Positions 1 to 63,309 of a stretch of DNA of 63,309 nucleotides are shown here, in pieces; the stretch's first letter is position 1; each line of letters begins with the position of its first letter. Source of the stretch: Sphaerochaetaceae bacterium (GTDB taxonomy: Bacteria > Spirochaetota > Spirochaetia > Sphaerochaetales > Sphaerochaetaceae); assembly GCA_028532765.1 (NCBI GenBank), contig JAQQAR010000070.1:1-63309 (forward strand). Direction: 5' to 3'. Both the position numbers and the translations under genes were made by a program. The notes under the pieces are model-generated. The model was not told where the DNA came from. It saw only the letters and a program-made list of their open reading frames with translations, and did no database searches.

Positions 1-1
1 A

Positions 2-3000
2 TTTGTATCTGCTTTCCTTGAAGGTCTTACAGAGAGCAACCTCATAGAATTGATCAAGTCTCATCCAAGTTCAGATTACTCTGCCCTCAGAAAAAATGAA
101 TTATTCTTATCCACATGTCAAAACCCATTTCATGTTAAGAATTTGATGAGCTATTATGATACAAAGAAGACGCTTGCTAGAGATATTGTTCAATTAATGG
201 AATATATCTCAAATCAAGAAATTGACTTAGTATTTAAAAATACTGGTATTGAAGATACCTATCTACAAAATATTATTTTATACCTGCAATTGAACCAAAC
301 CAAGGAAATCCCTAGCGGAACTGCAGATAGCCCAATCACAACTAATGAATTGTTCCAAATAAATAACATGCATAGAAGTATCTTAGAATACATAGCAGCA
401 AAAAGACTTGCGCAATTCGACACAAAACATATCATTTCTTTGATTTCTTCTTATGACAGAATTCATTCTTATCTTTCAAATATTTTCGGATATGCATTGA
501 ATATCCTATGCTCAAGCACTGAGGATGAAGATTATTTGAAATTTGAACACCTAGTTGAATGGAGCATTCATTACAACGTACATATTCTTATCCGAATCGA
601 AAGCGAAAAAATCCCTCCTGAGTTGAATCATAAAATCTTCAAAGCATATTTTGAGAGCAGGTCAAACCTATTTGAATGGAATGATATTGAGTATTTCCCT
701 GTCCCCTTCATATTACAAAATTATCAGAATATTGAATTGTTGACCAATTATTTACATGAAAACCATATGAACCACTCTCTTACCATTGAATTAGAATTTT
801 GCATCCTTTTACTACAGAAAATAATTCTTACATATGGAGAAGACAGTACAACAGGCATTCTCAAGCCCAATGACAATGAAATTCTATTCTCAACTTTTCT
901 TGAATTACTTGAGAAACAACCAGAATCTCGGATAACCAGCTCAATGTTTTATCTAGTGTGTCATAACCCTTGTTTCGCAAGCTTCTCAGAAGAAAGCATT
1001 GCCTCATTTATCAATAGTGTTGCTCATATCCATGAAAAAGAGGGAGTTATCTCGAACCTTTGCCGATTGTTCATAAATTTAAAAATGCAGCTTTCAATCG
1101 AGAATTACAAGAAAATACTATTAATTGCATTTGAACATATGGATGATCTTCCAGTGGCATTTGGTCTTGTACCTCCGCAAATTGACGATGATTATACGAC
1201 TCCCGTTATGACGTTTGTCTCCATTCAAGAATTCTATGAACTCACCAAAATCTTTATCAACCAAAATCCTGAAGCCTACTGGCAGGTCTTTGAATATTTT
1301 AATAAGTTGGTTGAGAAAAGAGGAAACCACCAAAACGATTGTTGGGAATACTATGAATTGTTTTTTAAGCTATGGGAACAAGATAACGGAATTAGGTTCC
1401 CTTCCATTGACTTAAATGTAATCGAAAGATTCCTGATAATTGAATCTAAGGTTTATTCGCTGGAACAGTGGATGGAAAAAGTAAGAATTGTGTTTTCATT
1501 GGAGGGAGAAACCTTATGGAAAGTTCTCTCTCCTCTATTGATGGAGAAGAACAATTGGTTGGATTGGAGAGTTATAGGCAATACTCTCTGGAGTACTATT
1601 ACCTCTATACCAGCCTTCCGCAAGGTCTGTAGATTAATTGAGAAAACTGATGATCCCCAGACACCCCAATTCTATAAAACATTTAGAGAAATGATTCCTA
1701 GAAATCATAAGTTATATCCTGATATTTCAAAATTTTTGGAAGAAGCAGAAGTTAACGTTATTTTAGATCAGGATCGTAAGGACCAAGCTGAAATTGAAAA
1801 AAGAAAGAGGCTTGAAGAAAAACCAATAAAAGACATGAGTGTATTATTTTCCAGAGATTCTCTATCAGCTGAGTTCAATAAGCTAATCTTTACTTTGGAA
1901 AAGAAAAGTATAACCAGGAAAATTCTACAGGAACAGCATTACTTCAGGATCAATCTAGAAATCAATCGATTTGTTTCGGATTATTTATTATGGGTATTAA
2001 ATGATGATGATTCAAAAATTGACGCTGAATCGGTATCTCAAATTGTTGAGAATATTATGGGAGTGAATTGGGGAATATACTTCGCCCAATATTTAACACA
2101 GAATAGTATTAAACCTGAAGCATTAACTGAGGAACAGATAAAACATTTGAGTACATGGATAGAGGATACAATCAAACAGCACCCAATGAGAAATCATAAT
2201 GATATAAAATACGTTAATCAGACTGTGTGTTGTCAATTATTGCGAACCATCCAAATACCCATAAGTATTCAAGAGGATCTGCTCATCGGCGCAGCACTCT
2301 CTGAGAATCCTTCAACCCTTGGAAGAGGGGTTATATTTCAACATTATGAGGCATATTCAATTGATTATTTGGAATCATATGTAAGTAAAAACAAATTAAT
2401 TGACTATCTCATTGACAATTTTATACCAGAATCTATATCTGATGTTCAAACAATGATTTCATGTGAGTATCTATCAAAGAACCACACAAAAATTGTACCA
2501 TACAAAAAGAAAGAATTTAAGGAAAAGCTGATAAATTATGTTAATTGCAGTATGGATTCACTTTATCAAACTTCAGTTATCAAGATGATGGACTCTCTCA
2601 ATGTTTGCATCAGGGATCTATCAGAAAAGTCAATAATCGATGCAATAAAGATTGAACAAGAAGACCTCAAGCATAATTATGCTTCATGCCTCTTGAATAG
2701 TAATGAACTCATTAAGTCGGACTGCGATAAAGAATATCGGGTTCAATTACTTCGTAAAATCTTTAATGTTGCAGAAAACTCCTTGAAACCTAGAATTGCA
2801 GAATTGGTAATCTCTTGTGACCCCCTTTCAGGTGACATTTTTAGATTCTACTCACAATACTTACTGGATTCTGATAATAACAAACTGCCTTCTTCGTTTA
2901 TACATAGTAGACGATTATCAAAGTTTTTTACGGCAGACTTCGAGAGTATCGATTTGGTTGAACGACTTTTAGTTTACTCTCTGGAAAAGAACTCAGATCG

Positions 3001-3223
3001 ACGAGATGCAATAAGAGATATTGCCATCGAGTCATATATCCGCATCGCAGAGAGAATTAGCTGCCAGGAGGACTTGGATAAAGTTATAGCTTCACTTACT
3101 ATGGTTATGAAAATTACCGAAAAGAAATTCCTTTCTAGATATATTGAAAGAATCAAAATTGAGTATTCTGATAGGATTTGTCTTAGGACTATCGATTGGC
3201 AAGAACTTCTGAATTCCCACTAG
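2..3223 (+). CDS. STAND/NACHT-like NTPase, C-terminal part (5' end outside window)
   Basis: The reading frame is open from base 2, and an in-frame TTG at 50 has no special claim to be the start, so the N-terminus lies off the left edge. The visible 1073 residues contain the segment HRSILEYIAAKRL near residue 122. It matches the (F)HxxxxEYxAAxxL motif that follows the ATPase core of NACHT-type STAND proteins. Everything after it is alpha-helical and repeat-like, as expected for the sensor half of such proteins. The Walker A/B core would be upstream and is not visible. Many NACHT proteins act in anti-phage defence by sensing a phage component and triggering an effector. The neighbouring type I restriction operon, convergent with this gene, supports a defence role. 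Function is inferred; the base composition is clearly more AT-rich than the phage genes. Confidence 0.6.
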   Translation, partial: FVSAFLEGLTESNLIELIKSHPSSDYSALRKNELFLSTCQNPFHVKNLMSYYDTKKTLARDIVQLMEYISNQEIDLVFKNTGIEDTYLQNIILYLQLNQTKEIPSGTADSPITTNELFQINNMHRSILEYIAAKRLAQFDTKHIISLISSYDRIHSYLSNIFGYALNILCSSTEDEDYLKFEHLVEWSIHYNVHILIRIESEKIPPELNHKIFKAYFESRSNLFEWNDIEYFPVPFILQNYQNIELLTNYLHENHMNHSLTIELEFCILLLQKIILTYGEDSTTGILKPNDNEILFSTFLELLEKQPESRITSSMFYLVCHNPCFASFSEESIASFINSVAHIHEKEGVISNLCRLFINLKMQLSIENYKKILLIAFEHMDDLPVAFGLVPPQIDDDYTTPVMTFVSIQEFYELTKIFINQNPEAYWQVFEYFNKLVEKRGNHQNDCWEYYELFFKLWEQDNGIRFPSIDLNVIERFLIIESKVYSLEQWMEKVRIVFSLEGETLWKVLSPLLMEKNNWLDWRVIGNTLWSTITSIPAFRKVCRLIEKTDDPQTPQFYKTFREMIPRNHKLYPDISKFLEEAEVNVILDQDRKDQAEIEKRKRLEEKPIKDMSVLFSRDSLSAEFNKLIFTLEKKSITRKILQEQHYFRINLEINRFVSDYLLWVLNDDDSKIDAESVSQIVENIMGVNWGIYFAQYLTQNSIKPEALTEEQIKHLSTWIEDTIKQHPMRNHNDIKYVNQTVCCQLLRTIQIPISIQEDLLIGAALSENPSTLGRGVIFQHYEAYSIDYLESYVSKNKLIDYLIDNFIPESISDVQTMISCEYLSKNHTKIVPYKKKEFKEKLINYVNCSMDSLYQTSVIKMMDSLNVCIRDLSEKSIIDAIKIEQEDLKHNYASCLLNSNELIKSDCDKEYRVQLLRKIFNVAENSLKPRIAELVISCDPLSGDIFRFYSQYLLDSDNNKLPSSFIHSRRLSKFFTADFESIDLVERLLVYSLEKNSDRRDAIRDIAIESYIRIAERISCQEDLDKVIASLTMVMKITEKKFLSRYIERIKIEYSDRICLRTIDWQELLNSH

Positions 3224-3497
3224 GAGAGTTTGCTATGCTATTAAGCGTTAAAAACCAGCAAGAATGATTGATAGGTTTGCCCCATCTATCTCAATGGGAT
3301 ATATAAGTAATTTAATCGCAAAATTGTCTGGTATTCGTTAATATTTTTAAATGATTCCTTATTCGGACGGATACTCCAGATATACTATCTTTATGCATTG
3401 CTTCTAGCACTGTATTAAGCATGCTTAAGGACAAGTAATTATATACTGTCAGAATCTACTTCACTATTGGGGAGTTCCTCAACTTAACTCCTCATAT

Positions 3498-6473
3498 TCA
3501 TACACCCGGATTTGAACGATAGGTTGAATTGAACACAAAGTCTGTGACAAACCTAAAGAATTCTGGATGGTCTGTTATCGCTTTGTAGAATTCAATGCCT
3601 GTAGTAGAGTTACCTTGTATAGCTTTCCGTGTCGCTTTATCAGATTCGATGCGGGAATTCTGAACATCTGAGTTCTCCATTGCATCTTGGTATGAAACGC
3701 TTGCTTTTACGACTTCAGGCAATTCGAGGAGTTGCTTTTGAGCGGCCTTATCATTTGTCCAATTTATACCAAGCCCACCACAAATCTTGTTGAACTCTTC
3801 AAGTATCTTGCTCAGGTTTTCCAGATCTGGAACTTGAATACCGACATCGGTTGGCACAGGAATAGGATCAATAATTGCGTTTTCATTCGCAAGTGCAATC
3901 GACATGGTTTCTTGTGCAACAGAGCGATAGTTTTCTAAATCTACCGACTCCACAAGGCCAGTAGTGTAATCGTCACCATGCGGTGCTGGCAGTATTTCTT
4001 TAAGTAGATTTAGAAATATTGATAGTTTTTCCCACTCCTGTGAACCATAGGGCAAAATAGCAACAAGGAAATTATATGTGCGTACAAAGTTTTTAGCGTT
4101 GCTCTTGAACAGAACTTGCTCCTCCACATCAAGCGTAAGATATCGTTCTTTGCAGGCTTTAAGAATAGGTTCAAGAAGAGCACGATCCGCTCCACCAAGA
4201 TACAGATTCACAAAAGTATCTACCTGCTCTTTTGTAAAAACTTGAAGAGTTTCCATAGAGTCGATAAGTGTATTAAGCTTTTGCGGGTCGGTTTCACCTG
4301 AAAGCATTGTTGTTCGATAATATCGATCAAAAGCTTTCTTGATTACACCCGGGTCATTAACAAAATCCAGCACGAAAACGCCTGTATCCTTTTTCCCTGG
4401 ATATGAGCGGTTGAGTCGGGATAGCGTCTGTACTGCTTTTATGTCGGCAAGAGATTTATCAACATACATTGCATTTAGTAATGGTTCGTCGAATCCCGTC
4501 TGGAATTTATCAGCAACAATCAGTATTCTATACGGTTCCTTTTTAAAATTTTTTTCAATATCTTTACTGGAGAATTTGTTATATCCCGATTCGGTCTTTC
4601 TCTCATATTCACCCGAGAATGCAATAATTGCCTTAACTTCACTTCTTTCTCTCGCGAGGATTGCCGTGATTGTATTGAAGTACTCAACAGCTCGAGGAAT
4701 TCCTTGTGCAACAACCATTGCTCGAGCTTTACCTCCTAGCAGATTTTTTACGCGAGAAAGAAAATGTTCGACTATAATTTCAGACTTTTTCTCAATGGCA
4801 GTTTTTGTTGACTCCACATAGAATCGCAGGATTGCCTGTGCCTTTTTACGGTTAAACTGTGGATCTTTATCTGAAACTCTGCTGGCGAGCGAGTAATAGC
4901 TTGCAACAGGGGTATAATTGCGAAGAACATCGATAATAAAACCCTCTTCAATGGCTTGTTTCATAGTGTAGACATAGTGAGGTACAAACTGTTTCTCACC
5001 ATTATCATTTAGAACAGGATTCCCATTTAAATCCAAAAGTATTTTACCGAAGTTCTCTAATGTTTTATTCTTTGGCGTGGCTGTAAACGCAAAGTAACTC
5101 GCATTCTGTGCCATTTTCTTGCTCTCTATAAGCGCATTGATTTTATCTTCCAGCAAATCTTCATCGTCTGTATCATTGCCGGAAACTGCAATATTCATAG
5201 CAGCAGAAAGCTTACCGCTTTGGCTAGAATGTGCCTCATCAATAATTATCGCAAAGTTATCATGTTTATAGTCCGTTCCTATACTACCAACGATTACTTC
5301 AAACTTATGGACAACAGTAATGATGATATTCTTGCCTTCCGCAAGTAACTTGCGGAGTTTAGAAGAATCATCGGCCCAGCCTACAGTCGAACTGACATCT
5401 GCAAATTGCCTGATAGTGTCACGTATTTGCTTGTCAAGGTTTACTCGGTCTGTTACGACCAGGGCGGTATCATACAAGAATTTACCGTCCTTCTTTAGCG
5501 CTATAAGCTGATGAGCAAGCCATGCGATTGAGTTTGACTTGCCACTTCCCGCACTGTGTTGAATCAAATATTTTCCTCCAACCCCATCATGTTCTGCGTC
5601 ATACAGCAGTGACGTGACAACTGACAATTGATGGTATCGAGGAAATATCTGCTTATAGGTTTTCGCTCCAGTGTCAGGGTCTTTATCTTCTACAATCTGA
5701 GCGTAGTTTTGCAAGATATTCGATAGTTCTGCCTTTGTAAGAATATTCTCCCACAGATAACCGGTTCGGTAGCCGACAGCCACATCAGGATTGCCTGCTC
5801 CATCATCCCTACCTTTATTAAATGGTAAAAACCACGATTTTTGACCTTCGAGTTTAGTACACATCATGACTGTATTTTCATCAACGGCGAAATGAACCAT
5901 GCACTTCTTGAAGCTAAAAAGAGCCGCGTTGTGAGGCTCTTTGGGGTCACGGTCACGGCAGTATTGAAGAACGGCATCATGAGTTTTTTGTTTTGTTATA
6001 TCATTCTTCAGTTCAAGAGTAATGATAGGTAAACCGTTAAGAAATATCACTAAATCCGGCGACATTGCTGAAGAGTCACTGACATAGCGAAGCTGTCGAG
6101 TCACACTGAAGATATTCCTCTCATACATCTCTGCAGCATCGGCATTATCATCTACGGGAGTCGGAAAGTAAAATTCCAGATGACGGTGTTTATAGCGCAT
6201 ACCACTCCGTAATATTTTTACGACACCATCGCTCCGAAGTTTCGAGCCAAGCGCAGATAGAAATTTCGTTTTTTCAAGTGGAGTGTCGAGAATATGCAAA
6301 TCCCCAATCGCCATTGGTTGAGTATCGTTGAGAAAGCGAAATAGGCGCACTGTATCAATAGCGTATTCGCGGTTATAGTCCCCCGTAACACCTTGTTCGA
6401 AATCGTTTACCTCAACGAGATGCTTTGTGATGGTCGTTTCAAAGCCCTTTTCACTCATATCAGTTCTCATCAT
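3498..6473 (-). CDS. hsdR: Type I restriction enzyme, R subunit (HsdR)
   Basis: This is the ATP-dependent translocase and endonuclease subunit of a type I restriction complex. The N-terminal PD-(D/E)xK nuclease is seen around residue 150 (LVIFLNG...LELKN). The SF2 helicase core has Walker A HSAGSGKS near residue 305, motif II IIIDEAH near 410, motif III FAFTATP, and motif VI QTLSRLNR. The 991-residue length is normal. I chose ATG 6473 because GAGGAGG lies 9 bases upstream; a later ATG at 6458 directly follows the hsdS stop and is the alternative. The gene overlaps the hsdS 3' end by 14 bases, so translation is probably coupled. No frame break is seen, so the enzyme should be active. Confidence 0.95.
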   Translation of the reverse strand: MMRTDMSEKGFETTITKHLVEVNDFEQGVTGDYNREYAIDTVRLFRFLNDTQPMAIGDLHILDTPLEKTKFLSALGSKLRSDGVVKILRSGMRYKHRHLEFYFPTPVDDNADAAEMYERNIFSVTRQLRYVSDSSAMSPDLVIFLNGLPIITLELKNDITKQKTHDAVLQYCRDRDPKEPHNAALFSFKKCMVHFAVDENTVMMCTKLEGQKSWFLPFNKGRDDGAGNPDVAVGYRTGYLWENILTKAELSNILQNYAQIVEDKDPDTGAKTYKQIFPRYHQLSVVTSLLYDAEHDGVGGKYLIQHSAGSGKSNSIAWLAHQLIALKKDGKFLYDTALVVTDRVNLDKQIRDTIRQFADVSSTVGWADDSSKLRKLLAEGKNIIITVVHKFEVIVGSIGTDYKHDNFAIIIDEAHSSQSGKLSAAMNIAVSGNDTDDEDLLEDKINALIESKKMAQNASYFAFTATPKNKTLENFGKILLDLNGNPVLNDNGEKQFVPHYVYTMKQAIEEGFIIDVLRNYTPVASYYSLASRVSDKDPQFNRKKAQAILRFYVESTKTAIEKKSEIIVEHFLSRVKNLLGGKARAMVVAQGIPRAVEYFNTITAILARERSEVKAIIAFSGEYERKTESGYNKFSSKDIEKNFKKEPYRILIVADKFQTGFDEPLLNAMYVDKSLADIKAVQTLSRLNRSYPGKKDTGVFVLDFVNDPGVIKKAFDRYYRTTMLSGETDPQKLNTLIDSMETLQVFTKEQVDTFVNLYLGGADRALLEPILKACKERYLTLDVEEQVLFKSNAKNFVRTYNFLVAILPYGSQEWEKLSIFLNLLKEILPAPHGDDYTTGLVESVDLENYRSVAQETMSIALANENAIIDPIPVPTDVGIQVPDLENLSKILEEFNKICGGLGINWTNDKAAQKQLLELPEVVKASVSYQDAMENSDVQNSRIESDKATRKAIQGNSTTGIEFYKAITDHPEFFRFVTDFVFNSTYRSNPGV

Positions 6474-7779
6474 CGCCCAGGTCCTCCTCTGTTCCATTTT
6501 CATCATCTGCGGTAGCAGATTCATCTTCGACAGCTTCGTAGTTGGGGACTTCGATATCACGCAAGTCAATTTTTCCTGTTACTGCATCCGAAATTATTCG
6601 TGTTTTATATTCTTCAACGAGAGAAATCTCTTTCCTCAGCTTCAAGCTTAAATCATCAATCTCTTTACATTTTTTTTTGAGGTAATCTGCGATGGCTTCT
6701 TGCTCCTCAAATGGAGGGACAGGAATATCGAATGCTTCAAAGTTTTCTCTCGGCAACCGCCACCGACCCTTCTCTGCAGCTCCTCGACCAAACGTATAGA
6801 ATATTCTTCGGTGATAACAGTTTTGAAGTAGCTTTAAGAAGTACTCTGGGGAATCTTCGGAATCATTTCTTAATTGAAACACTCTATAGTCAGGGCTAGT
6901 AACTCCATAGATCTTAGAATAGTCCACATATCCTGTTATCAAGTCCATATGATTCATTGCGAAATCACCAGGATTTACAAACTGATACCCTGAATAGTCT
7001 TGAGCTATTTGCCCTTCGTTGCTCTTTACGTTTTTCACTTTCAAGCCGTGTTGCGTTATGGAAAGTACATTATAACCCTCATTGCCAGCGATAATCTTCT
7101 TGATTCTGAAATGCTTCTTGATGGTACTGACCTGCCAGTGGGAGGGGATGGTTCCAAGCCACTTTACACCGCTGTCCTTCATGTTCACATTGGCATTAAT
7201 GCCCTGCGTTACGGCAGTACTAATAATAGAATACTTTAGTTCTTTTAGGCATTCAATCTCGCGTCGTTTTGAGCGAACAAGTTTGTTTATATAGCTGATA
7301 CGCCATTCAAGCCATTGCACGATTTGGTCTTGCTCGTCGCGCGGCGGAATTGGAATAATAATGTTGCGCATTTCCTGGTATCCTGTTGTCCAGAGGTCAG
7401 CCACAATACCACGACCGTTGCGATAAAACTCTTCAGTGAAATCATACGATCGGATCAGGTAATGGGCAAAAGGACCGCTAATTTCATCACGTGGGGTTAG
7501 AACGTGATAAATCAATGAAACTGAACCATCAAATGCGGACAATCCACTTGACCCCTTACGGTCCGACCGACTATTAATGACATAGTCACCCTTCATTACT
7601 AGTTTCCGATTGTCGCTGGAGGAGGATTTGGCCACGTTATCCCGTTGTGGTACTGTACCATATTTCCCAACAGACAAAGGCACAAAGTCCACATCGCTGA
7701 CCTTGATTTTTCGCTCATTGAATAATTTTCTTATAGGCAGAGCATCCCAACGATCGGGAAGTATTCCATACCAGCTCAT
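6460..7779 (-). CDS. hsdS: Type I restriction enzyme, specificity subunit (HsdS)
   Basis: This subunit provides DNA target recognition for the HsdMSR complex. Its 439 residues follow the usual plan: a first target recognition domain opening with LPDRWDALPIRKLF, a central helical spacer ending ELKYSIISTAVTQG, a second domain opening GTIPSHWQVSTIKKHF, and a C-terminal helix containing IISDAVTGKIDLRD. The two half-domains are typical of enzymes that read a bipartite site. The start overlaps the hsdM stop as ATGA at 7776-7779. The acidic tail (residues about 415-439, rich in D and E) is an unusual but minor extension. Target sequence cannot be read from the protein by eye. Confidence 0.95.
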   Translation of the reverse strand: MSWYGILPDRWDALPIRKLFNERKIKVSDVDFVPLSVGKYGTVPQRDNVAKSSSSDNRKLVMKGDYVINSRSDRKGSSGLSAFDGSVSLIYHVLTPRDEISGPFAHYLIRSYDFTEEFYRNGRGIVADLWTTGYQEMRNIIIPIPPRDEQDQIVQWLEWRISYINKLVRSKRREIECLKELKYSIISTAVTQGINANVNMKDSGVKWLGTIPSHWQVSTIKKHFRIKKIIAGNEGYNVLSITQHGLKVKNVKSNEGQIAQDYSGYQFVNPGDFAMNHMDLITGYVDYSKIYGVTSPDYRVFQLRNDSEDSPEYFLKLLQNCYHRRIFYTFGRGAAEKGRWRLPRENFEAFDIPVPPFEEQEAIADYLKKKCKEIDDLSLKLRKEISLVEEYKTRIISDAVTGKIDLRDIEVPNYEAVEDESATADDENGTEEDLGDDEN

Positions 7780-9851
7780 ACAAGCCCTCCCAACACTGCA
7801 TCCAGCATACCGTCGGTCTCACGCTCCAAAGCATGGATCTCTGCTACAATGTCTTTTACATCTCGTAACTCAACTGGCTTGTAGAAGTATTTCGTGAAGC
7901 TGATTTCCGCACCAATTTTCACGGCGCCGGGTTCGTACCAAGCATCTGGCGAATACGGTTTGATTTCGTTTTTAAAGAAAGCCTCCAGCCCACCTTCATA
8001 AGTCAGTGGCACGATTTCCGATTCGGTCAAGTTCTTGTCCGCCTCGTAACCGCCTTCCGGCAGTTCGATGGGGTCGGCGTTTTCGTTAACTACGGTGAAC
8101 ATATCGCGTATGAGCTTCAGCCGGCCTTTAGTCAGTGTGGTTTTCGCCTTAGGGTGCCCCTTCTTATAATTTTCAAGCGCCTTCTCGACCATCGAGATAA
8201 ACACTTTATACGAAAGCTCCCCTTCTATCGTCATTTTGGAAACAACCTTATAAAGCACGTCATCCTTCTTACTCTCTTTGAGTTCAGCCAGCTTGTCCTC
8301 CTTTATGCTCATAGATAACCGGAGCGGACGGAGAATATCCACAGCAAAGTATCCGAAGTCCTCATTTCTAAGAACCAAACTGAATTCAGGATCGGCAGCC
8401 TCAAACGCAAGGTATATCTTCAAAATTTCTTCCCGGAGAGTTCGCGTTATCTCGCAGTTCTTTTCTCCGATATTTTTACGAAGGGGTTTTTTAAGAGATG
8501 TCGCGTTTATGAGCTGAACCTTGCCTCTACGCTCTGGCGACTTTTTATTGGTCAATACCCAAAGGAAGGTGCCTATCCCTGTGTTATAAAACATCTTCTC
8601 AGGCAAAGCAACGATGGCTTCAAGCAAATCGTTCTTCATAATATATCGGCGCAAATTTGCCGCACCCTGTCCTGCTTTACCCGTAAAGAGAGCCGAGCCG
8701 TTATGAACTTCAATGATGCGGCTACCAAGCGGTGTTCCCATCTTCATTTTGCTGATATTGTTTGCGAGGAACAACATTTGCGGATCATCAATATCTGGAA
8801 CAAAGGATACCTCTTCCCCATCCAGAACTGCCCTGAATCGGTTATCGGATATTTCGTCTTTCTTAATGCCTCCCCATGCGTCCAGTTCTTTTTTCCAAGA
8901 TGTACCGAACGGTGGGTTGGAAAGCATAAAGTCGAAAGACTGCCCTCTATATTTGTCATCCGATATAGTTGATCCGAAAAGAATGTTGTTGGCTTGTTCT
9001 CCTTCGCCTTTAACAAGCATATCTGAACGTGCAATGGCGTAGGTCTCGTCAAAGTTCTCCTGCCCGAATAAGTTAATGCTTGCCCGCTTCCCACCTTCAT
9101 GGGCAATTTCAAGTATGCGTTCTTCGCCAACAGTTAGCATACCGCCGGTGCCACAGGCTCCGTCGTATATGGAATAAACATTGTGCTTAGCCTTGATTTT
9201 ACTTTGTATCGGTATGAAAGCAAGCTCTGCCATCAGACGCACGATGTCGCGCGGGGTAAAGTGACGCCCGGCGTCGGTCACGTTCGTTTCCTCGTTGAAA
9301 CGCCGGATAACCTCTTCAAAAAGCATCCCCATTGAATGGTTGTCGAGGGCGGGTAGACGAACAGTACCATCGTCATTCAGTACTGGACGACTTGAAAGAT
9401 TAAACCTCCGATCAACAAATTTGCTTATCAACACGCCGAGGGAATTTGACTCGGATAGGCGGTTGATTTCGTTCCTAAACTGAAAGCGATTAATTATATC
9501 TTGGACATTCTTGGAGAAGCCGTTCAGGTAGTTTTCAAAATTCTGTTTTAGCTGTAGTCGGTTTGAAATTGCTGCAAGGCTCTTCAGTGTATGTGGGGAA
9601 CTGTTGCAAAAGGCTTCTTTCGTGATGCCGCAAAGCCACTCATCGGGGTTCTGGACTCCTTCTGCATCCAGACGTGCTTTTTCCTTTAATACATCTTTTT
9701 TTGTTTCCTCAAGAATAGCGTCAAATCTCCTGATAACGGTCATAGGTAGAATCACTTTTCGATAGTCGCCTACATCGTATGTATCAACGAGGCAATCGTT
9801 TGCAATAGACCAGATAAAAGAAACAATTTGATTGTAGTTTTGTGTATCCAT
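7776..9851 (-). CDS. hsdM: Type I restriction enzyme, adenine methyltransferase subunit (HsdM)
   Basis: This is the N6-adenine DNA methyltransferase of the type I system; it uses S-adenosylmethionine. It has an N-terminal HsdM_N helical domain (VSFIWSIANDCLVD...), the SAM-binding motif GACGTGG near residue 232 and the catalytic NPPF motif near residue 312. At 691 residues it is longer than the common ~500-residue HsdM because of an extra C-terminal region that is normal for one HsdM subgroup. I chose ATG 9851 because GAGGAAGG sits 4 bases upstream; an upstream ATG at 9893 overlaps the stop of the preceding regulator and has no clear ribosome site. Confidence 0.94.
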   Translation of the reverse strand: MDTQNYNQIVSFIWSIANDCLVDTYDVGDYRKVILPMTVIRRFDAILEETKKDVLKEKARLDAEGVQNPDEWLCGITKEAFCNSSPHTLKSLAAISNRLQLKQNFENYLNGFSKNVQDIINRFQFRNEINRLSESNSLGVLISKFVDRRFNLSSRPVLNDDGTVRLPALDNHSMGMLFEEVIRRFNEETNVTDAGRHFTPRDIVRLMAELAFIPIQSKIKAKHNVYSIYDGACGTGGMLTVGEERILEIAHEGGKRASINLFGQENFDETYAIARSDMLVKGEGEQANNILFGSTISDDKYRGQSFDFMLSNPPFGTSWKKELDAWGGIKKDEISDNRFRAVLDGEEVSFVPDIDDPQMLFLANNISKMKMGTPLGSRIIEVHNGSALFTGKAGQGAANLRRYIMKNDLLEAIVALPEKMFYNTGIGTFLWVLTNKKSPERRGKVQLINATSLKKPLRKNIGEKNCEITRTLREEILKIYLAFEAADPEFSLVLRNEDFGYFAVDILRPLRLSMSIKEDKLAELKESKKDDVLYKVVSKMTIEGELSYKVFISMVEKALENYKKGHPKAKTTLTKGRLKLIRDMFTVVNENADPIELPEGGYEADKNLTESEIVPLTYEGGLEAFFKNEIKPYSPDAWYEPGAVKIGAEISFTKYFYKPVELRDVKDIVAEIHALERETDGMLDAVLGGLV

Positions 9852-9882
9852 AAATCCTTCCTCATATAAATTTAGATTATTT

Positions 9883-10092
9883 TTACGATTCATCCGAAGT
9901 GACTTCCATGATATCTCCGATGTCGCATTCGAGAACCTTACAAATTTTTACGAGGATCTCTGTGTTTATATTCTCGTTTTTACTCAACTTAGTCAAAGAT
10001 GTAGTACTCATCCCTGTGGCTTCGCGGAGATCTTTTTTTTTCATATCTTTATCAATTAGGATCTTCCACAGTTTTTTATAACTTACAGTCAT
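9883..10092 (-). CDS. Small XRE-family HTH regulator heading the hsd operon
   Basis: This 69-residue protein is essentially one Cro/C1-type helix-turn-helix: residues about 18-40 (KKKDLREATGMSTTSLTKLS) form the DNA-binding unit and the rest completes the five-helix fold. Such single-domain XRE proteins are often found directly upstream of restriction-modification genes and are thought to control their expression. GAGGTG lies 5 bases before ATG 10092. An extended -10 element (TGCTATACT, minus strand, 10121-10129) is about 30 bases upstream. It is the first gene of the minus-strand unit and is divergent from a second XRE gene, with a palindrome between them. Confidence 0.85.
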   Translation of the reverse strand: MTVSYKKLWKILIDKDMKKKDLREATGMSTTSLTKLSKNENINTEILVKICKVLECDIGDIMEVTSDES

Positions 10093-10120
10093 AATCGCAC
10101 CTCATTGTTAGCCAATTTTG

Positions 10121-10129
10121 AGTATAGCA
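10121..10129 (-). promoter_or_regulatory. Extended -10 promoter for the XRE-hsdMSR operon
   Basis: On the minus strand the sequence reads TGCTATACT, a TGn extended -10 with one mismatch in the hexamer. It lies about 30 bases before the start codon at 10092. No good -35 hexamer is seen 16-18 bases further upstream, which fits an extended -10 or an activator-assisted promoter. Confidence 0.5.
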
Positions 10130-10193
10130 CTTCAAGCGAAGAAATGACATTTATTTTCGCAAATAAAGATTATTATTGCGTGAATACAGATTG

Positions 10194-10208
10194 TTCGCAA
10201 CTTGCGAA
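10194..10208. promoter_or_regulatory. Perfect palindromic operator TTCGCAA-C-TTGCGAA
   Basis: Seven-base arms around a single central C form a perfect inverted repeat in the divergent intergenic region. A second, imperfect pair (TTCGCAA at 10156-10162 and TTGCG at 10176-10180) lies 30-40 bases to the left, and a GCGAA half-site occurs near 10268. The palindrome is just upstream of the plus-strand -35 box at 10226, as expected for a repressor operator. The likely ligand is one of the two flanking XRE proteins (inference). Confidence 0.65.
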
Positions 10209-10225
10209 TATTTTATGATTAGTTA

Positions 10226-10254
10226 TTGACAACAATATTTTCAATGAGTATTAT
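10226..10254 (+). promoter_or_regulatory. Near-consensus sigma-70 promoter for the XRE / ImmA-IrrE pair
   Basis: TTGACA at 10226-10231 is followed after exactly 17 bases by TATTAT at 10249-10254, one mismatch from consensus. It lies about 50 bases before the XRE start at 10303 and 17 bases after the palindromic operator. Confidence 0.75.
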
Positions 10255-10302
10255 CTATTAGAAACATGCGAACATGCTAACGTGTAATTGGAGGAAAAAA
10301 TC

Positions 10303-10698
10303 ATGGAGAACCGTTTTGGTAAGTACATTGAGGCAAAGCGTAAGGGCCAAGGCATAAACCTACGTAGATTTGCCGAACTTATCGACCACATGTCCCCTGC
10401 ATATCTTAGTGATATTGAAAAAGGCAATCGGTATCCGCCTGACAGGGAAAAGATTGCTAAGATGGCCGAAATACTTGGCCTCAATGCCAAAGAGACAGCA
10501 GATCTTTATGATCTAGCCGCATTTGATCGAGCATCAGTTGAGAAAGAGAAAAGCAGCACGATTTCGTCTGATTTGCCCGAATACATTATGAGTAATGAAA
10601 AACTCAGAGTTGCTCTTCGTGTAGCTCGAGACACTAATGCTGGTGATGACGATTGGATCAAAGTCATTGAAATGTTGGAAAACAAGGCGAACCAATAG
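10303..10698 (+). CDS. XRE-family transcriptional regulator (phage repressor-like)
   Basis: The 131-residue protein starts with a helix-turn-helix (residues about 5-65; GINLRRFAELIDHMSPAYLSD is the recognition part) and has a C-terminal tail with no recognised domain. The start at ATG 10303 is preceded by TTGGAGG. It is followed after 11 bases by an ImmA/IrrE protease gene. This pairing is known from temperate phages and ICEBs1-like elements, where the protease cleaves the repressor to induce the element. I infer that this is the lysogeny repressor or a component of the immunity switch. It is divergent from the hsd operon and shares its intergenic operator region. Confidence 0.85.
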   Translation: MENRFGKYIEAKRKGQGINLRRFAELIDHMSPAYLSDIEKGNRYPPDREKIAKMAEILGLNAKETADLYDLAAFDRASVEKEKSSTISSDLPEYIMSNEKLRVALRVARDTNAGDDDWIKVIEMLENKANQ

Positions 10699-10709
10699 GA
10701 GTCGATGCG

Positions 10710-11441
10710 ATGTTCTATCTAGAGTATGATTTACCACAACTTATAAGAATCGCCGAAGACAGACTCCGCATTTTTGATGCCGAGCGCCTTAAAGTCCCAA
10801 AACCTCTTGATGCGCTTGACTTTATTGAACTTGAGAATGGGTTGAACCTCCGGTTGGATCCACAACGATTGACACCCAATTTATCAATATGGGGGTTAAC
10901 AGCTTTCAATGATGGCTATTGGTGGGTATGGCCAGAAGATGCAGAAATGCCAGTAAAACACTCAGTTCAGAAAGGCACGATCCTCATTGATGAACGATTA
11001 TTACAGCCCGAAGTAAATGCGGGATTACGCAACTTCACTATACTTCACGAGGGCTTTCACTGGGTATTGCATCAAAAAGTATTCAGGCGGCAGAAAGTAG
11101 CTCTTTCAAAACATTTTAGCAAAGAAGATATTAATGTCCGCATTGGAAATCGAAAACCTGCATTTTCGGGTATCAAAATAACAGAGTGGCAGGCAAACGC
11201 AGCTGCAGCCGCCTTTCTTATGCCAGGTCAGGCTGTAACCCATGCATTTATTGATATATTGAAAATCCCGCAGAAAAAAACACTTCCAATAAAATGGACA
11301 TCAGAAATAGATAACCAAATCTTTAACATGGCCAATATGTTTAGTGCGTCATATAGCGCAATGAAATATCGTCTTTTGGACTTGGGATTACTAACAGGTA
11401 TCGGTATCGCATACAGTTCTGAGAAGACCAACTTAAACTGA
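10710..11441 (+). CDS. ImmA/IrrE-family metallo-endopeptidase
   Basis: This zinc metalloprotease of the M78 family has 243 residues. The active-site motif is ILHEGFHWVLH near residue 112, an HExxH, and a later helix (TEWQANAAAAAFLMP) supplies the usual third-ligand Glu region. Family members such as ImmA cleave a partner XRE repressor after DNA damage or signalling. The gene directly follows the XRE gene, with AGGAG about 10 bases before ATG 10710. The C-terminal part (residues 190-240) looks like the usual substrate-recognition domain. The substrate is inferred to be the upstream XRE protein. Confidence 0.88.
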   Translation: MFYLEYDLPQLIRIAEDRLRIFDAERLKVPKPLDALDFIELENGLNLRLDPQRLTPNLSIWGLTAFNDGYWWVWPEDAEMPVKHSVQKGTILIDERLLQPEVNAGLRNFTILHEGFHWVLHQKVFRRQKVALSKHFSKEDINVRIGNRKPAFSGIKITEWQANAAAAAFLMPGQAVTHAFIDILKIPQKKTLPIKWTSEIDNQIFNMANMFSASYSAMKYRLLDLGLLTGIGIAYSSEKTNLN

Positions 11442-11526
11442 AAATGTGCATAAATAGAGGGACAATATTTTGTAAAAATGTTAGAAAAACGCGTACTTGC
11501 ATATATGGAATATAAGGAGAGACCGC

Positions 11527-11757
11527 ATGGGAATAAAAGAATTCAAATATGAAAATCCTTGCCTCTATTGCAAAAGGGGAGAAACACTAACTAGCAATAT
11601 TGCGGAAATAAATATCAGCTATGAATACAGCGAATATCACAATATTTGTAGTTATAATTTACGAACAAAACGAGGTATAGAACCTCGAGTAAGATCTTCC
11701 CCTAATGTACCTCGTAAACCTAGTCAAAACTACAAAACAATTATCTATCGTGATTAG
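11527..11757 (+). CDS. Small hypothetical protein
   Basis: This 76-residue reading frame starts at ATG 11527, with AAGGAGAG 5 bases upstream, which is the main support for it. A CLYC pair occurs at residues about 12-15 and a third cysteine follows in the middle. There is no recognised domain, and the C-terminus is basic and serine/proline-rich. It lies between the immunity pair and a zinc-ribbon gene on the same strand. The sequence is AT-rich. It could be a real small phage protein or chance; no function is proposed. Confidence 0.4.
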   Translation: MGIKEFKYENPCLYCKRGETLTSNIAEINISYEYSEYHNICSYNLRTKRGIEPRVRSSPNVPRKPSQNYKTIIYRD

Positions 11758-11821
11758 TTTTACCAACCAATTCGAATCAGAAGTATGTACCACCAAGAAA
11801 TTGACAATACAAGGAGAAGTT

Positions 11822-12016
11822 ATGGATATTCCCATGAAATGCCCAAATTGTGGAAAGCGAGCATTCGATACGTCCGGTTTTCACTCAACGATCCAACCGC
11901 TTGAGATCTCGCTTAAATGTCCCCAGTGTGGCCGGATCGTAAGGGTCCCGATCGTAAGGGACAGGTGCCTGCCCAACAGGAAAGGAGGCAATCACGTTCA
12001 TATCATAAATAAATAA
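11822..12016 (+). CDS. Small zinc-ribbon protein
   Basis: The 64-residue protein has two CxxC knuckles, CPNCGK at residues 6-11 and CPQCGR about 27 residues later, which form a classic four-cysteine zinc ribbon. The start ATG 11822 follows AAGGAG at 5 bases. Compact zinc-ribbon proteins of this kind are common in phage early regions (for example the Com-like and KTR-type proteins) and probably bind nucleic acid, but the partner is unknown. A strong terminator 90 bases downstream ends this unit. Confidence 0.6.
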   Translation: MDIPMKCPNCGKRAFDTSGFHSTIQPLEISLKCPQCGRIVRVPIVRDRCLPNRKGGNHVHIINK

Positions 12017-12107
12017 CTGAAGGGGGGCCTCCCTCCCCTGGTATTGAGATATTTTGATAACCCGGTACATACCGAGCAATGGGGCCGCATGGCGAGCCAC
12101 CGAATAG

Positions 12108-12152
12108 CCGGATGATCCATAAAACACCTGTTTTGTGATCATCCGGTTTTTT
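12108..12152 (+). terminator. Intrinsic terminator with long nested stem
   Basis: CCGGATGATC (12108-12117) pairs perfectly with GATCATCCGG (12137-12146). An inner AAAACA/TGTTTT stem lies between them, and TTTTTT follows directly. It separates the immunity unit from the replication operon. Confidence 0.9.
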
Positions 12153-12320
12153 ATGCGCATCAGGACCGTTCGCTTCATTGGCAAAAAGTTAATGGTCATC
12201 ACCACCCGGGTCCGTTGGATCCAAACGACAGCATCCTTGGTGCCTAGCCAGGATTTCCCCACCGGGATGCACCACATCAATCACTGAACGCCGGCTGTAG
12301 GGAATGCACCGGTCGAAGGT

Positions 12321-12394
12321 CAAAACGGAGATACGTTTTGATTTCGGCCTGCACGCCTTAGCCGCTGCATACCCGAATACCTGTCTCCGTTTTG
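12321..12394 (+). ncRNA. Structured leader RNA candidate upstream of the sigma-like gene
   Basis: CAAAACGGAGA (12321-12331) is the exact reverse complement of TCTCCGTTTTG (12384-12394). Inside are a TCGG/CCGA pair and a GGC/GCC pair, giving a nested elongated hairpin of 74 bases with internal loops. No T-run follows, so it is not a terminator, and it ends 22 bases before the start of the first replication-operon gene. Published comparative-genomics searches reported structured RNAs named after DUF2800 and DUF2815 genes in phages; both genes are in this operon, so a relation is possible but untested. Confidence 0.5.
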
Positions 12395-12416
12395 CCCAAA
12401 CCCCCAGGAGGGGCAC

Positions 12417-12908
12417 ATGGCAAAGGATACCAGGACAGAATTCTTCTATTACATCGACGGAAAACCGTACCGACTTACCCCAGGTAAGGACGGAATTACA
12501 GAGGAGATCGTCACCGTTCTACGTGACTCATACCATGCCGAGAAACTGAACGATCGGTATGAGGATGAACTGCAAGATGCAAAGTTCAAATTCTCAAAGA
12601 CTCTTCACGATACCAATCCGGTAGCTCATCCTACCGACCCTATTGAGCACCTTGTGGATATTTCCCAAGCCCCAGAGGAGGTTCTCTTCCAGGAGGAGTT
12701 ATCTCCCTCGATCAGGGATCAGGTACACGCGATCATTCCCCAATTGATCCCTGCCCAACAGGAGCTTTTCTGGAAGCTTTGCGAGGGTAGGCAACTCGTC
12801 GATATCGCCCGAGAGGAAGGGACCACGGACAATGCGATCCGTAGCCGCCGCAGGAAGATGTTCGATCGCATCAGGGCTCTCTATGCCGAGGAGTTCGGGG
12901 GTGCATAG
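12417..12908 (+). CDS. Sigma-70 region 4-like HTH phage protein
   Basis: The 163-residue protein ends in a sigma region 4-like helix-turn-helix: IPAQQELFWKLCEGRQLVD, then IAREEGTTDNAIRSRRRKM (residues about 110-150). The N-terminal part is unclassified. Such proteins are standard at the head of replication modules in Firmicute-type siphophages and are thought to act as transcription regulators rather than full sigma factors. The start ATG 12417 follows AGGAGG at 5 bases. The stop codon lies inside a GC-rich hairpin (12894-12916). Confidence 0.7.
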   Translation: MAKDTRTEFFYYIDGKPYRLTPGKDGITEEIVTVLRDSYHAEKLNDRYEDELQDAKFKFSKTLHDTNPVAHPTDPIEHLVDISQAPEEVLFQEELSPSIRDQVHAIIPQLIPAQQELFWKLCEGRQLVDIAREEGTTDNAIRSRRRKMFDRIRALYAEEFGGA

Positions 12909-12916
12909 TCCCCGAA
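12894..12916 (+). terminator. Hairpin spanning the stop codon of the sigma-like gene
   Basis: TTCGGGG (12894-12900) pairs with CCCCGAA (12910-12916). It is followed by TTCTCCTT, only a weak T-rich tail, so this may be a partial terminator or attenuator. It immediately precedes the first copy of the GGGGTACGG leader. Confidence 0.5.
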
Positions 12917-12924
12917 TTCTCCTT

Positions 12925-12956
12925 GGGGTACGGATTTCAGGTATTAGGCAGAGGCT
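12925..12956 (+). promoter_or_regulatory. GGGGTACGG leader element, copy A
   Basis: This copy reads GGGGTACGG, then ATTTC, loop AGGTATTAGGCA, then GAGGC. The stem is C-G, U-A, U-G, U-G, mostly wobble. Flanking GTAC tetranucleotides (12928-12931 and 12957-12960) could close it. It is followed by a small reading frame (12971-13030) and then the gene at 13027. See copies B, C and D at 16776, 20780 and 58700. Confidence 0.5.
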
Positions 12957-12962
12957 GTACAC

Positions 12963-13007
12963 ACGGGGTGATGCCACACCGAAACAGCTTCCGGGGAAAC
13001 ACCCCGT
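12963..13007 (+). promoter_or_regulatory. Hairpin with leader-peptide frame upstream of 13027
   Basis: ACGGGGTG (12963-12970) pairs perfectly with CACCCCGT (13000-13007). Between and beyond them lies a 19-codon frame (ATG 12971, stop TGA 13028-13030) whose stop overlaps the next gene's ATG at 13027 as ATGA. This could couple translation through the hairpin. It is a candidate only. Confidence 0.4.
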
Positions 13008-13026
13008 ACAGCGATGGAGAAACACA

Positions 13027-13239
13027 ATGAAACTTCAACACAGGGTCCAAATCAATGTGGCCCAAGGCGGGGAAGGAACCCAGGGGGTGCTGGGTAGCCG
13101 TGGACGAAAGTTACCCGCAAGGTTGCTGCGATTCCTGTTCGGACAGTACAGCGAAGTGCTCGTACTTACACCGGGCAAGACGGTCAGGAGCGTCGAGATA
13201 CATGAGATGCAAGAAGGAGTGAATGAAAATGGAAGGTAA
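13027..13239 (+). CDS. Small basic phage protein
   Basis: This 70-residue protein has a strongly basic middle (RGRKLPARLLRFLFGQY), followed by the beta-rich segment VLVLTPGKTVRSVEIHEM. The start ATG 13027 has GGAG 8 bases upstream, and its last codons overlap the next gene (13223). I do not recognise a family. Position and size fit the small conserved proteins found between the sigma-like gene and DUF2800 in related phages. Confidence 0.65.
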   Translation: MKLQHRVQINVAQGGEGTQGVLGSRGRKLPARLLRFLFGQYSEVLVLTPGKTVRSVEIHEMQEGVNENGR

Positions 13240-13750
13240 AGCCCAGTTGTTGCTTGATGGAGCCAAGGGATTCAGATCCCTTGCGGAGGCGCTCGAGTTA
13301 GCCGCCGAAGTGCTTCGCACACAAGACCTGAAGAACCTGCTTGGACAAAAGGATATCCAACCAGACCTTTTTGAAGCGCAGGACTCACCAACGATTCAAG
13401 AGCCCCCAAAGGATGAAAATCCTTTGTCGTTGATCGATGTGCGCAAGATACTCGCAGAGAAGTCACGTGATGGTCACACGGACCAAGTGAGGCTGCTCCT
13501 ACAAAAGTATGGAGCTGACAAGCTCTCAGCGATCGATCCCTCCCATTACAGAAATCTTGCCGATGAGGCTTTTTGTCTGGGAGCGACATTGGAAGATTTG
13601 AAGGCTGCCGTCGATGCAATCACCTCGAAGGACGAGGCCGATCAGCTGCCAGCCATCTTCGAACACCACTACGCCACCAGCCTTGAGGATCTGAAACCGG
13701 AATATTACCCGGGTTTCCTCCGGGATATCAGGAGGCTTGCCGATGAGTAG
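13223..13750 (+). CDS. Hypothetical phage protein of the replication module
   Basis: The 175-residue protein has an N-terminal helix, an acidic linker, and a C-terminal domain with DVRKILAEKSRDGHTDQVR, then LLLQKYGADKLSAIDPSHY (residues about 73-113). This motif recurs in Firmicute phage proteins found just before DUF2800 genes, sometimes misnamed rRNA biogenesis protein. No enzymatic residues are evident. The start ATG 13223 follows AAGGAG and overlaps the upstream gene by 17 bases. Its 3' end overlaps the DUF2800 start by 8 bases, so it belongs to a tightly coupled operon. Confidence 0.7.
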   Translation: MKMEGKAQLLLDGAKGFRSLAEALELAAEVLRTQDLKNLLGQKDIQPDLFEAQDSPTIQEPPKDENPLSLIDVRKILAEKSRDGHTDQVRLLLQKYGADKLSAIDPSHYRNLADEAFCLGATLEDLKAAVDAITSKDEADQLPAIFEHHYATSLEDLKPEYYPGFLRDIRRLADE

Positions 13751-14867
13751 GCATGCCCTTCTCTCTCCCTCATCGGCCTCGCGATGGACAATGTGTCCGC
13801 CATCGGCACGCCTATGCGAACACATCGAGGAAAAATCCAGCGTCTTTGCCGAAGAAGGAACCGAAGCCCATACCCTATGCGAGTACAAGGTCAAGCTTGC
13901 CCTGGGAATCAAGATAGAGGACCCGAGACCCACCTTGCACTACCACAATGAGGAAATGGAAAGCTGTACCGATGAATATGCCGCATTCGTCCTCGAGGCA
14001 TTGCAGCTTGAGAAGGATGCTCAAAAAGATCCGTTGATACTCCTTGAACAACGCCTGGATATCAGCACGTATGTACCTGAATGTTCCGGGACCGGAGACT
14101 GCATCATCATCGCCGACAGGAACCTGCATATCATCGACTTCAAGTACGGACAGGGGGTCGAAGTCTCTGCAGACCACAATACCCAGATGATGCTCTACTC
14201 CCTCGGAGCTCTTGATATGTTCGGCTCGCTGTATGAGGTGGAAGAGGTATCGATGACCGTATTCCAACCACGCCTTGCAAACGTGAGCACATTCACCATG
14301 ACTGCCGATGACCTAACCAACTGGGCTGAATCCTATCTCAAACCAAGGGCTGAATTGGCATTCCGAGGCAATGGTGAATTCTGCTCAGGTCCCCATTGCC
14401 GCTTCTGCAAGGTGAAATCAACCTGCCGCAAGCGTGCCGAGGCAAACCTGGATCTCGCTCGCTACGAGTTCGCCGAGCCTGTACTCCTGGGAGATGACGA
14501 GATTGCAGAGATCCTGAGGCAGGCTGACGAGTTGGCTTCTTGGGTAAGCGATATCAAGGGGTACGCTCTTTCGGTATTGGGTAGAGGAGGAAAACTGGAG
14601 GGATTCAAACTGGTCGAGGGTAGATCGATACGCAAGTACACCGATGAGCAGGCTGTCGCCGAAGCAGTCAACTCTTCTGGATTCGATCCCTATGAACACA
14701 AGGTACTGGGAATCACGGCAATGACCGAATTGCTGGGAAGAACACGATTCAATGAGATCTTGGGCCCATTCATCTACAAGCCCAAAGGCAAACCGACGCT
14801 CGTACCGGAAAGCGATAAAAGACCGGCTATCACAATCAACGACTTTGACGACATGGAGGAAAAGTAA
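13743..14867 (+). CDS. DUF2800 protein, RecB/Cas4-like nuclease
   Basis: The 374-residue protein opens with SPSSASRWTMCPPSARLCE, the hallmark start of DUF2800. A PD-(D/E)xK-like core follows: GTGDCIIIA, then IIDFKYGQG (near residues 115-140), with the QMMLY helix behind it. A C-terminal cysteine cluster (C-x4-C-x2-C-x5-C, residues about 217-231, CSGPHCRFCKVKSTC) resembles the Fe-S cluster ligands of Cas4/AddB-type nucleases. A role in recombination or DNA end processing is likely but unproven. The start ATG 13743 is preceded by AGGAGG. The stop overlaps the next start as TAATG. Confidence 0.85.
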   Translation: MSRHALLSPSSASRWTMCPPSARLCEHIEEKSSVFAEEGTEAHTLCEYKVKLALGIKIEDPRPTLHYHNEEMESCTDEYAAFVLEALQLEKDAQKDPLILLEQRLDISTYVPECSGTGDCIIIADRNLHIIDFKYGQGVEVSADHNTQMMLYSLGALDMFGSLYEVEEVSMTVFQPRLANVSTFTMTADDLTNWAESYLKPRAELAFRGNGEFCSGPHCRFCKVKSTCRKRAEANLDLARYEFAEPVLLGDDEIAEILRQADELASWVSDIKGYALSVLGRGGKLEGFKLVEGRSIRKYTDEQAVAEAVNSSGFDPYEHKVLGITAMTELLGRTRFNEILGPFIYKPKGKPTLVPESDKRPAITINDFDDMEEK

Positions 14868-15430
14868 TGTCAACAATCGCAAACCCTATGAAGGTAATCA
14901 CCGGAAAGAACACCAGATGGTCCTATGCAAATGTGTGGGAGCCCAAGTCCATCAATGGAGGGTCTCCGAAGTATTCGGTCTCCCTGATCATCCCCAAAAG
15001 TGACAAGGCAACTGTGCAGAAAATCAAGGCTGCCATCGAGGCTGCGTACAAGGAAGGCGAGGCAAAGCTCAAGGGCAACGGAAGGACAGCCCCGTCCCTT
15101 GCATCGCTGAAGACTCCCTTGCGCGATGGGGATATCGACCGCCCGGATGACCCAGCTTACGAGAACGCATTCTTCATCAATGCCAATAGTGCCACCGCAC
15201 CCGGTATCGTTGATGCGGATTGCAATCCCGTGCTGAACCGCAGTGATGTGTATTCGGGTGTTTACGGGCGGGCCTCGATCACCTTCTATGCATTCAACTC
15301 CAATGGCAACCGCGGCATCGCATGCGGGCTTCAGAACCTGCAGCTGATTAAAGAGGGAGAGCCCCTGGGCGGTAAGGCGAGTGCCGAGAGCGACTTCGCC
15401 ACTGACGATGAGGATGATTTTCTCGCCTAA
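14867..15430 (+). CDS. DUF2815 protein, probable single-stranded DNA-binding protein
   Basis: The 187-residue protein starts with a beta-rich OB-like region (KVITGKNTRWSYANVWEP, then YSVSLIIPKSDK). It ends in an acidic tail, DDEDDFLA, like bacterial and phage single-stranded DNA-binding proteins, whose acidic tips recruit partners. DUF2815 sits after DUF2800 and before the polymerase in many siphophages. The likely role is covering single-stranded DNA in replication or recombination. It is the last gene before a strong terminator at 15468-15499. Confidence 0.85.
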   Translation: MSTIANPMKVITGKNTRWSYANVWEPKSINGGSPKYSVSLIIPKSDKATVQKIKAAIEAAYKEGEAKLKGNGRTAPSLASLKTPLRDGDIDRPDDPAYENAFFINANSATAPGIVDADCNPVLNRSDVYSGVYGRASITFYAFNSNGNRGIACGLQNLQLIKEGEPLGGKASAESDFATDDEDDFLA

Positions 15431-15467
15431 ATAAACCATATTGACGATGAAATCCCTTACCTATCTG

Positions 15468-15499
15468 GACTGCAACCGAAAAGTTGCAGTCTTTTCTTT
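15468..15499 (+). terminator. Intrinsic terminator after DUF2815
   Basis: GACTGCAAC (15468-15476) pairs perfectly with GTTGCAGTC (15483-15491) across a CGAAAA loop, followed by TTTTCTTT. It ends the first replication sub-operon before the lipoprotein cargo gene. Confidence 0.92.
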
Positions 15500-15580
15500 G
15501 TCAGAATACAAATTGCAAGAAACTTGATGGAAACCAGCAAGAAATTGGAGTAGCATGGAATTTGACTATAGGAGGACTCA

Positions 15581-16693
15581 ATGAAGAAAATTCCTGTTTT
15601 ATTATTAGCTTTCATAATGTTACTGCTGCTTACAACTGGCTGTACAACATTCACCGACTCGGTTCCGTCAAACAATCCAAAAGCATTCATGGAAACAGCC
15701 GGCATCCTGCCGAGCGCAGGCCAGTCTGCTTGGCTCAAGAGATATTATGTTGATGAATTCGGCAGCCCGACTGATATTCCCTATGCAACACTCAAAAATG
15801 TGAAAGCATCGGGTACATTCAGCAACAGTGCCACGAACAACTCAAGGATGTATGCAAAATTCATCGTAGACGCAAATAGATTGAACCTGGAGCTGTTTGA
15901 GTATGAGAGTGAATTCCCTGTTTCCGGCTTGATCTCGGATTATGCGGTCATCAAGATCAAGGATTCTACCGGCACTACCTCGGAACTCAGAACCAGAGCC
16001 AAATTCTCCGACTCGAATACCAAGAGATTGGTTATCTCCGATGCTTATGACGTGAAGACCGTTTTTGGTGCCCTGCTGAACAGCGATTCTGTTCAGTTCA
16101 GGATCGAGGTCAGGAACACGTACGGATCATCCGCCAGCATATACCTTTTCTCTGTTGATGCCAGAGGATTTGGTCAGGCCTATGCCTCAGCATTCATTGA
16201 AGGATGGAACCAGAATTCGGAAGGATCAGGAAACCTGCTGATGCCCTTGGCGGAATATGTTTCTTCCGTACCCGACGAAGGATATGCAACATTTGAAGAG
16301 GCCGATTTCTCTGAGACGGAAAAAACTTATTATCGGGAATATCTTCTCAATCATGGAGGGTATGATGCCTCTGATTTCTTTTGGTTTGTCGAGCGTGAGA
16401 ATGGTGTGATCAAACAGGTTGACACCGAGAATCTCTATCACGTCAACTTCAACTTCCAATATCTTAGTCCGGCAGAAGCTGAAAAATATGCAAAAACCAT
16501 CCCTACCATGATGATGTTTTATTGCGGGGATACTGTAGTGATCGATAAGGAAAACAATCGTTTCTACGGGATGTTTGAAAATAAGGATACCTCCATCTAT
16601 GGTCCATGGAGAAACATCAAGCTTACAATCCAGCTTGAGGAAAGCAAGGATACCATCGACTTCCTGATGTCATTCGTACCGTACGAGGATTAA
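15581..16693 (+). CDS. Cargo lipoprotein of unknown function
   Basis: The 370-residue protein starts with a textbook lipoprotein signal: MKKIP, a leucine-rich stretch, and the lipobox LTTGC (lipidated Cys near residue 21). The mature part has no domain I recognise; it is mixed alpha/beta and rich in aromatic and acidic residues. AGGAGG precedes the start. It is bounded on both sides by strong terminators (15468-15499, 16745-16773) inside the phage replication region and has no obvious role in phage growth. It fits a moron, a gene expressed from the prophage that alters the host cell surface. No clear promoter was found in the 80 bases upstream. Confidence 0.85.
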   Translation: MKKIPVLLLAFIMLLLLTTGCTTFTDSVPSNNPKAFMETAGILPSAGQSAWLKRYYVDEFGSPTDIPYATLKNVKASGTFSNSATNNSRMYAKFIVDANRLNLELFEYESEFPVSGLISDYAVIKIKDSTGTTSELRTRAKFSDSNTKRLVISDAYDVKTVFGALLNSDSVQFRIEVRNTYGSSASIYLFSVDARGFGQAYASAFIEGWNQNSEGSGNLLMPLAEYVSSVPDEGYATFEEADFSETEKTYYREYLLNHGGYDASDFFWFVERENGVIKQVDTENLYHVNFNFQYLSPAEAEKYAKTIPTMMMFYCGDTVVIDKENNRFYGMFENKDTSIYGPWRNIKLTIQLEESKDTIDFLMSFVPYED

Positions 16694-16744
16694 GCGTGGA
16701 AGCTGGATAAATACCCCTGATCCCATAGCAATACGTACACCCTG

Positions 16745-16773
16745 ACTGCAGTTCTCTCGAGCTGCAGTTTTTT
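16745..16773 (+). terminator. Intrinsic terminator after the cargo lipoprotein
   Basis: ACTGCAG (16745-16751) pairs with CTGCAGT (16762-16768), followed by TTTTTT. It ends three bases before leader copy B. Confidence 0.88.
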
Positions 16774-16775
16774 AT

Positions 16776-16808
16776 GGGGTACGGTTTCCCGGTATTAGTC
16801 GGGAGGCT
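16776..16808 (+). promoter_or_regulatory. GGGGTACGG leader element, copy B
   Basis: GGGGTACGG is followed by GTTTCCC, loop GGTATTAGTC and GGGAGGC. The stem is G-C, U-G, U-G, U-A and three C-G pairs. The 3' arm contains GGGAGG, the ribosome binding site of the DNA polymerase gene, so the hairpin would hide it. It follows directly after a terminator, so transcription should begin at or close to this element. Confidence 0.6.
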
Positions 16809-16813
16809 TATGC

Positions 16814-18754
16814 ATGCAATATCTGGGAATCGATCTTGAGACATATTCATCGGTGAACCTGCTCAAGGGCGGAGTCTACCGATATTGCGAGGCAGAGGAC
16901 TTCGAGATCCTCCTGTTCGGTTACAGCGTGGACGGAGGGGAGGTGAAGGTCGTAGATCTCGCCCGGGGAGAGAAAATCCCCAAAAACATAATCAGTGCTA
17001 TCTACGATGATGGCATCATCAAATGGGCGTTCAATGCAACCTTCGAACGTATTTGTCTTTCCCGACATCTAGGACTGCCGACAGGTACTTATCTGGATCC
17101 GTCCTCCTGGCGTTGCACGATGATCTGGTCGGCGTATCTGGGACTACCCCTATCACTGATGGGCGTCGGTGCAGTGCTCGGTCTTCAGAGACAGAAGCTC
17201 TCTGAGGGCAAGGATCTGATCAGATACTTCTGCACACCATGCAATCCTACTATCACCAACGGCGGGCGTACCAGGAATGAGGCTGATGATGCACCTGACA
17301 AATGGAGCCTGTTCATCGAGTACAACAAGCGCGATGTCGAGGTTGAGATTGCCATCCATCAGCGCCTCTGTCGATTTCCGGTTCCCGATGCCATCTGGGA
17401 TGAGTACCACCTTGATCAAGGCATCAACGACCGGGGTGTGTTGGTCGACAAGAATCTCGTGGGTAATGCAATCAGGATGGATAAACGTGCCCGAGAAGAG
17501 TTGATTGCGAGGATGAAGGATCTCACTGATTTGGAGAATCCCAACTCGGTATCCCAGGTAAAGACCTGGCTGTCAGAGAACGGTCTTGAAGTCGATTCTC
17601 TTGGCAAGAAGGATGTGAAGGCAGCTTTGCAGGATGCCCCGCGCCAGATCCAGGAAGTGCTCGAGCTCAGGCTTCAGCTTGCCAAGTCGTCGGTGAAGAA
17701 GTATCAGGCGATGGAAAACGCAGTCTGCAGTGATGGCAGGACAAGGGGCATGTTCCAGTTCTACGGGGCAAACCGTACCGGCCGGTGGGCCGGAAGACTC
17801 GTGCAAATGCAAAATCTGCCCCAGAACCATCTGGAGGATCTGGAGACTGCAAGAACCTTGGTGAACAGCGGTGAATATGAAGCAGTACAGATGTTGTACT
17901 CCGATGTCCCCAATACATTGTCACAGTTGGTCCGTACCGCCTTCATTCCCAGGAAAGGGTATAGGTTCATTGTTTCGGACTTCTCCGCCATCGAAGCAAG
18001 AGTGCTCTCCTGGCTTGCAGGGGAAACCTGGCGCATGGATGTCTTTGCCGGTAATGGAGACATCTACTGTGCATCGGCTTCACAAATGTTCAAGGTCCCT
18101 GTAGAGAAGCATGGCCAGAATGCCCATCTGAGGCAGAAAGGGAAAATTGCCGAATTGGCGCTCGGGTACGGCGGGTCGGTGGGAGCTCTGAAGGCGATGG
18201 GCGCTCTGGATATGGGCCTTGAAGAGAATGAGCTCAAGCCATTGGTAAATGTGTGGCGTCAATCCAATCCGAACATCGTCCAGTTTTGGTGGGATGTGGA
18301 CAAGGTGGTTAAGGAAGCGGTCAAGGATAGGATCTCGACAAACACACATGGCATCAAGTTCTCGTATGAGAGTGGCTTCCTGTTCATCACCTTACCATCA
18401 GGCAGACGGCTTGCCTACGTGAAGCCCCGTATGGGTACCAATGATTTTGGCAGCGATTGCGTAACCTATGAGGGTGTGGGAGCCACAAAGAAATGGGAGC
18501 GCATCGAGACATATGGTCCCAAGGTGGTGGAGAACATCGTACAGGCAATCAGCCGTGACATTCTCTGCTACGCGATGCAGCGACTCAAGGATCATCGGAT
18601 CTGCATGCACATCCATGACGAGATCGTCATCGAGGCACATGCTGAATTGGAACTGAAAGACATCGAGGCTTCCATGGCGGCATCGCCATCATGGGCGAAT
18701 GGATTGCTGCTCAATGCGGATGGCTTTGAGACCAAATTTTACAAGAAGGACTGA
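16814..18754 (+). CDS. Phage family A DNA polymerase
   Basis: The 646-residue protein has a 3'-5' exonuclease domain with motif ExoI DLETYS at residues 7-12 and FNATFER near 75. The family A polymerase domain has motif A VSDFSAIEARVLSWLAG near residue 389, a motif B region KIAELALGYGG, and motif C MHIHDEIVIEA near 600. All catalytic residues appear intact, so it should replicate the phage DNA. ATG 16814 is chosen because GGGAGG lies 7 bases upstream. An out-of-frame ATG at 16810 would give only nine codons. Its ribosome site lies in the 3' arm of leader copy B. Confidence 0.95.
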   Translation: MQYLGIDLETYSSVNLLKGGVYRYCEAEDFEILLFGYSVDGGEVKVVDLARGEKIPKNIISAIYDDGIIKWAFNATFERICLSRHLGLPTGTYLDPSSWRCTMIWSAYLGLPLSLMGVGAVLGLQRQKLSEGKDLIRYFCTPCNPTITNGGRTRNEADDAPDKWSLFIEYNKRDVEVEIAIHQRLCRFPVPDAIWDEYHLDQGINDRGVLVDKNLVGNAIRMDKRAREELIARMKDLTDLENPNSVSQVKTWLSENGLEVDSLGKKDVKAALQDAPRQIQEVLELRLQLAKSSVKKYQAMENAVCSDGRTRGMFQFYGANRTGRWAGRLVQMQNLPQNHLEDLETARTLVNSGEYEAVQMLYSDVPNTLSQLVRTAFIPRKGYRFIVSDFSAIEARVLSWLAGETWRMDVFAGNGDIYCASASQMFKVPVEKHGQNAHLRQKGKIAELALGYGGSVGALKAMGALDMGLEENELKPLVNVWRQSNPNIVQFWWDVDKVVKEAVKDRISTNTHGIKFSYESGFLFITLPSGRRLAYVKPRMGTNDFGSDCVTYEGVGATKKWERIETYGPKVVENIVQAISRDILCYAMQRLKDHRICMHIHDEIVIEAHAELELKDIEASMAASPSWANGLLLNADGFETKFYKKD

Positions 18755-18783
18755 ATATGAATATACGCAACAAGGAAGGATAT

Positions 18784-19176
18784 ATGGATAGGACCCCTTA
18801 CGAGGCTATGAAGGCTATTGAGAAACAAGCTAGACCACATTTTGATTATCATCCCATGGTATATATCTGCTCTCCATATGCTGGAAATATCGAAGAGAAT
18901 GTGTTCCATGCCCGGCGTTACAGCCGCTTTGCTGTCGAGAAAGGTTATCTTCCGATAACCCCTCACCTGCTCTACCCCCAGTTTCTTGATGACGGGCTTC
19001 AAAGCGAACGCGATCTGGGCATGTTCTTCGGTATCGTGCTCATGAGCAAATGCTCGGAGGTATGGGTATTCGGGGAGAGAATAAGCGCCGGGATGAAGAC
19101 TGAAATTGAGGTAGCAGAACGTAAAGGGTATAAGTTGAAATTCTTTACCACAGATTGCTGGTATCCAAGGAGATGA
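18784..19176 (+). CDS. DUF4406-family protein (nucleoside 2-deoxyribosyltransferase-like)
   Basis: The 130-residue protein has a Rossmann-like start YICSPYAGN and the core RYSRFAVEKGYLPITPHLLYP. It ends with VWVFGERISAGMKTEIEVAE, which carries the residues expected for the nucleoside-deoxyribosyltransferase/LOG-like fold. Phages use such proteins in nucleotide metabolism, but the substrate is unknown. I prefer ATG 18784 because of AAGGAAGG just upstream; ATG 18757, three bases after the polymerase stop, would add nine residues. It is followed by a bidirectional terminator. Confidence 0.82.
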   Translation: MDRTPYEAMKAIEKQARPHFDYHPMVYICSPYAGNIEENVFHARRYSRFAVEKGYLPITPHLLYPQFLDDGLQSERDLGMFFGIVLMSKCSEVWVFGERISAGMKTEIEVAERKGYKLKFFTTDCWYPRR

Positions 19177-19253
19177 AATTCAGATCTGTTTTGTAGGAAT
19201 ATGATGACACTGTGTTATTACTCATTTGCAATGAGTATTCGTTCAAGGAATTA

Positions 19254-19280
19254 TGCTCCGGTAGCCTAAGTGCCGGAGCA
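19254..19280. terminator. Bidirectional terminator between DUF4406 gene and diguanylate cyclase
   Basis: TGCTCCGG (19254-19261) pairs with CCGGAGCA (19273-19280), with T-rich sequence on the plus side. It lies between two convergent genes. Confidence 0.75.
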
Positions 19281-19320
19281 CCTTATTTATATTTTCAAAA
19301 CTTTGTCTTGAAACCATGAA

Positions 19321-20586
19321 TCAGACTGAAGACAACCGTTTATCCTCATACATTGCTTGGTCTGCCTGCTTCAGTAACTGTGCGAGGGACAGGTCATTCT
19401 CCGGGTTATATTCTACCACACCACAGGCAAGAGACACTTCAAAGGGAGAATCACAATTCTTTAGTCTTTCTTGTAATCTCTTTATCATCGGTTGAGCAGT
19501 GTCCATAGCGGCATTCAACGCAACGACCACAAATTCATCACCGCCGATTCTTCCGATGATATCAGAATCCCGGAAGGTTTCCCGCAGAGCTTGGGCAACA
19601 ATGACAAGCACTGAATCACCCATATCGTGACCATACGTATCGTTGATCTTCTTCATGCCATTCAAGTCCATGAACATGACTGTAATCACCCCACCCGATC
19701 GTTTGACGTGTCGCAATTCCTGCTCAGCAGCTATGGTGATCCCCCTTCGGTTGAATAATTTTGTTAGCGGATCTGTGACCGATAGTGTCCGCAACTGTTC
19801 TTCCACCGCCTTCCGCTCCGTGATATCTCTTGCGAGGATCATCAGCAACGGATTTTCGCCGTTTATCGTTCCCAGCAACTTTGCAGATACTTCCCCAAGG
19901 AACGTCGATCCATCAGAACGTACCAAAGTCACCTCGGAATACAGGCGTTCTCCTTTTTGGATTGTATCTATGAGCAGCATTTCCATTTCTTTCTGTTCAG
20001 ATGGTACCACAAAAGAACCGATCAACAGCCCCAGTACCGCTTCCTTTTGCTCGTAGTAAAAAAGCTTCAATGCTTTTTCATTGAAGTCAAGTATAGCTCC
20101 TTCCAAGCTGGATAACACGATGGCATCCGGAGACAACTCAACTATCGATTGGTAGAGACTCTCTGTTTCACGTAACTGGGTCTCTGTCTTCCGTATTTCC
20201 GTGATATCCCGTACTACGCCTCGGGAAAAACCAGGGTGTCCAGGTCTACCGGGCTTGATCTCTATCACTCCAAAGGAACCGTCCTTGCGGATAATCCTCG
20301 TCGTTATCAATGAAGAAGGTGCTCCTGAATGTTGATAGGATTGATATCTGCGATTCATAATCTCTCTGAATGAAGGTTCCATAAACTCCAAGAAAGATCG
20401 CCCAATAATTTCATCCTGTTTTTCATACCCCAAGATTTTAACCAATGCCAAATTCACATAGATGAACAGACCGTCTGGATCGGTTACATATAACCCATCA
20501 TTCAGGCTGTCCGCAAAAGATGAGAACTCCAAGAATTCTTGTGCATTTTTATATTGCTCAGATGAATTGGCCTTTACATCATTCAT
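19321..20586 (-). CDS. PAS-PAS-GGDEF diguanylate cyclase (cargo)
   Basis: The 421-residue soluble protein has two PAS sensor domains (residues about 20-130 and 145-260; markers NDGLYVTDPDGLFIYVN and SPDAIVLSSLEGAILDFNE). A GGDEF domain follows with LTKLFNRRG at its start and the catalytic loop GRIGGDEFVVV near residue 350. The intact GGDEF predicts synthesis of cyclic di-GMP. I prefer ATG 20586 (GGAG 8 bases upstream) over a GTG/ATG pair at 20595. The gene is on the strand opposite to the surrounding replication genes, between DUF4406 and VapE, and is not a phage growth gene. It probably changes host motility or surface behaviour in lysogens. Confidence 0.93.
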   Translation of the reverse strand: MNDVKANSSEQYKNAQEFLEFSSFADSLNDGLYVTDPDGLFIYVNLALVKILGYEKQDEIIGRSFLEFMEPSFREIMNRRYQSYQHSGAPSSLITTRIIRKDGSFGVIEIKPGRPGHPGFSRGVVRDITEIRKTETQLRETESLYQSIVELSPDAIVLSSLEGAILDFNEKALKLFYYEQKEAVLGLLIGSFVVPSEQKEMEMLLIDTIQKGERLYSEVTLVRSDGSTFLGEVSAKLLGTINGENPLLMILARDITERKAVEEQLRTLSVTDPLTKLFNRRGITIAAEQELRHVKRSGGVITVMFMDLNGMKKINDTYGHDMGDSVLVIVAQALRETFRDSDIIGRIGGDEFVVVALNAAMDTAQPMIKRLQERLKNCDSPFEVSLACGVVEYNPENDLSLAQLLKQADQAMYEDKRLSSV

Positions 20587-20779
20587 TTGCATCACTCCAT
20601 CATATTTTCATCGGGTGATTCAAGACCCTTGACCCCCTAGTCAGTTCACACATCTTAAGATTAAAGCCATTGGACATCAACAGAAAGTTGTGAAAATAGA
20701 CGCAATCAATGACGAAGTACAGACGTTCAGTGACCATCTATTCAAAGGAGACAATCAGTCACCACTGTTAAGACCACGA

Positions 20780-20813
20780 GGGGTACGCTTTTTCGGTGGT
20801 AGGTAAGGAGTGT
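20780..20813 (+). promoter_or_regulatory. GGGGTACGG leader element, copy C
   Basis: GGGGTACG, then CTTTTT, loop CGGTGGTAGGT, then AAGGAG. The stem is C-G, U-A, U-G, U-G, U-A, U-A, and the 3' arm is a ribosome-binding sequence. Ten bases later comes ATG 20823, which opens an 18-codon frame ending at 20879, overlapping the VapE start at 20861. Confidence 0.5.
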
Positions 20814-20822
20814 CTATTCGTC

Positions 20823-20879
20823 ATGAAAACTCTCTACCTATCTACCAAGGAGGATACGATATGCGTAACCTACCCATAG
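20823..20879 (+). CDS. Possible leader peptide overlapping the vapE start
   Basis: An 18-residue frame (begins MKTLYLSTKED) follows the AAGGAG of leader copy C by 11 bases. It ends inside the start region of the VapE gene, whose own ribosome site AAGGAGG lies within this frame. Overlap of this kind often serves translational coupling. There is no other evidence that it is translated. Confidence 0.3.
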   Translation: MKTLYLSTKEDTICVTYP

Positions 20880-23281
20880 CCTATGGCAACAGCTGCTATG
20901 CGAAAACCTGGACAAACAAGACCACGACATTCGATGAGCTCTGCACGCGATTGTCAGAAACCATACGAACCACAGAATCAGTGGAGGAATACCCAAAGCT
21001 TCTGAAAGCAGAACGCGATCGCATCAAGGACAAAGGTGGATTCGTCGGGGGACAGCTAAGGGATAACCGCAGAAAGCGGGAAACCGTAGCAAGCCGCTCC
21101 ATGCTCACTCTCGATGCCGACCACGCAACACAAGAACTGATCTCCTCATTCAAGACCTCTTGCCCATACGCTGCGTGCCTTTATACCACGCACGGGCATA
21201 CCCATGATGCTCCTCGAGCACGGATCATCGTACCGATGACCCGTGATGCCACCCCCGATGAGTATATCGCGATCGCACGCTACTTCACCGATAGTCTTGG
21301 AATCGACCAATTCGATGAATGTTCCTATCGTCCGCACCAATTGATGTATTGGCCAACCACCCCATCAAACGGGGAATTCATTTTCCTTAAGACCGATGGG
21401 CAATGGCTTGATCCAGATACTTACCTTGCGTACCACCCGCATTGGAACGACTGCTCACTTCTGCCTACTTCCAGCCGGGAAAGTACAGTGCATAATGCCA
21501 CGGGAAGAAATGCAGAAGACCCTCTGAAAAAACCGGGGGTGATTGGAGCTTTTTGTCGGACATACACCATCCAGGGAGCAATTGAACAATTTCTTTCAGA
21601 TATCTATGAACCCTCAATTACCCCTGGCCGATATGACTATATCCCTGCCGATTCCAGTGCCGGCGTGGTGATCTATGATGAGAAATTCGCCTACTCACAT
21701 CATGCTACCGACCCCGCCTCAGGCAAACTCCTCAATGCGTTTGATCTGGTGAGGATCCATCGCTTTGGGGATGACGATCCGAAGAAATCCTTCAACGCGA
21801 TGGCCGAGCATGCCAGCAAGGATGAAAGGGTTAAATTGCTGATTACCCAGGAGCGCCGTGCAGAGGCTGATGCTGACTTTGCACCCGAGGGGGATTGGGA
21901 AAAACAATTGCGATACATGCCCCGAAGCAGCCTGTTGGAGAACAGCGTATGGAACCTCAACCTGATTCTCAACAACGATCCTGATTTCGCCGGTTTCGCT
22001 TTCAACGAAATGGCGGGACGCATCCAAGTCACATCCAAGATGCCTTGGGGTAGGCCGATGGGAAACCACTTCTGGCGCGATGCCGATACGGCCCAATTGA
22101 AATCCCTCATCGACTCACGCTATCTCGCGTTCTCTGGTCGTAACCATGATGTCGCTTTTACCAAGGTCGCAGATGACCGTCGGTTCCACCCCATCCGTAA
22201 TTACTTGGATTGCTTGCCGCCCTGGGATGGTATTTCACGGGTCGAAGAACTGTTCATTCGTTTTCTGAAAGCCGACAACACTCCATACACGCGGGCGATA
22301 ACCCGAAAAACCTTTGCTGCAGCGGTGGCCCGCGTCTACCACCCGGGAATCAAATTCGACAGCGTTCTCGTACTCGATGGCGAACAGGGAATCGGCAAGA
22401 GTACGATCGTGAAGGATTTGGTAGGTAGCGATTATTACTCGGAGTCCCTCTCCCTGACCGATGTGAATGACAAGTCGGCTGCTGAGAAGTTGCAGGGTTT
22501 CTGGATTGTGGAGATAGGCGAGCTTGCAGGAATGAAGAAGGCCGACATTGAGAAGGTCAAGGCATTCTTCTCAACCTCGGACGATCAATATCGTCCAAGT
22601 TATGGCAGGACGGTCGAAAGCCATCCCCGCCAATGTGTGATCATCGCGACGGTCAATGGGGAACATGGATACCTTCGGGATGTCACCGGGAACCGACGAT
22701 ACTGGATCGTCAAGTCCAACCAGCCACGCCATAAAATGACTTGGCGATGCACCGAGGAATTCCGATCACAATTCTGGGCAGAGGCCAAGTCCATCTGGGA
22801 AGCGGGGGAAAGACTCTACCTCGAAGGTGATCTTCTGTATGAGGCAGAGGATGTCCAGACTCAAGCCATGGAAACTGATGACCGCGAAGGTCTTGTCAGA
22901 AAATATCTCGACACCTTGTTGCCTGAGAACTGGGATGCGATGGACATGTACGAACGGCGCGCATATTTCTCCGAGAGGGGCAGCGGCATGGTGGCCAAGG
23001 GAACTGTCAGACGAACGGCTGTATGCAACATGGAAATCTGGTGCGAGTGCTATGCAAATGACCCCTCTACGATCAGCAAGAACGACTCATATGGCATCAC
23101 TGCCATCATGCAGAAAATCGGAGGTTGGACCAAATATTGTGGAACGAAGAATGGAACGATGTACTTCCCGATCTATGGCAAGCAGCGAGCGTTCGTTCTA
23201 CAGGATGTGGAACAAGAATCAGCTCGTTCCAAGCTTGTTCCAGAGCTCGTTCCACAAGAAAACGACGAAATACCATTCTAG
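20861..23281 (+). CDS. Virulence-associated E-type primase-helicase
   Basis: The 806-residue protein has an N-terminal primase-like region (MLTLDADHA near residue 90, then TTHGHTHDAPRARIIVPM) and a C-terminal VirE/VapE P-loop ATPase. The ATPase has Walker A LDGEQGIGKSTIVKDL near residue 507, a Walker B-like WIVEIGELAG, and the arginine region VTGNRRYWIV. Phages use such proteins for replication initiation and helicase function. ATG 20861 has AAGGAGG at 7 bases; a GTG at 20810 would overlap leader copy C and is less likely. The final 20 codons carry repeated GTTCC words that continue into the intergenic region. Confidence 0.9.
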   Translation: MRNLPIAYGNSCYAKTWTNKTTTFDELCTRLSETIRTTESVEEYPKLLKAERDRIKDKGGFVGGQLRDNRRKRETVASRSMLTLDADHATQELISSFKTSCPYAACLYTTHGHTHDAPRARIIVPMTRDATPDEYIAIARYFTDSLGIDQFDECSYRPHQLMYWPTTPSNGEFIFLKTDGQWLDPDTYLAYHPHWNDCSLLPTSSRESTVHNATGRNAEDPLKKPGVIGAFCRTYTIQGAIEQFLSDIYEPSITPGRYDYIPADSSAGVVIYDEKFAYSHHATDPASGKLLNAFDLVRIHRFGDDDPKKSFNAMAEHASKDERVKLLITQERRAEADADFAPEGDWEKQLRYMPRSSLLENSVWNLNLILNNDPDFAGFAFNEMAGRIQVTSKMPWGRPMGNHFWRDADTAQLKSLIDSRYLAFSGRNHDVAFTKVADDRRFHPIRNYLDCLPPWDGISRVEELFIRFLKADNTPYTRAITRKTFAAAVARVYHPGIKFDSVLVLDGEQGIGKSTIVKDLVGSDYYSESLSLTDVNDKSAAEKLQGFWIVEIGELAGMKKADIEKVKAFFSTSDDQYRPSYGRTVESHPRQCVIIATVNGEHGYLRDVTGNRRYWIVKSNQPRHKMTWRCTEEFRSQFWAEAKSIWEAGERLYLEGDLLYEAEDVQTQAMETDDREGLVRKYLDTLLPENWDAMDMYERRAYFSERGSGMVAKGTVRRTAVCNMEIWCECYANDPSTISKNDSYGITAIMQKIGGWTKYCGTKNGTMYFPIYGKQRAFVLQDVEQESARSKLVPELVPQENDEIPF

Positions 23282-23431
23282 AATGCAGGTTTTCAAGGTT
23301 TTGGAACGATGGAACAAGAATATACCAAAAAGACTTTTTGAGGAAGAACAGAGGGAATGGGAAACATGGAGACGCCTATACGCACGCGTATAAATATATA
23401 GGAATTCTTGTTCCGGTCGTTCCGTCGTTCC
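23207..23431. repeat. Cluster of GTTCC/GGAAC repeats between vapE and the VRR-NUC gene
   Basis: GTTCC occurs at 23226, 23237, 23249, 23410, 23419 and 23427, and its complement GGAAC occurs at about 23209, 23303 and 23311. The last three copies are spaced 8-9 bases apart in non-coding sequence just before the VRR-NUC start. The first three are partly explained by coding (repeated Val-Pro). Iterated short words beside a replication initiator gene can mark an origin, but this is unproven. Confidence 0.35.
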
Positions 23432-23446
23432 ATAGGGAGATTTGGA

Positions 23447-23728
23447 ATGCTTGAGAAAGAGATCGAGTTGCAGCTGCTTAAGGCTGTGAAAAAGATGGGA
23501 GGCCGGGCTGTGAAATTCATAAGCCCGGGCTTTGACGGAATGCCTGACCGATTGGTGCTGCTACCCGGCGGGCGGTGCGGCTTCGTGGAAGTGAAGGCCC
23601 CGGGCAAGAAGATGAGGGCACTCCAACAGGTAAGGCATGAAATGCTGAAGACCCTGGGGTTCAAGGCATACGTGCTGGATACAAAAGAGCAGATAGAGGA
23701 GATCATCAATGACATATACACCGCATGA
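23447..23728 (+). CDS. VRR-NUC domain nuclease
   Basis: The 93-residue protein is a minimal VRR-NUC (PD-(D/E)xK) nuclease: the helix EKEIELQLLKAVKKMGG, then FDGMPDRLVLLPGGRCGFVEVKAPG with the catalytic D (PDR) and ExK (EVKAPG), then the QQVRHEML helix. Stand-alone VRR-NUC proteins occur in phage replication modules beside SNF2-type helicases, as here, and may cleave branched DNA. ATG 23447 follows AGGGAG. The stop codon overlaps the next gene by 20 bases. Confidence 0.9.
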   Translation: MLEKEIELQLLKAVKKMGGRAVKFISPGFDGMPDRLVLLPGGRCGFVEVKAPGKKMRALQQVRHEMLKTLGFKAYVLDTKEQIEEIINDIYTA

Positions 23729-25082
23729 CTACCAACGGTATGCGAGCGACTTTATAGAACAGCACCCCGTGGCGGCGGTATTGCTGCAAATGGGACTTGG
23801 CAAAACAATCATCACCCTGACGGCCATATCAAACCTCCTGTTCGATTCTTTCCTGGTACGCAAGGTCCTGATCATCGCACCCCTTCGGGTTGCAAGGGAT
23901 ACCTGGCCTGCCGAAATCGGCAAGTGGGATCACCTTGGGGATTTGATTCCGTCAGTGGCCGTGGGAAGTACCGCCGAGCGCCTTACTGCCTTGGAGCGCA
24001 AGGCTGACCTGTACATCATCAACCGTGAGAACGTACAGTGGTTGATCGAGGAGACCACCCTGCCCTTCGACTTCGACATGGTCGTCGTCGACGAACTCTC
24101 GTCGTTCAAGAACCACCGCTCCAAGCGCTTCAGGGCTCTGATGAAGCGCCGTCCCGTGGTAAAGCGCATCGTAGGGCTCACAGGAACCCCGGCCAGCAAC
24201 GGCCTGATCGACCTCTGGGCCCAGTTCAAGCTGTTGGACAAAGGTGTGCGCCTAGGCAGGTTCATCGGAGCTTACCGTGATGCGTACTTCTCCCCAGACA
24301 AACGCAATGGACAGATCGTGTTCAGCTATAAACCCGCCCCCGGTGCGGAGGAAAGGATCTACCAGGCAATCGAAGACATCACGATCTCTATGAAGGCCCA
24401 GGACCATATCAGGATGCCCGAGCTCATGACCAATGAGTATAAGGTTTCCCTCAGCGACGATGAGCGGATGGTCTATGAGAGACTAAGGAAAGATCTGGTC
24501 CTGGATTCCTCAGGGGGACAGGTAACAGCGGCCAATGCCGCCAGCCTGTCTGGCAAACTGTTGCAGCTGGCAAATGGGGCTGTGTACACCGACGACGGGG
24601 CGATGATCGGCATCCATGATCGCAAGCTCGATACGCTTGAGGACCTCATCGAGTCAGCCAACGGGCAAAGTGTGCTGGTGGCCTATTGGTTCAAGCATGA
24701 CCTCAGACGCATTACAGGGAGGCTGGAAAAGCTAGGGGTTTCATTCTCGAATCTGGACTCGAGCGAAAGCATCCGGATGTGGAACGAAGGGAACCTGCCG
24801 GTCGGGTTGATCCACCCCGCATCTGCCGGGCACGGGCTGAACCTCCAAAGTGGTGGCAACTGCCTGATCTGGTTCAGCCTCACGTGGAGTCTTGAGCTGT
24901 ACCAGCAGACGGTGGCGCGCCTGTGGCGTCAAGGGCAGCAGTCCGAGACGGTGGTGGTCCAACATCTCATCACCGAGAATACCATCGATGAGCGCATCAT
25001 AAAGGTTCTTTCAGGTAAGGCACTCACCCAGGATGCTCTGATCGAGGCGGTGAAGGCCGAACTTACAGGGGGCAGCCGATGA
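23709..25082 (+). CDS. SNF2-type DEAD-like helicase
   Basis: The 457-residue superfamily 2 helicase has the Q-like start YTPHDYQRYASDFI, Walker A LLQMGLGKTIITL near residue 28, a motif II variant VVVDELSSFKNHRSKR near 125 (DELS in place of DEAH), motif III GLTGTPASNG, and motif VI QQTVARLWRQGQ. Proteins of this type pair with VRR-NUC nucleases in siphophages. Predicted role: DNA remodelling or fork processing during phage replication. The start overlaps the VRR-NUC gene. The stop overlaps the next start as ATGA. Confidence 0.9.
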   Translation: MTYTPHDYQRYASDFIEQHPVAAVLLQMGLGKTIITLTAISNLLFDSFLVRKVLIIAPLRVARDTWPAEIGKWDHLGDLIPSVAVGSTAERLTALERKADLYIINRENVQWLIEETTLPFDFDMVVVDELSSFKNHRSKRFRALMKRRPVVKRIVGLTGTPASNGLIDLWAQFKLLDKGVRLGRFIGAYRDAYFSPDKRNGQIVFSYKPAPGAEERIYQAIEDITISMKAQDHIRMPELMTNEYKVSLSDDERMVYERLRKDLVLDSSGGQVTAANAASLSGKLLQLANGAVYTDDGAMIGIHDRKLDTLEDLIESANGQSVLVAYWFKHDLRRITGRLEKLGVSFSNLDSSESIRMWNEGNLPVGLIHPASAGHGLNLQSGGNCLIWFSLTWSLELYQQTVARLWRQGQQSETVVVQHLITENTIDERIIKVLSGKALTQDALIEAVKAELTGGSR

Positions 25083-25300
25083 CCGAGGCAAGCATGAGGC
25101 AGCTGGCGGCAGCAATCGTAGATCGAGCTGTGATGGACTGGCACAAGGCGATGTCCCAGCTGGAAGACAACCCCGATTACCTATACGCATGGGCAGACAA
25201 GGATGAGATCGAGCGGTTTTTCGAGAGTGAGTGGTTTGATTTCCTGTGCGACATCAACCCCGACTTCACCAAGATTCACCTACAGGAGGCAAGAGCATGA
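25079..25300 (+). CDS. Small acidic phage protein
   Basis: The 73-residue protein is acidic, probably all helical, with the segment DEIERFFESEWFDFLC near the C-terminus. It overlaps the helicase stop (ATGA) and the following gene's start by 4 bases. Small proteins of this type occur in this position in related phages. No domain or function can be named. Confidence 0.65.
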   Translation: MTEASMRQLAAAIVDRAVMDWHKAMSQLEDNPDYLYAWADKDEIERFFESEWFDFLCDINPDFTKIHLQEARA

Positions 25301-25707
25301 AAACAAAGGAATATCTGTCGCAGGCATGGTATCTGGACAAACGCATCAAGACCAAGGAACGCCAGCTCGATTGGCTCAAAAGCCATGCCGTCTACGTCTC
25401 CCCCAAACTCACCGAGGTCCCCAAGGCCCCATCGATCCGGCGCTCTCCTGTGGAGGAGGCCGTGGTGCGCATCGTGGAACTGGAGACAGAGATCAACACC
25501 AGTATCACTCAGTTGATGCGGCTCAAGGCTGAGATCGCTGATGCGATCCGAAGTGTCAACAGCATGGAGTGTGAGACTCTGCTGGAGATGCGGTACCTCA
25601 CCTTCCTGGGCTGGGACCAAATTGCATCCCAACTGAATTATAGCCAGGACTACATCTACCACCTGCATCGGAAGGCGTTGGCACTGGTGAGGGTATCAGA
25701 AACCTAG
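25297..25707 (+). CDS. DUF1492 / ArpU-like phage regulator
   Basis: The 136-residue protein has an N-terminal coiled-coil region and a C-terminal sigma region 4-like helix-turn-helix: LEMRYLTFLGWDQIASQLNY, then SQDYIYHLHRKAL (residues about 93-127). This matches DUF1492/ArpU proteins, which sit at the end of early operons and are proposed to switch on late genes. The start ATG 25297 has AGGAGG 7 bases upstream. It is the last gene of the replication operon. Confidence 0.82.
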   Translation: MKTKEYLSQAWYLDKRIKTKERQLDWLKSHAVYVSPKLTEVPKAPSIRRSPVEEAVVRIVELETEINTSITQLMRLKAEIADAIRSVNSMECETLLEMRYLTFLGWDQIASQLNYSQDYIYHLHRKALALVRVSET

Positions 25708-25743
25708 CCATGTTAATTGTGACTGTATGGCGGTAATCAAAAC

Positions 25744-25815
25744 ACAACTGTAGTTTTTCTGGAATATCATGGCATGCATATCAGTCCCAGGTGCATATTT
25801 TCAACATACAGTTGT
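25744..25815. repeat. Inverted repeat ACAACTGTA / TACAGTTGT upstream of the rlmN-like gene
   Basis: Perfect 9-base arms lie at 25744-25752 and 25807-25815, 54 bases apart, directly before the -35 box at 25820. This could be an operator pair or an end of a transferred segment; it has no T-run and is not a terminator. Confidence 0.45.
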
Positions 25816-25819
25816 CGCC

Positions 25820-25848
25820 TTGACATTACTCTATCGAATGGATATATT
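25820..25848 (+). promoter_or_regulatory. Consensus sigma-70 promoter of the rlmN/cfr-like cargo gene
   Basis: TTGACA (25820-25825) is followed after exactly 17 bases by TATATT (25843-25848). Predicted transcription would begin near 25855, leaving a leader of about 125 bases that contains a small AGTGC/GCACT hairpin (near 25935-25952) before the start codon. Confidence 0.8.
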
Positions 25849-25979
25849 AACCTTCATGAAGTTCTATGGCATCTGGTTTATATAACATCCCTTCTTTTTC
25901 TCACTAAGCTCCTTGAAAACCGAGGGGTTCTATAGTGCTGTCTTGGCACTTATTCAAGAGATAAATGAAGGATATACCA

Positions 25980-26969
25980 ATGAATACCAGATCCAGAATC
26001 GAACACAGTTCGTTTGAACAAACGTATAGTTTCTTTATGAACCCGACAAATCATACATATCAAGAATTCCTGTCTGAGTTTGGGAAAGACGTGGCAGATA
26101 GTGTTTTCCACCATCTCTACAAAGATATTGATCAAAGCAGATTCTTTCGACAGCTTATTCCGATTAGGATGCTCCACGAGAGGAATACGAAAAAATACGT
26201 ATTCCAGTTGTATGACCACAATCTGATAGAAACCGTCTGTATTAAACGCCGGACGGGAACGACTATTTGTATCAGTACTCAAGTAGGCTGCCTAGTAAAA
26301 TGCAAATTTTGCAAGTCAGGAGAAGATGGGCTCATCCGTAATCTTTGTGCCTCCGAAATAGTTCAACAGTTGCTCTTTGTTGATGAAAAGATCAATCGAA
26401 TTGTTTTTATGGGTATTGGAGAGCCTCTGCATAACTACAGAGAGTTATTAAGAGCAATTAGAATCATGAGAGATCGTCAGGGGATAGACTTCCCAACGGA
26501 CGGAATTACAATTTCTACGGTTGGGCCAATTGATAAACTCTCATTATTACAGGATGAGCATATAAAAATACAATTAGTCTTATCCCTACACGCTACAGAT
26601 CAGAAGACACGGGATTTCCTTATTCCTGGGATGGCAAAATTCCAGATTAACGAAGTTGTTGCAGCGGCCATGAAATATGGGAGGCGCCATAACAGAAGTA
26701 TTATTTTCGGATATCTTCTGCTACCAGGGATCAATGATAAGGATGCAGATATCGAAAAGCTCATCCAATGGTTTTCAGGCAAGGATGTTGTCGTCAATCT
26801 TATGCAGTATAACGGCTCTGAGACTAGATACTTTAAGAAAACCAGCAAGATGAATATTTTGAAAGTGAAAAATAGACTTTTAGAAGGAGGTGTCAACGTG
26901 ACAGTCAGGGAGAGTTTAGGAGAGTCGATAAATGCCGCATGCGGACAACTCTCCAATAAATATCGATGA
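25980..26969 (+). CDS. RlmN/Cfr-family radical SAM 23S rRNA methyltransferase-like protein
   Basis: The 329-residue protein has the radical SAM cluster motif C104-LVK-C108-KF-C111 and the preceding Cys in TICISTQVG that aligns with the essential conserved Cys of RlmN. It also has VFMGIGEPLHNY, LVLSLHATDQKTRD, and the C-terminal methyl-carrying Cys321 in NAACGQL. All residues required for the dual-cysteine C-methylation of A2503 are present. RlmN targets C2 and Cfr targets C8; which applies is not evident. ATG 25980 has AAGGA 7 bases upstream; ATG 25965 is an alternative. It has its own promoter and AT-rich sequence, so it appears to be cargo. Confidence 0.85.
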   Translation: MNTRSRIEHSSFEQTYSFFMNPTNHTYQEFLSEFGKDVADSVFHHLYKDIDQSRFFRQLIPIRMLHERNTKKYVFQLYDHNLIETVCIKRRTGTTICISTQVGCLVKCKFCKSGEDGLIRNLCASEIVQQLLFVDEKINRIVFMGIGEPLHNYRELLRAIRIMRDRQGIDFPTDGITISTVGPIDKLSLLQDEHIKIQLVLSLHATDQKTRDFLIPGMAKFQINEVVAAAMKYGRRHNRSIIFGYLLLPGINDKDADIEKLIQWFSGKDVVVNLMQYNGSETRYFKKTSKMNILKVKNRLLEGGVNVTVRESLGESINAACGQLSNKYR

Positions 26970-27323
26970 TTTAATATATTTTTCTACTTTACATTGAATT
27001 TTCAGGAAACTAGTGCTCAGATAACTTTCCGTATTGGTGAACACATGGAAAAGAACAAATGGAGCTTCGAAAGCCTTTCCGGGTTTTCTTTCTCCACTTC
27101 CAACTACTTCCCACTGAACATCTTTTTACTTATAAAAGATACTCTCATGGGCAACTACGTAAAGCAGTAGTTTTGGACAGTACCTGTGCACCCAATCGTT
27201 AAATTATCAGAAAATAACAGTTGTGCTCAGTTCGCGTTCCACGCTAATGTACAATCAGACAAGTCCAATCGAGAGCTCGGGAATTCCTCCCGGGCTTTCT
27301 TTTTGCCCGAAGGAGATCCTCGT
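26970..27323. other. Non-coding gap between cargo methylase and HNH gene
   Basis: These 354 bases are AT-rich and hold no convincing gene. The only clear element is the terminator-like hairpin at 27275-27304. A GGGTTTTCTTTCTCC stretch near 27080-27095 is pyrimidine-rich without structure. Confidence 0.5.
27275..27304 (+). terminator. Terminator-like hairpin just before the HNH gene
   Basis: GCTCGGG (27275-27281) pairs with CCCGGGC (27289-27295), one G-T wobble, followed by TTTCTTTTT. It lies 20 bases before the HNH start, so HNH and downstream packaging genes need readthrough or antitermination, or a promoter within this short stretch. Confidence 0.7.
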
Positions 27324-27680
27324 ATGCCCTACAAGCCCAAGCGACCGTGTAGCCACCCAGGCTGTCCGCGACTCACCGAAGGTCGGTACTGCGAGGAGCA
27401 TGCGAAAGAGGCTGCGAGAACCTACGAACGCCATCAACGGAACCCGGGAACAAGCAGACGATATGGATCGGCTTGGAGGAAGGTTCGCAGTAAGTTCCTA
27501 GCCGAGCACCCCTTCTGCGAGCTGTGTCGGAGGCAGGGAAGACTTACACCAGCAACGATTGCCCATCACATCAAGGCCACCAGATATGGTGGCACTGATG
27601 ACGATGAGAACCTCATGGCACTATGCAACAAGTGCCACTCGGCCCTCCACGGGCGTCAAAAGGACCGATGGAAAGGTTAA
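27324..27680 (+). CDS. HNH endonuclease
   Basis: The 118-residue protein has an N-terminal Cys pair region (CSHPGCPRLTEGRYCEEH) and a C-terminal HNH motif: FCELCRRQGRLTPATIAHH, then NLMALCNKCHSALHG. The position, directly before the small terminase gene, is typical of HK97-type phages, in which the HNH nuclease assists terminase in DNA packaging. ATG 27324 follows AAGGAG. All HNH and zinc-ligand cysteines appear present. Confidence 0.9.
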   Translation: MPYKPKRPCSHPGCPRLTEGRYCEEHAKEAARTYERHQRNPGTSRRYGSAWRKVRSKFLAEHPFCELCRRQGRLTPATIAHHIKATRYGGTDDDENLMALCNKCHSALHGRQKDRWKG

Positions 27681-27694
27681 AAGGTTACTACTGG

Positions 27695-27742
27695 TGGTGT
27701 ACCCCCTAGGGGATTATCAATCTCTACACCATATATGGTGTA
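27695..27742 (+). promoter_or_regulatory. Palindrome TACACCATATATGGTGTA and upstream half-copy
   Basis: An 18-base perfect palindrome spans 27725-27742. About 20-25 bases upstream is a third copy of GGTGTA, next to CCCCTAGGGG, another perfect palindrome. The upstream GGTGTA could pair with TACACC instead, giving two exclusive hairpins. It lies between HNH and small terminase genes, a common place for packaging sites. Confidence 0.5.
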
Positions 27743-27822
27743 CAACGGGCAGGGGCAATCACGCGGAAAAATTGGAATTCAAACGGGGGATTGACCCCCT
27801 CATCATACGAAGGCGGTGCGAC

Positions 27823-28356
27823 ATGGCAAAAGACGGTACAAACCGTGGCGGTGCCCGCGTCGGTGCAGGGAGGAAACCCAAGGCTCTCTCAGAGAAAATC
27901 CACGAAGGCAGAGAGGCCCGCGTGGTGCAATTACCCGAGGCTCCCGAGCTCGAGGGCGCGGACATGCCTGAGGTCAAATATTACATGACGGTTACCCAGA
28001 AGAGTGGTATCGAGCTCGATGCTGCGGAGGTCTTCCAGGAGACATGGGAATGGCTCAAGACCAGACGCTGTGAGAATTTAGTCAGCAGCCAGATCATACA
28101 CCAGTACGCGATGGCAGTGGCGCGATGGATCCAGTGCGAGATGGCAGTCAGCGAGTACGGCTTCCTCGCAAAGCACCCGACCACCGGTGCCGCGATCGCT
28201 TCTCCCTACGTTGCGATGAGCCGTGAATACATGAAACAGGTAAACCAGATCTGGTACCAGATCTTCCAGATTGTGAAGGAGAACAACGCCACCTCTTACC
28301 AAGGAGCGAACCCTCAGGATGACCTGATGGAACGACTGCTCACTGCACGCCGGTAA
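27823..28356 (+). CDS. Terminase small subunit, P27-like
   Basis: The 177-residue protein opens with GGARVGAGRKPKAL, the glycine/arginine-rich start of many phage small terminases. A helical region (FQETWEWLKTRRCENLVSS, then YAMAVARWIQCE) and a C-terminal tail ending DDLMERLLTARR follow. It probably recognises viral DNA for packaging. ATG 27823 was chosen as the first Met of the conserved part; AAGGCGG upstream is a weak ribosome site. Between it and the large subunit lie seven kilobases with methylase, lysis and amidoligase genes, an unusual separation. Confidence 0.7.
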   Translation: MAKDGTNRGGARVGAGRKPKALSEKIHEGREARVVQLPEAPELEGADMPEVKYYMTVTQKSGIELDAAEVFQETWEWLKTRRCENLVSSQIIHQYAMAVARWIQCEMAVSEYGFLAKHPTTGAAIASPYVAMSREYMKQVNQIWYQIFQIVKENNATSYQGANPQDDLMERLLTARR

Positions 28357-28390
28357 CGCCAAACAATCAAACAACCAAAGGAATTCAAAC

Positions 28391-29554
28391 ATGAAGAACT
28401 ACCTCACATCCGAGAGTGTCTGCCAAGGACATCCCGACAAGCTGTGCGACTACATCGCCGATTCGATACTCGATGCCTGCCTGAGCAGCGATGCATATTC
28501 GCGCGTGGCCTGCGAGGTCATGGCGACCAAGGGCCGGATCATCGTCGCCGGAGAGATCACCAGCCGCACCAAGGTCAACATACGCCAAACCGTACGGACC
28601 GCCCTTGCAGAGTGTGGCTACAACCCCAAGGAATTCACCATCAGCGTATTCCTCCACAACCAGAGTTCGGATATTGCAGGCGGCGTCGATACAGCCCTGG
28701 AGATCAGGGATGCCGAGGGTAAAGTGGATGAATTGGGGGCCGGGGACCAGGGCACGGTGTACGGATATGCAACCGACGAGACACCCACCTGCATACCCTT
28801 GCCTCTTGAACTCTCCCACCGCATCTGCAGCATCCTGGACACGTGCAGGAAGAACGGAACCATCATGGGAATCCGCAGCGACGGCAAGGCACAGGTATCG
28901 GTGGAGTACGAGAATGACAAGCCCGTCAGGGTGTCCGCCGTCATCGTCTCGGTCCAGCATGAGCGTGACAAGAATCTGGACACCCTCAAGGGCGAGCTCA
29001 TCGAAAAGGTGCTCGAGCCTGCCTTCATTCACTTCCCCATCGATGCACACACCCGTATCCTCATCAACCCATCCGGCCGTTTCGTTGAGGGCGGACCTGG
29101 TGCCGACACCGGCCTGACAGGTCGCAAGATCATGGTGGACACCTACGGGGGCCTGGCACTCCACGGAGGTGGTGCCTTCAGCGGCAAGGATGCGACCAAG
29201 GTGGACCGAAGCGGGGCTTACATGGCGCGCATGATCGCCAAGAACATCGTCTCAGCCGGTCTTGCCAAGCGCTGCGGTGTAGCGATCTCCTACGCCATCG
29301 GAAAGGCTGAGCCTGTTGCCGTGAATGTACACACATTCGCAACCGGCAGGGTTGATGATGCCAGGCTTGCCGAGGCAGTGAGTAAGGTTTTCAGCCTCAA
29401 GCCGAAGGACATCATCGAGGAGTTGGGGCTGCGCAGTCCCATATACAACCTTACCTCCTGCTACGGCCATTTCGGCAATTCCCTCTTTGCGTGGGAACAG
29501 GTGAGCGAGCGGTATATCGAGGCGCTCAAGGGAGAACTTGATCATGACCATTGA
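28391..29554 (+). CDS. metK: S-adenosylmethionine synthetase, phage-encoded
   Basis: The 387-residue enzyme makes S-adenosylmethionine from methionine and ATP. It has the N-terminal motif SVCQGHPDKLCDY (residues 9-21), GAGDQGTVYGYA (ATP and methionine binding) and GGGAFSGKDATKVDRSGAY (phosphate-binding loop). All catalytic regions look intact, and the length equals cellular MetK. The start ATG 28391 follows AAAGGAATTC. The stop overlaps the DNA methylase start by 11 bases, so the two are translated together. The likely purpose is to raise SAM supply for the phage methylases. Confidence 0.95.
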   Translation: MKNYLTSESVCQGHPDKLCDYIADSILDACLSSDAYSRVACEVMATKGRIIVAGEITSRTKVNIRQTVRTALAECGYNPKEFTISVFLHNQSSDIAGGVDTALEIRDAEGKVDELGAGDQGTVYGYATDETPTCIPLPLELSHRICSILDTCRKNGTIMGIRSDGKAQVSVEYENDKPVRVSAVIVSVQHERDKNLDTLKGELIEKVLEPAFIHFPIDAHTRILINPSGRFVEGGPGADTGLTGRKIMVDTYGGLALHGGGAFSGKDATKVDRSGAYMARMIAKNIVSAGLAKRCGVAISYAIGKAEPVAVNVHTFATGRVDDARLAEAVSKVFSLKPKDIIEELGLRSPIYNLTSCYGHFGNSLFAWEQVSERYIEALKGELDHDH

Positions 29555-30788
29555 ACAGAAACACATCGATGAGTTGCTGCCTGCTGACTACAACCCGCGC
29601 AAAGACCTTAAGAGCGGCGATGCCGAGTATGAGAAGCTCAAGCGCTCCATCGAGCAGTTCGGCTACGTCGAACCGGTGATCTGGAACAGGACCACCGGCC
29701 GGGTCGTAGGGGGCCACCAGAGGTTGAAAATCCTCAGGGATGCCGGGCACACCGAGCTCGAGTGCGTGGTCGTGGATCTCTCCGAGGACAAGGAGAAGGC
29801 CCTCAACATTGCACTGAACAAGATCAGCGGCGAGTGGGACAAGGACAAGCTGGCCTTGCTCATAACCGATCTGCAGGGTCTGGACTTCGACGTATCGCTC
29901 ACCGGCTTCGACCCGGCCGAGATCGACGACCTGTTCAAGGACGCGCTTGCCGAGGGCGTGCACGACGACGACTTCGACGTGGAGGCGGAACTCGAGAAGC
30001 CTGCGGTCACCAAAACTGGGGACCTGTGGAAACTGGGAAGACACCGCTTGGTATGCGGAGACAGCACCAAGGCCGAGACATTTGAGCTGCTCATGGCAGG
30101 GTCCAAGGCGAACCTGGTGGTCACCGACCCACCCTACAACGTCAACTACGAGGGCTCGGCCGGCAAGATCAAGAACGACAATATGGCTGGCGATGCTTTT
30201 CTGCAGTTCCTGCTCGATGCCTTCACGAACACCGCAGAGCACATGGCCGACGATGCCTCCATCTACGTATTCCATGCCGATACCGAGGGACTGAACTTCC
30301 GTAAGGCCTTCAGTGAGGCGGGTTTCTACCTCTCGGGCACCTGCATCTGGAAAAAGCAGTCGCTGGTGCTCGGCCGCTCGCCCTACCAGTGGCAGCACGA
30401 GCCGGTGCTCTTCGGATGGAAGAAGAAAGGCAAGCACCTGTGGTACACCGGACGCAAGGAATCGACTATCTGGGAATTCGACAAGCCCAAGAAGAACGGG
30501 GACCACCCTACCATGAAGCCCGTGGCCCTGCTTGCCTACCCGATCATGAACTCCTCGATGAGCAACACGCTGGTGCTCGACCCGTTCGGCGGTAGCGGCA
30601 GCACGTTGGTTGCCTGTGAGCAGACCGAACGGAGCTGTGCCACCATCGAGCTGGATGAGAAGTATTGCGATGTCATCGTCAAGCGCTATATCGAGCTTGT
30701 CGGATCCTCAGCCGGGGTCATCGTGCAGCGCGACGGACTGGATTACGCCTACGAGGAAGTCGCCACCGAGGGGGCACAGGATGGATGA
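29544..30788 (+). CDS. ParB-domain and DNA methyltransferase fusion
   Basis: The 414-residue protein has a ParB/Srx-like N-terminal domain (LLPADYNPRKDL near residue 10; VIWNRTTGRVVGGHQRLKIL near residue 50). The C-terminal methylase of the beta class has catalytic DPPYNVNY near residue 194 before SAM motif VLDPFGGSGSTLVA near 345. It is an adenine-N6 or cytosine-N4 methylase; DPPY is commoner for adenine. It likely protects phage DNA from host restriction. ATG 29544 has AAGGGAG 8 bases upstream; TTG 29538 is an alternative. The stop overlaps the next start. Confidence 0.92.
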   Translation: MTIEQKHIDELLPADYNPRKDLKSGDAEYEKLKRSIEQFGYVEPVIWNRTTGRVVGGHQRLKILRDAGHTELECVVVDLSEDKEKALNIALNKISGEWDKDKLALLITDLQGLDFDVSLTGFDPAEIDDLFKDALAEGVHDDDFDVEAELEKPAVTKTGDLWKLGRHRLVCGDSTKAETFELLMAGSKANLVVTDPPYNVNYEGSAGKIKNDNMAGDAFLQFLLDAFTNTAEHMADDASIYVFHADTEGLNFRKAFSEAGFYLSGTCIWKKQSLVLGRSPYQWQHEPVLFGWKKKGKHLWYTGRKESTIWEFDKPKKNGDHPTMKPVALLAYPIMNSSMSNTLVLDPFGGSGSTLVACEQTERSCATIELDEKYCDVIVKRYIELVGSSAGVIVQRDGLDYAYEEVATEGAQDG

Positions 30789-31086
30789 GATCACCCTCGT
30801 CACCACCCTTTCGGTATGCCTGTTCGGCTCGGGGGGCATCGTCCTGTGGCTGCTCAACCGCCTTGCAAAGAAAAGCGACGACAGGCTTGCCTATGCCAAG
30901 GACCTCAGGGAGATCAAGACCACCATAACCAGAGTCCAGATGGGCTTGGTCATGGCACTGGAGAACGACAAGGTCATCTTCAAGTCGCTGAGGACCCATG
31001 AGATCAACGGGGAGAGTGAGGAGCAGGAGAAGAAGATGGACGATTACTTTCTGTCGCTGCTTGGCAGCAAGGGGGAACGGGGATGA
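30781..31086 (+). CDS. Small membrane protein with cytoplasmic coiled tail
   Basis: The 101-residue protein has one transmembrane helix near the N-terminus (LVTTLSVCLFGSGGIVLWLL, residues about 6-25), followed by a charged helical tail with SEEQEKKMDDYF. It overlaps the methylase stop and the next gene's start. Such single-pass proteins occur just before holins in phage lysis regions and may be a holin partner or antiholin. There is no domain name. Confidence 0.65.
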   Translation: MDEITLVTTLSVCLFGSGGIVLWLLNRLAKKSDDRLAYAKDLREIKTTITRVQMGLVMALENDKVIFKSLRTHEINGESEEQEKKMDDYFLSLLGSKGERG

Positions 31087-31394
31087 CTCTGAGTGCAATA
31101 TTGCTCGCCTTCGCCGCCTTTTTAGGCTTGGTGATGGAGCTCTACAAGAAAAGCCTTCGCCGTGACAGGGCAAGCGAGAACGAGATCAAGCTGGTCGCCC
31201 TCGCCTGCTCGGCGCTCCTGGGGTATGTGACATTCCGCATCGTTGCGGGGACCGGCATGGACGGCGGCCTGAACCCCACGCCATACCTGGTGGTCCTGTA
31301 CACCATTGTGATCTACCTGCTGCAGCTTCCTGCGTGCATGGCATTCTGGAAACCACTGGTCAAAAAGTTTATGGAGAGAAAAGCCGATGAATGA
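31083..31394 (+). CDS. Putative holin
   Basis: The 103-residue membrane protein has three hydrophobic segments (LSAILLAFAAFLGLVMELY; LVALACSALLGYVTFRIVAG; YLVVLYTIVIYLLQLPACMA) and a charged C-terminus. Size, helix number and position before an i-spanin gene fit a phage holin that forms membrane lesions at the end of infection. There is no sequence family I can name. It overlaps its neighbours by 4 and 8 bases. Confidence 0.7.
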   Translation: MTLSAILLAFAAFLGLVMELYKKSLRRDRASENEIKLVALACSALLGYVTFRIVAGTGMDGGLNPTPYLVVLYTIVIYLLQLPACMAFWKPLVKKFMERKADE

Positions 31395-31677
31395 AATCAT
31401 GCAGATGCTGATCCTCATCATCCTGGGGTTGCTGGGGATCACACGATTGCAGGCACACAAGACCAAGGACCTGAAAAAGGATATCCAGCAAGCCCAGTTT
31501 ACGGTGAAGAAACGAGAACAGGAATTGGAGAAGATCGATGAAGTACAGCAGAAGATCACCACCATCACCCAAGAAAAACCGCCTGAAAAGATCGAACCTC
31601 CTGAAAGCGGTGATACTGCCGGCCGTCTTGATCGTCTCAACCGGCTGCACGAGCGTGCCAACAGGACAGGAGAATGA
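31387..31677 (+). CDS. Inner-membrane spanin (Rz-like)
   Basis: The 96-residue protein has an N-terminal transmembrane anchor (MQMLILIILGLLGITRL) and then a long charged coiled coil (LKKDIQQAQFTVKKREQELE) to the C-terminus. This is the plan of an i-spanin such as lambda Rz. An outer-membrane lipoprotein frame starts inside this gene (31538). The pair fuses inner and outer membranes in the last step of lysis, which implies a diderm host. Confidence 0.75.
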   Translation: MNEIMQMLILIILGLLGITRLQAHKTKDLKKDIQQAQFTVKKREQELEKIDEVQQKITTITQEKPPEKIEPPESGDTAGRLDRLNRLHERANRTGE

Positions 31678-31900
31678 CCCGTATCGCCAGGTTCTGGTCT
31701 CGATGGCACCCGAGGCTCCGACGATCCCGGTCTTCCCCACCCTGAAATGGACATACCAGAATGGATTGTACTGCATATCGGAAACGGATGCCGACAGGCT
31801 TCTGGACTACGGGGAGAACGAACTTCCGCTGTTCGCTCACCGCTACGAGCAATACCTGCGCCAGATCGGCCTTATCCTGGATGCGTTGTCAAAACCTTAG
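31538..31900 (+). CDS. Outer-membrane lipoprotein spanin (Rz1-like)
   Basis: The 120-residue frame begins within the i-spanin gene in another frame, overlapping it by 140 bases, as Rz1 overlaps Rz in lambda. A basic N-region and LLKAVILPAVLIVSTGC form a lipoprotein signal with the lipobox VSTGC. The remaining ~85 residues are proline-rich at first (APTIPVFP) and then more helical, longer than lambda Rz1. GGAG lies 7 bases before ATG 31538. Confidence 0.75.
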   Translation: MKYSRRSPPSPKKNRLKRSNLLKAVILPAVLIVSTGCTSVPTGQENDPYRQVLVSMAPEAPTIPVFPTLKWTYQNGLYCISETDADRLLDYGENELPLFAHRYEQYLRQIGLILDALSKP

Positions 31901-31964
31901 GGTATGGGACTTGCTATTAGCGGAAACCTAGGCAATCAATGCAGCCTGACAAGGAGGGTACACC

Positions 31965-32213
31965 ATGGATGAGATGAACAAGAAACGAATTGAGGTACTC
32001 AAACTCCAATACCCAAAGGGATGTACGGTTGAGCTGGTGCACATGGATGACGAGCAAGCCCCACCCAAGGGGACCAAGGGAGTCGTGATCCAGGTGGACG
32101 ACATTGGGACCATGCACGTTGCCTGGGAGACCGGCTCGACACTGGGTGTGGTGCCGGGTGTCGACATGGTCAGGAAACCGGGTGAGGAGATCCCCCGGCA
32201 TAAGATCTTCTAG
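31965..32213 (+). CDS. DUF4314 protein
   Basis: The 82-residue protein contains YPKGCTVELVHMDDEQAPPK, then GTKGVVIQVDDIGTMHVAW, the signature of DUF4314: a small beta-barrel domain found in phage and plasmid genes, often with amidoligase and terminase genes. The function is unknown. Start ATG 31965 has AAGGAGGG upstream. Its 3' end overlaps the minus-strand gene (32170-32919) by 44 bases. Confidence 0.8.
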   Translation: MDEMNKKRIEVLKLQYPKGCTVELVHMDDEQAPPKGTKGVVIQVDDIGTMHVAWETGSTLGVVPGVDMVRKPGEEIPRHKIF

Positions 32214-32919
32214 TGTACCTTTTCCACTTGAGACGGCAGGTTTCCTGAAGGTCGTCGTAAAGGGAAAGGAAATCCTCAAGGCTCATGACAAGGGTCGACG
32301 GATCCTCATCAAGTGCATTGCTGGCGGCGTCGCCCCATGAGAGGATGAAGGTCTTCCATTCCATATCGCTGGCCCTTTTTTCAAGCAACAGCGATGCCAG
32401 TTCCGTTGCCTCATCTCTTTCCAGCCTTCGGTCCTTCAATGGGCCGAAGGCATTGTATCGTGCCCCAAGCTCTCTTCTCACTCGTTTGAACGGGTTACCC
32501 GGATAGCATCTCACACCCTCAAGGAGCCGCCAGCCGTTGTTTCGTGAACGGAAGTACAGATGGTACAGCTTCTCCACGATCATCGGAGGCAGCATCGTAG
32601 GCGAGAGCAGCAAGGACGGACAAGCCGGTCCCATCAGGGCGAACAGAGGCTCGAGGTTCATCTCGAAGGCAGGAAGATCACCCAGGGCTGCCTTGCCGAC
32701 CTCCATCACTCGCACTGATAGCGGGCTCAGCTCCAGGATGAGCATGTCAGCCTCATACAGATGTTCGGTCCCCCCAAGGCCCAGCACGAAGAGCGATGGA
32801 TTGACCGGGTCGATCGTACCACAGCCCATGAGAAGCTGGAAGGTTTTCATGCTGATACTGTCCAGTGCCCTGAAAACGGGCACATCATGCATCGTGAATA
32901 TCGAATTGGTGTTGCTCAA
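32170..32919 (-). CDS. Unknown protein on opposite strand in the late region
   Basis: The 249-residue frame begins with TTG at 32919 preceded by AGGAG at 6 bases. Codon bias is like neighbouring phage genes. The sequence is mixed alpha/beta with segments DMLILELSPLSVRVMEVGK and MPLPPMIVEKLYHLYF-like helices; no motif is recognised. It runs against the direction of the phage genes and overlaps the 3' end of DUF4314. Possibilities include a repressor of late functions, a superinfection-exclusion protein or cargo; none is supported directly. Confidence 0.6.
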   Translation of the reverse strand: MSNTNSIFTMHDVPVFRALDSISMKTFQLLMGCGTIDPVNPSLFVLGLGGTEHLYEADMLILELSPLSVRVMEVGKAALGDLPAFEMNLEPLFALMGPACPSLLLSPTMLPPMIVEKLYHLYFRSRNNGWRLLEGVRCYPGNPFKRVRRELGARYNAFGPLKDRRLERDEATELASLLLEKRASDMEWKTFILSWGDAASNALDEDPSTLVMSLEDFLSLYDDLQETCRLKWKRYTRRSYAGGSPHPVS

Positions 32920-33031
32920 GAAGATCTCCTAGGTTGTTTCTGGTATGGAATCCGGGTTGGGACCCTCATGCATTGTCATACGGGGTCCGCAAAAAGGCAA
33001 CAAAAATTCGATCCGCTCACAATAAAAAAAT

Positions 33032-33058
33032 AGTGTATCTTATTTGCATATATACACT
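33032..33058. promoter_or_regulatory. Inverted repeat AGTGTAT / ATACACT between divergent genes
   Basis: Seven-base perfect arms at 33032-33038 and 33052-33058 lie in the AT-rich divergent intergenic region between the minus-strand gene and the amidoligase gene. TATATA elements occur on both strands here, so it may be a shared operator-promoter. Confidence 0.45.
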
Positions 33059-33126
33059 TGCTATATATCCCTCTTTGAGTGATTACTACAGTACGAAGAA
33101 AAACACACCAAAGAGAGGTAGACGGC

Positions 33127-34032
33127 ATGGAAAAGACAACACGGTTCGGAATCGAGATCGAGATGACAGGCATCACCCGCAAGGACGCAGCCCTGGCTGC
33201 CCAGACAGTCCTCGGTGGCACTCTAGCCTACGGTGGCTCCTACTACGACACCTACGAACTGAGGACCTTCGATGGCCGCACATGGAAGTTCACCTACGAC
33301 GGATCCATCAGGTGTGAGACCAAGACTCGAGGGATCAAACAGAGCGCATCACGCCTATACAGCGTCGAGCTGGTCAGCCCGATCCTCACCTACGAAGCTG
33401 ACATCGAGAACCTGCAGGAGGTCATCAGGGCACTGAGAAAGGCCGGAGCCTTCACCAACAACTCGTGTGGCATCCACATCCACCTTGATGGAGCGGCGCA
33501 CACACCGCGCTCGATCAGAAACTTCGTGAACATCATCTACGCCCGAAACGACCTGTTCTACAAGGCCCTCGGCATAGAAGCCCAGCGGGCACGGTACTGC
33601 AAGAAGATGGACGAGCACCTTGTGACGACCATGAACCGCAAAAAGCCGACCACCTTCGCCAAGATCGAGAGCATCTGGTACGAAGGCTACCGGGGAAACC
33701 GGGATGCACATTACCACGACAGCCGCTACCATTTTTTGAACCTGCACTCCTTCTTCCACGGCCACAAGACCGTCGAGCTGAGAGGCTTCAACAGCACGCT
33801 CCATGCCGGAGAGGTCAGAAGCTACATTGTCCTTGCCCTCGCATTGAACACCCAGGCGCTCACACAAAGCTCGGCGAGCACCAAGAAGCCCCAAGCCGAG
33901 AACGAGAAGTTCGCGATGCGCACCTACCTCAACCGCATCGGCTTCATCGGCGACGAGTTCCGCTCCTGCCGCGAGCACCTGACCAAGCGCCTTAGCGGAT
34001 CAGCGGCATGGAGACGGCGGGTTGCCGCCTGA
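33127..34032 (+). CDS. Phage amidoligase-family enzyme
   Basis: The 301-residue protein belongs to the glutamine-synthetase-fold amidoligase family. The opening strand FGIEIEMTG (residues 7-15) gives the GxExE metal and ATP ligands. The middle carries SVELVSPIL and CGIHIHLDG, and the C-terminus HKTVELRGFNSTLHAGEV supplies the conserved Glu/Arg. Amidoligases join amino and carboxyl groups to make peptide-like linkages using ATP. Comparative genomic work linked phage amidoligases with AIG2-like cyclotransferases, and such a gene follows here. The acceptor and donor are unknown. Start ATG 33127 follows AGAGAGG. Confidence 0.85.
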   Translation: MEKTTRFGIEIEMTGITRKDAALAAQTVLGGTLAYGGSYYDTYELRTFDGRTWKFTYDGSIRCETKTRGIKQSASRLYSVELVSPILTYEADIENLQEVIRALRKAGAFTNNSCGIHIHLDGAAHTPRSIRNFVNIIYARNDLFYKALGIEAQRARYCKKMDEHLVTTMNRKKPTTFAKIESIWYEGYRGNRDAHYHDSRYHFLNLHSFFHGHKTVELRGFNSTLHAGEVRSYIVLALALNTQALTQSSASTKKPQAENEKFAMRTYLNRIGFIGDEFRSCREHLTKRLSGSAAWRRRVAA

Positions 34033-34080
34033 AGGGGCGACGGATCTGCAAGCTGAGGGCGGGACAACCGCCCTTTCAGG
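34016..34080 (+). other. Nested hairpins between amidoligase and cyclotransferase genes
   Basis: GGCGG/CCGCC at 34016-34029 and AGGGCGG/CCGCCCT at 34056-34074 form two stable hairpins, and CCTGAA (34028-34033) can pair with TTCAGG (34075-34080) around the second. There is only a short T-run, so this is RNA processing or attenuation rather than a standard terminator. Confidence 0.5.
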
Positions 34081-34113
34081 TGGTAGAAGACCAAGTGAAG
34101 GAGTAAAGCAACG

Positions 34114-34560
34114 ATGAAGAAAGTCTATCTGGCCTATGGAAGCAATCTGAACCTCGAACAGATGGGAGAGCGATGCCCCGATGCCGCAGTCATCGGAACA
34201 ACGATACTGCACGATTATCAGCTGGTGTTTCGGGGAGGCCGACATACTGGTGTGGCCACCATCGAGATGAAACGGGGTGCAAAGGTTCCGGTGCTGCTTT
34301 GGCAGATCACCGAGAAATGCGAGAAGGCCTTGGACCGCTACGAAGGTCACCCCCATCTGTATCGAAAGAAGTGCCTGATGGTGAACCTGGATGGGGATGA
34401 ACTGGTGGCGATGGCCTACGTCATGAACGAAGGACCTCCGCTGGCGATGCCGGATGCATACTATTACTCGACCATCCTTGACGGTTACTACGACTGCGGC
34501 TTCGATGAGGGTATCCTCAAGCAGGCGGTTATGGAATCGATGGAGGCCGGCAATGACTGA
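34114..34560 (+). CDS. Gamma-glutamylcyclotransferase / AIG2-like protein
   Basis: The 148-residue protein begins VYLAYGSNLNLEQM, the YGSN phosphate-like loop of the gamma-glutamylcyclotransferase fold. It has LDRYEGHPHLYRK near residues 74-86 with the catalytic Glu. Family members release amino acids from gamma-glutamyl linkages by cyclisation to 5-oxoproline. Together with the amidoligase it could trim or reverse an amide tag. Start ATG 34114 has AAGGAG about 10 bases upstream. It overlaps the next gene by 8 bases. Confidence 0.88.
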   Translation: MKKVYLAYGSNLNLEQMGERCPDAAVIGTTILHDYQLVFRGGRHTGVATIEMKRGAKVPVLLWQITEKCEKALDRYEGHPHLYRKKCLMVNLDGDELVAMAYVMNEGPPLAMPDAYYYSTILDGYYDCGFDEGILKQAVMESMEAGND

Positions 34561-34732
34561 GCAGATCAAGGACCAGATCCTCAAGGTACGTGACAGCGGT
34601 CTGACGAACATGTTCAACACGGGGGCGGTCCAGTGGATCGCTTCCCAGATGGGGCTTACGGAACTTGTCGACTACCTTGATGGGGACAGCACAAGGGAAT
34701 ACGCTCACTTCATACTCACAGGCGAAGGCTGA
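34553..34732 (+). CDS. DUF5049 protein
   Basis: The 59-residue protein has the pattern IKDQILKVRDSGLTNMFNT, then ELVDYLDGDSTREYAHFILTG, the features of DUF5049. This is a small helical domain found next to amidoligase genes in phages. It has been considered a possible substrate or accessory of the amidoligase, but this is not established. It overlaps the cyclotransferase stop. Confidence 0.7.
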   Translation: MTEQIKDQILKVRDSGLTNMFNTGAVQWIASQMGLTELVDYLDGDSTREYAHFILTGEG

Positions 34733-34807
34733 CAGGAGCCTTCACAAGGTGTCATACCCGACTCTGCACCAGTAGTGTGTTTCTTCAAATTATTGCTCTG
34801 TAACAGG

Positions 34808-34845
34808 TTGCTTTAGTTTCCGATTTGAGGGATATATACACCAAC
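34808..34845 (+). promoter_or_regulatory. TTGMYT-N21-TATASA-CCAA box, copy 1
   Basis: TTGCTT (34808-34813), 21 bases, TATACA (34835-34840), then CCAAC; GAGGGATA precedes the second hexamer. The same arrangement occurs at 57871 and 59320. It lies before the 34869 gene. Confidence 0.45.
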
Positions 34846-34868
34846 AAAACGGACACGGAGGCAAGAGC

Positions 34869-35093
34869 ATGTGGAGAGAAGGAACTTTGGAGATCGGGAA
34901 GAGCGTTTTCACCTACTGCATCAAGGTGTACGGGGAGGGTTCGGAATACGGGATCGACGAGGGAAGGATCTCCAAGCTGATGCTCAAGAGGAATGGCAAC
35001 GTCGTATGCAACTATGACCGCGGCTGGGACATCAGGCCACGTGACACTGATACCAGGCAGGCCCTTGTGAGCCTGAAGAAAACATACAACTGA
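34869..35093 (+). CDS. Small conserved phage protein of the amidoligase cassette
   Basis: The 74-residue protein contains MWREGTLEIGKSVFTYCIKV and EGRISKLMLKRNG, a beta-rich pattern that I recall from a small conserved phage domain (DUF7678-like) next to amidoligase and DUF5049 genes. The assignment is from memory of the pattern and not certain. Start ATG 34869 follows GGAGG at 7 bases. A terminator follows at 35117. Confidence 0.6.
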   Translation: MWREGTLEIGKSVFTYCIKVYGEGSEYGIDEGRISKLMLKRNGNVVCNYDRGWDIRPRDTDTRQALVSLKKTYN

Positions 35094-35116
35094 CAACAAG
35101 TACCCACCACTTGAAG

Positions 35117-35142
35117 GGACCCACGCCGGGTCCTTTTTGTTT
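35117..35142 (+). terminator. Terminator between amidoligase cassette and terminase
   Basis: GGACCC (35117-35122) pairs with GGGTCC (35128-35133), followed by TTTTTGTTT. It lies 23 bases before the large terminase start, so the late operon needs antitermination or a promoter in this short gap. Confidence 0.85.
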
Positions 35143-35164
35143 GCCCTGAGGAATGAAATAAGTT

Positions 35165-36766
35165 ATGCCGAAACCGAAGAAATACACCCCTACATCCTTC
35201 ATGGTAAAGGAATCAACCTACGACAAGACCCTGGCCGACCGTGCAGTTGGGTTCATCGAATGCCTCTGCCACACCAAGGGGGTTTGGGCTGGAAAGCCCT
35301 TCAAGCTGCTTGGCTGGCAGGAGAGAATCATCCGCGACCTGTTCGGTATCGTCAAGACCGATGGATATCGGCAGTTCAACACCGCCTACATCGAGATTCC
35401 CAAGAAGAACGGCAAGAGCGAGCTCGCCGCCGCGGTGGCACTGCTGCTGACCTGTGGAGACTTCGAGGAACGCGCCGAGGTCTACGGGTGTGCAGCCGAC
35501 CGGCAGCAGGCATCGATCGTATTCGAAGTGGCAGCGGACATGGTGCGCATGTGTCCCTCGCTGAATCGACGCGTCAAGATCCTCGCCGCCACCAAGCGCA
35601 TCGTGTACCTGCCGACCAACAGCTTTTATCAGGTGCTGAGCGCCGAAGCCTACTCCAAGCACGGATTCAATATCCATGGGGTGGTCTTCGATGAACTGCA
35701 CACCCAACCCAATAGAAAGCTCTTTGATGTGATGACCAAAGGCTCGGGTGATGCGCGTGCCCAACCGCTGTTCTTTCTGATCACCACCGCGGGCACTGAC
35801 CAGCACTCGATCTGCTACGAACAACATCAGAAGGCCAAGGACATTCTCGAGGGAAGAAAGCACGATAAGACCTTCTACCCGGTGATCTACGGCTCAGAAG
35901 AGGACGACGACTGGACCGATGCAAAGACATGGAAGAAAGCCAACCCGTCGCTGGGGCATACCATCACCCTCGAGAAGGTGAAGGCGGCCTGTGACAGCGC
36001 AAGGCAGAACCCGGGCGAGGAGAACGTGTTCCGTCAACTCAGGCTCAACCAATGGGTCAAGCAGGCGGTGCGCTGGATGCCGATGGAGAGGTGGGACCTG
36101 TGCAACTTCCCCGTCGATGCCGAGGAGCTCGAGGGCAGGGTCTGCTACGGCGGACTGGATCTCTCGTCGACCACCGATATCACTGCGTTCGTGCTCGTAT
36201 TCCCACCCAGGGATGAAAATGACAAGTTCATGATCCTCCCCTGGTTCTGGATACCCGAGGACAGCCTGGGCCTGCGTGTGAGGCGTGATCATGTGCCCTA
36301 CGACGTATGGGAACGAACCGGCCACGTACAGACCACCGAAGGCAACGTGGTCCACTACGGATTCATCGAGGCTTTCATCGGCGAGCTCGGCAAGAGATAC
36401 AACATCCGGGAGATCGCGTTCGACCGTTGGGGAGCGGTGCAGATGGTGCAGAACCTTGAGGGCATGGGCTACACGGTGGTGCCCTTCGGACAGGGATTCA
36501 AAGATATGAGCCCCCCGACCAAGGAGCTGATGAAGCTGGTATTGGGGCAGAGCATCGCACATGCGGGCCATCCGGTACTCCGCTGGATGATGGACAACAT
36601 TTTCATCCGCACCGATCCGGCTGGAAACATCAAGCCCGACAAGCAGAAGTCCACCGAGAAGATCGACGGCGCGGTTGCCACAATCATGGCACTGGATCGG
36701 GCGATCAGGTGCGGCAACGAAGTGCGCGAATCGGTCTACGAGGACCGAGGCATCCTCTTCATCTAG
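35165..36766 (+). CDS. Terminase large subunit
   Basis: The 533-residue packaging motor has the ATPase Walker A IEIPKKNGKSELAAA near residue 78, Walker B GVVFDELHTQPN near 173, and coupling motif FLITTAG. The C-terminal RNase H-like nuclease has the acidic residue in YGGLDLSSTTDITAFVL and later FDRWGA. It belongs to the Terminase_1 family typical of HK97-type phages. It starts the head-gene operon; portal follows after 18 bases. Confidence 0.95.
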   Translation: MPKPKKYTPTSFMVKESTYDKTLADRAVGFIECLCHTKGVWAGKPFKLLGWQERIIRDLFGIVKTDGYRQFNTAYIEIPKKNGKSELAAAVALLLTCGDFEERAEVYGCAADRQQASIVFEVAADMVRMCPSLNRRVKILAATKRIVYLPTNSFYQVLSAEAYSKHGFNIHGVVFDELHTQPNRKLFDVMTKGSGDARAQPLFFLITTAGTDQHSICYEQHQKAKDILEGRKHDKTFYPVIYGSEEDDDWTDAKTWKKANPSLGHTITLEKVKAACDSARQNPGEENVFRQLRLNQWVKQAVRWMPMERWDLCNFPVDAEELEGRVCYGGLDLSSTTDITAFVLVFPPRDENDKFMILPWFWIPEDSLGLRVRRDHVPYDVWERTGHVQTTEGNVVHYGFIEAFIGELGKRYNIREIAFDRWGAVQMVQNLEGMGYTVVPFGQGFKDMSPPTKELMKLVLGQSIAHAGHPVLRWMMDNIFIRTDPAGNIKPDKQKSTEKIDGAVATIMALDRAIRCGNEVRESVYEDRGILFI

Positions 36767-36784
36767 GAATCAGGAGATACATAT

Positions 36785-38113
36785 ATGGGACTCATATCCA
36801 AGCTTGTCACCAGAACGCGTGACAAGCCGCAAAACAGGACCAGCGGGTCCTCATACAGTTTTCTCTTCGGAGGATCGACATCCGGCAAGGCGGTGAACGA
36901 ACGATCGTCGATGCAGATGACGGCAGTCTATGCCTGCGTGCGCATCCTGGCCGAGGCGATCGCAGGCCTGCCGCTGCATCTGTACCGTCACGACGATGAG
37001 GCGAGCAAACACAAGGCCAAGGATCATCCGCTGTACACCCTGCTGCACAGCGAGCCCAATGCGGAGATGACCAGCTTCGTGTTCCGCGAGACGCTGATGA
37101 CCCACCTGCTGCTCTGGGGCAACGCGTACGCTCAGATCATCCGAAACGGCAAGGGCCAGGTTGCAGCACTCTACCCGCTGATGCCAAACCGCATGCAGGT
37201 CGACCGCGACAAGAGCGGCAAGCTCTACTACCAATACACCACCAGCGCCGAGGATGCACCGACGATGAAAGGCACTTCGGTGGTACTGGATGCCTCCGAG
37301 GTGTTGCACATCCCGGGCCTGGGCTTTGACGGGTTGGTGGGCTACTCGCCGATCGCGATGGCCAAGAATGCCATCGGCATGGCGATCGCCTGTGAGGAGT
37401 ATGGGGCGAAGTTTTTCGCCAACGGGGCTGCCCCAAGCGGGGTGCTGGAGCATCCGGGAACGGTGAAGGACCCTTCCCGCCTGCGCGATACGTGGCAAGG
37501 CCAATTCGGCGGCTCATCCAATTCGCACAAGGTCGCGGTACTCGAAGAGGGAATGAAATACACCCCCATCTCGATCTCGCCCGAGCAGGCGCAGTTTTTG
37601 CAGACACGCAAGTTCCAGATCAACGAGATCGCACGCATCTTCCGCGTCCCCCCTCACATGGTGGGGGACTTGGAGAAGTCCTCGTTCAGCAACATCGAGC
37701 AGCAGTCGCTGGAGTTCGTCAAATACACCCTTGACCCGTGGGTCATCCGCTGGGAGCAGGCGCTTTCGCGAGCACTGTTGGCATCCGATGAGAAGCAGAC
37801 GCATTTCTTTCGCTTCAACGTCGAGGGACTGCTGCGTGGCGACTACCAGAGCCGCATGGGCGGGTATGCCACCGCACGCCAGAACGGATGGATGAGCGCC
37901 AACGATATCCGAACGCTGGAGGACATGGATCTCATTACCGACGAGGACGGAGGAAACCTCTACCTCATCAACGGAAACATGCTCCCCCTCTCTCGGGCAG
38001 GGGCATTCGCAGACAAGGCTACCAACACATCCCAGGAGGAGAGTAATGAAGAACAAGAAGTTCTGGCAATGGAAAAACCAGAGCGAAGAAGAAGGCAGAG
38101 CGAGAATCCTTGA
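36785..38113 (+). CDS. Portal protein, HK97 family
   Basis: The 442-residue protein has the HK97 portal signature: MQMTAVYACVRILAEAIAGL, then LLLWGNAYAQIIR, FQINEIARIFRVPPHMVGD and QSLEFVKYTLDPWVIRWE. It forms the dodecameric channel at the capsid vertex. The 3' end overlaps the protease gene by 68 bases. Start ATG 36785 has AGGAG upstream. Confidence 0.95.
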   Translation: MGLISKLVTRTRDKPQNRTSGSSYSFLFGGSTSGKAVNERSSMQMTAVYACVRILAEAIAGLPLHLYRHDDEASKHKAKDHPLYTLLHSEPNAEMTSFVFRETLMTHLLLWGNAYAQIIRNGKGQVAALYPLMPNRMQVDRDKSGKLYYQYTTSAEDAPTMKGTSVVLDASEVLHIPGLGFDGLVGYSPIAMAKNAIGMAIACEEYGAKFFANGAAPSGVLEHPGTVKDPSRLRDTWQGQFGGSSNSHKVAVLEEGMKYTPISISPEQAQFLQTRKFQINEIARIFRVPPHMVGDLEKSSFSNIEQQSLEFVKYTLDPWVIRWEQALSRALLASDEKQTHFFRFNVEGLLRGDYQSRMGGYATARQNGWMSANDIRTLEDMDLITDEDGGNLYLINGNMLPLSRAGAFADKATNTSQEESNEEQEVLAMEKPERRRRQSENP

Positions 38114-38774
38114 GCTTTCGGGCACGATCGCCGAGGAGAGCTGGTTCGATGATGATGTCACACCCGAGCAGTTCAAGGATGAGCTGTTCGCCGACAGCGG
38201 CGAGGTGACCGTGTGGATCAACAGCCCCGGTGGGGATTGCATCGCAGCGAGTCGCATCTACGCGATGCTCATGGATTATCCGGGAGCAATCACTGTGAAG
38301 ATCGACGGGATCGCAGCGAGCGCCGCCTCGGTCATCGCGATGGCGGGCACGAGGGTGCTCATGGCGCCCACTGCCTTGATGATGATCCACAATCCCATGA
38401 CGCTCGCCTATGGAAACCATCAGGACATGCAAAAGGCCATAGGCATGCTGGATGAGGTGAAGGAAAGCATCGTCAACGCCTACGAGATCAAGACGACCCT
38501 CACCCGGGCGAAGATCAGCCACCTGATGGACAACGAGACGTGGATGAATGCCAAGAAGGCCATTGAGTTGGGCTTCGCCGATGCGATCCTCGAGGATGCG
38601 AAGAAAGCGTCCAATGAGGCATCGTATGCGTTCTCGATGCGCACCTCGCAGCTCTCACTGATGAACAAGATCACCGAAACCTATGCACACACAGAAAACC
38701 AGGAGCCACCTGAACAAGGCAGAGCCGCCCTTGGCGAGCTCGAGAAACGACTGAATCTCATCAAACCCCAATAG
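38046..38774 (+). CDS. ClpP-like prohead protease
   Basis: The 242-residue serine protease of the ClpP/crotonase-like phage family has the oxyanion glycine loop INSPGGDCIAASRIYAM, the nucleophile Ser in GIAASAASVIAMAG near residue 92, and His in LMMIHNPMT near 115. It trims capsid and scaffold proteins in prohead maturation. It lies inside the portal 3' end, with GGAGGAG before the start. Confidence 0.94.
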   Translation: MKNKKFWQWKNQSEEEGRARILELSGTIAEESWFDDDVTPEQFKDELFADSGEVTVWINSPGGDCIAASRIYAMLMDYPGAITVKIDGIAASAASVIAMAGTRVLMAPTALMMIHNPMTLAYGNHQDMQKAIGMLDEVKESIVNAYEIKTTLTRAKISHLMDNETWMNAKKAIELGFADAILEDAKKASNEASYAFSMRTSQLSLMNKITETYAHTENQEPPEQGRAALGELEKRLNLIKPQ

Positions 38775-38785
38775 GAGACAACACA

Positions 38786-39988
38786 ATGGGAAAGATCAAC
38801 GACATGCGCTCCCAGCGCGCGAAGACCTGGGAACAGGCGAAGGCATTTCTTGATGCGAAGCGCAACGACAAGGGCATCCTGAGCGCCGAGGACACCACCA
38901 CCTACGAACGTATGGAAGAGGAGATCGTGGATTTGGGCCACGAGATCGAGCGCCAGGAGCGCATCGAGGCGTTCGAGCGCGAGCTGAACGCACACGTGGG
39001 CTCTCCGATCACCAGCCGCCCCGATGGAGCACAGAAGGCTGAGAAGAAAGCAGGACGTGCTTCGGACGAGTACCGTAAGGCGTTCTGGAACCACCTCAGA
39101 CGCCGCGAGAACGCACCTGAACTGCGTAACGCATTGCAGGTGGGAACCGACACCGAAGGCGGCTACCTGGTGCCCGACGAATTCGAACACACCCTCATCA
39201 AAGCACTTGAGGAGGAGAACCTGTTCCGCTCAATTGCCAGAATCATCCAGACCGCCAGCGGCGATCGCAAAATTCCCATCAGTGCATCCAAGGGTGAGGC
39301 GGCATGGATTGATGAGGAGGGAACCTATCCTGAGAGCGACGACAGTTTCGGGCAGGTGACCATCAGCGCCTACAAGCTGGGTACGATCATCAAGGTGTCC
39401 GAGGAGCTCATCAACGACAGTGTGTTCGACATCGAGTCTTACATCGCCACCGAGTTCGCCCGCCGCATCGGAGCCAAGGAAGAGGCGGCCTTCTTCACCG
39501 GGGACGGATCGGGCAAACCGCTGGGTATCCTCGCGGCCACCGGGGGTGCACAAATCGGCGTCAACGCGGCTTCCGCAACCGCCCTGCATGCCGATGAGGT
39601 CATCGACCTGTACTATGCACTGCGATCTCCGTATCGCAAGAACGCAGTGTGGGTGACCAATGATGCCACCGTCAAGGCACTTCGCAAGCTCAAGGACGGC
39701 AACGGGCAGTACATCTGGCAGCCTTCGCTGACTGCAAACACCCCTGATACCATCCTGTCCCGTCCGGTGAAGACCTCGGCTTACATGCCCGAGATCGCAG
39801 GTGGGGCCAAGACGCTGGCCTTCGGGGACTTCTCGTACTACTGGATCGCCGACCGCCAGGGACGTACCTTCAAGCGCCTGGGCGAACTGTTTGCTCCGAC
39901 TGGACAGGTGGGCTTCCTGGGCTCTCAGCGTGTGGATGGGCGACTGATCCTTGGCGAGGCCGTCAAGGTCCTGCAGCAGAAGGCCTAA
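38786..39988 (+). CDS. Major capsid protein, HK97 gp5 family
   Basis: The 400-residue protein has an N-terminal coiled-coil scaffold region (residues 1-110, highly charged) followed by the HK97 fold: GGYLVPDEFEHTLIKALEE, then SEELINDSVFDIESYIA, ending with RVDGRLILGEAVKVLQQK. The coiled region is probably removed by the upstream protease. It starts 12 bases after the protease stop. Confidence 0.95.
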   Translation: MGKINDMRSQRAKTWEQAKAFLDAKRNDKGILSAEDTTTYERMEEEIVDLGHEIERQERIEAFERELNAHVGSPITSRPDGAQKAEKKAGRASDEYRKAFWNHLRRRENAPELRNALQVGTDTEGGYLVPDEFEHTLIKALEEENLFRSIARIIQTASGDRKIPISASKGEAAWIDEEGTYPESDDSFGQVTISAYKLGTIIKVSEELINDSVFDIESYIATEFARRIGAKEEAAFFTGDGSGKPLGILAATGGAQIGVNAASATALHADEVIDLYYALRSPYRKNAVWVTNDATVKALRKLKDGNGQYIWQPSLTANTPDTILSRPVKTSAYMPEIAGGAKTLAFGDFSYYWIADRQGRTFKRLGELFAPTGQVGFLGSQRVDGRLILGEAVKVLQQKA

Positions 39989-40000
39989 GGGAGGTTATTG

Positions 40001-40249
40001 ATGTCATATAACACCAAGAACTACCGCGAGCAGGGCGGTGAGAAAACTGTAATCGGCGGCGAGGTGATCCTCGCTGCGAATGCGAAGGTAACCATCGATC
40101 CAGCGGCGATCATCGAAGGGCTGCCCAGTGGCAGCATCAATGCCGCTGCCAGCCAGGCAGACAGCACGGCTACTACCATCGAGGATCTCGTGGTGGATTT
40201 CAATGCACTGCTGGCCGCCCTCAAGAGTGCGGGCCTGATGGCCAGCTGA
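40001..40249 (+). CDS. Head fibre / decoration protein
   Basis: The 82-residue protein has NYREQGGEKTVIGGEVILA near the start, a Gly/Ala-rich middle, and a C-terminal helix LVVDFNALLAALKSAGLM. This matches phage head fibre proteins that follow the capsid gene in siphophages. Start ATG 40001 has AAGGGAGG 7 bases upstream. It is followed by a hairpin at 40278-40303. Confidence 0.75.
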   Translation: MSYNTKNYREQGGEKTVIGGEVILAANAKVTIDPAAIIEGLPSGSINAAASQADSTATTIEDLVVDFNALLAALKSAGLMAS

Positions 40250-40277
40250 CAGTAAACGGATTCCAAGGATTTTTGGG

Positions 40278-40303
40278 GGCATCCCGGTAAAAACTGGGGT
40301 GTC
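40278..40303 (+). other. Intergenic hairpin after the head fibre gene
   Basis: GGCATCCC pairs with GGGGTGTC across a GGTAAAAACT loop, with two wobble pairs. There is no T-run after it, so it may protect upstream mRNA rather than terminate. Confidence 0.4.
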
Positions 40304-40329
40304 CATCATTTCGATGATGGAGGAAGCGC

Positions 40330-40875
40330 ATGATCGCCAGTATCGCCATGTTCAACACCTACAGCGGCAATTATGAGGACTCTCCCGAGGCCGTAGAGCT
40401 CAAGGGCGCTTTCCTCTCCACTGCCGAGGATATCGTGAGCTCGTACCTGGGCTTCGATCCAAAGCAGCAGGAGTATGCCGATGTGGTCGCCTCGGGCTCG
40501 GGCTCTAGACGCCTGTACCTACGTGCGCGCAACATCACCAGTGTCGAAGCGCTCACTGTGGGGATGGTCAAAGTGGATACCACGTTGGTGGCACCGTGCG
40601 ACGACCATATCCGTTTTGTGGATCACACCACCAAGTTCCCCATCGGTGAGGACAATATCGTGGTGAGCTTCACAGCGGGATGGGATATCGGGCAGATGCC
40701 TTCGGTGATCGTCGTCTCGATCCTACGTATCGCCACGCTCATGCTCAGCGAGACCGGTGGCAACATCGGCCTGACAGGCAAGAGCTTTGCCGACAACAGC
40801 CGCACGTTCGTCAATTACAGCAACTACCGCAAGTACCTGCAGCCACTGGACAGCTTGCGCATCCTGGGGTTCTGA
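40330..40875 (+). CDS. Head-tail connector protein (gp6-like)
   Basis: The 181-residue protein has the helical gp6-like head-tail connector pattern: an N-terminal helix FLSTAEDIVSSYLGF, a beta region, and VVSILRIATLMLSETGGNIG near the C-terminus. It probably binds the portal and gives the first ring of the neck. Its position after the capsid genes supports this. Confidence 0.72.
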   Translation: MIASIAMFNTYSGNYEDSPEAVELKGAFLSTAEDIVSSYLGFDPKQQEYADVVASGSGSRRLYLRARNITSVEALTVGMVKVDTTLVAPCDDHIRFVDHTTKFPIGEDNIVVSFTAGWDIGQMPSVIVVSILRIATLMLSETGGNIGLTGKSFADNSRTFVNYSNYRKYLQPLDSLRILGF

Positions 40876-40876
40876 C

Positions 40877-41395
40877 ATGTTTGAGAGACGGAAACGATAC
40901 AGCACCGAAAGCGTATCGGTCGAGACCGACCTGGCTGAAGCATTAGGGTACCTCGAATCCCTCGGGGTAAATCGGCACAAGGCGATGCGACGTATCCTGG
41001 GCGGCATCGGCACGGCCGCAAGAGCCCAGGTACGCAAGGCCTACAAGTCCCACGGGCTCTCCAAAGGTAGTGGGGCGCTGTACAAGAGCATCAGCCGCCG
41101 TGTGATCCGAAGCGGCAAAGCGGTCATCGTCGAAGCCAAGGCTTCCTCACAAGAGACCAAAGTATTCTACGGTTACGCGCTGGCCAAGGGAGCTCGGATC
41201 ACTGCTAAAAATGGAGGGTATCTGACCTTCCAAAAGGACGGCAAGTGGGTGCGCGTGCATTCGGTGAAGCTTCCCGAGCGCGATTTCGTGGCCGCTCCGG
41301 TGAAGAAGTACCTGAGCACGACGGCCTTCAAGACGAAGCTCGATCAGCTGGTGCAGCGGGAAGTGGCGCGTATTGAAAAGGAGAGTAAACGATGA
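40877..41395 (+). CDS. Neck / head-tail joining protein (gp10-like)
   Basis: The 172-residue basic protein has AEALGYLESLGVNRHKAMRR and a later strand-rich part (SISRRVIRSGKAVIVEAK). It resembles HK97 gp10-type proteins that join the connector and tail. ATG 40877 is one base after the previous stop. The stop overlaps the next start as ATGATGA-like sequence. Confidence 0.65.
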   Translation: MFERRKRYSTESVSVETDLAEALGYLESLGVNRHKAMRRILGGIGTAARAQVRKAYKSHGLSKGSGALYKSISRRVIRSGKAVIVEAKASSQETKVFYGYALAKGARITAKNGGYLTFQKDGKWVRVHSVKLPERDFVAAPVKKYLSTTAFKTKLDQLVQREVARIEKESKR

Positions 41396-41850
41396 TAACT
41401 GAGATGCAGGTACTCGAAAGGCTCAAGACAGTGATTGCCACTGATTTGATCGGTTTGCAGGAGAGCGAGGAGGGGATTTCCATCGAGCACTTCGACGATA
41501 AGAACATAGAGATCGATTTCCCCGATGTGGACAGCATGCGGCGACCCACGATGCTTTACATCCAGCCCGATTATGAGAACCTCGAGCCGCTGGGCATGAA
41601 CAGCGACCTGGCCACCATGCGCGCAACCATCTTTCTCCTGTGCAAGAGTGCACCCAACGCGATTCTGGTCAAGCGTGTATTCGCACTGTATGGAGCCCTG
41701 TACCTACTCGTACGAGGTGATCCCACGCTGGGAGGATTCATCGAGGACGCGCGCATCACCGACATGGACTACTACCCTGCCGTAACCGCAAGCACGACGG
41801 TCACCGCCATCGAGGCAAGCATCGACTTGCAGTGGTCCAAGGAATTCTAA
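41392..41850 (+). CDS. Probable tail terminator / minor tail protein
   Basis: The 152-residue protein has the position, length and alternating alpha/beta pattern of tail terminators: MITEMQVLERLKTVIATDL at the start, then TMLYIQPDYENL, then an AIEASIDLQW end. It would cap the tail tube. No single motif proves this. Confidence 0.6.
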   Translation: MITEMQVLERLKTVIATDLIGLQESEEGISIEHFDDKNIEIDFPDVDSMRRPTMLYIQPDYENLEPLGMNSDLATMRATIFLLCKSAPNAILVKRVFALYGALYLLVRGDPTLGGFIEDARITDMDYYPAVTASTTVTAIEASIDLQWSKEF

Positions 41851-41868
41851 ACAAGAGAGGAAACGCAT

Positions 41869-42828
41869 ATGGCATTTTACACAGGAACGGGATCGCGGCT
41901 GCAGGCAGGCAAGGAAAGCTCCTTCGCCCAAGCTGCCAGTCCCACAACACTGGTCGATCTGACCAGTGAAAGCATCAAGGTGGCTGTCGAGAAAGGTGAC
42001 GAGGGTTCGCTGCTGGGAAGCAAGACTGCTACGAACCGCGATCTTCTGGCGGTGACGGTGGAGGGCTCGGTGAGCTTCATCCTCCGACCCGAATCGGCTG
42101 GCCTCATCCTGCATGCGGCCCTGGGAGGAGAAGATACCTGCACCCAGGTGGGGGAAACGGATGAGTACACCCACACCATCGGTCTTTGCGATGTGAACGA
42201 AGCACTTCCAAGCCTCACCTTCACCATTGATCGCAAGGCGGCTATCAAGCGGTATGTGGGGTGCACCATCAGCGCCCTCAGCCTGGATTGCGCGGCCGGC
42301 GATTACGTGAAGGGCAGCATGGACCTCAAGGGGACCACCGAGGAGACGGGAACGCTCGATGCGGCGCTGAAAGCCTTCAGCATCCCCTCGTACCGGTGCA
42401 CCAATGCGACCTTCACGGTCAACGGCACAGCGTACGACATCACCAGCGCATCACTGAAGATCGACAACGCGCTCGAAAGCTCCCCACGCACCTATGCCTC
42501 AGGCCTGTATGCAGGCAGGCCCCAGCATGGAAAGAGAGCTGTGACCATCAACTTCGAGATCCCCTACAGCGCCGAGGTTGAAACGCTCAAGAGCTCGTAC
42601 CTGACCAGCGAGGAGAACGCTTCTGTCCAGCTGACCTTCTCTTCCCCTTCGGCGGGACACAGCATCACCATCACCCTCTCGCATGTGGCGATCAGCGAGG
42701 TGGATGCGAATGTCGGGGGAACGGGCATACTCAGCTCTACCGTCGCGGGCGAGGCGCTCAGTGTGGGCACCGATGAGCCCATCACCATCGTGATCACCGA
42801 CAAGATTTCGACACCCTACGGAGGATAA
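41869..42828 (+). CDS. Major tail tube protein
   Basis: The 319-residue beta-rich protein has FYTGTGSRLQAGKESSFAQA, a common opening in phage tail tube proteins, and a C-terminal Ig-like segment. It forms the hexameric rings of the tail tube. It is preceded by AGAGAGG and followed 5 bases later by the assembly chaperone. Confidence 0.85.
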   Translation: MAFYTGTGSRLQAGKESSFAQAASPTTLVDLTSESIKVAVEKGDEGSLLGSKTATNRDLLAVTVEGSVSFILRPESAGLILHAALGGEDTCTQVGETDEYTHTIGLCDVNEALPSLTFTIDRKAAIKRYVGCTISALSLDCAAGDYVKGSMDLKGTTEETGTLDAALKAFSIPSYRCTNATFTVNGTAYDITSASLKIDNALESSPRTYASGLYAGRPQHGKRAVTINFEIPYSAEVETLKSSYLTSEENASVQLTFSSPSAGHSITITLSHVAISEVDANVGGTGILSSTVAGEALSVGTDEPITIVITDKISTPYGG

Positions 42829-42833
42829 CAGCC

Positions 42834-43283
42834 ATGTTTATCAAGACAAGACATTATGACGCGTGCATACAGAAGGTACGCATCGAAGTGGGAACACTGG
42901 TGGGCCTCAAGGCCGACGACGAGGCATACATCGTGCTCAAGGAGCTGCCCACCTTGGAGATGCTCAAGCTGAAGGAAGCCTCCGAGCAGGGGGAGAATCA
43001 GACGCTCACCCTGCTTCGCGACCTGCTTCCCTCGATCCTGGTTGATCACAATTTCTACGAGGATGCGGATGCCAAAAAGAAGATGGACAACCGCGAAGTT
43101 GCCTCACTGGTGTTCGAGTCGCTGGATCTGACGGTGAAGGTCGTCAACGAATACACCCATGCCGCTTTTTTTTCCCGTGCGGACGCGAGCGGCGCCAGAT
43201 CGCATCCCTCTGCACAGAAATCTTCAACGGACGACGTAGCGCCGAGCTCTACGCCGAGTACGGCCACTGGCTCTTCTACATAA
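42834..43283 (+). CDS. Tail assembly chaperone, unshifted product (gpG type)
   Basis: The 149-residue zero-frame product has the conserved domain in residues 1-113 (KTRHYDACIQKVRIEVGTLV, then LLRDLLPSILVDHNFYE). After the T-run, the last 36 residues become low-complexity Ser/Thr/Ala, typical of sequence that is not under selection in this frame. This supports frameshifting at 43166-43173. It acts in tail assembly and is normally absent from the virion. Confidence 0.85.
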   Translation: MFIKTRHYDACIQKVRIEVGTLVGLKADDEAYIVLKELPTLEMLKLKEASEQGENQTLTLLRDLLPSILVDHNFYEDADAKKKMDNREVASLVFESLDLTVKVVNEYTHAAFFSRADASGARSHPSAQKSSTDDVAPSSTPSTATGSST

Positions 43284-43456
43284 CCGATATCTATCTGCCC
43301 TGCTGCGATTCTGAGAGTGGGGACTTCAGGCACTTGCCGTTCGCTGGTTCCCTCATGGACCAGCCGTATATGAGCATGCAGATCCTTAAGCTGATCCAGC
43401 TCAACTATCGGCGGCATGTGCATGAACAGGCTAAGAAAATGACACAAAAACACTAA
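42834..43456 (+). CDS. Tail assembly chaperone, -1 frameshift product (gpG-T type)
   Basis: Ribosomes reading the 42834 gene meet eight T residues at 43166-43173. A -1 slip on T-TTT-TTT puts them into an open frame that continues to a TAA at 43454-43456, giving about 207 residues: 113 from the zero frame plus 94 from the -1 frame. The -1 segment reads naturally (SAELYAEYGHWLFYITD, then MSMQILKLIQLNYRRH), which supports real translation. This is the arrangement of lambda gpG/gpGT and most siphophage chaperones. The slipped form probably links tail tube protein to the tape measure. Confidence 0.85.
43166..43173 (+). other. Programmed -1 ribosomal frameshift site (T8)
   Basis: Eight T residues allow slippage of tandem Phe tRNAs, T-TTT-TTT, followed by CCC. 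The reading frames on both sides match as described for the two chaperone products. Confidence 0.85.
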
Positions 43457-43460
43457 TCAC

Positions 43461-43484
43461 AAGGCGTCCATGGGGCGCCTTTTT
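43461..43484 (+). terminator. Weak terminator between chaperone and tape measure genes
   Basis: AAGGCG (43461-43466) pairs with CGCCTT (43476-43481), followed by TTT. It lies between the chaperone and tape measure genes and may lower tape measure expression or protect upstream mRNA. Confidence 0.55.
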
Positions 43485-43507
43485 CATTGCATAAGGGGAA
43501 AGCGAGT

Positions 43508-45832
43508 ATGGCAGCACAAGCGAAAGTCATCATCAAGGGCCAGAACGATATCGGTGGTGCGGTCAAATCAGCTGCAGCCGACCTGGGAAGCCTCAAGGGT
43601 GCTGCAACCAAACTGGGTGGAGTGCTTAAAGGCGCCTTCGCCGCCACCGCGATCATCGCTTCAGTGAAGGCTTTGGGAAGCGCGGTATCGGCAACATTCT
43701 CCGAGTTCTCCGCAGCCGAACGATCCTACAAGCAACTCGCACTTGCTCTGGGGGACAGCACCTCGTATGAGAAGGTTACTGCCGTGGTCGAGCGCCTGAG
43801 CAGCCAGACGCTTTCGGGCAAGGGCGATATCGAATCCATGGTCGCCCAGCTGGCCGCGCTGGGCAAGAGTGCCGACGAAATCGAAAGCATCTCCGAGGCG
43901 GCAGTGTACCTGTCCAACGTGACGGGCAAGGACCTCAACGGCTCGATGATGAACCTGCTGGATTCGTACACCGGAGCTACCGGAGAGCTGAGGAAACTTG
44001 GCATCGAACTGGATGGCCTCACCAAGGACGAGCTCGCACACGGAGCGGCGGTCGACAAGGTGATCGACAAGCTCGGAGAGTACTCGGCGATGATGGCCGA
44101 TGGGGACAGTGCCCAGCACCTGACGAACATGAAGAACACCTGGGGAGACATCCGCCAGCAGGTGGGCGGCATCATCGATTACAACTTCGGTCCATGGTTG
44201 GGCAATCTCGATGTAGCCTTCAGCGGCATCAAGACCAACCTCACCAATATCATCAACTATGTAGGGGCGGTGATGAAGAACCTGCCCCAAGCTTTCAAGC
44301 TGACGCTGTCCACGGTGTGGGAATTGCTCAAGCGCACCTTCGAGTGGGATTCGCTCAAGCTGATCATCACCACCACAGCCCAGAATATCGGCATCGTCAT
44401 CAGCGCCATGCTCAAGGCGGTGTTCGAAAGCATTCCCAAGCTGCTGGGCAATGCAGTGGTGGGCATCATCAGCTGGGTCACCTACATCGCACTGAACATC
44501 GAAAGTGCGATTCTGGGGGCATTCCAGAATGCGATCAACAAGGCGGGGGACAAGATCCAGGGCACCTGGGTCGGAAAGATCTTCGGTCTGGGTGACAAGC
44601 TGGCAAACCTTGATATGGGAGCCCAGGCGAGCAAGGATGAGGCGACCTTCTACAAGCAGCAAGCCGACCAGAGCTTCGAGAATCTGGGACCGCTGTTGCG
44701 TGATGCGCTCACCGATGCAATCGATACCGCCCAAACGGTCGCTCTCAATAGTGCCGACATGGTCTCTTCCCTGTACGGCGATATCGGCCTTGATTTCAAG
44801 ACTGCACTCGATGAGATTGTCGCACCTGACCTTGAGGCGATCGCCCAGAAGGCCGATGCGGCGAACCAGAGCAAGCTGCTTTCTCAGATCGCTTCCAGTG
44901 GCGAGGGTACGGCAGCATCCACAGCCGAGACAGCCGAAAACACCAAGCAGACCGACACCCGCATGGGCTCTCAGATCGCCTCGATGCTCAGTGAAGGATT
45001 GACAAGTGTGTTCACCGGCCTGTTCGGGGACGTCACCGGAGGCCTTATGGGCATGGAGGCCACCGAGATGCTGGGAGGGGTTACCGCGATCATATCAACG
45101 TTGCAGCCGATCATCGACATCATCTTCAACACCCTCTCTCCCTTGGGCATCTTGCTCACCATCCTCCAGGGGTTCGTCTCGGTGATGGAGCCGGCGCTCA
45201 CGGCGGTGTTCCAGCCGCTGGTGGATGTGTTCACCTGGATCGGGACCACCTTGGCAAGTCTGTTCCTGCCGGTCTTGGATGTGCTGCACACAGCCTTCGC
45301 CTTGGTGGGAAACATCCTCATGGCGGTCCTTACTCCGGTATTGCAAAGCCTTGCCCCGGTCTTCCAGGTCATCAGCGGCATCATGATGGCATTCTCCCCC
45401 CTCCTGCTGTTGGTGGCCAAGGCCTTCACGATCCTCATGAGCCCACTACAGTACGTTGCAGACCTGCTCTCCTGGCTCGGAAGCTGGGTGCAGTACCTCG
45501 GGTCCGTGATTGCCACCGCGGCCTACAACCTGGTGCACCCGTTCAGGAAAAAGAGCTATGCATCCAGCCCCGGTTCCTTTTCCAGCGACGCCTTCAGCGG
45601 CCTTGGTGACCGTCTGGCGAACATTGATTCGATCGCAGACCAGGGGAGCGTGGCAACCGACGCGGTCTCCACCACCACGGCAGTGGGAAACGCAGGGTAT
45701 CAGGGAGCAACGCAAGTGACCATCAACATCTACCAGCAGGCACCGGTCGTCGGCAGCGACGGGATGCGCGCCTTCGCCCGGATGATCCGAGGCGAGTTCG
45801 AGCGGCTGGACTACTACGGAGTGACAACCTAG
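43508..45832 (+). CDS. Tail tape measure protein
   Basis: The 774-residue protein is alpha-helical. It begins with a domain rich in Ala/Ser/Gly, has SYEKVTAVVERLSSQTLSGK and GELRKLGIELDGL as in tape measure proteins, and holds several hydrophobic segments in residues about 520-650 that may insert into the host membrane (AFALVGNILMAVLTPVLQSL). ATG 43508 with AAGGGG upstream is preferred. It sets tail length. The stop is directly followed by the next ATG at 45833. Confidence 0.92.
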   Translation: MAAQAKVIIKGQNDIGGAVKSAAADLGSLKGAATKLGGVLKGAFAATAIIASVKALGSAVSATFSEFSAAERSYKQLALALGDSTSYEKVTAVVERLSSQTLSGKGDIESMVAQLAALGKSADEIESISEAAVYLSNVTGKDLNGSMMNLLDSYTGATGELRKLGIELDGLTKDELAHGAAVDKVIDKLGEYSAMMADGDSAQHLTNMKNTWGDIRQQVGGIIDYNFGPWLGNLDVAFSGIKTNLTNIINYVGAVMKNLPQAFKLTLSTVWELLKRTFEWDSLKLIITTTAQNIGIVISAMLKAVFESIPKLLGNAVVGIISWVTYIALNIESAILGAFQNAINKAGDKIQGTWVGKIFGLGDKLANLDMGAQASKDEATFYKQQADQSFENLGPLLRDALTDAIDTAQTVALNSADMVSSLYGDIGLDFKTALDEIVAPDLEAIAQKADAANQSKLLSQIASSGEGTAASTAETAENTKQTDTRMGSQIASMLSEGLTSVFTGLFGDVTGGLMGMEATEMLGGVTAIISTLQPIIDIIFNTLSPLGILLTILQGFVSVMEPALTAVFQPLVDVFTWIGTTLASLFLPVLDVLHTAFALVGNILMAVLTPVLQSLAPVFQVISGIMMAFSPLLLLVAKAFTILMSPLQYVADLLSWLGSWVQYLGSVIATAAYNLVHPFRKKSYASSPGSFSSDAFSGLGDRLANIDSIADQGSVATDAVSTTTAVGNAGYQGATQVTINIYQQAPVVGSDGMRAFARMIRGEFERLDYYGVTT

Positions 45833-47638
45833 ATGAGCATCATACACAGCCCCTCTCTCACCCTCACCTTCCTGGGAGGCGACCTCGAGACGGGACACTC
45901 CTTGGTACAGACGATCGCCGAACAGCATATCGCACGCAGGTCGATCACCTTCCACCAGCAGCTGCTGTCCGGCTTGAAAAGCGCCTCGAATCAGGTTGAT
46001 CTGCTCTTGGATAAGACTTGCCCTGCGATCGAGGATATCATCGCCACCGAAGGCGATGTGAAGGCCACCCTCACCGACGGCACTGAGACCCTGTTCACCG
46101 GCTACCTCTCAACCAGCTACAGCTGGATGCTCACCCACAGCGGAAAGCAAGCGCTGGCGATCACCATCGAGGACACAGGCACCCGGCTGTTGGGAAAAGC
46201 CTTCATTGAAAGTGGACGGCACCTATTCAACTGCACAGCCAGCGAGGCGATCGCCTCTATCTGCACAAGAGCGGGTATCACCGTATCACCAGATTGCATT
46301 TCCCTCACTGCAACGGTCACCCGAAGCGTGGATGGATCGGTCACCTGCGGCGAGCTGCTGGACCAATTGGTCTACGAGCTGGGCTGTGTGTACTTCTTCG
46401 ACGAGCTGGGACACCTCAGGCTCTTCAAGGTGGACTGCACCTCCACCGAAGCTCTGCCCACCCTCGACAAGGACGACTTGGTTGTGGTGGGAGGCAAGGC
46501 GATCACGCTTTCCAAGAAGATCCGCCAGTACAAGAGTGCGCGGGTTTCTTTTACCCGCCTGGGGGAGGCCAGCGACTATCTGGTGTACCGCAATACCACA
46601 GGACGAGGGGATGGGCACCCGTATTGTTACCTCAAGCTGGAAGGTGGTGCGCACTTCGACGGCAGTGAAATCTATACCCAAGGCGAGTGGACCGAAGCCC
46701 AGACGGACAGTTTCCGCACTCCCGCTCTGATCGAAGCCTGCAACGCCGCAAGTGAGATCGATATCGTGGGATCGAGCGACATCATCGCCGTCTCGAACGT
46801 GTGCACCGAGTTCACCGCCGAAAGCGGCTACATCACCGCGAGCATCAGCGCAGCCGGAGGTCCGTACCTGGCGATCGAGGCATACAATAGCGGGACCTTC
46901 GCCTACCACATCACCAGACTCGATGCCTATGCCGACATCATTTATGTGCGTGACACGAACATCGTCAGGACAGCCGACAGCGTCTACGAAGGTGAAAAGT
47001 CGGACAATTTGCTCTCCGAGGAGCTGGTATTCGTGCACGAGCGCACCCTGGCCCAAGCGCATGCGAACCTCCTGGGCCAGTTCCACCGCCATGCTGGCAG
47101 CCAGTACATCTTCTTCTCGGCAGTCGACTTGAGGTGCGGCAGCCTCGTCAGACTCATCGACAACGCCTTCAGCGGCCTGAATGTTTCAGTCCTGGTGACC
47201 GCACGCACCTTCACCGATGAGAGTGCGGTGTACCGCTACGAGGCGGTGGGCATCTCGGCATTCGACCTGAGTGCCCCAGCATACCTTCAGGTACTCGACA
47301 GGGGCAAGAACGACACCGTCGGTTCCCCAGGGCCACCGGGGGTGGACGGCTCGTCGTACACCGTATCCATCCAGTCGTCCAACGGCTCGATCTTCCGACC
47401 CGAGCAGGTCGATACGATCCTCACCTGCCACGTCCACAAAAACACCACAGAGATCACCGAAGAGCTGGATGCCTCGCGCTTTCGGTGGAAGCGCCTCAGT
47501 GCCGACCCCGTCGATGACGGGCGGTGGAACACCTCATCAAAGGCAATCGCCCATAAGAGTGTCGAAATCAAAAACGCAGACTGCGTCGGACGTACGGTCT
47601 TCTTCTGTGAGATCGACCTGACCGGCTACGAAGCATAA
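45833..47638 (+). CDS. Tail tip / hub protein
   Basis: The 601-residue protein resembles the tail-hub part of siphophages: residues 1-370 beta-rich with a segment GYLSTSYSWMLTHSGKQALA and a carbohydrate-binding-like middle. A collagen-like GPPGVDG stretch follows near residue 500, and a short Ig-like end. The position after tape measure supports a distal tail or baseplate hub. Confidence 0.65.
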   Translation: MSIIHSPSLTLTFLGGDLETGHSLVQTIAEQHIARRSITFHQQLLSGLKSASNQVDLLLDKTCPAIEDIIATEGDVKATLTDGTETLFTGYLSTSYSWMLTHSGKQALAITIEDTGTRLLGKAFIESGRHLFNCTASEAIASICTRAGITVSPDCISLTATVTRSVDGSVTCGELLDQLVYELGCVYFFDELGHLRLFKVDCTSTEALPTLDKDDLVVVGGKAITLSKKIRQYKSARVSFTRLGEASDYLVYRNTTGRGDGHPYCYLKLEGGAHFDGSEIYTQGEWTEAQTDSFRTPALIEACNAASEIDIVGSSDIIAVSNVCTEFTAESGYITASISAAGGPYLAIEAYNSGTFAYHITRLDAYADIIYVRDTNIVRTADSVYEGEKSDNLLSEELVFVHERTLAQAHANLLGQFHRHAGSQYIFFSAVDLRCGSLVRLIDNAFSGLNVSVLVTARTFTDESAVYRYEAVGISAFDLSAPAYLQVLDRGKNDTVGSPGPPGVDGSSYTVSIQSSNGSIFRPEQVDTILTCHVHKNTTEITEELDASRFRWKRLSADPVDDGRWNTSSKAIAHKSVEIKNADCVGRTVFFCEIDLTGYEA

Positions 47639-47650
47639 GGAGCACCTACA

Positions 47651-48697
47651 ATGGCAAAGACAAGCGCCAGTTTCACGCTGATGGATTATACCGACGGTAT
47701 TTCCCTCATCACCGGTATCGACAGCAATCTGCCCCTCACCAGCCTGTACGATACATCGAACCAGACCCTCAATCCCTCGTGGGCAGGAGACACCTCGCTG
47801 CAGCTCACCCCTGTGGTGCGCAAGGCAGGAGGGACCGATGTCGTTTCCACCATGACAGCCAAGGCCTGGAAGCGCCGTATCGCAGGTTCGGCCACCTGGA
47901 CTACGGTCACCAGCGGTTCCAACGGTGAGACGATCAATGCCACCAGCGGGGTACTCACGGTGAGCGAGGACAAGCTCACGACCGATGTGTGGCAAATCGA
48001 CTACCAGTTCAGCGGCACCTACACCGATCCGGTGCTGAACCTCGCCTTTCCCGTGACGATCGTCATCACCCTCTCGCGGGTGGCCAACGGCACCTCATTC
48101 GTGGTCGCCCGGGCCTACGCCACCGGAGGCAGCCAGTTCAAGAACCACAGCCCCTCCTCCCTGTCGCTCAAGGCCGAGCTCATCCGCGGTACCACCAAGG
48201 ACACGACAAACCTCGACTACCAGTGGAAAAAATCGATCAACGGGACCGTCTGGGAGGATATCGCAGGAGCAACTGCGGCCACCTTGGCTGTCACTCCTTC
48301 CATGGTGGATTCGTTTGCGATGTTCAAGTGCTCGATCCTGGACACCGACGCCACCTCCGACACTTTCAACATCAGCTACGACACCGAGGCCGTTTCGATC
48401 CTGGACGTCACCGATCCCTACCAGGCGGTCATCGAGTCCACCGCGGGAAGTTATTTCAAGAACGACACGGGCAGCACCACCCTCATCTGCCGTGTGTATC
48501 AGAACGGCGAGGAGATTGACGGGACCGGAGTGAGCCTCACCTACACATGGACCAAGACCGACAAGGACGGGACAGCGGTGGCGTTCACCCCCACGGCGGT
48601 TGCCCATGGATCGATCGTCACCACCAAGAAGAAGGCCATCTCCGTCTCGCACGATGATGTGACGGTCAAGGCCACCTATTTCTGTTCGGTCAGCTGA
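47651..48697 (+). CDS. Tail protein with Ig-like domains
   Basis: The 348-residue beta-rich protein contains repeated Ig-like segments (SLKAELIRGTTKDTTNLDYQ with KSINGTVWEDIAG; later LICRVYQNGEEIDGTG with LTYTWTKTDKDG). Similar domains decorate tail tips and help attachment to carbohydrate. No catalytic residues are seen. It sits between the hub and the fibre genes. Confidence 0.6.
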   Translation: MAKTSASFTLMDYTDGISLITGIDSNLPLTSLYDTSNQTLNPSWAGDTSLQLTPVVRKAGGTDVVSTMTAKAWKRRIAGSATWTTVTSGSNGETINATSGVLTVSEDKLTTDVWQIDYQFSGTYTDPVLNLAFPVTIVITLSRVANGTSFVVARAYATGGSQFKNHSPSSLSLKAELIRGTTKDTTNLDYQWKKSINGTVWEDIAGATAATLAVTPSMVDSFAMFKCSILDTDATSDTFNISYDTEAVSILDVTDPYQAVIESTAGSYFKNDTGSTTLICRVYQNGEEIDGTGVSLTYTWTKTDKDGTAVAFTPTAVAHGSIVTTKKKAISVSHDDVTVKATYFCSVS

Positions 48698-48712
48698 CCA
48701 AAAGGAGAACAC

Positions 48713-51700
48713 ATGGCACTAACCGGCGCAAGTTATACCCTCACATCCCTCAGCGACGCCCCCTCGTACCAGTTGCAGCTGACAATGTCTTCTGCCTCCT
48801 CAGGGATTTTGGATCTTGCTTTCTACAAGAACGGGTTGCTGTACACACCCTCGGTATACGTGCATGCACGCAGCTGGAACGGCAGCAGCTGGGCCCAAAG
48901 CGGTGCAAGCGGGACCATGACAGGGGGAGTTCGCTCGTACAGCTACAGCTCGGCGGGTGCCTTCGATGTGCAGATCTACACCGATTCGTCCAAGACCGAG
49001 CTGCTGGCCACATCATTCGTCTCCTATGGTGAGACCGGAGAGGCGGGCTCTGACGGGGTGGCGGGATCCGATGGGCTCAGTGTCACCCCGATCCACCAGT
49101 TCGCGCTTCTTGCAGAAGGGGTATCTCCGGGGGCCGCTACACAGTGGAGCGAAACCTTGCCCGGTCCTTGGTATTACGGCTATGAGTACTGGACGCGCGT
49201 CAAACAGGTGTGGAGCGACTCCACTCCCCAAGAACCTCATATAACCTACACAGAACCTTTTTTGGATGTCGGGGCGAACACGCTGCTGCGCAATTCGATC
49301 TCGTTTGCCATCAGGAGCAACCGAAGCACCTATGAGCGCAACGTACGCAGCGTGGAAAACTCGATCGTGGTCCTCAGCGCCGACAGCCGAGGGTACGAGA
49401 ACGCTACCTTCCAATGGCTGATCAACGCCGAATCCTATGCGGGAGGAGAGCTGACACTCACCATCCCCAAGAAGCAAGCGCCATCCCAGATCGATATCAC
49501 CTGCACGATGTCTTATACCCGTCTGGGTAGTACCGAGACGATGATACGTACACTCACCCTCTCGGCCAACGATGTGACCGAGTACACCAAGAGCTACGGG
49601 ATCCTGGGGGGTCCCGGGACCATCAGCGATGCGATCGAAGGGGATTGTTATGTGCTGCAGACGGGAGACGACTATGTACCCCAGGTGTTCGCCAGCGGTT
49701 CGTGGATTCCCATCACCAGCCAGAACGCAGCCCAATATCCCGAGGCGATGAGCAAATGCGGCAACGCGGTGCTCCTCGGTGGGGCGAACATTCCCGTCAC
49801 CTCCACCGCACTGTACGCATACTATCGTACCCTGTATGCGCAGTCGGCGAATATCGATGTGCTCTCCACACAGGATCTGCAGATCATCGATACCGGACGC
49901 ATCCGCTCGATGGGAAAGCACGCGATCGGGGATGGGAATTCGGGTTTCATCATCAACAGCGACGGCACCAGCGAGTTCGTCGGTACGGTCATCCGCAACG
50001 CCGATCTCTCAGAGACCCGTATCGAGCGCCTTGATGCCGATGTGCTGCGCACCGTCAACGAGGTACGTACCGGCGAATCACTCAACGGCTCGTTGTCCTC
50101 AACCCCCTATTGGGACTTGGGGACGGTTATGGGGGACCTCATCGCCCAGGTCGCAGCCAACTCGGTTGTGCACAAGGGCGGCTCGTTCATGGCCACCAAG
50201 GTGGAAGGTGGCTCTGTATCCACCGTCTTCGAGAACGTGTTGCATGTCACCTCTTCTGGCGAGCGCGATCAGGACCGCAGCCTGCTCAACCAGCAGATCA
50301 CCACGGCAAATGCGGGAACCGCTTTCACCGTCCCCTCCCTGCCTGCTTACACCCAGTCTCCACTAAGGCTCGGAGGAGTCAACTACCTTGCGAAAATCAC
50401 CTCCACAGGTGCTGAGGTTGCAGGCAAGAAGCAGTACTCGCTCGATGGAGGGGGTACCTGGACCGACTACGACAGTCGCACACTCGATCATGCGACGGTA
50501 GCGGGCAAGACCGTCAAGGTTCGCCAAGTGCTCAGCGGCACCTTGTATGACCCAGGCAGTTGTACGACCGGACGGGTATCTGGCATCAGTTCGACATCCT
50601 CATCAACCCCTCACTTGGCGGAGGGAAACGGCAGGATGGTAGTCGCGTGGGGCTCGACGCTCAAGTCATTTCCCACCGGGAACGTGGGCTCGGTCTCATC
50701 GTATTCGCTGAGCACAGCGTATCCTTCCACCATCGGTCTGGCATTCGGCAATGGTATCTTCCTGGCCCTCTGCTCGGGCTCGGTCCAACGCCGTGTACTC
50801 TCAGGTGGAGCGAACGGCACTTCGTGGAGCGAGCTGTCCAGCGAGGCTTACGACAACCTGTTCTTCGCCAACGGATACTTTTACGCCCATGTGTTTGGCG
50901 GGGGTGCCTCCGATTGGAAACGCTCGACCAACGGAAGCGGGTGGACAGCTGCAGGTTTCACCTGTGCCCATCCATTCCCATCCTACAATAACGATTTCAT
51001 GAACTCACGCATCACATACGGAAACGGCGTCTATATCCAGGTCAGCTATGTCACCCTCTCATCAGAATCGGTGTATCGAAGCACCGATGGGCAGAATTGG
51101 AGTGCGATCAATATCGCCAGCACGTGCCCCAGCGGCATAGCTTGGGGCAACAATTTCTTTATCGCCTACGAATACGGCAGTGCGTATTACTATGTCTCGG
51201 GCAACGGAGGAACCACCTGGTCCAAACGCTCCCTGGGCTACACGCCCACCAAGATGGGTTCTGCCGTCTATGCCGCCAGTGGAGCCAATCCCGCTTCGAC
51301 GGGTACCACGCTACAGCGGGTGTTCTACGCCATCGACAGCGCGGGGTATCTCAGTGCGCTGACGCTCAATACAGCAACACCCACCTCGTATACGGCGGGA
51401 ACACTCAGTGCAGCCTACAATTACAGCGCCTACGATGTGGGCATTAATCTGCTGGATGGGCAGGGGGCGAAGATCAGCAGCCATACCACAGCCAAGGATT
51501 ATTATGCCGGCACATTCATCTTTGACGGGACCAACCTCTCTGCAGCTCTAGGCTCGTTCTATTACAAGTTCGCAGGCATCTTCAAAGCCGGCACCCAGGT
51601 GGCTGCCGGGGCCTTCGACATGTTCCAAAGCATCGCCATTGCATGGAACCGCATCTACAACAGCATCGAAGGTCCTGTGGCGAGCCCTGCAATCGTAAGC

Positions 51701-52030
51701 TGGTCGGGAACCAGTTTGACGATCACCGGTGCCGGGGGAGTTACCTCTCGCATCCGCAGCAACGACCTGTTCTCGGCCCTTTCGATCTCCTTCACCGTGA
51801 TCGCCGAGGCGAAGGGAGCATATACCAAGGCCCTGTATCCCCAACAAGCTAGCCAGTTTGATATCGGCGTGTCCTCGAATCCGTATGCGAATGTCCATGC
51901 GAACACGTTCCATGGGAATCTGCAAGGGAGCGTGAGTGGGAATGTGAGCGGTAATGTCACGGGTAATGTGACGGGAAATGTGAATGTACAAGGCACCACC
52001 AACAAGGTGTGGGGGGCTGTATGGAACTAG
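48713..52030 (+). CDS. Large tail fibre / host-recognition protein
   Basis: The 1105-residue protein has a tail-associated N-terminal half (with ESLNGSLSSTPYWDLGTVMG). A middle beta-propeller carries Asp-box/BNR-like repeats (YSLDGGGTWTDYD; KRSTNGSGWTAAG; YRSTDGQNWSAIN; SGNGGTTWSKRS). A glycine/valine/asparagine repeat close to the C-terminus (GSVSGNVSGNVTGNVTGNV) forms a shaft-like end. Asp-box propellers often bind or cut glycans, so this is the likely receptor-binding fibre. Confidence 0.8.
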   Translation: MALTGASYTLTSLSDAPSYQLQLTMSSASSGILDLAFYKNGLLYTPSVYVHARSWNGSSWAQSGASGTMTGGVRSYSYSSAGAFDVQIYTDSSKTELLATSFVSYGETGEAGSDGVAGSDGLSVTPIHQFALLAEGVSPGAATQWSETLPGPWYYGYEYWTRVKQVWSDSTPQEPHITYTEPFLDVGANTLLRNSISFAIRSNRSTYERNVRSVENSIVVLSADSRGYENATFQWLINAESYAGGELTLTIPKKQAPSQIDITCTMSYTRLGSTETMIRTLTLSANDVTEYTKSYGILGGPGTISDAIEGDCYVLQTGDDYVPQVFASGSWIPITSQNAAQYPEAMSKCGNAVLLGGANIPVTSTALYAYYRTLYAQSANIDVLSTQDLQIIDTGRIRSMGKHAIGDGNSGFIINSDGTSEFVGTVIRNADLSETRIERLDADVLRTVNEVRTGESLNGSLSSTPYWDLGTVMGDLIAQVAANSVVHKGGSFMATKVEGGSVSTVFENVLHVTSSGERDQDRSLLNQQITTANAGTAFTVPSLPAYTQSPLRLGGVNYLAKITSTGAEVAGKKQYSLDGGGTWTDYDSRTLDHATVAGKTVKVRQVLSGTLYDPGSCTTGRVSGISSTSSSTPHLAEGNGRMVVAWGSTLKSFPTGNVGSVSSYSLSTAYPSTIGLAFGNGIFLALCSGSVQRRVLSGGANGTSWSELSSEAYDNLFFANGYFYAHVFGGGASDWKRSTNGSGWTAAGFTCAHPFPSYNNDFMNSRITYGNGVYIQVSYVTLSSESVYRSTDGQNWSAINIASTCPSGIAWGNNFFIAYEYGSAYYYVSGNGGTTWSKRSLGYTPTKMGSAVYAASGANPASTGTTLQRVFYAIDSAGYLSALTLNTATPTSYTAGTLSAAYNYSAYDVGINLLDGQGAKISSHTTAKDYYAGTFIFDGTNLSAALGSFYYKFAGIFKAGTQVAAGAFDMFQSIAIAWNRIYNSIEGPVASPAIVSWSGTSLTITGAGGVTSRIRSNDLFSALSISFTVIAEAKGAYTKALYPQQASQFDIGVSSNPYANVHANTFHGNLQGSVSGNVSGNVTGNVTGNVNVQGTTNKVWGAVWN

Positions 52031-52041
52031 GAGGAACAACC

Positions 52042-52356
52042 ATGCAATGCAATGAATGTGGACGGCAGCTGACTAAGCTGCCCTTTATCTTGGACGACAG
52101 CGAGATCGCCGACATGCAACTGGCGATCGACAAGATCAATACCGCACAGACCGCCCTGAAGGCTGAGGTGTACTCATCCTACCGATTCGAGCAGGACAGG
52201 GACATCTACGCCTACTTCAAGGCGGTCTTCGACGAGATGGCGGAGGGCAGGTTCCTGTATGCCATCTGGGAGCGTCGCGTGCGTAGTCATTACAACTACC
52301 CCGAGGGCGAGCTCCTGGTGATCAACGGCGAATGCTTCGCCCATGAGGCTTCGTGA
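52042..52356 (+). CDS. Small CxxC protein upstream of the Cys-rich gene
   Basis: The 104-residue protein opens with MQCNECGRQLTKLPF, a single CxxC knuckle, then a helical domain (DMQLAIDKINTAQTALKAE). No family is recognised. It starts with AGGAGG 7 bases upstream. Its stop overlaps the Cys-rich gene start as TGATG, so it is coupled to the modified-peptide locus and may be a carrier, chaperone or tail component. Confidence 0.6.
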   Translation: MQCNECGRQLTKLPFILDDSEIADMQLAIDKINTAQTALKAEVYSSYRFEQDRDIYAYFKAVFDEMAEGRFLYAIWERRVRSHYNYPEGELLVINGECFAHEAS

Positions 52357-53003
52357 TGGGAACCTATAATGATATCAGAAGCCGCTTCGAGGCGATCCAG
52401 GAGGCCTTCCGCGTCAACGGTTACCAGCGCTACGACAACTATTATGTGTTCTCCCCGCCTGCTGGCTTTGCCATCGGCCTATCCATGAAGGCTTCGGACA
52501 TGAACGCAATGAAGGATGCGCTGCAGGGTAATACCCGCGCGCTTCTGTACACCACCTACCCCATCGCCTCGGTAGCGACAGGGAGTCTGATCAGCGCCAA
52601 TCTGCTGAGCCAGATCGATCAGTACAAACAGGACATCAATGATCTGCGCGGATGCGCCAACTGCAGCAACACGTGCACCTCGACGTGCTACAACGGCTGC
52701 CACAACTGCACAGGAGGGTGTACTGGATCGTGCACCGGGTGCAGCGGTTGTTCTGGCTGCAGCGGATGCTCGGGCAACTGTTACAGCTGCAAAGGGGGAC
52801 TGTGGTGTGTTTCGTGCCATGGATGCAGCGGATGCGGAGGATGTCGCGGCTGTGGTGGATGCACCGGCAATTGCCAAAGTGCCTGCTCGGGCTGTACATC
52901 CTGCAGTACCAACTGCAACGCCAGCTGCAACGTGAACTGTTCGGGTGCATGCAAGAATTCCTGCTCGAGCGGCTGCTCGAACTCATCACGCATTGGAGGC
53001 TGA
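52356..53003 (+). CDS. Cys-rich tail-associated precursor protein (candidate RiPP substrate)
   Basis: The 215-residue protein has an ordinary phage-like N-terminal domain in residues 1-99 (DIRSRFEAIQEAFRVNGYQR, then FAIGLSMKASDMNAM). From residue 100 to 207 it contains 31 cysteines, almost all spaced as CxxC or CxxxC, with Gly, Ser, Asn and Thr between. The pattern is CX2C runs in the middle and CX3C at both ends. The next gene, one base later, encodes a radical SAM/SPASM enzyme. The N-terminal domain may serve as leader and virion anchor, and the Cys region as the modified core. Metal binding is an alternative explanation. Confidence 0.8.
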   Translation: MGTYNDIRSRFEAIQEAFRVNGYQRYDNYYVFSPPAGFAIGLSMKASDMNAMKDALQGNTRALLYTTYPIASVATGSLISANLLSQIDQYKQDINDLRGCANCSNTCTSTCYNGCHNCTGGCTGSCTGCSGCSGCSGCSGNCYSCKGGLWCVSCHGCSGCGGCRGCGGCTGNCQSACSGCTSCSTNCNASCNVNCSGACKNSCSSGCSNSSRIGG

Positions 53004-53004
53004 T

Positions 53005-54261
53005 ATGCTCATTCCCTTTAGAGAACCAGGGTTGTTCAACGTTACGCTGAACACCACCGAGGACTGCAACCTCAGGTGCACCTACTGCTATGAGGTGCAC
53101 AAGAGAAGAAGAACCCTCTCGATGGAGGATGCGAAGGCCTTCATCGACCACATCCTCAACGACCCCGATCCTGCGGGTTTGTTGGATGATCCTGATCCGG
53201 TCTTCCGCAAGGCATACCAAAAGGGGCTCGTCGTCGATTTCATCGGCGGCGACAGCTTCATGGATGTACCGTTCCTGGACGAGATCTGCTCCCACACACT
53301 GGCCAAGGTGATGACCACCGACACCCCCAATGCCAAAAACTGGCGGGGCAAGCTCCATTTCTCCATCTCCACCAACGGCACGCTCTTTTCCGAGCAGGCC
53401 AGGAAGTTCTGCGAGAAGTACAGGGACCTCTTGCTGGTGGGCATATCACTCGACGGATGTCCCGCCATCCATGACGCAAACCGGGTGTTCCCTGATGGGT
53501 CCGGTTCGATGCAGAGCATCATCCGCCATTGGCCGTGGTATAAGAAGACCTTCCCGATCCAGTCGATGCAGACCAAGTCCACCGCGAACCGCCAGAGCAT
53601 CCCTCATCTCTATGATTCGCTGGTGTATCTGCATGAACAGCTGGGGCTGCGGTACATCAACCAGAACTTCATCATGGAGGATACGGGGTGTACCCAAGCC
53701 GACTACGAGGAACTGGACCGTCAGATGAAAAAGTGCACCGCCTATGTGCTTGAGCATCGCGACGATCTGTTTTGGAGCATGCTCAGCAAGGAGCAATTCG
53801 GTTACGCGCATCTGTCCACAGGGCCTGATTGGGACTGTACCGGCCACTGCGGAAGCGGGGCTATGCCCGCCCTCTCGGTGGACGGCAGGATCTATCCGTG
53901 CATCAGATGGCTGCCCCACACTCAAATCGACAAGGCCGATTTCATCGTCGGGACCGCCAAGGAAGGGTTCACCCACAAGGAGAACTTTCTGAGGGTTCGC
54001 GAGGGCGCCTACCGATCCAATTGCTCACGTGATGAGAAGTGCAGGACATGCGAGGTGGAGAGCGCATGCTCGTACTGCATCGGAGGCTGTTACTCGGAGT
54101 TCGGCGAGTTCAAAAGGACGACCTACATCTGTGAGATCACCAAGCTGCTGGTCAAATGGGCTAGACGATATTGGGATGAGTACAACCGGCTTGAAGGACT
54201 GGATCAGATCGACTGGGCTATTGAAGCCAGGGAGAAAGGGAACCGACACGGAATCGGATAA
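53005..54261 (+). CDS. Radical SAM/SPASM peptide-maturase-like protein
   Basis: The 418-residue enzyme has the radical SAM motif CNLRCTYC (Cys21, 25, 28), the SAM-binding GGD in DFIGGDSFMD, and a central TIM barrel. The C-terminal SPASM domain has CGSGAMPALSVDGRIYPC (C-X11-G-X4-C), then CRTCEVESACSYCIGGC and a last C in YICE, enough for two auxiliary Fe-S clusters. SPASM proteins install cross-links or other changes in ribosomally made peptides, commonly on Cys. It directly follows the Cys-rich gene (one base, GGAGG before ATG 53005), so the Cys-rich protein is the probable substrate. Confidence 0.9.
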   Translation: MLIPFREPGLFNVTLNTTEDCNLRCTYCYEVHKRRRTLSMEDAKAFIDHILNDPDPAGLLDDPDPVFRKAYQKGLVVDFIGGDSFMDVPFLDEICSHTLAKVMTTDTPNAKNWRGKLHFSISTNGTLFSEQARKFCEKYRDLLLVGISLDGCPAIHDANRVFPDGSGSMQSIIRHWPWYKKTFPIQSMQTKSTANRQSIPHLYDSLVYLHEQLGLRYINQNFIMEDTGCTQADYEELDRQMKKCTAYVLEHRDDLFWSMLSKEQFGYAHLSTGPDWDCTGHCGSGAMPALSVDGRIYPCIRWLPHTQIDKADFIVGTAKEGFTHKENFLRVREGAYRSNCSRDEKCRTCEVESACSYCIGGCYSEFGEFKRTTYICEITKLLVKWARRYWDEYNRLEGLDQIDWAIEAREKGNRHGIG

Positions 54262-54466
54262 TGATCTTTCGATGATTTGGTCTTATTATACATCTTCCAT
54301 TCGTTAAGCCATGTGTAATGCTTCCTCGATGATTAATACAGCCAAATCTTTACAATATTACGAAGAAGTTATATGCAAAAAGGAAATACATTGAGAATCG
54401 AGTAAAATATGTTACAATCAAATAATGGGAAATTTTCAATATTATCAAATCTTTCAGGATTGCAAT

Positions 54467-57415
54467 GTGAAGAATAATATAAAGCTTAAAATCTTCTTTA
54501 TATTGATGCTAATTAGTGTAATATTCTTACTTTCGTCTTGCGAAGTCGAACCAACCACTTATGCTATTTTGTTAAAAGCCCCTGATAATTGTGATGTAAT
54601 TGTACAGAAAAATGGAGGAGCCTTTATCACGATATCTGCTGGAACATCCCATAATATTGCTGACCTTGAGGGGAGTGAATATTCCTTTCAAGTACAAAAT
54701 CCAATAAACAATTATGGGGTCAAGATTCTTGAAGGCCAACACTTTACAACCCTGACATCTAAGGACAGTGGAGTTTTCACCCTCCATCAAAGTGGATCTA
54801 TCATATTATCATATATTGAATTACCTTCAGTCTCTATTACAGCACCTTCTAATACTGGAATTATTATTAAGAAAGAAGGGCAAGTTATCACTTCTATCGA
54901 TGCGAACAATACATACTCAATAGTTGACTATATTGGATCCACATATATGTTCGTAACCGAAGATCAAGAAGATAGCAATGAGCTGATGATTGTTTCAGGG
55001 GATGCAAATGTAGACTCGCTATTTGCGGGTACTTTTACCATAAGTAAAAATGATTCTATCATGTTGTCATATAACTTAATGCCAACGTTGGAGCTACAGA
55101 CTCCAGATGAATGCTCGATTGACTACGTGATAAGAAAGGCGAGTATTGGGTATAGCCGCGAGGGTAGTATTGAAGCCTCTGCAACCATACAACTCCGAGT
55201 ACCTACTAATGCTATTGGAACAATCGTGGTCGATGGTTCCCGATATCACCTTAATAATACAGCTTTTACAGAAGTACTTGAGAATAGAGGAAGCTTCATT
55301 GTTGATGAGGATAAGATAATGTCGTTCGAAGTCTCTTACATCCCAAAGACCCTAATTATTGAGGAACCAAGTCCCTGTTTGTTCATTAAGGTCTTCACCT
55401 CCGAAGAATGCCAAGGTGCTGCCTTAACCCCGGCATCAAGTTATGGGGGAAAAACTATTTACAACCTTGATACTTCATTCAATTCAGTGTTTCTCAAGGC
55501 TCAGATATCTGATAATGTCATATTTTCGGGTTGGAATGATACTACATCCTTTTCTGATCCACGAGAAATCTCGTTGCTTTCGGATTCTTCATCATTTTAT
55601 CTTCAACCCCTTATGCTTTCAACAATAGTTGAACCAAATATTGCTTACGTTGCTCATGAGAGCCTTGCAAAAGGAGAACCAAATGGTTCTAAAGGGCTCC
55701 CCTTCACAAATATTCAAGAGGCAATTGATTCTCTGTCATCCGGAGAGGTAAGAATTGAAAATGGACATTATTCAATTGAAAGTATTATTGAATTAAACTC
55801 GCCAGTAAGCCTATACGGGGGATATTCAGTAGACTCTTCAGGTGCAATTTGGACAAAACCAACGTATGGGGGCACGTCTAGTCCAACTACAATAATTACA
55901 TCATCAATAATCGCTTCTGGAAGTAGTACAGATATCCAAACAGTACTACTGATTCATGGAAGTTCTGTTGACGAGACGGTGACAGTACAGGGGCTAGAAA
56001 TCGGTTATGACGGTAATACAAGAAGCCATGTAACATCTCTGAAAATTACAGGTGGAGCCACACCAACTATCTCTGATTGTGTCATCTCGGGCGGTAATGC
56101 AATTAATCAATCCTATGGAGTTTATATTCAGGAATCTAATCCCATTATATCAGAGAGCATCATTTCCGCGGGTAATGCACTCACAGGAGGTTCATCGATT
56201 GGCTTATATAATACCGGATCTCCAACAATTCTGGACTCAACTATCAGTTCAAATCAAGCAAGAAAAACCTATGGTATCATCAATAACGGCGGAAGTATTG
56301 TCATAAAAAGATCAATCGTCACCGCCTTGACGGCAGGAACATCTTCCACAGATGTAGGTGATGGGACATCCATTGGGATACAGAATGAAAATGCCAAACT
56401 GGTATTGATTGAGGAATCTGATATTTCTTGTGGTGGGATAAATTCATTTTGGACTAACGGCTCATACACTTCCGCAATAATCAATAAAAATTCAACCACG
56501 TCAATAGTTAATTGTACTGTGCTGGCAAACGATTATCAATGCACGAATGGCGCCGCTATAAAGGAAACTAACTCTAAAAGCTTGATTCAAGGAAACATTA
56601 TAAAATCTCGATCAACAGGTTGGCATGAATGTCTTGGTTACTCGGGATCAAATTCTGAGTCAGTTTTGTTGAATAACCAAATTACTAGAGATGGCTATAG
56701 TGGCGAGGGTGGGACAGTAGCTGGAGCAAAAGTTTTGATTGGAAACATCATACATAGCAAAGGAAGACAATATGACTCTACACCCCTCTATAATAATGCT
56801 GTTTCAATAGATAATGCGTTAATGCTCAACAATACTATCATACAGACAAGGACAATTGACAATAGCCTGTACATCACCTCGGGTATTAGTACAAATAATG
56901 GTTCCATAATAATTAACAACTTGTTAGTGTCAGTCCAACTAGCACAAGCACAAACGATTGGAATTAGTAGTGTCGCCAATGGTATTGCTGATCTGAGAAA
57001 CAACGGATTCTTTGACATTCAAGATGCGTTGGTGGCTCCCAGGGGTTCTGAAAGCATCTACTATGTAAAGAATGAAACTGAATTTACCGAAAGTCGTATA
57101 GGGATTTGTCAATCACGCATTACTGGAAATGTTGCAGAGGGGATCGGTACTGATGATGTTGATTGGACAACAAATCTTATCTTTACGGATTTCTCGAGTG
57201 GAAATTTAGCGGAGGGGACAAAGCTAAGAAACACTGCACCTACTGCACTGAAAGAAGGGGGCCTCGTTGTAGATGAAAGCATTTTAGATTCTCTCCTTAC
57301 AGAAATTGCTTATACCGGATTATACGTAGACGAGATTGAAGAATCATTCTCATCTGATATTAATGAGAAAACAAGGGATGTAAACGCTTGGGCAATCGGA
57401 GCACTTCAATATTAA
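54467..57415 (+). CDS. Large beta-helix surface lipoprotein (cargo)
   Basis: The 982-residue protein has a signal KNNIKLKIFFILML...FLLSSC with lipobox LSSC (lipidated Cys near residue 25 from GTG 54467). The start GTG 54467 follows AGGAT and gives a clean signal; ATG 54425 would add 14 unlikely residues. The mature part has bacterial Ig-like or repeat regions at first, then a right-handed parallel beta-helix (PFTNIQEAIDSLSSGEVRIE, then repeated ISDCVISGG and TILDSTISSN). AT-rich sequence unlike the phage late genes. Probably a cell-surface protein for lysogenic conversion. Confidence 0.8.
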   Translation: MKNNIKLKIFFILMLISVIFLLSSCEVEPTTYAILLKAPDNCDVIVQKNGGAFITISAGTSHNIADLEGSEYSFQVQNPINNYGVKILEGQHFTTLTSKDSGVFTLHQSGSIILSYIELPSVSITAPSNTGIIIKKEGQVITSIDANNTYSIVDYIGSTYMFVTEDQEDSNELMIVSGDANVDSLFAGTFTISKNDSIMLSYNLMPTLELQTPDECSIDYVIRKASIGYSREGSIEASATIQLRVPTNAIGTIVVDGSRYHLNNTAFTEVLENRGSFIVDEDKIMSFEVSYIPKTLIIEEPSPCLFIKVFTSEECQGAALTPASSYGGKTIYNLDTSFNSVFLKAQISDNVIFSGWNDTTSFSDPREISLLSDSSSFYLQPLMLSTIVEPNIAYVAHESLAKGEPNGSKGLPFTNIQEAIDSLSSGEVRIENGHYSIESIIELNSPVSLYGGYSVDSSGAIWTKPTYGGTSSPTTIITSSIIASGSSTDIQTVLLIHGSSVDETVTVQGLEIGYDGNTRSHVTSLKITGGATPTISDCVISGGNAINQSYGVYIQESNPIISESIISAGNALTGGSSIGLYNTGSPTILDSTISSNQARKTYGIINNGGSIVIKRSIVTALTAGTSSTDVGDGTSIGIQNENAKLVLIEESDISCGGINSFWTNGSYTSAIINKNSTTSIVNCTVLANDYQCTNGAAIKETNSKSLIQGNIIKSRSTGWHECLGYSGSNSESVLLNNQITRDGYSGEGGTVAGAKVLIGNIIHSKGRQYDSTPLYNNAVSIDNALMLNNTIIQTRTIDNSLYITSGISTNNGSIIINNLLVSVQLAQAQTIGISSVANGIADLRNNGFFDIQDALVAPRGSESIYYVKNETEFTESRIGICQSRITGNVAEGIGTDDVDWTTNLIFTDFSSGNLAEGTKLRNTAPTALKEGGLVVDESILDSLLTEIAYTGLYVDEIEESFSSDINEKTRDVNAWAIGALQY

Positions 57416-57779
57416 ATAGTTCCACCAAATACTTGCTGATGTTTTACAGGCCTGAAATCAAAGCAATTATTAACAGAATTTTCATATTACTCTCACCCTC
57501 GGAAGTTTAGGGTCTCCCTTAACGCTATAAAATGTAATTGAGATGTTTTTATTAGCATAATAGGATCGATAGAAAGTTTAAAACACTCCAAGTAAGTTCC
57601 AGAAGAACGGCACGAATATATAGTACATGCATCCTTCTCAGTATGGGATTTTTTTAAACAAAAGAATCTAAATTTATTAGATTCAGCAAAAAGAATTACA
57701 TTGAAGATACCAAGAACATAAGTGGTAAAAATCAAGTTAAGTTTTATTCTGTCTCGGATTTCTCATGACAGTGACAAGA

Positions 57780-57814
57780 AACCGTACTCATTATATATAG
57801 CCAAATAGGTACGG
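57780..57814. promoter_or_regulatory. Inverted repeat ACCGTAC / GTACGGT
   Basis: The 7-base arms are perfect and 21 bases apart; TATATATAG lies between them, so it may be an operator over a -10-like element. The right arm resembles the GGTACGG core of the leader elements elsewhere in this window. Confidence 0.45.
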
Positions 57815-57870
57815 TAACTTTCACTTATATCAAAAATTACCAACTTTTCTCTTTATAACGTTTTATCAAG

Positions 57871-57908
57871 TTGACTTACATCCCACTTGCAGGAATGTAT
57901 AGACCAAC
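57871..57908 (+). promoter_or_regulatory. TTGMYT-N21-TATASA-CCAA box, copy 2
   Basis: TTGACT (57871-57876), 21 bases, TATAGA (57898-57903), then CCAAC. AGGAATG precedes the second hexamer. It lies 22 bases before the start of the first HTH/zinc gene. Confidence 0.5.
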
Positions 57909-57929
57909 AAATTAAACGAGGAGAAGGTA

Positions 57930-58346
57930 ATGACTGATCAACAATCAACGCAGATTACGAACATGAGAGAAAGTGGCTTGGGATATTCTACGATTGCAAA
58001 CCAAATAGGGCTTCCAAAGGAATGCGTAAAATCTTATTGCAGGACTCACGGACTTACGGGAAGGAGATCCTCCTCGCATGTGGATAAGGAAGTGGGTAAC
58101 AACACTTGCCGTACTTGTGGGAGATACTTGCAGCACACTCCTGGAAAGAGGAAGAAACAGTACTGCTCGGATGCTTGTCGTATGGATTGGTGGAATGCGC
58201 ATCAGGACAAGGTGAAGCGAAAAGCGTACTATTCGTTCACATGCGCCGAATGTGGTAAGACCTTCAGCTCATACGGAAATGCAAAAAGAGTCTACTGCAG
58301 CCATTCTTGCTATATCAAGGCTCGTTTTTCCAAGCGGGAAAAGTAG
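57930..58346 (+). CDS. HTH and zinc-knuckle protein of the recombinase locus, paralog 1
   Basis: The 138-residue protein has an N-terminal helix-turn-helix (QITNMRESGLGYSTIANQIG, residues 8-27), then two zinc-knuckle segments: CRTCGRYLQHTPGKRKKQYC, and later CAECGKTFSSYGNAKRVYC. The module is repeated in the next gene (58736) and at the C-terminus of the second serine recombinase (60659). The start ATG 57930 has GAGGAG. Function is unknown; a DNA-binding accessory or regulator is likely. Confidence 0.75.
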   Translation: MTDQQSTQITNMRESGLGYSTIANQIGLPKECVKSYCRTHGLTGRRSSSHVDKEVGNNTCRTCGRYLQHTPGKRKKQYCSDACRMDWWNAHQDKVKRKAYYSFTCAECGKTFSSYGNAKRVYCSHSCYIKARFSKREK

Positions 58347-58443
58347 CAGGGGTCCCAAACTTCGATTAAGGAAGTGAACCTTAAATCAGTTGCCAGGGAT
58401 TTCATTGAAACTATCCAAGGAATATTATTCTTTGGAATCGTGT

Positions 58444-58472
58444 TTGGCCGGTTTTTACCGGCCAATCTTTTT
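58444..58472 (+). terminator. Intrinsic terminator after HTH/zinc paralog 1
   Basis: TTGGCCGG (58444-58451) pairs perfectly with CCGGCCAA (58458-58465) across TTTTTA, followed by TCTTTTT. It isolates the paralog 1 transcript from paralog 2. Confidence 0.92.
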
Positions 58473-58699
58473 AATTACTCCCAGTAATTACCATACAAAG
58501 TAAGTGTTGTTGAGCATCTCCCAATTTCACGAATCCTCTTCATTATCGCTGATTCAGCTCCCAACCTCTAATTTCAAAACCCAATGATTCCTGCAGATTA
58601 CTCCAATGTAGTTCATCAAAGTAAGCAAAAAGGATTGGAGCAGAAGATTGACGACCATTCTCTTGTTCACTTGCCATACAGGGTCTTCATAAAACTTCA

Positions 58700-58732
58700 G
58701 GGGTACGGTTCTCCGGTATCAAGCAGGAGAAC
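58700..58732 (+). promoter_or_regulatory. GGGGTACGG leader element, copy D
   Basis: GGGGTACGG is followed by GTTCTCC, loop GGTATCAAGCA and GGAGAAC: a perfect 7-bp stem. The GGAG of the 3' arm is the ribosome site of the ATG 58736. It lies more than 37 kb from the other copies and before an unrelated gene. Confidence 0.65.
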
Positions 58733-58735
58733 ACA

Positions 58736-59155
58736 ATGACTGAAAAAGAAACTACACAAATCACTGAAATGAGAAATGATGGTCTGGGATACACCACCAT
58801 CGCATCAAGGCTCGGGTTATCCAAGGATTGTGTCCGTTCCTTCTGTAGGACTCACAATCTCAGGGGTAGGAGATCTCCCTCCCATGTGCCTCAGGATCTG
58901 GGAAAAGATTATTGCAAGACCTGTGGTAAACGTTTGGAGCATACCCCCGGCAAAAGAAAGAAACAGTACTGCTCGGATGGTTGTCGCATGGACTGGTGGA
59001 ATGCCCATCAGGATCAGGTGAAGCGTAAGGCCTTCTACCAATTCACCTGCGTTTGCTGCGGCAAATCATTCTCGGCATATGGGAATGCCAAACGCAGTTA
59101 CTGCAGCCACGAGTGCTATATCAAAACAAGGTTCAAGAAGGAAGTAAGCAAATGA
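58736..59155 (+). CDS. HTH and zinc-knuckle protein of the recombinase locus, paralog 2
   Basis: The 139-residue protein has the same plan as the 57930 gene: a helix-turn-helix (QITEMRNDGLGYTTIASRLG) and zinc-knuckles (CKTCGKRLEHTPGKRKKQYC; CVCCGKSFSAYGNAKRSYC). By eye the two are about two-thirds identical. Its ribosome site lies in leader copy D. The stop overlaps the SHOCT gene's start as ATGA. Confidence 0.75.
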   Translation: MTEKETTQITEMRNDGLGYTTIASRLGLSKDCVRSFCRTHNLRGRRSPSHVPQDLGKDYCKTCGKRLEHTPGKRKKQYCSDGCRMDWWNAHQDQVKRKAFYQFTCVCCGKSFSAYGNAKRSYCSHECYIKTRFKKEVSK

Positions 59156-59313
59156 CTAAAGAGCAGTTCAAGGCAGAGGCCGATTACCAGTTGGCTCTTT
59201 TGCTAATCAAGAATCTGTTTGCTCAGGGTCTGTTGACTGACGAGGAATTCAAGATTGTCCAAGGAAAACTCATTGTTAGATACCAGCCAATAATTGGCAA
59301 TCTATCTCCTTGA
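59152..59313 (+). CDS. SHOCT-domain small protein
   Basis: The 53-residue protein contains LLIKNLFAQGLLTDEEFKIV, the SHOCT short C-terminal helical domain. Such small proteins are often found between HTH and serine recombinase genes in mobile elements. The role is unknown; oligomerisation is possible. It overlaps the upstream stop. Confidence 0.75.
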   Translation: MTKEQFKAEADYQLALLLIKNLFAQGLLTDEEFKIVQGKLIVRYQPIIGNLSP

Positions 59314-59319
59314 TATGAC

Positions 59320-59357
59320 TTGATTTAATCTCAATTCGTAGGGATGTATAGACCAAG
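59320..59357 (+). promoter_or_regulatory. TTGMYT-N21-TATASA-CCAA box, copy 3
   Basis: TTGATT (59320-59325), 21 bases, TATAGA (59347-59352), then CCAAG. AAGGAGG, the ribosome site of the GTG at 59367, follows immediately. If TATAGA were a -10 box, transcription would start inside that ribosome site, so this may not be an ordinary promoter. Confidence 0.5.
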
Positions 59358-59366
59358 GAGGAACCA

Positions 59367-60671
59367 GTGAAAACAGTTAAGCTGATACAAAAACCAAAGC
59401 AACCGGCAACCAAAAATCGAAAAAAGCGAGTTGCAGCCTATGCACGGGTCTCTACGGTACATGAACGACAAGAGCATTCGCTTGAATCCCAGGTCGATCA
59501 TTACAAGAGACTGATTCAAGCTAATCCTGAATGGGAATACCAGGGGATCTACATTGATGATGGCGTCTCCGGAACACAGATATCTGGCAGAACGCAATTC
59601 CAAGACCTCATCACCAAATGCGAGCAAGGCATGATTGATATTGTGCTGACGAAATCGATATCGCGATTTGCCAGAAACACGGTCGACTTGCTTGAGACAG
59701 TAAGGCGGTTGAAGGAACTCAACATCGATGTCAGGTTCGAGAAAGAAAATATTGAAACAATCTCGAGTACAGGAGAATTCCTTCTGACCGTCTTGGCATC
59801 ATTTGCTCAAGAGGAAAGCAGAAGTACTTCTGAAAACCTCAGGTGGGGAGTCCGGAAACGTTACGAGAAGGGAATCAGCCTTCACCACCGCGTCTATGGA
59901 TACCGGTGGACCGGCAAGGAGCTCGTCATTGAACCGACGACCGCAAAGGTAGTGAGAAAGATATTCAGGGATTATCTGAAGGGAAAGTCGATGAAACGTA
60001 TTGCAGACGAACTGAACAATCGTTCCATCCTACACTTTGGGAAACCTTTCAATGATGTGGCAATCCATACCATTCTACACAATGAGCGTTATATCGGTGA
60101 TACCTTGCTCCAGAAAACGTATTGCGTGGATTTCATGTCCCAGCCACGGAAGAAGAATCGCGGGGAGCATCCCATGTACTATGTCGAGGATACGCACCCA
60201 CCCATCATCAAGCGGGAAATATTCGAAGCCGTCTCGAGGGAGATTGACCGTCGAAGAGAACTCGGTGTGTACAACATGCCCAAGGTGAGTCGGCGTTGTT
60301 TCACCGGTAAAATCATCTGCGAGAAATGCGGAAACAACTATATCCGGACCTACAAGACACCAACCAATGCGAATTGGAGATGCAAATCCAACCGAAGAGA
60401 TGGAATCAAAGGATGCAGGAGCATCGGTATCAATGAGGAACAGTTGAAGATTCTGTCCAATTTCATGTTGGGGCTAGACGAGTTTGATGAGCAAGCCTTT
60501 TATAAGGAGGTTGACCACATCTCCGGTGATGGAGAGGGCTCATATACCTTCCATTTTCGTGATGGACGGCAAATCAACCGGTTCTGGCCTTCCAGGGAAA
60601 AAGCCTATAAGGCAGCAATCGATAGAAGAAGAAAAACCAATGACAACGGAGCGCATGCATGGCAAAGGTAA
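59367..60671 (+). CDS. Serine recombinase 1 (phage integrase-type)
   Basis: The 434-residue protein has the serine resolvase catalytic domain with VAAYARVSTVHERQ (catalytic Ser29), SRFARNTVDLLETVRRLKEL, and a recombinase domain after residue 170. A zinc ribbon (CEKCGNNYIRTYK...CKSNRRDGIKGC) follows near residue 315. Large serine recombinases integrate and excise temperate phages at short att sites. The start GTG 59367 follows AAGGAGG; ATG alternatives are absent. The gene overlaps recombinase 2 by 13 bases. Confidence 0.94.
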   Translation: MKTVKLIQKPKQPATKNRKKRVAAYARVSTVHERQEHSLESQVDHYKRLIQANPEWEYQGIYIDDGVSGTQISGRTQFQDLITKCEQGMIDIVLTKSISRFARNTVDLLETVRRLKELNIDVRFEKENIETISSTGEFLLTVLASFAQEESRSTSENLRWGVRKRYEKGISLHHRVYGYRWTGKELVIEPTTAKVVRKIFRDYLKGKSMKRIADELNNRSILHFGKPFNDVAIHTILHNERYIGDTLLQKTYCVDFMSQPRKKNRGEHPMYYVEDTHPPIIKREIFEAVSREIDRRRELGVYNMPKVSRRCFTGKIICEKCGNNYIRTYKTPTNANWRCKSNRRDGIKGCRSIGINEEQLKILSNFMLGLDEFDEQAFYKEVDHISGDGEGSYTFHFRDGRQINRFWPSREKAYKAAIDRRRKTNDNGAHAWQR

Positions 60672-62683
60672 GGATAATTCCAGCAAAGAAAATCATAACA
60701 AACAATCGCAACAACCCCCATTCAACGAAAAGAAGGGTCGCAGGCTATGCCCGGGTTTCGACTGACAGTGATGAACAGTTCACCAGTTATGAAGCCCAGA
60801 TCGAGTACTATACCGAATTCATCAAGAGTCGTCCTGATTGGGAATTCATCAAGGTCTATACCGATGAGGGCGTGAGCGGGACCAGCACCAATCGCAGGGA
60901 AGGCTTCAAGCAGATGATAAACGACGCCTTGTTGGGAGAGATCGATCTTATCGTCACCAAATCGGTCAGCCGGTTTGCCAGAAATACCGTTGACAGTCTG
61001 ACCACCATTCGCATGCTCAAGGAGAAGAATGTCGAATGCTACTTCGAGAAGGAAAACATTTGGACCTTCGACGGCAAAGGTGAATTATTGATAACCATCA
61101 TGAGCTCGATCGCACAGGAAGAAAGCCGGTCGATCTCTGAAAACACCACATGGGGTAAGCGAAAGCAAGCTAAGGATGGCAAGGTTTCAGTTCCCTACAG
61201 CAACTTCCTTGGATATGACAAAGGGCCTGATGGGAACATGGTCGTGAATGAGGAACAAGCCGAATTGGTAAGGCTCATCTACGCTCTATTCCTTCAAGGA
61301 AAGAGCCCGAATGGGATCGCCGAAATTCTCACCGAGAAAAACATCCCCTCACCCGGACGCGGGAAACAATGGGTCTCCTCCTGCATTAAAAGCATCCTGC
61401 AAAATGAAAAATACATCGGAGATGCCTTGCTGCAAAAAAGCTTCACCGTAGATTTCCTCACCCACAAGCAGAAGGTGAACGAAGGTGAGGTACCACAGTA
61501 CTATGTGGAAGACCATCATGAACCGATCGTATCCAAAGAAATGTTTGCTCTAGTCCAGACCGAGATGAAACGGCGCGATGGAATGCCTGGCAGACGAAAC
61601 CGCAGGAGAATGCTTTCAGGACGAATCCTCTGTGCCCAGTGCGGATCTTGGTTTGGAGAGAAGAAATGGCACCCTAACAGCAAATATCAGAAAGTGGTTT
61701 GGCAATGCAATGGAAAATATGATAAGGCACACTCCCAATGTACCTCAGGCAATCTGATAGAACAGGATGTCCAGAGAATGTTCGTGATAGCGGTCAACAG
61801 GCTATTGAAGGATTCTTCCAGCATCCTTGAAACACAGAAACTTGTCTACGATACGGTTTTCGATACCGCTGGTCTGGAAAGGGAAAGGACGGTACTCATA
61901 GCTGACATGAGTGTTACAGCCGAACTCATGGAGCGTATGTCGAGCGGACAACCCAGCTCAAGATCCAATGGATATGCCCATACTCAAGAGTATCAAGCAC
62001 TACAGATACGTTATGAGCAGGCTGAGAAACGTAAGGAGGAGCTCGACAGTACTATCCAGGACAAGGTAGCCAAAAAAGCACTTGCAACTTCATTCTTCGA
62101 TAATCTTAAGAAACAGAATAGCCAGGTCGTGCGTTTTGATGAGGACCTATGGAGCGGACTGGTTGATCATCTCAAGGTGCATTCTCCAAATGATGTCCGA
62201 TTCATCTTCCGCGATGGATCTGAAATCAAGGTTGACTTATCCGAAGAGGAAAAGAAACGCCCTCCTCTCACAGAGAAACAGATGACTGAGATCAGCAGTC
62301 TTCGGCGAGATGGAATGTCTTATGCGAAGATCGGAGAAAAGCTGAATCTTCCTCGTGGACAGGTTCGCAGCTTCTGCCTTTCCAGAACATCGGAAAATGA
62401 GGCAGCAGTACAAGAAGATGGAGAGCATGTGCTCTGCAAGACTTGCGGGAAAGAACTTGAACATACCCCCGGTTTTAGGAAAAAGATTTTTTGCTCGGAC
62501 GGATGCCGGCAGGATTGGTGGAATCGGTATGCAAAATTCAAAGCTGGCGAAGGACGGGCTACAAACAAAGTTACTTGTCAAAACTGTGGCGAGACGTTTG
62601 TGACCTACGGCACCAACCGAAAATATTGCAGCCGGAAGTGTTATACCGAGCACAGGGGGCAAGAAGGAGATTCAAGGGACTGA
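60659..62683 (+). CDS. Serine recombinase 2 with fused HTH/zinc module
   Basis: The 674-residue protein has a resolvase domain with GYARVSTDSDEQFTS (Ser34), then SRFARNTVDSLTTIRMLKEK, a recombinase domain, a zinc ribbon (CAQCGSWFGEKKW) and a coiled coil (residues about 430-480). From residue 537 to about 667 it carries the same HTH plus zinc-knuckle module as the genes at 57930 and 58736: MTEISSLRRDGMSYAKIGEK, CKTCGKELEHTPGFRKKIFC, CQNCGETFVTYGTNRKYC. Such a fusion is unusual. Both recombinases may be required together for movement of this element. Confidence 0.94.
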   Translation: MAKVRIIPAKKIITNNRNNPHSTKRRVAGYARVSTDSDEQFTSYEAQIEYYTEFIKSRPDWEFIKVYTDEGVSGTSTNRREGFKQMINDALLGEIDLIVTKSVSRFARNTVDSLTTIRMLKEKNVECYFEKENIWTFDGKGELLITIMSSIAQEESRSISENTTWGKRKQAKDGKVSVPYSNFLGYDKGPDGNMVVNEEQAELVRLIYALFLQGKSPNGIAEILTEKNIPSPGRGKQWVSSCIKSILQNEKYIGDALLQKSFTVDFLTHKQKVNEGEVPQYYVEDHHEPIVSKEMFALVQTEMKRRDGMPGRRNRRRMLSGRILCAQCGSWFGEKKWHPNSKYQKVVWQCNGKYDKAHSQCTSGNLIEQDVQRMFVIAVNRLLKDSSSILETQKLVYDTVFDTAGLERERTVLIADMSVTAELMERMSSGQPSSRSNGYAHTQEYQALQIRYEQAEKRKEELDSTIQDKVAKKALATSFFDNLKKQNSQVVRFDEDLWSGLVDHLKVHSPNDVRFIFRDGSEIKVDLSEEEKKRPPLTEKQMTEISSLRRDGMSYAKIGEKLNLPRGQVRSFCLSRTSENEAAVQEDGEHVLCKTCGKELEHTPGFRKKIFCSDGCRQDWWNRYAKFKAGEGRATNKVTCQNCGETFVTYGTNRKYCSRKCYTEHRGQEGDSRD

Positions 62684-62708
62684 CCTCTGTTTTTTAGAAA
62701 AATCATGA

Positions 62709-62740
62709 AAGGCAGGTTTTGCATCAGCATTGCCTGCCTT
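62709..62740. terminator. Bidirectional terminator after the recombinase operon
   Basis: AAGGCAGG (62709-62716) pairs with CCTGCCTT (62733-62740). It separates the recombinase operon from the convergent SymE-like gene and may be near the element's right end. Confidence 0.65.
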
Positions 62741-62758
62741 CAGTTATCTGATTGCTTG

Positions 62759-63094
62759 CTATCGTGCATCTGAGGGTTTGTCTTCCAAATGGATAATCAG
62801 ACGGCCCTTCTGGCATTGGACATTGATTTCCTGACCAACAGAAAAACCAAGCTGTTCTAGCCATTTTCCCTGCAATCTTATTGCTGGGACAGCCTGATAT
62901 TTATAGCCGCTTTGGGCAGAGATCTTCAGCTTGCGGTGTGTTTTAGTCTCCAAACGATATCGTTTGATGGGGTCAAAACATTGCTCAGGATAGGAGATTT
63001 TATCAAGCACGTTATCTAGATTGCTTCGATCTGCTCTCGAGTGAAGATCCAACATTGAAAAGAATTGCATCAATTCATCATCTTGATAATTCAT
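62759..63094 (-). CDS. SymE-like protein
   Basis: The 111-residue protein has a C-terminal AbrB/SymE-like domain: KLKISAQSGYKYQAVPAIRL, then QGKWLEQLGFSVGQEINVQC, similar to the E. coli SymE core. SymE is controlled by the antisense RNA SymR in a type I toxin-antitoxin system and condenses the nucleoid when overproduced. The N-terminal 50 residues are unlike SymE. Start ATG 63094 has GGAGGAG 3 bases upstream. I could not identify an antisense RNA promoter. Confidence 0.65.
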   Translation of the reverse strand: MNYQDDELMQFFSMLDLHSRADRSNLDNVLDKISYPEQCFDPIKRYRLETKTHRKLKISAQSGYKYQAVPAIRLQGKWLEQLGFSVGQEINVQCQKGRLIIHLEDKPSDAR

Positions 63095-63309
63095 GGACTC
63101 CTCCCCTATTTAAATCATGGCCATACACGCTTAACTCGTTACAATATATAGAGTTAGAAATACAAACGTCCAACAGTACTGAGTTCAAATTATTCATAGT
63201 TCCTCCAGACCTCATTGGTCAACTTCCCCTCCAAGCACAGGCTTGGTGTCCAAACGGGGTATGTATTACCTAAGAGAGGGTATGGAGTCTTCTGCTTCAT
63301 CTATGAGTA

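Follow-up and report, generated by a model that had tools for sequence, protein, structure and literature searches.

The window, as we call the whole stretch of Sphaerochaetaceae DNA analysed here (63,309 nucleotides), holds a prophage, with head and tail genes and, to their right, two serine recombinases. The head and tail module lies on the forward strand at 35165..43283 and comprises genes for the terminase large subunit, portal, head protease, major head protein, adaptor and minor tail protein. Further along the same strand are a tail-fibre-related protein (45833..47638; phrog_2929, E 1.7e-13), a tail protein (47651..48697; phrog_3267, E 1e-57) and a 1105-aa fibre-like protein (48713..52030), for which no family match was found. 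The last of these ends in ...VWGAVWN, which resembles the end (...VKGAVWND) of the gene before the corresponding cassette in a related lineage, L015. Eleven base pairs further on stand three more forward-strand genes, encoding a 104-aa protein (52042..52356), a 215-aa cysteine-repeat protein (52356..53003, with its stop codon at 53001-53003) and a 418-aa radical SAM/SPASM enzyme (53005..54261, with its ATG at 53005). From the tail protein through to the enzyme, successive genes are spaced by 15, 11, -1 and 1 bp, and the cysteine gene and the enzyme close the prophage tail operon. The original prediction had correctly placed the enzyme gene a single base beyond the cysteine gene; it described both of these genes and missed the 104-aa gene, which overlaps the cysteine gene by one base.

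The DNA to the right of the enzyme gene carries features of its own. Between the cassette, which it directly follows, and the recombinases is the gene for a 996-aa protein (54425-57415) that carries a lipoprotein-like signal (LSSC), falls in no Pfam family and is possible prophage cargo. Two similar small proteins are encoded in tandem (57930-58346 and 58736-59155; 138 and 139 aa), the first of which matches phrog_2308 and HNH-type families. The two large serine recombinases (59367-62683) are adjacent and overlap by a few bases.

The cysteine-repeat protein, the presumed substrate of the enzyme, contains exactly 31 cysteines, every one of them within residues 100-207 (52653..52976), just as had been predicted. 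Successive cysteines are three residues apart in 15 cases, four in 14 and six in one, so that the expected CxxC or CxxxC spacing holds for 29 steps and fails only at C145-C151. In this 108-residue core, Gly, Ser, Asn, Thr and Ala make up 84% of the non-cysteine residues, and Asp and Glu are absent. The preceding ~99 residues (52356..52652) form a predicted helical domain, presumed to serve as an anchor, a leader or both. The AF2 prediction has a mean pLDDT of 43, with three helices at low confidence in the N-terminal domain and no fold modelled for the core. Comparison of the N-terminal domain with the PDB gave no significant match, and the TIGR04117 profile for CXXX-repeat targets aligned to the repeat part only, scoring 14 bits, below its cutoff of 50.

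Nine Sphaerochaeta-type copies of the gene keep all 31 cysteines, and 19 of the 31 cysteine codons differ synonymously among them. Across these copies dN/dS is 0.028 in the cysteine region and 0.115 in the N-terminus: purifying selection is stronger on the cysteine region than on the N-terminus. A DNA pattern for a five-fold CxxxC has five matches in the 3.16-Mb genome, three of them inside this gene. Because the pattern is so rare and the region is under purifying selection, we do not regard the array as a product of chance. An antisense open reading frame (52636-53358) is also cysteine-rich, but selection, the overlapping and 1-bp gene spacing, and conservation favour the forward strand.

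The enzyme has a complete radical SAM motif (C21xxxC25xxC28) at the positions foreseen, and its Pfam PF04055 score of 30.4 bits exceeds the cutoff of 29.5. The SPASM cysteine set is likewise full, as had been claimed (C282-x11-G294-x4-C299 ... C346xxC349x5C355xxC358xxxC362 ... C376); it conforms to the pattern Cx9-15Gx4C...CxxCx5CxxxC...C and is kept in the complete homologs. Its second block, CxxCx5CxxCxxxC, has one cysteine more than the canonical CxxCx5CxxxC. Among NCBIfam models, the best match is TIGR04115, the CXXX-repeat maturases (229.5 bits; cutoff 350), followed by the PapB ranthipeptide maturase NF047865 (130 bits; cutoff 340), and the SCIFF maturase model TIGR03974 scores 73 bits (cutoff 425). 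Sub-threshold matches also include cyclophane formers, sulfatase maturases and QhpD-like enzymes. The phage enzymes as a group score 128-230 bits with TIGR04115, all under its cutoff, and a gut sequence serving as positive control (L034) reaches 630 bits. Since no named maturase family in NCBIfam has a curated cutoff that the phage enzymes reach, the type of bond that they make cannot be read from kinship. The nearest solved structure is CteB (profile E 5e-30, Foldseek E 1e-16). By these comparisons the enzyme is closest to thioether-forming peptide maturases, in keeping with the original prediction, and at the level of sequence it is a phage subfamily or variant near, and outside, the named families.

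The 104-aa protein has an N-terminal CxxCG motif, and it gave no match in Pfam, NCBIfam or PHROG. Homologs of it lie directly before the cysteine gene in L009, L015, L017 and L025, so that this third gene precedes the cysteine gene and enzyme in five lineages, the window included. We therefore define the cassette as a tail-type gene, a CxxC protein, a cysteine-repeat protein and a radical SAM enzyme, and consider the CxxC protein a candidate substrate-binding or assembly partner. In L018 and in phages of the SPN3US type, a second radical SAM gene takes the place of the third gene; in L018 this gene (L018:1420-2439, radical SAM/SPASM) stands between the cysteine-repeat gene and the main enzyme, a parallel to the two radical SAM genes of the SPN3US-type phages.

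Protein and profile searches found relatives of the enzyme at 44-58% identity on uncultured viral contigs of 43-285 kb and on MAG contigs of Treponema, Oscillospiraceae and Elusimicrobiota, together with a 31-39% relative in Elusimicrobiota. These enzymes form one clade (support 99/98) that spans Spirochaetota, Bacillota, Elusimicrobiota and uncultured viruses of 159-285 kb. A direct tblastn search of phages with the cysteine protein gave no match, owing to the low-complexity filter, so its counterparts were located by scans of open reading frames around the enzyme and by DNA patterns. All nine lineages of the clade with readable flanks (the window, L008, L009, L015, L016, L017, L018, L023 and L059) have a cysteine-repeat gene within ~1 kb of the radical SAM gene. 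The pair is thus conserved in phages, which disposes of the possibility that the two genes never co-occur elsewhere. The encoded protein has 489 aa and 92 cysteines in L008, 246 aa and 34 cysteines in L009, 33 cysteines in L015, 33 in the open frame of L016 (where the gene order is reversed) and 73 in L023; L018 has one such gene by the enzyme, and L017 and L059 have two each. In a tenth lineage, L024, the cysteine-repeat gene sits at a contig end, ~70 kb from the enzyme, and encodes at least 588 aa with 111 cysteines. A 715-aa enzyme of 31% identity (G381) has no cysteine-repeat gene nearby, and the G323 locus lies at a contig edge.

The ~100-aa N-terminal domains of the window, L008, L009, L015, L016, L023 and L059 substrates are homologous: leave-one-out HMMs recovered them at E 1e-10 to 5e-4 among 2910 sequences, with no background match or a single weak one. 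The substrates are therefore a gene family, beyond any mere likeness in composition. Tail-type genes usually lie upstream of the cassette in the related lineages, as in L016 (tape measure, fibre) and L025 (tail proteins); the nearest upstream genes in L023 and L026 are not recognisable as tail genes.

Individual loci show further variation. One L059 protein (L059:5766-6782) has cysteines mostly at every fifth residue, as against every fourth, within the same enzyme clade. On the same 159-kb viral contig, three more radical-SAM-like reading frames (CxxxCxxC) stand in a row upstream of the cysteine-repeat genes and the enzyme (L059:15-3354). In L007 (5410-7455 of IMGVR_UViG_3300028591_000086), an intein-like insertion of ~170 aa interrupts the enzyme just before the third cysteine of CxxxCxxC; it ends in ...VLVHN/C but begins with Asp, and Pfam finds no Hint domain in it. 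The L015 enzyme frame stops at SPASM Cys358. We considered selenocysteine there, but the stop is a TAG codon and the homologous sequence resumes in a different frame, so the break is due to a frameshift, which probably arose in assembly.

More distant relatives of the enzyme (~25-30% identity by tblastn) occur in jumbo phages of Salmonella, Erwinia and Cronobacter; because the branches are long, we do not claim common descent with the window clade. Beside the radical SAM genes of these phages, at a distance of 1-2 kb from the enzymes, are two tandem cysteine-repeat ORFs of ~130 aa each, both in PHROG 6085 ('unknown function'). In four annotated phage records, with genomes of 224-246 kb, all five-fold CxxxC matches fall in one cluster, 1-3 kb from the radical SAM genes. 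The SPN3US annotation has a truncated version of one of the two ORFs (gp166 = ACQ60_gp100) and lacks the other (NC_027402.1 143828-144229, minus strand; L039:18829-19230). Opposite-strand ORFs are annotated over them in CR5 (Cronobacter) and Asesino (Erwinia). The SPN3US neighbours gp167 and gp168 are a virion structural protein and a baseplate/fibre protein (PMC5105663), and the main text of the SPN3US proteome papers does not name the cysteine-repeat product. Existing SPN3US virion mass-spectrometry data were processed with carbamidomethyl-Cys set as a fixed modification (PMC10052503), and the cores of these repeat proteins have 0-1 Lys/Arg. PHROG 6085 and its enzymes share with the window a cysteine at every fourth residue, a position beside radical SAM genes and a setting next to virion or tail-fibre genes. 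They differ in their two enzyme genes, their long enzyme branch and the shorter N-terminus (~50 aa) of the repeat protein, and no ~105-aa CxxC gene was found with them.

Pseudomonas jumbo phage DT01 (MW735835.1 45864-57623, L056) has six radical SAM genes next to 2OG-Fe(II) oxygenases. No cysteine-repeat ORF was found in the 45 kb read, the DT01 enzymes are not among the matches to SPN3US enzyme queries, and these genes are probably another system. Eight radical SAM genes in the structural cluster of one jumbo phage have been termed 'highly unusual' (PMC12390700).

We lean towards reading the locus as a late-operon phage tail cassette whose product would be a tail-associated protein altered after translation. 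The cysteine-repeat C-terminus of that protein is most likely the part that the enzyme modifies, and probably cross-links. What can be seen directly is that the prophage co-encodes the 104-aa CxxC protein, the cysteine-repeat protein and the enzyme behind tail-fibre-type genes. The conserved linkage suggests that the enzyme would act on the neighbouring cysteine repeat, which it would find through the conserved N-terminal domain, perhaps assisted by the 104-aa protein; such a domain followed by a cysteine core would fit the leader and core logic of RiPPs. Enzyme kinship then points to the step whose chemistry we hold least firmly, in which many intramolecular thioethers would form between cysteine sulfurs and nearby Gly, Ser, Asn, Thr or Ala, giving a rigid, reduction-proof rod or tip.

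We rank thioethers as the likeliest product, since the closest families work on cysteine repeats and the closest solved structure belongs to a thioether-forming enzyme. PapB, another maker of cysteine thioethers, links Cys to Asp or Glu (PMC9413430); such bonds are impossible within the window core, which has no acidic residue, so this chemistry was not an apt comparison. The same lack of the PapB acceptors lends something to the view that the enzyme modifies the cysteine protein without thioethers, by epimerisation, by C-C or C-N cross-links or by another change to Cys or to Gly, Ser or Asn, and SPASM enzymes do catalyse many reactions, with varied families among the sub-threshold matches here. 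However, the best matches are cysteine-repeat and thioether families, selection bears on cysteine itself, and no residue but cysteine is conserved in every substrate, all of which makes a thioether-free modification unlikely.

Thioether formation would leave a protein that, from its place in the operon, is expected to stay attached through its N-terminal domain and to be built into the tail or fibre, with no cleavage and export as in a free RiPP. The putative substrate, as the original prediction proposed, is a ~215-residue phage protein, and it sits at the end of the tail operon. A prophage-borne secreted RiPP, either a bacteriocin or a signal, whose core is cleaved and exported and whose gene merely lies beside tail genes, would suit an enzyme whose nearest named relatives mature free peptides. 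One TIGR04115 member, the positive control L034, indeed has a cysteine-repeat partner with a Tat-type leader; it comes from a 6.8-kb gut 'phage' record that may be bacterial DNA. In the window cassette, however, no transporter or leader peptidase gene was recognised, the phage substrates have no apparent signal peptide, and they reach 489-588+ aa with 92-111 cysteines. It is because of this, the tight coupling to the tail operon and the recurrence of a tail or virion context in unrelated phages that we favour a tail-attached protein and consider secretion very unlikely. Just as improbable is a core that folds through disulfides or bound metal while the enzyme modifies another part of the tail, for instance the 104-aa protein or the fibre. 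Dense CxxC motifs are capable of metal binding, and jumbo genomes such as DT01 have radical SAM genes with no cysteine-repeat gene in the same cluster, but the DT01 set is probably a different one, bacterial cysteine-repeat peptides pair with related enzymes, and the linkage of enzyme and repeat is strict in different phyla, whichever of the two genes comes first.

The known targets of radical SAM/SPASM maturases are small peptides and a few enzymes. Among the open-access papers searched, none described phage structural proteins modified by radical SAM enzymes, and priority is uncertain. The words radical, cysteine and RiPP are absent from a 2026 jumbo-phage review (PMC13282480). If our reading is right, a radical SAM enzyme acting on a tail-associated viral protein whose cysteines can number more than 100 would bring a form of chemistry new to virions, and thioether biocatalysis would gain a substrate of protein size. 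The reading also gives a concrete hypothesis for the radical SAM genes in jumbo-phage structural clusters, at least where a cysteine-repeat gene adjoins, and one open to testing in SPN3US, which is established as a model phage for genetics. Should the pair work as proposed, some tail parts of viruses may be chemically welded by the viruses themselves; the pair recurs in unrelated viruses, including well-studied giant Salmonella phages. We tentatively suggest a widespread class of virion modification, in which cysteine-repeat rods or tips of tails are welded by a phage radical SAM/SPASM enzyme, from siphophage prophages of Spirochaetes through uncultured viruses of more than 250 kb to jumbo phages of the SPN3US type. 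The small cysteine-repeat genes of the latter, which seem largely overlooked, could belong to the same class, and we offer this with equal reserve.

The original prediction knew of no described family with this arrangement, but TIGR04115 and TIGR04117 already describe a radical SAM/SPASM enzyme adjoining a tandem cysteine-repeat protein, with cysteine mostly at every fourth residue, though the window enzyme scores below the TIGR04115 cutoff. The adjacent target that goes with TIGR04115 is present here as the 31-cysteine protein one base upstream, and is kept in related loci. Genomes of the same family (G325:C33 and G390:C1; L032, L033) have a 112-118-aa cysteine-repeat peptide with 18 cysteines adjoining a radical SAM enzyme of 146 bits, also under that cutoff. 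A SCIFF-type pair in MT835472 (L038) was set aside, as the record looks bacterial. CteB/ScfB, the SCIFF maturase (PDB 5wgg, 5why), is nearest by both profile and fold and makes cysteine thioethers. It is 21% identical to the window enzyme, which begins at the radical SAM core and lacks the N-terminal extension of CteB (the alignment starts at CteB residue 100), and SCIFF is a short six-cysteine peptide in contrast to the 31-cysteine substrate here. The window differs from the TIGR04115/TIGR04117 systems in the ~100-aa N-terminal domain, the third CxxC gene, the position in a tail operon and the large phage substrates. A radical SAM enzyme with a cysteine-repeat substrate is thus already known; what is new is the place and the size class.
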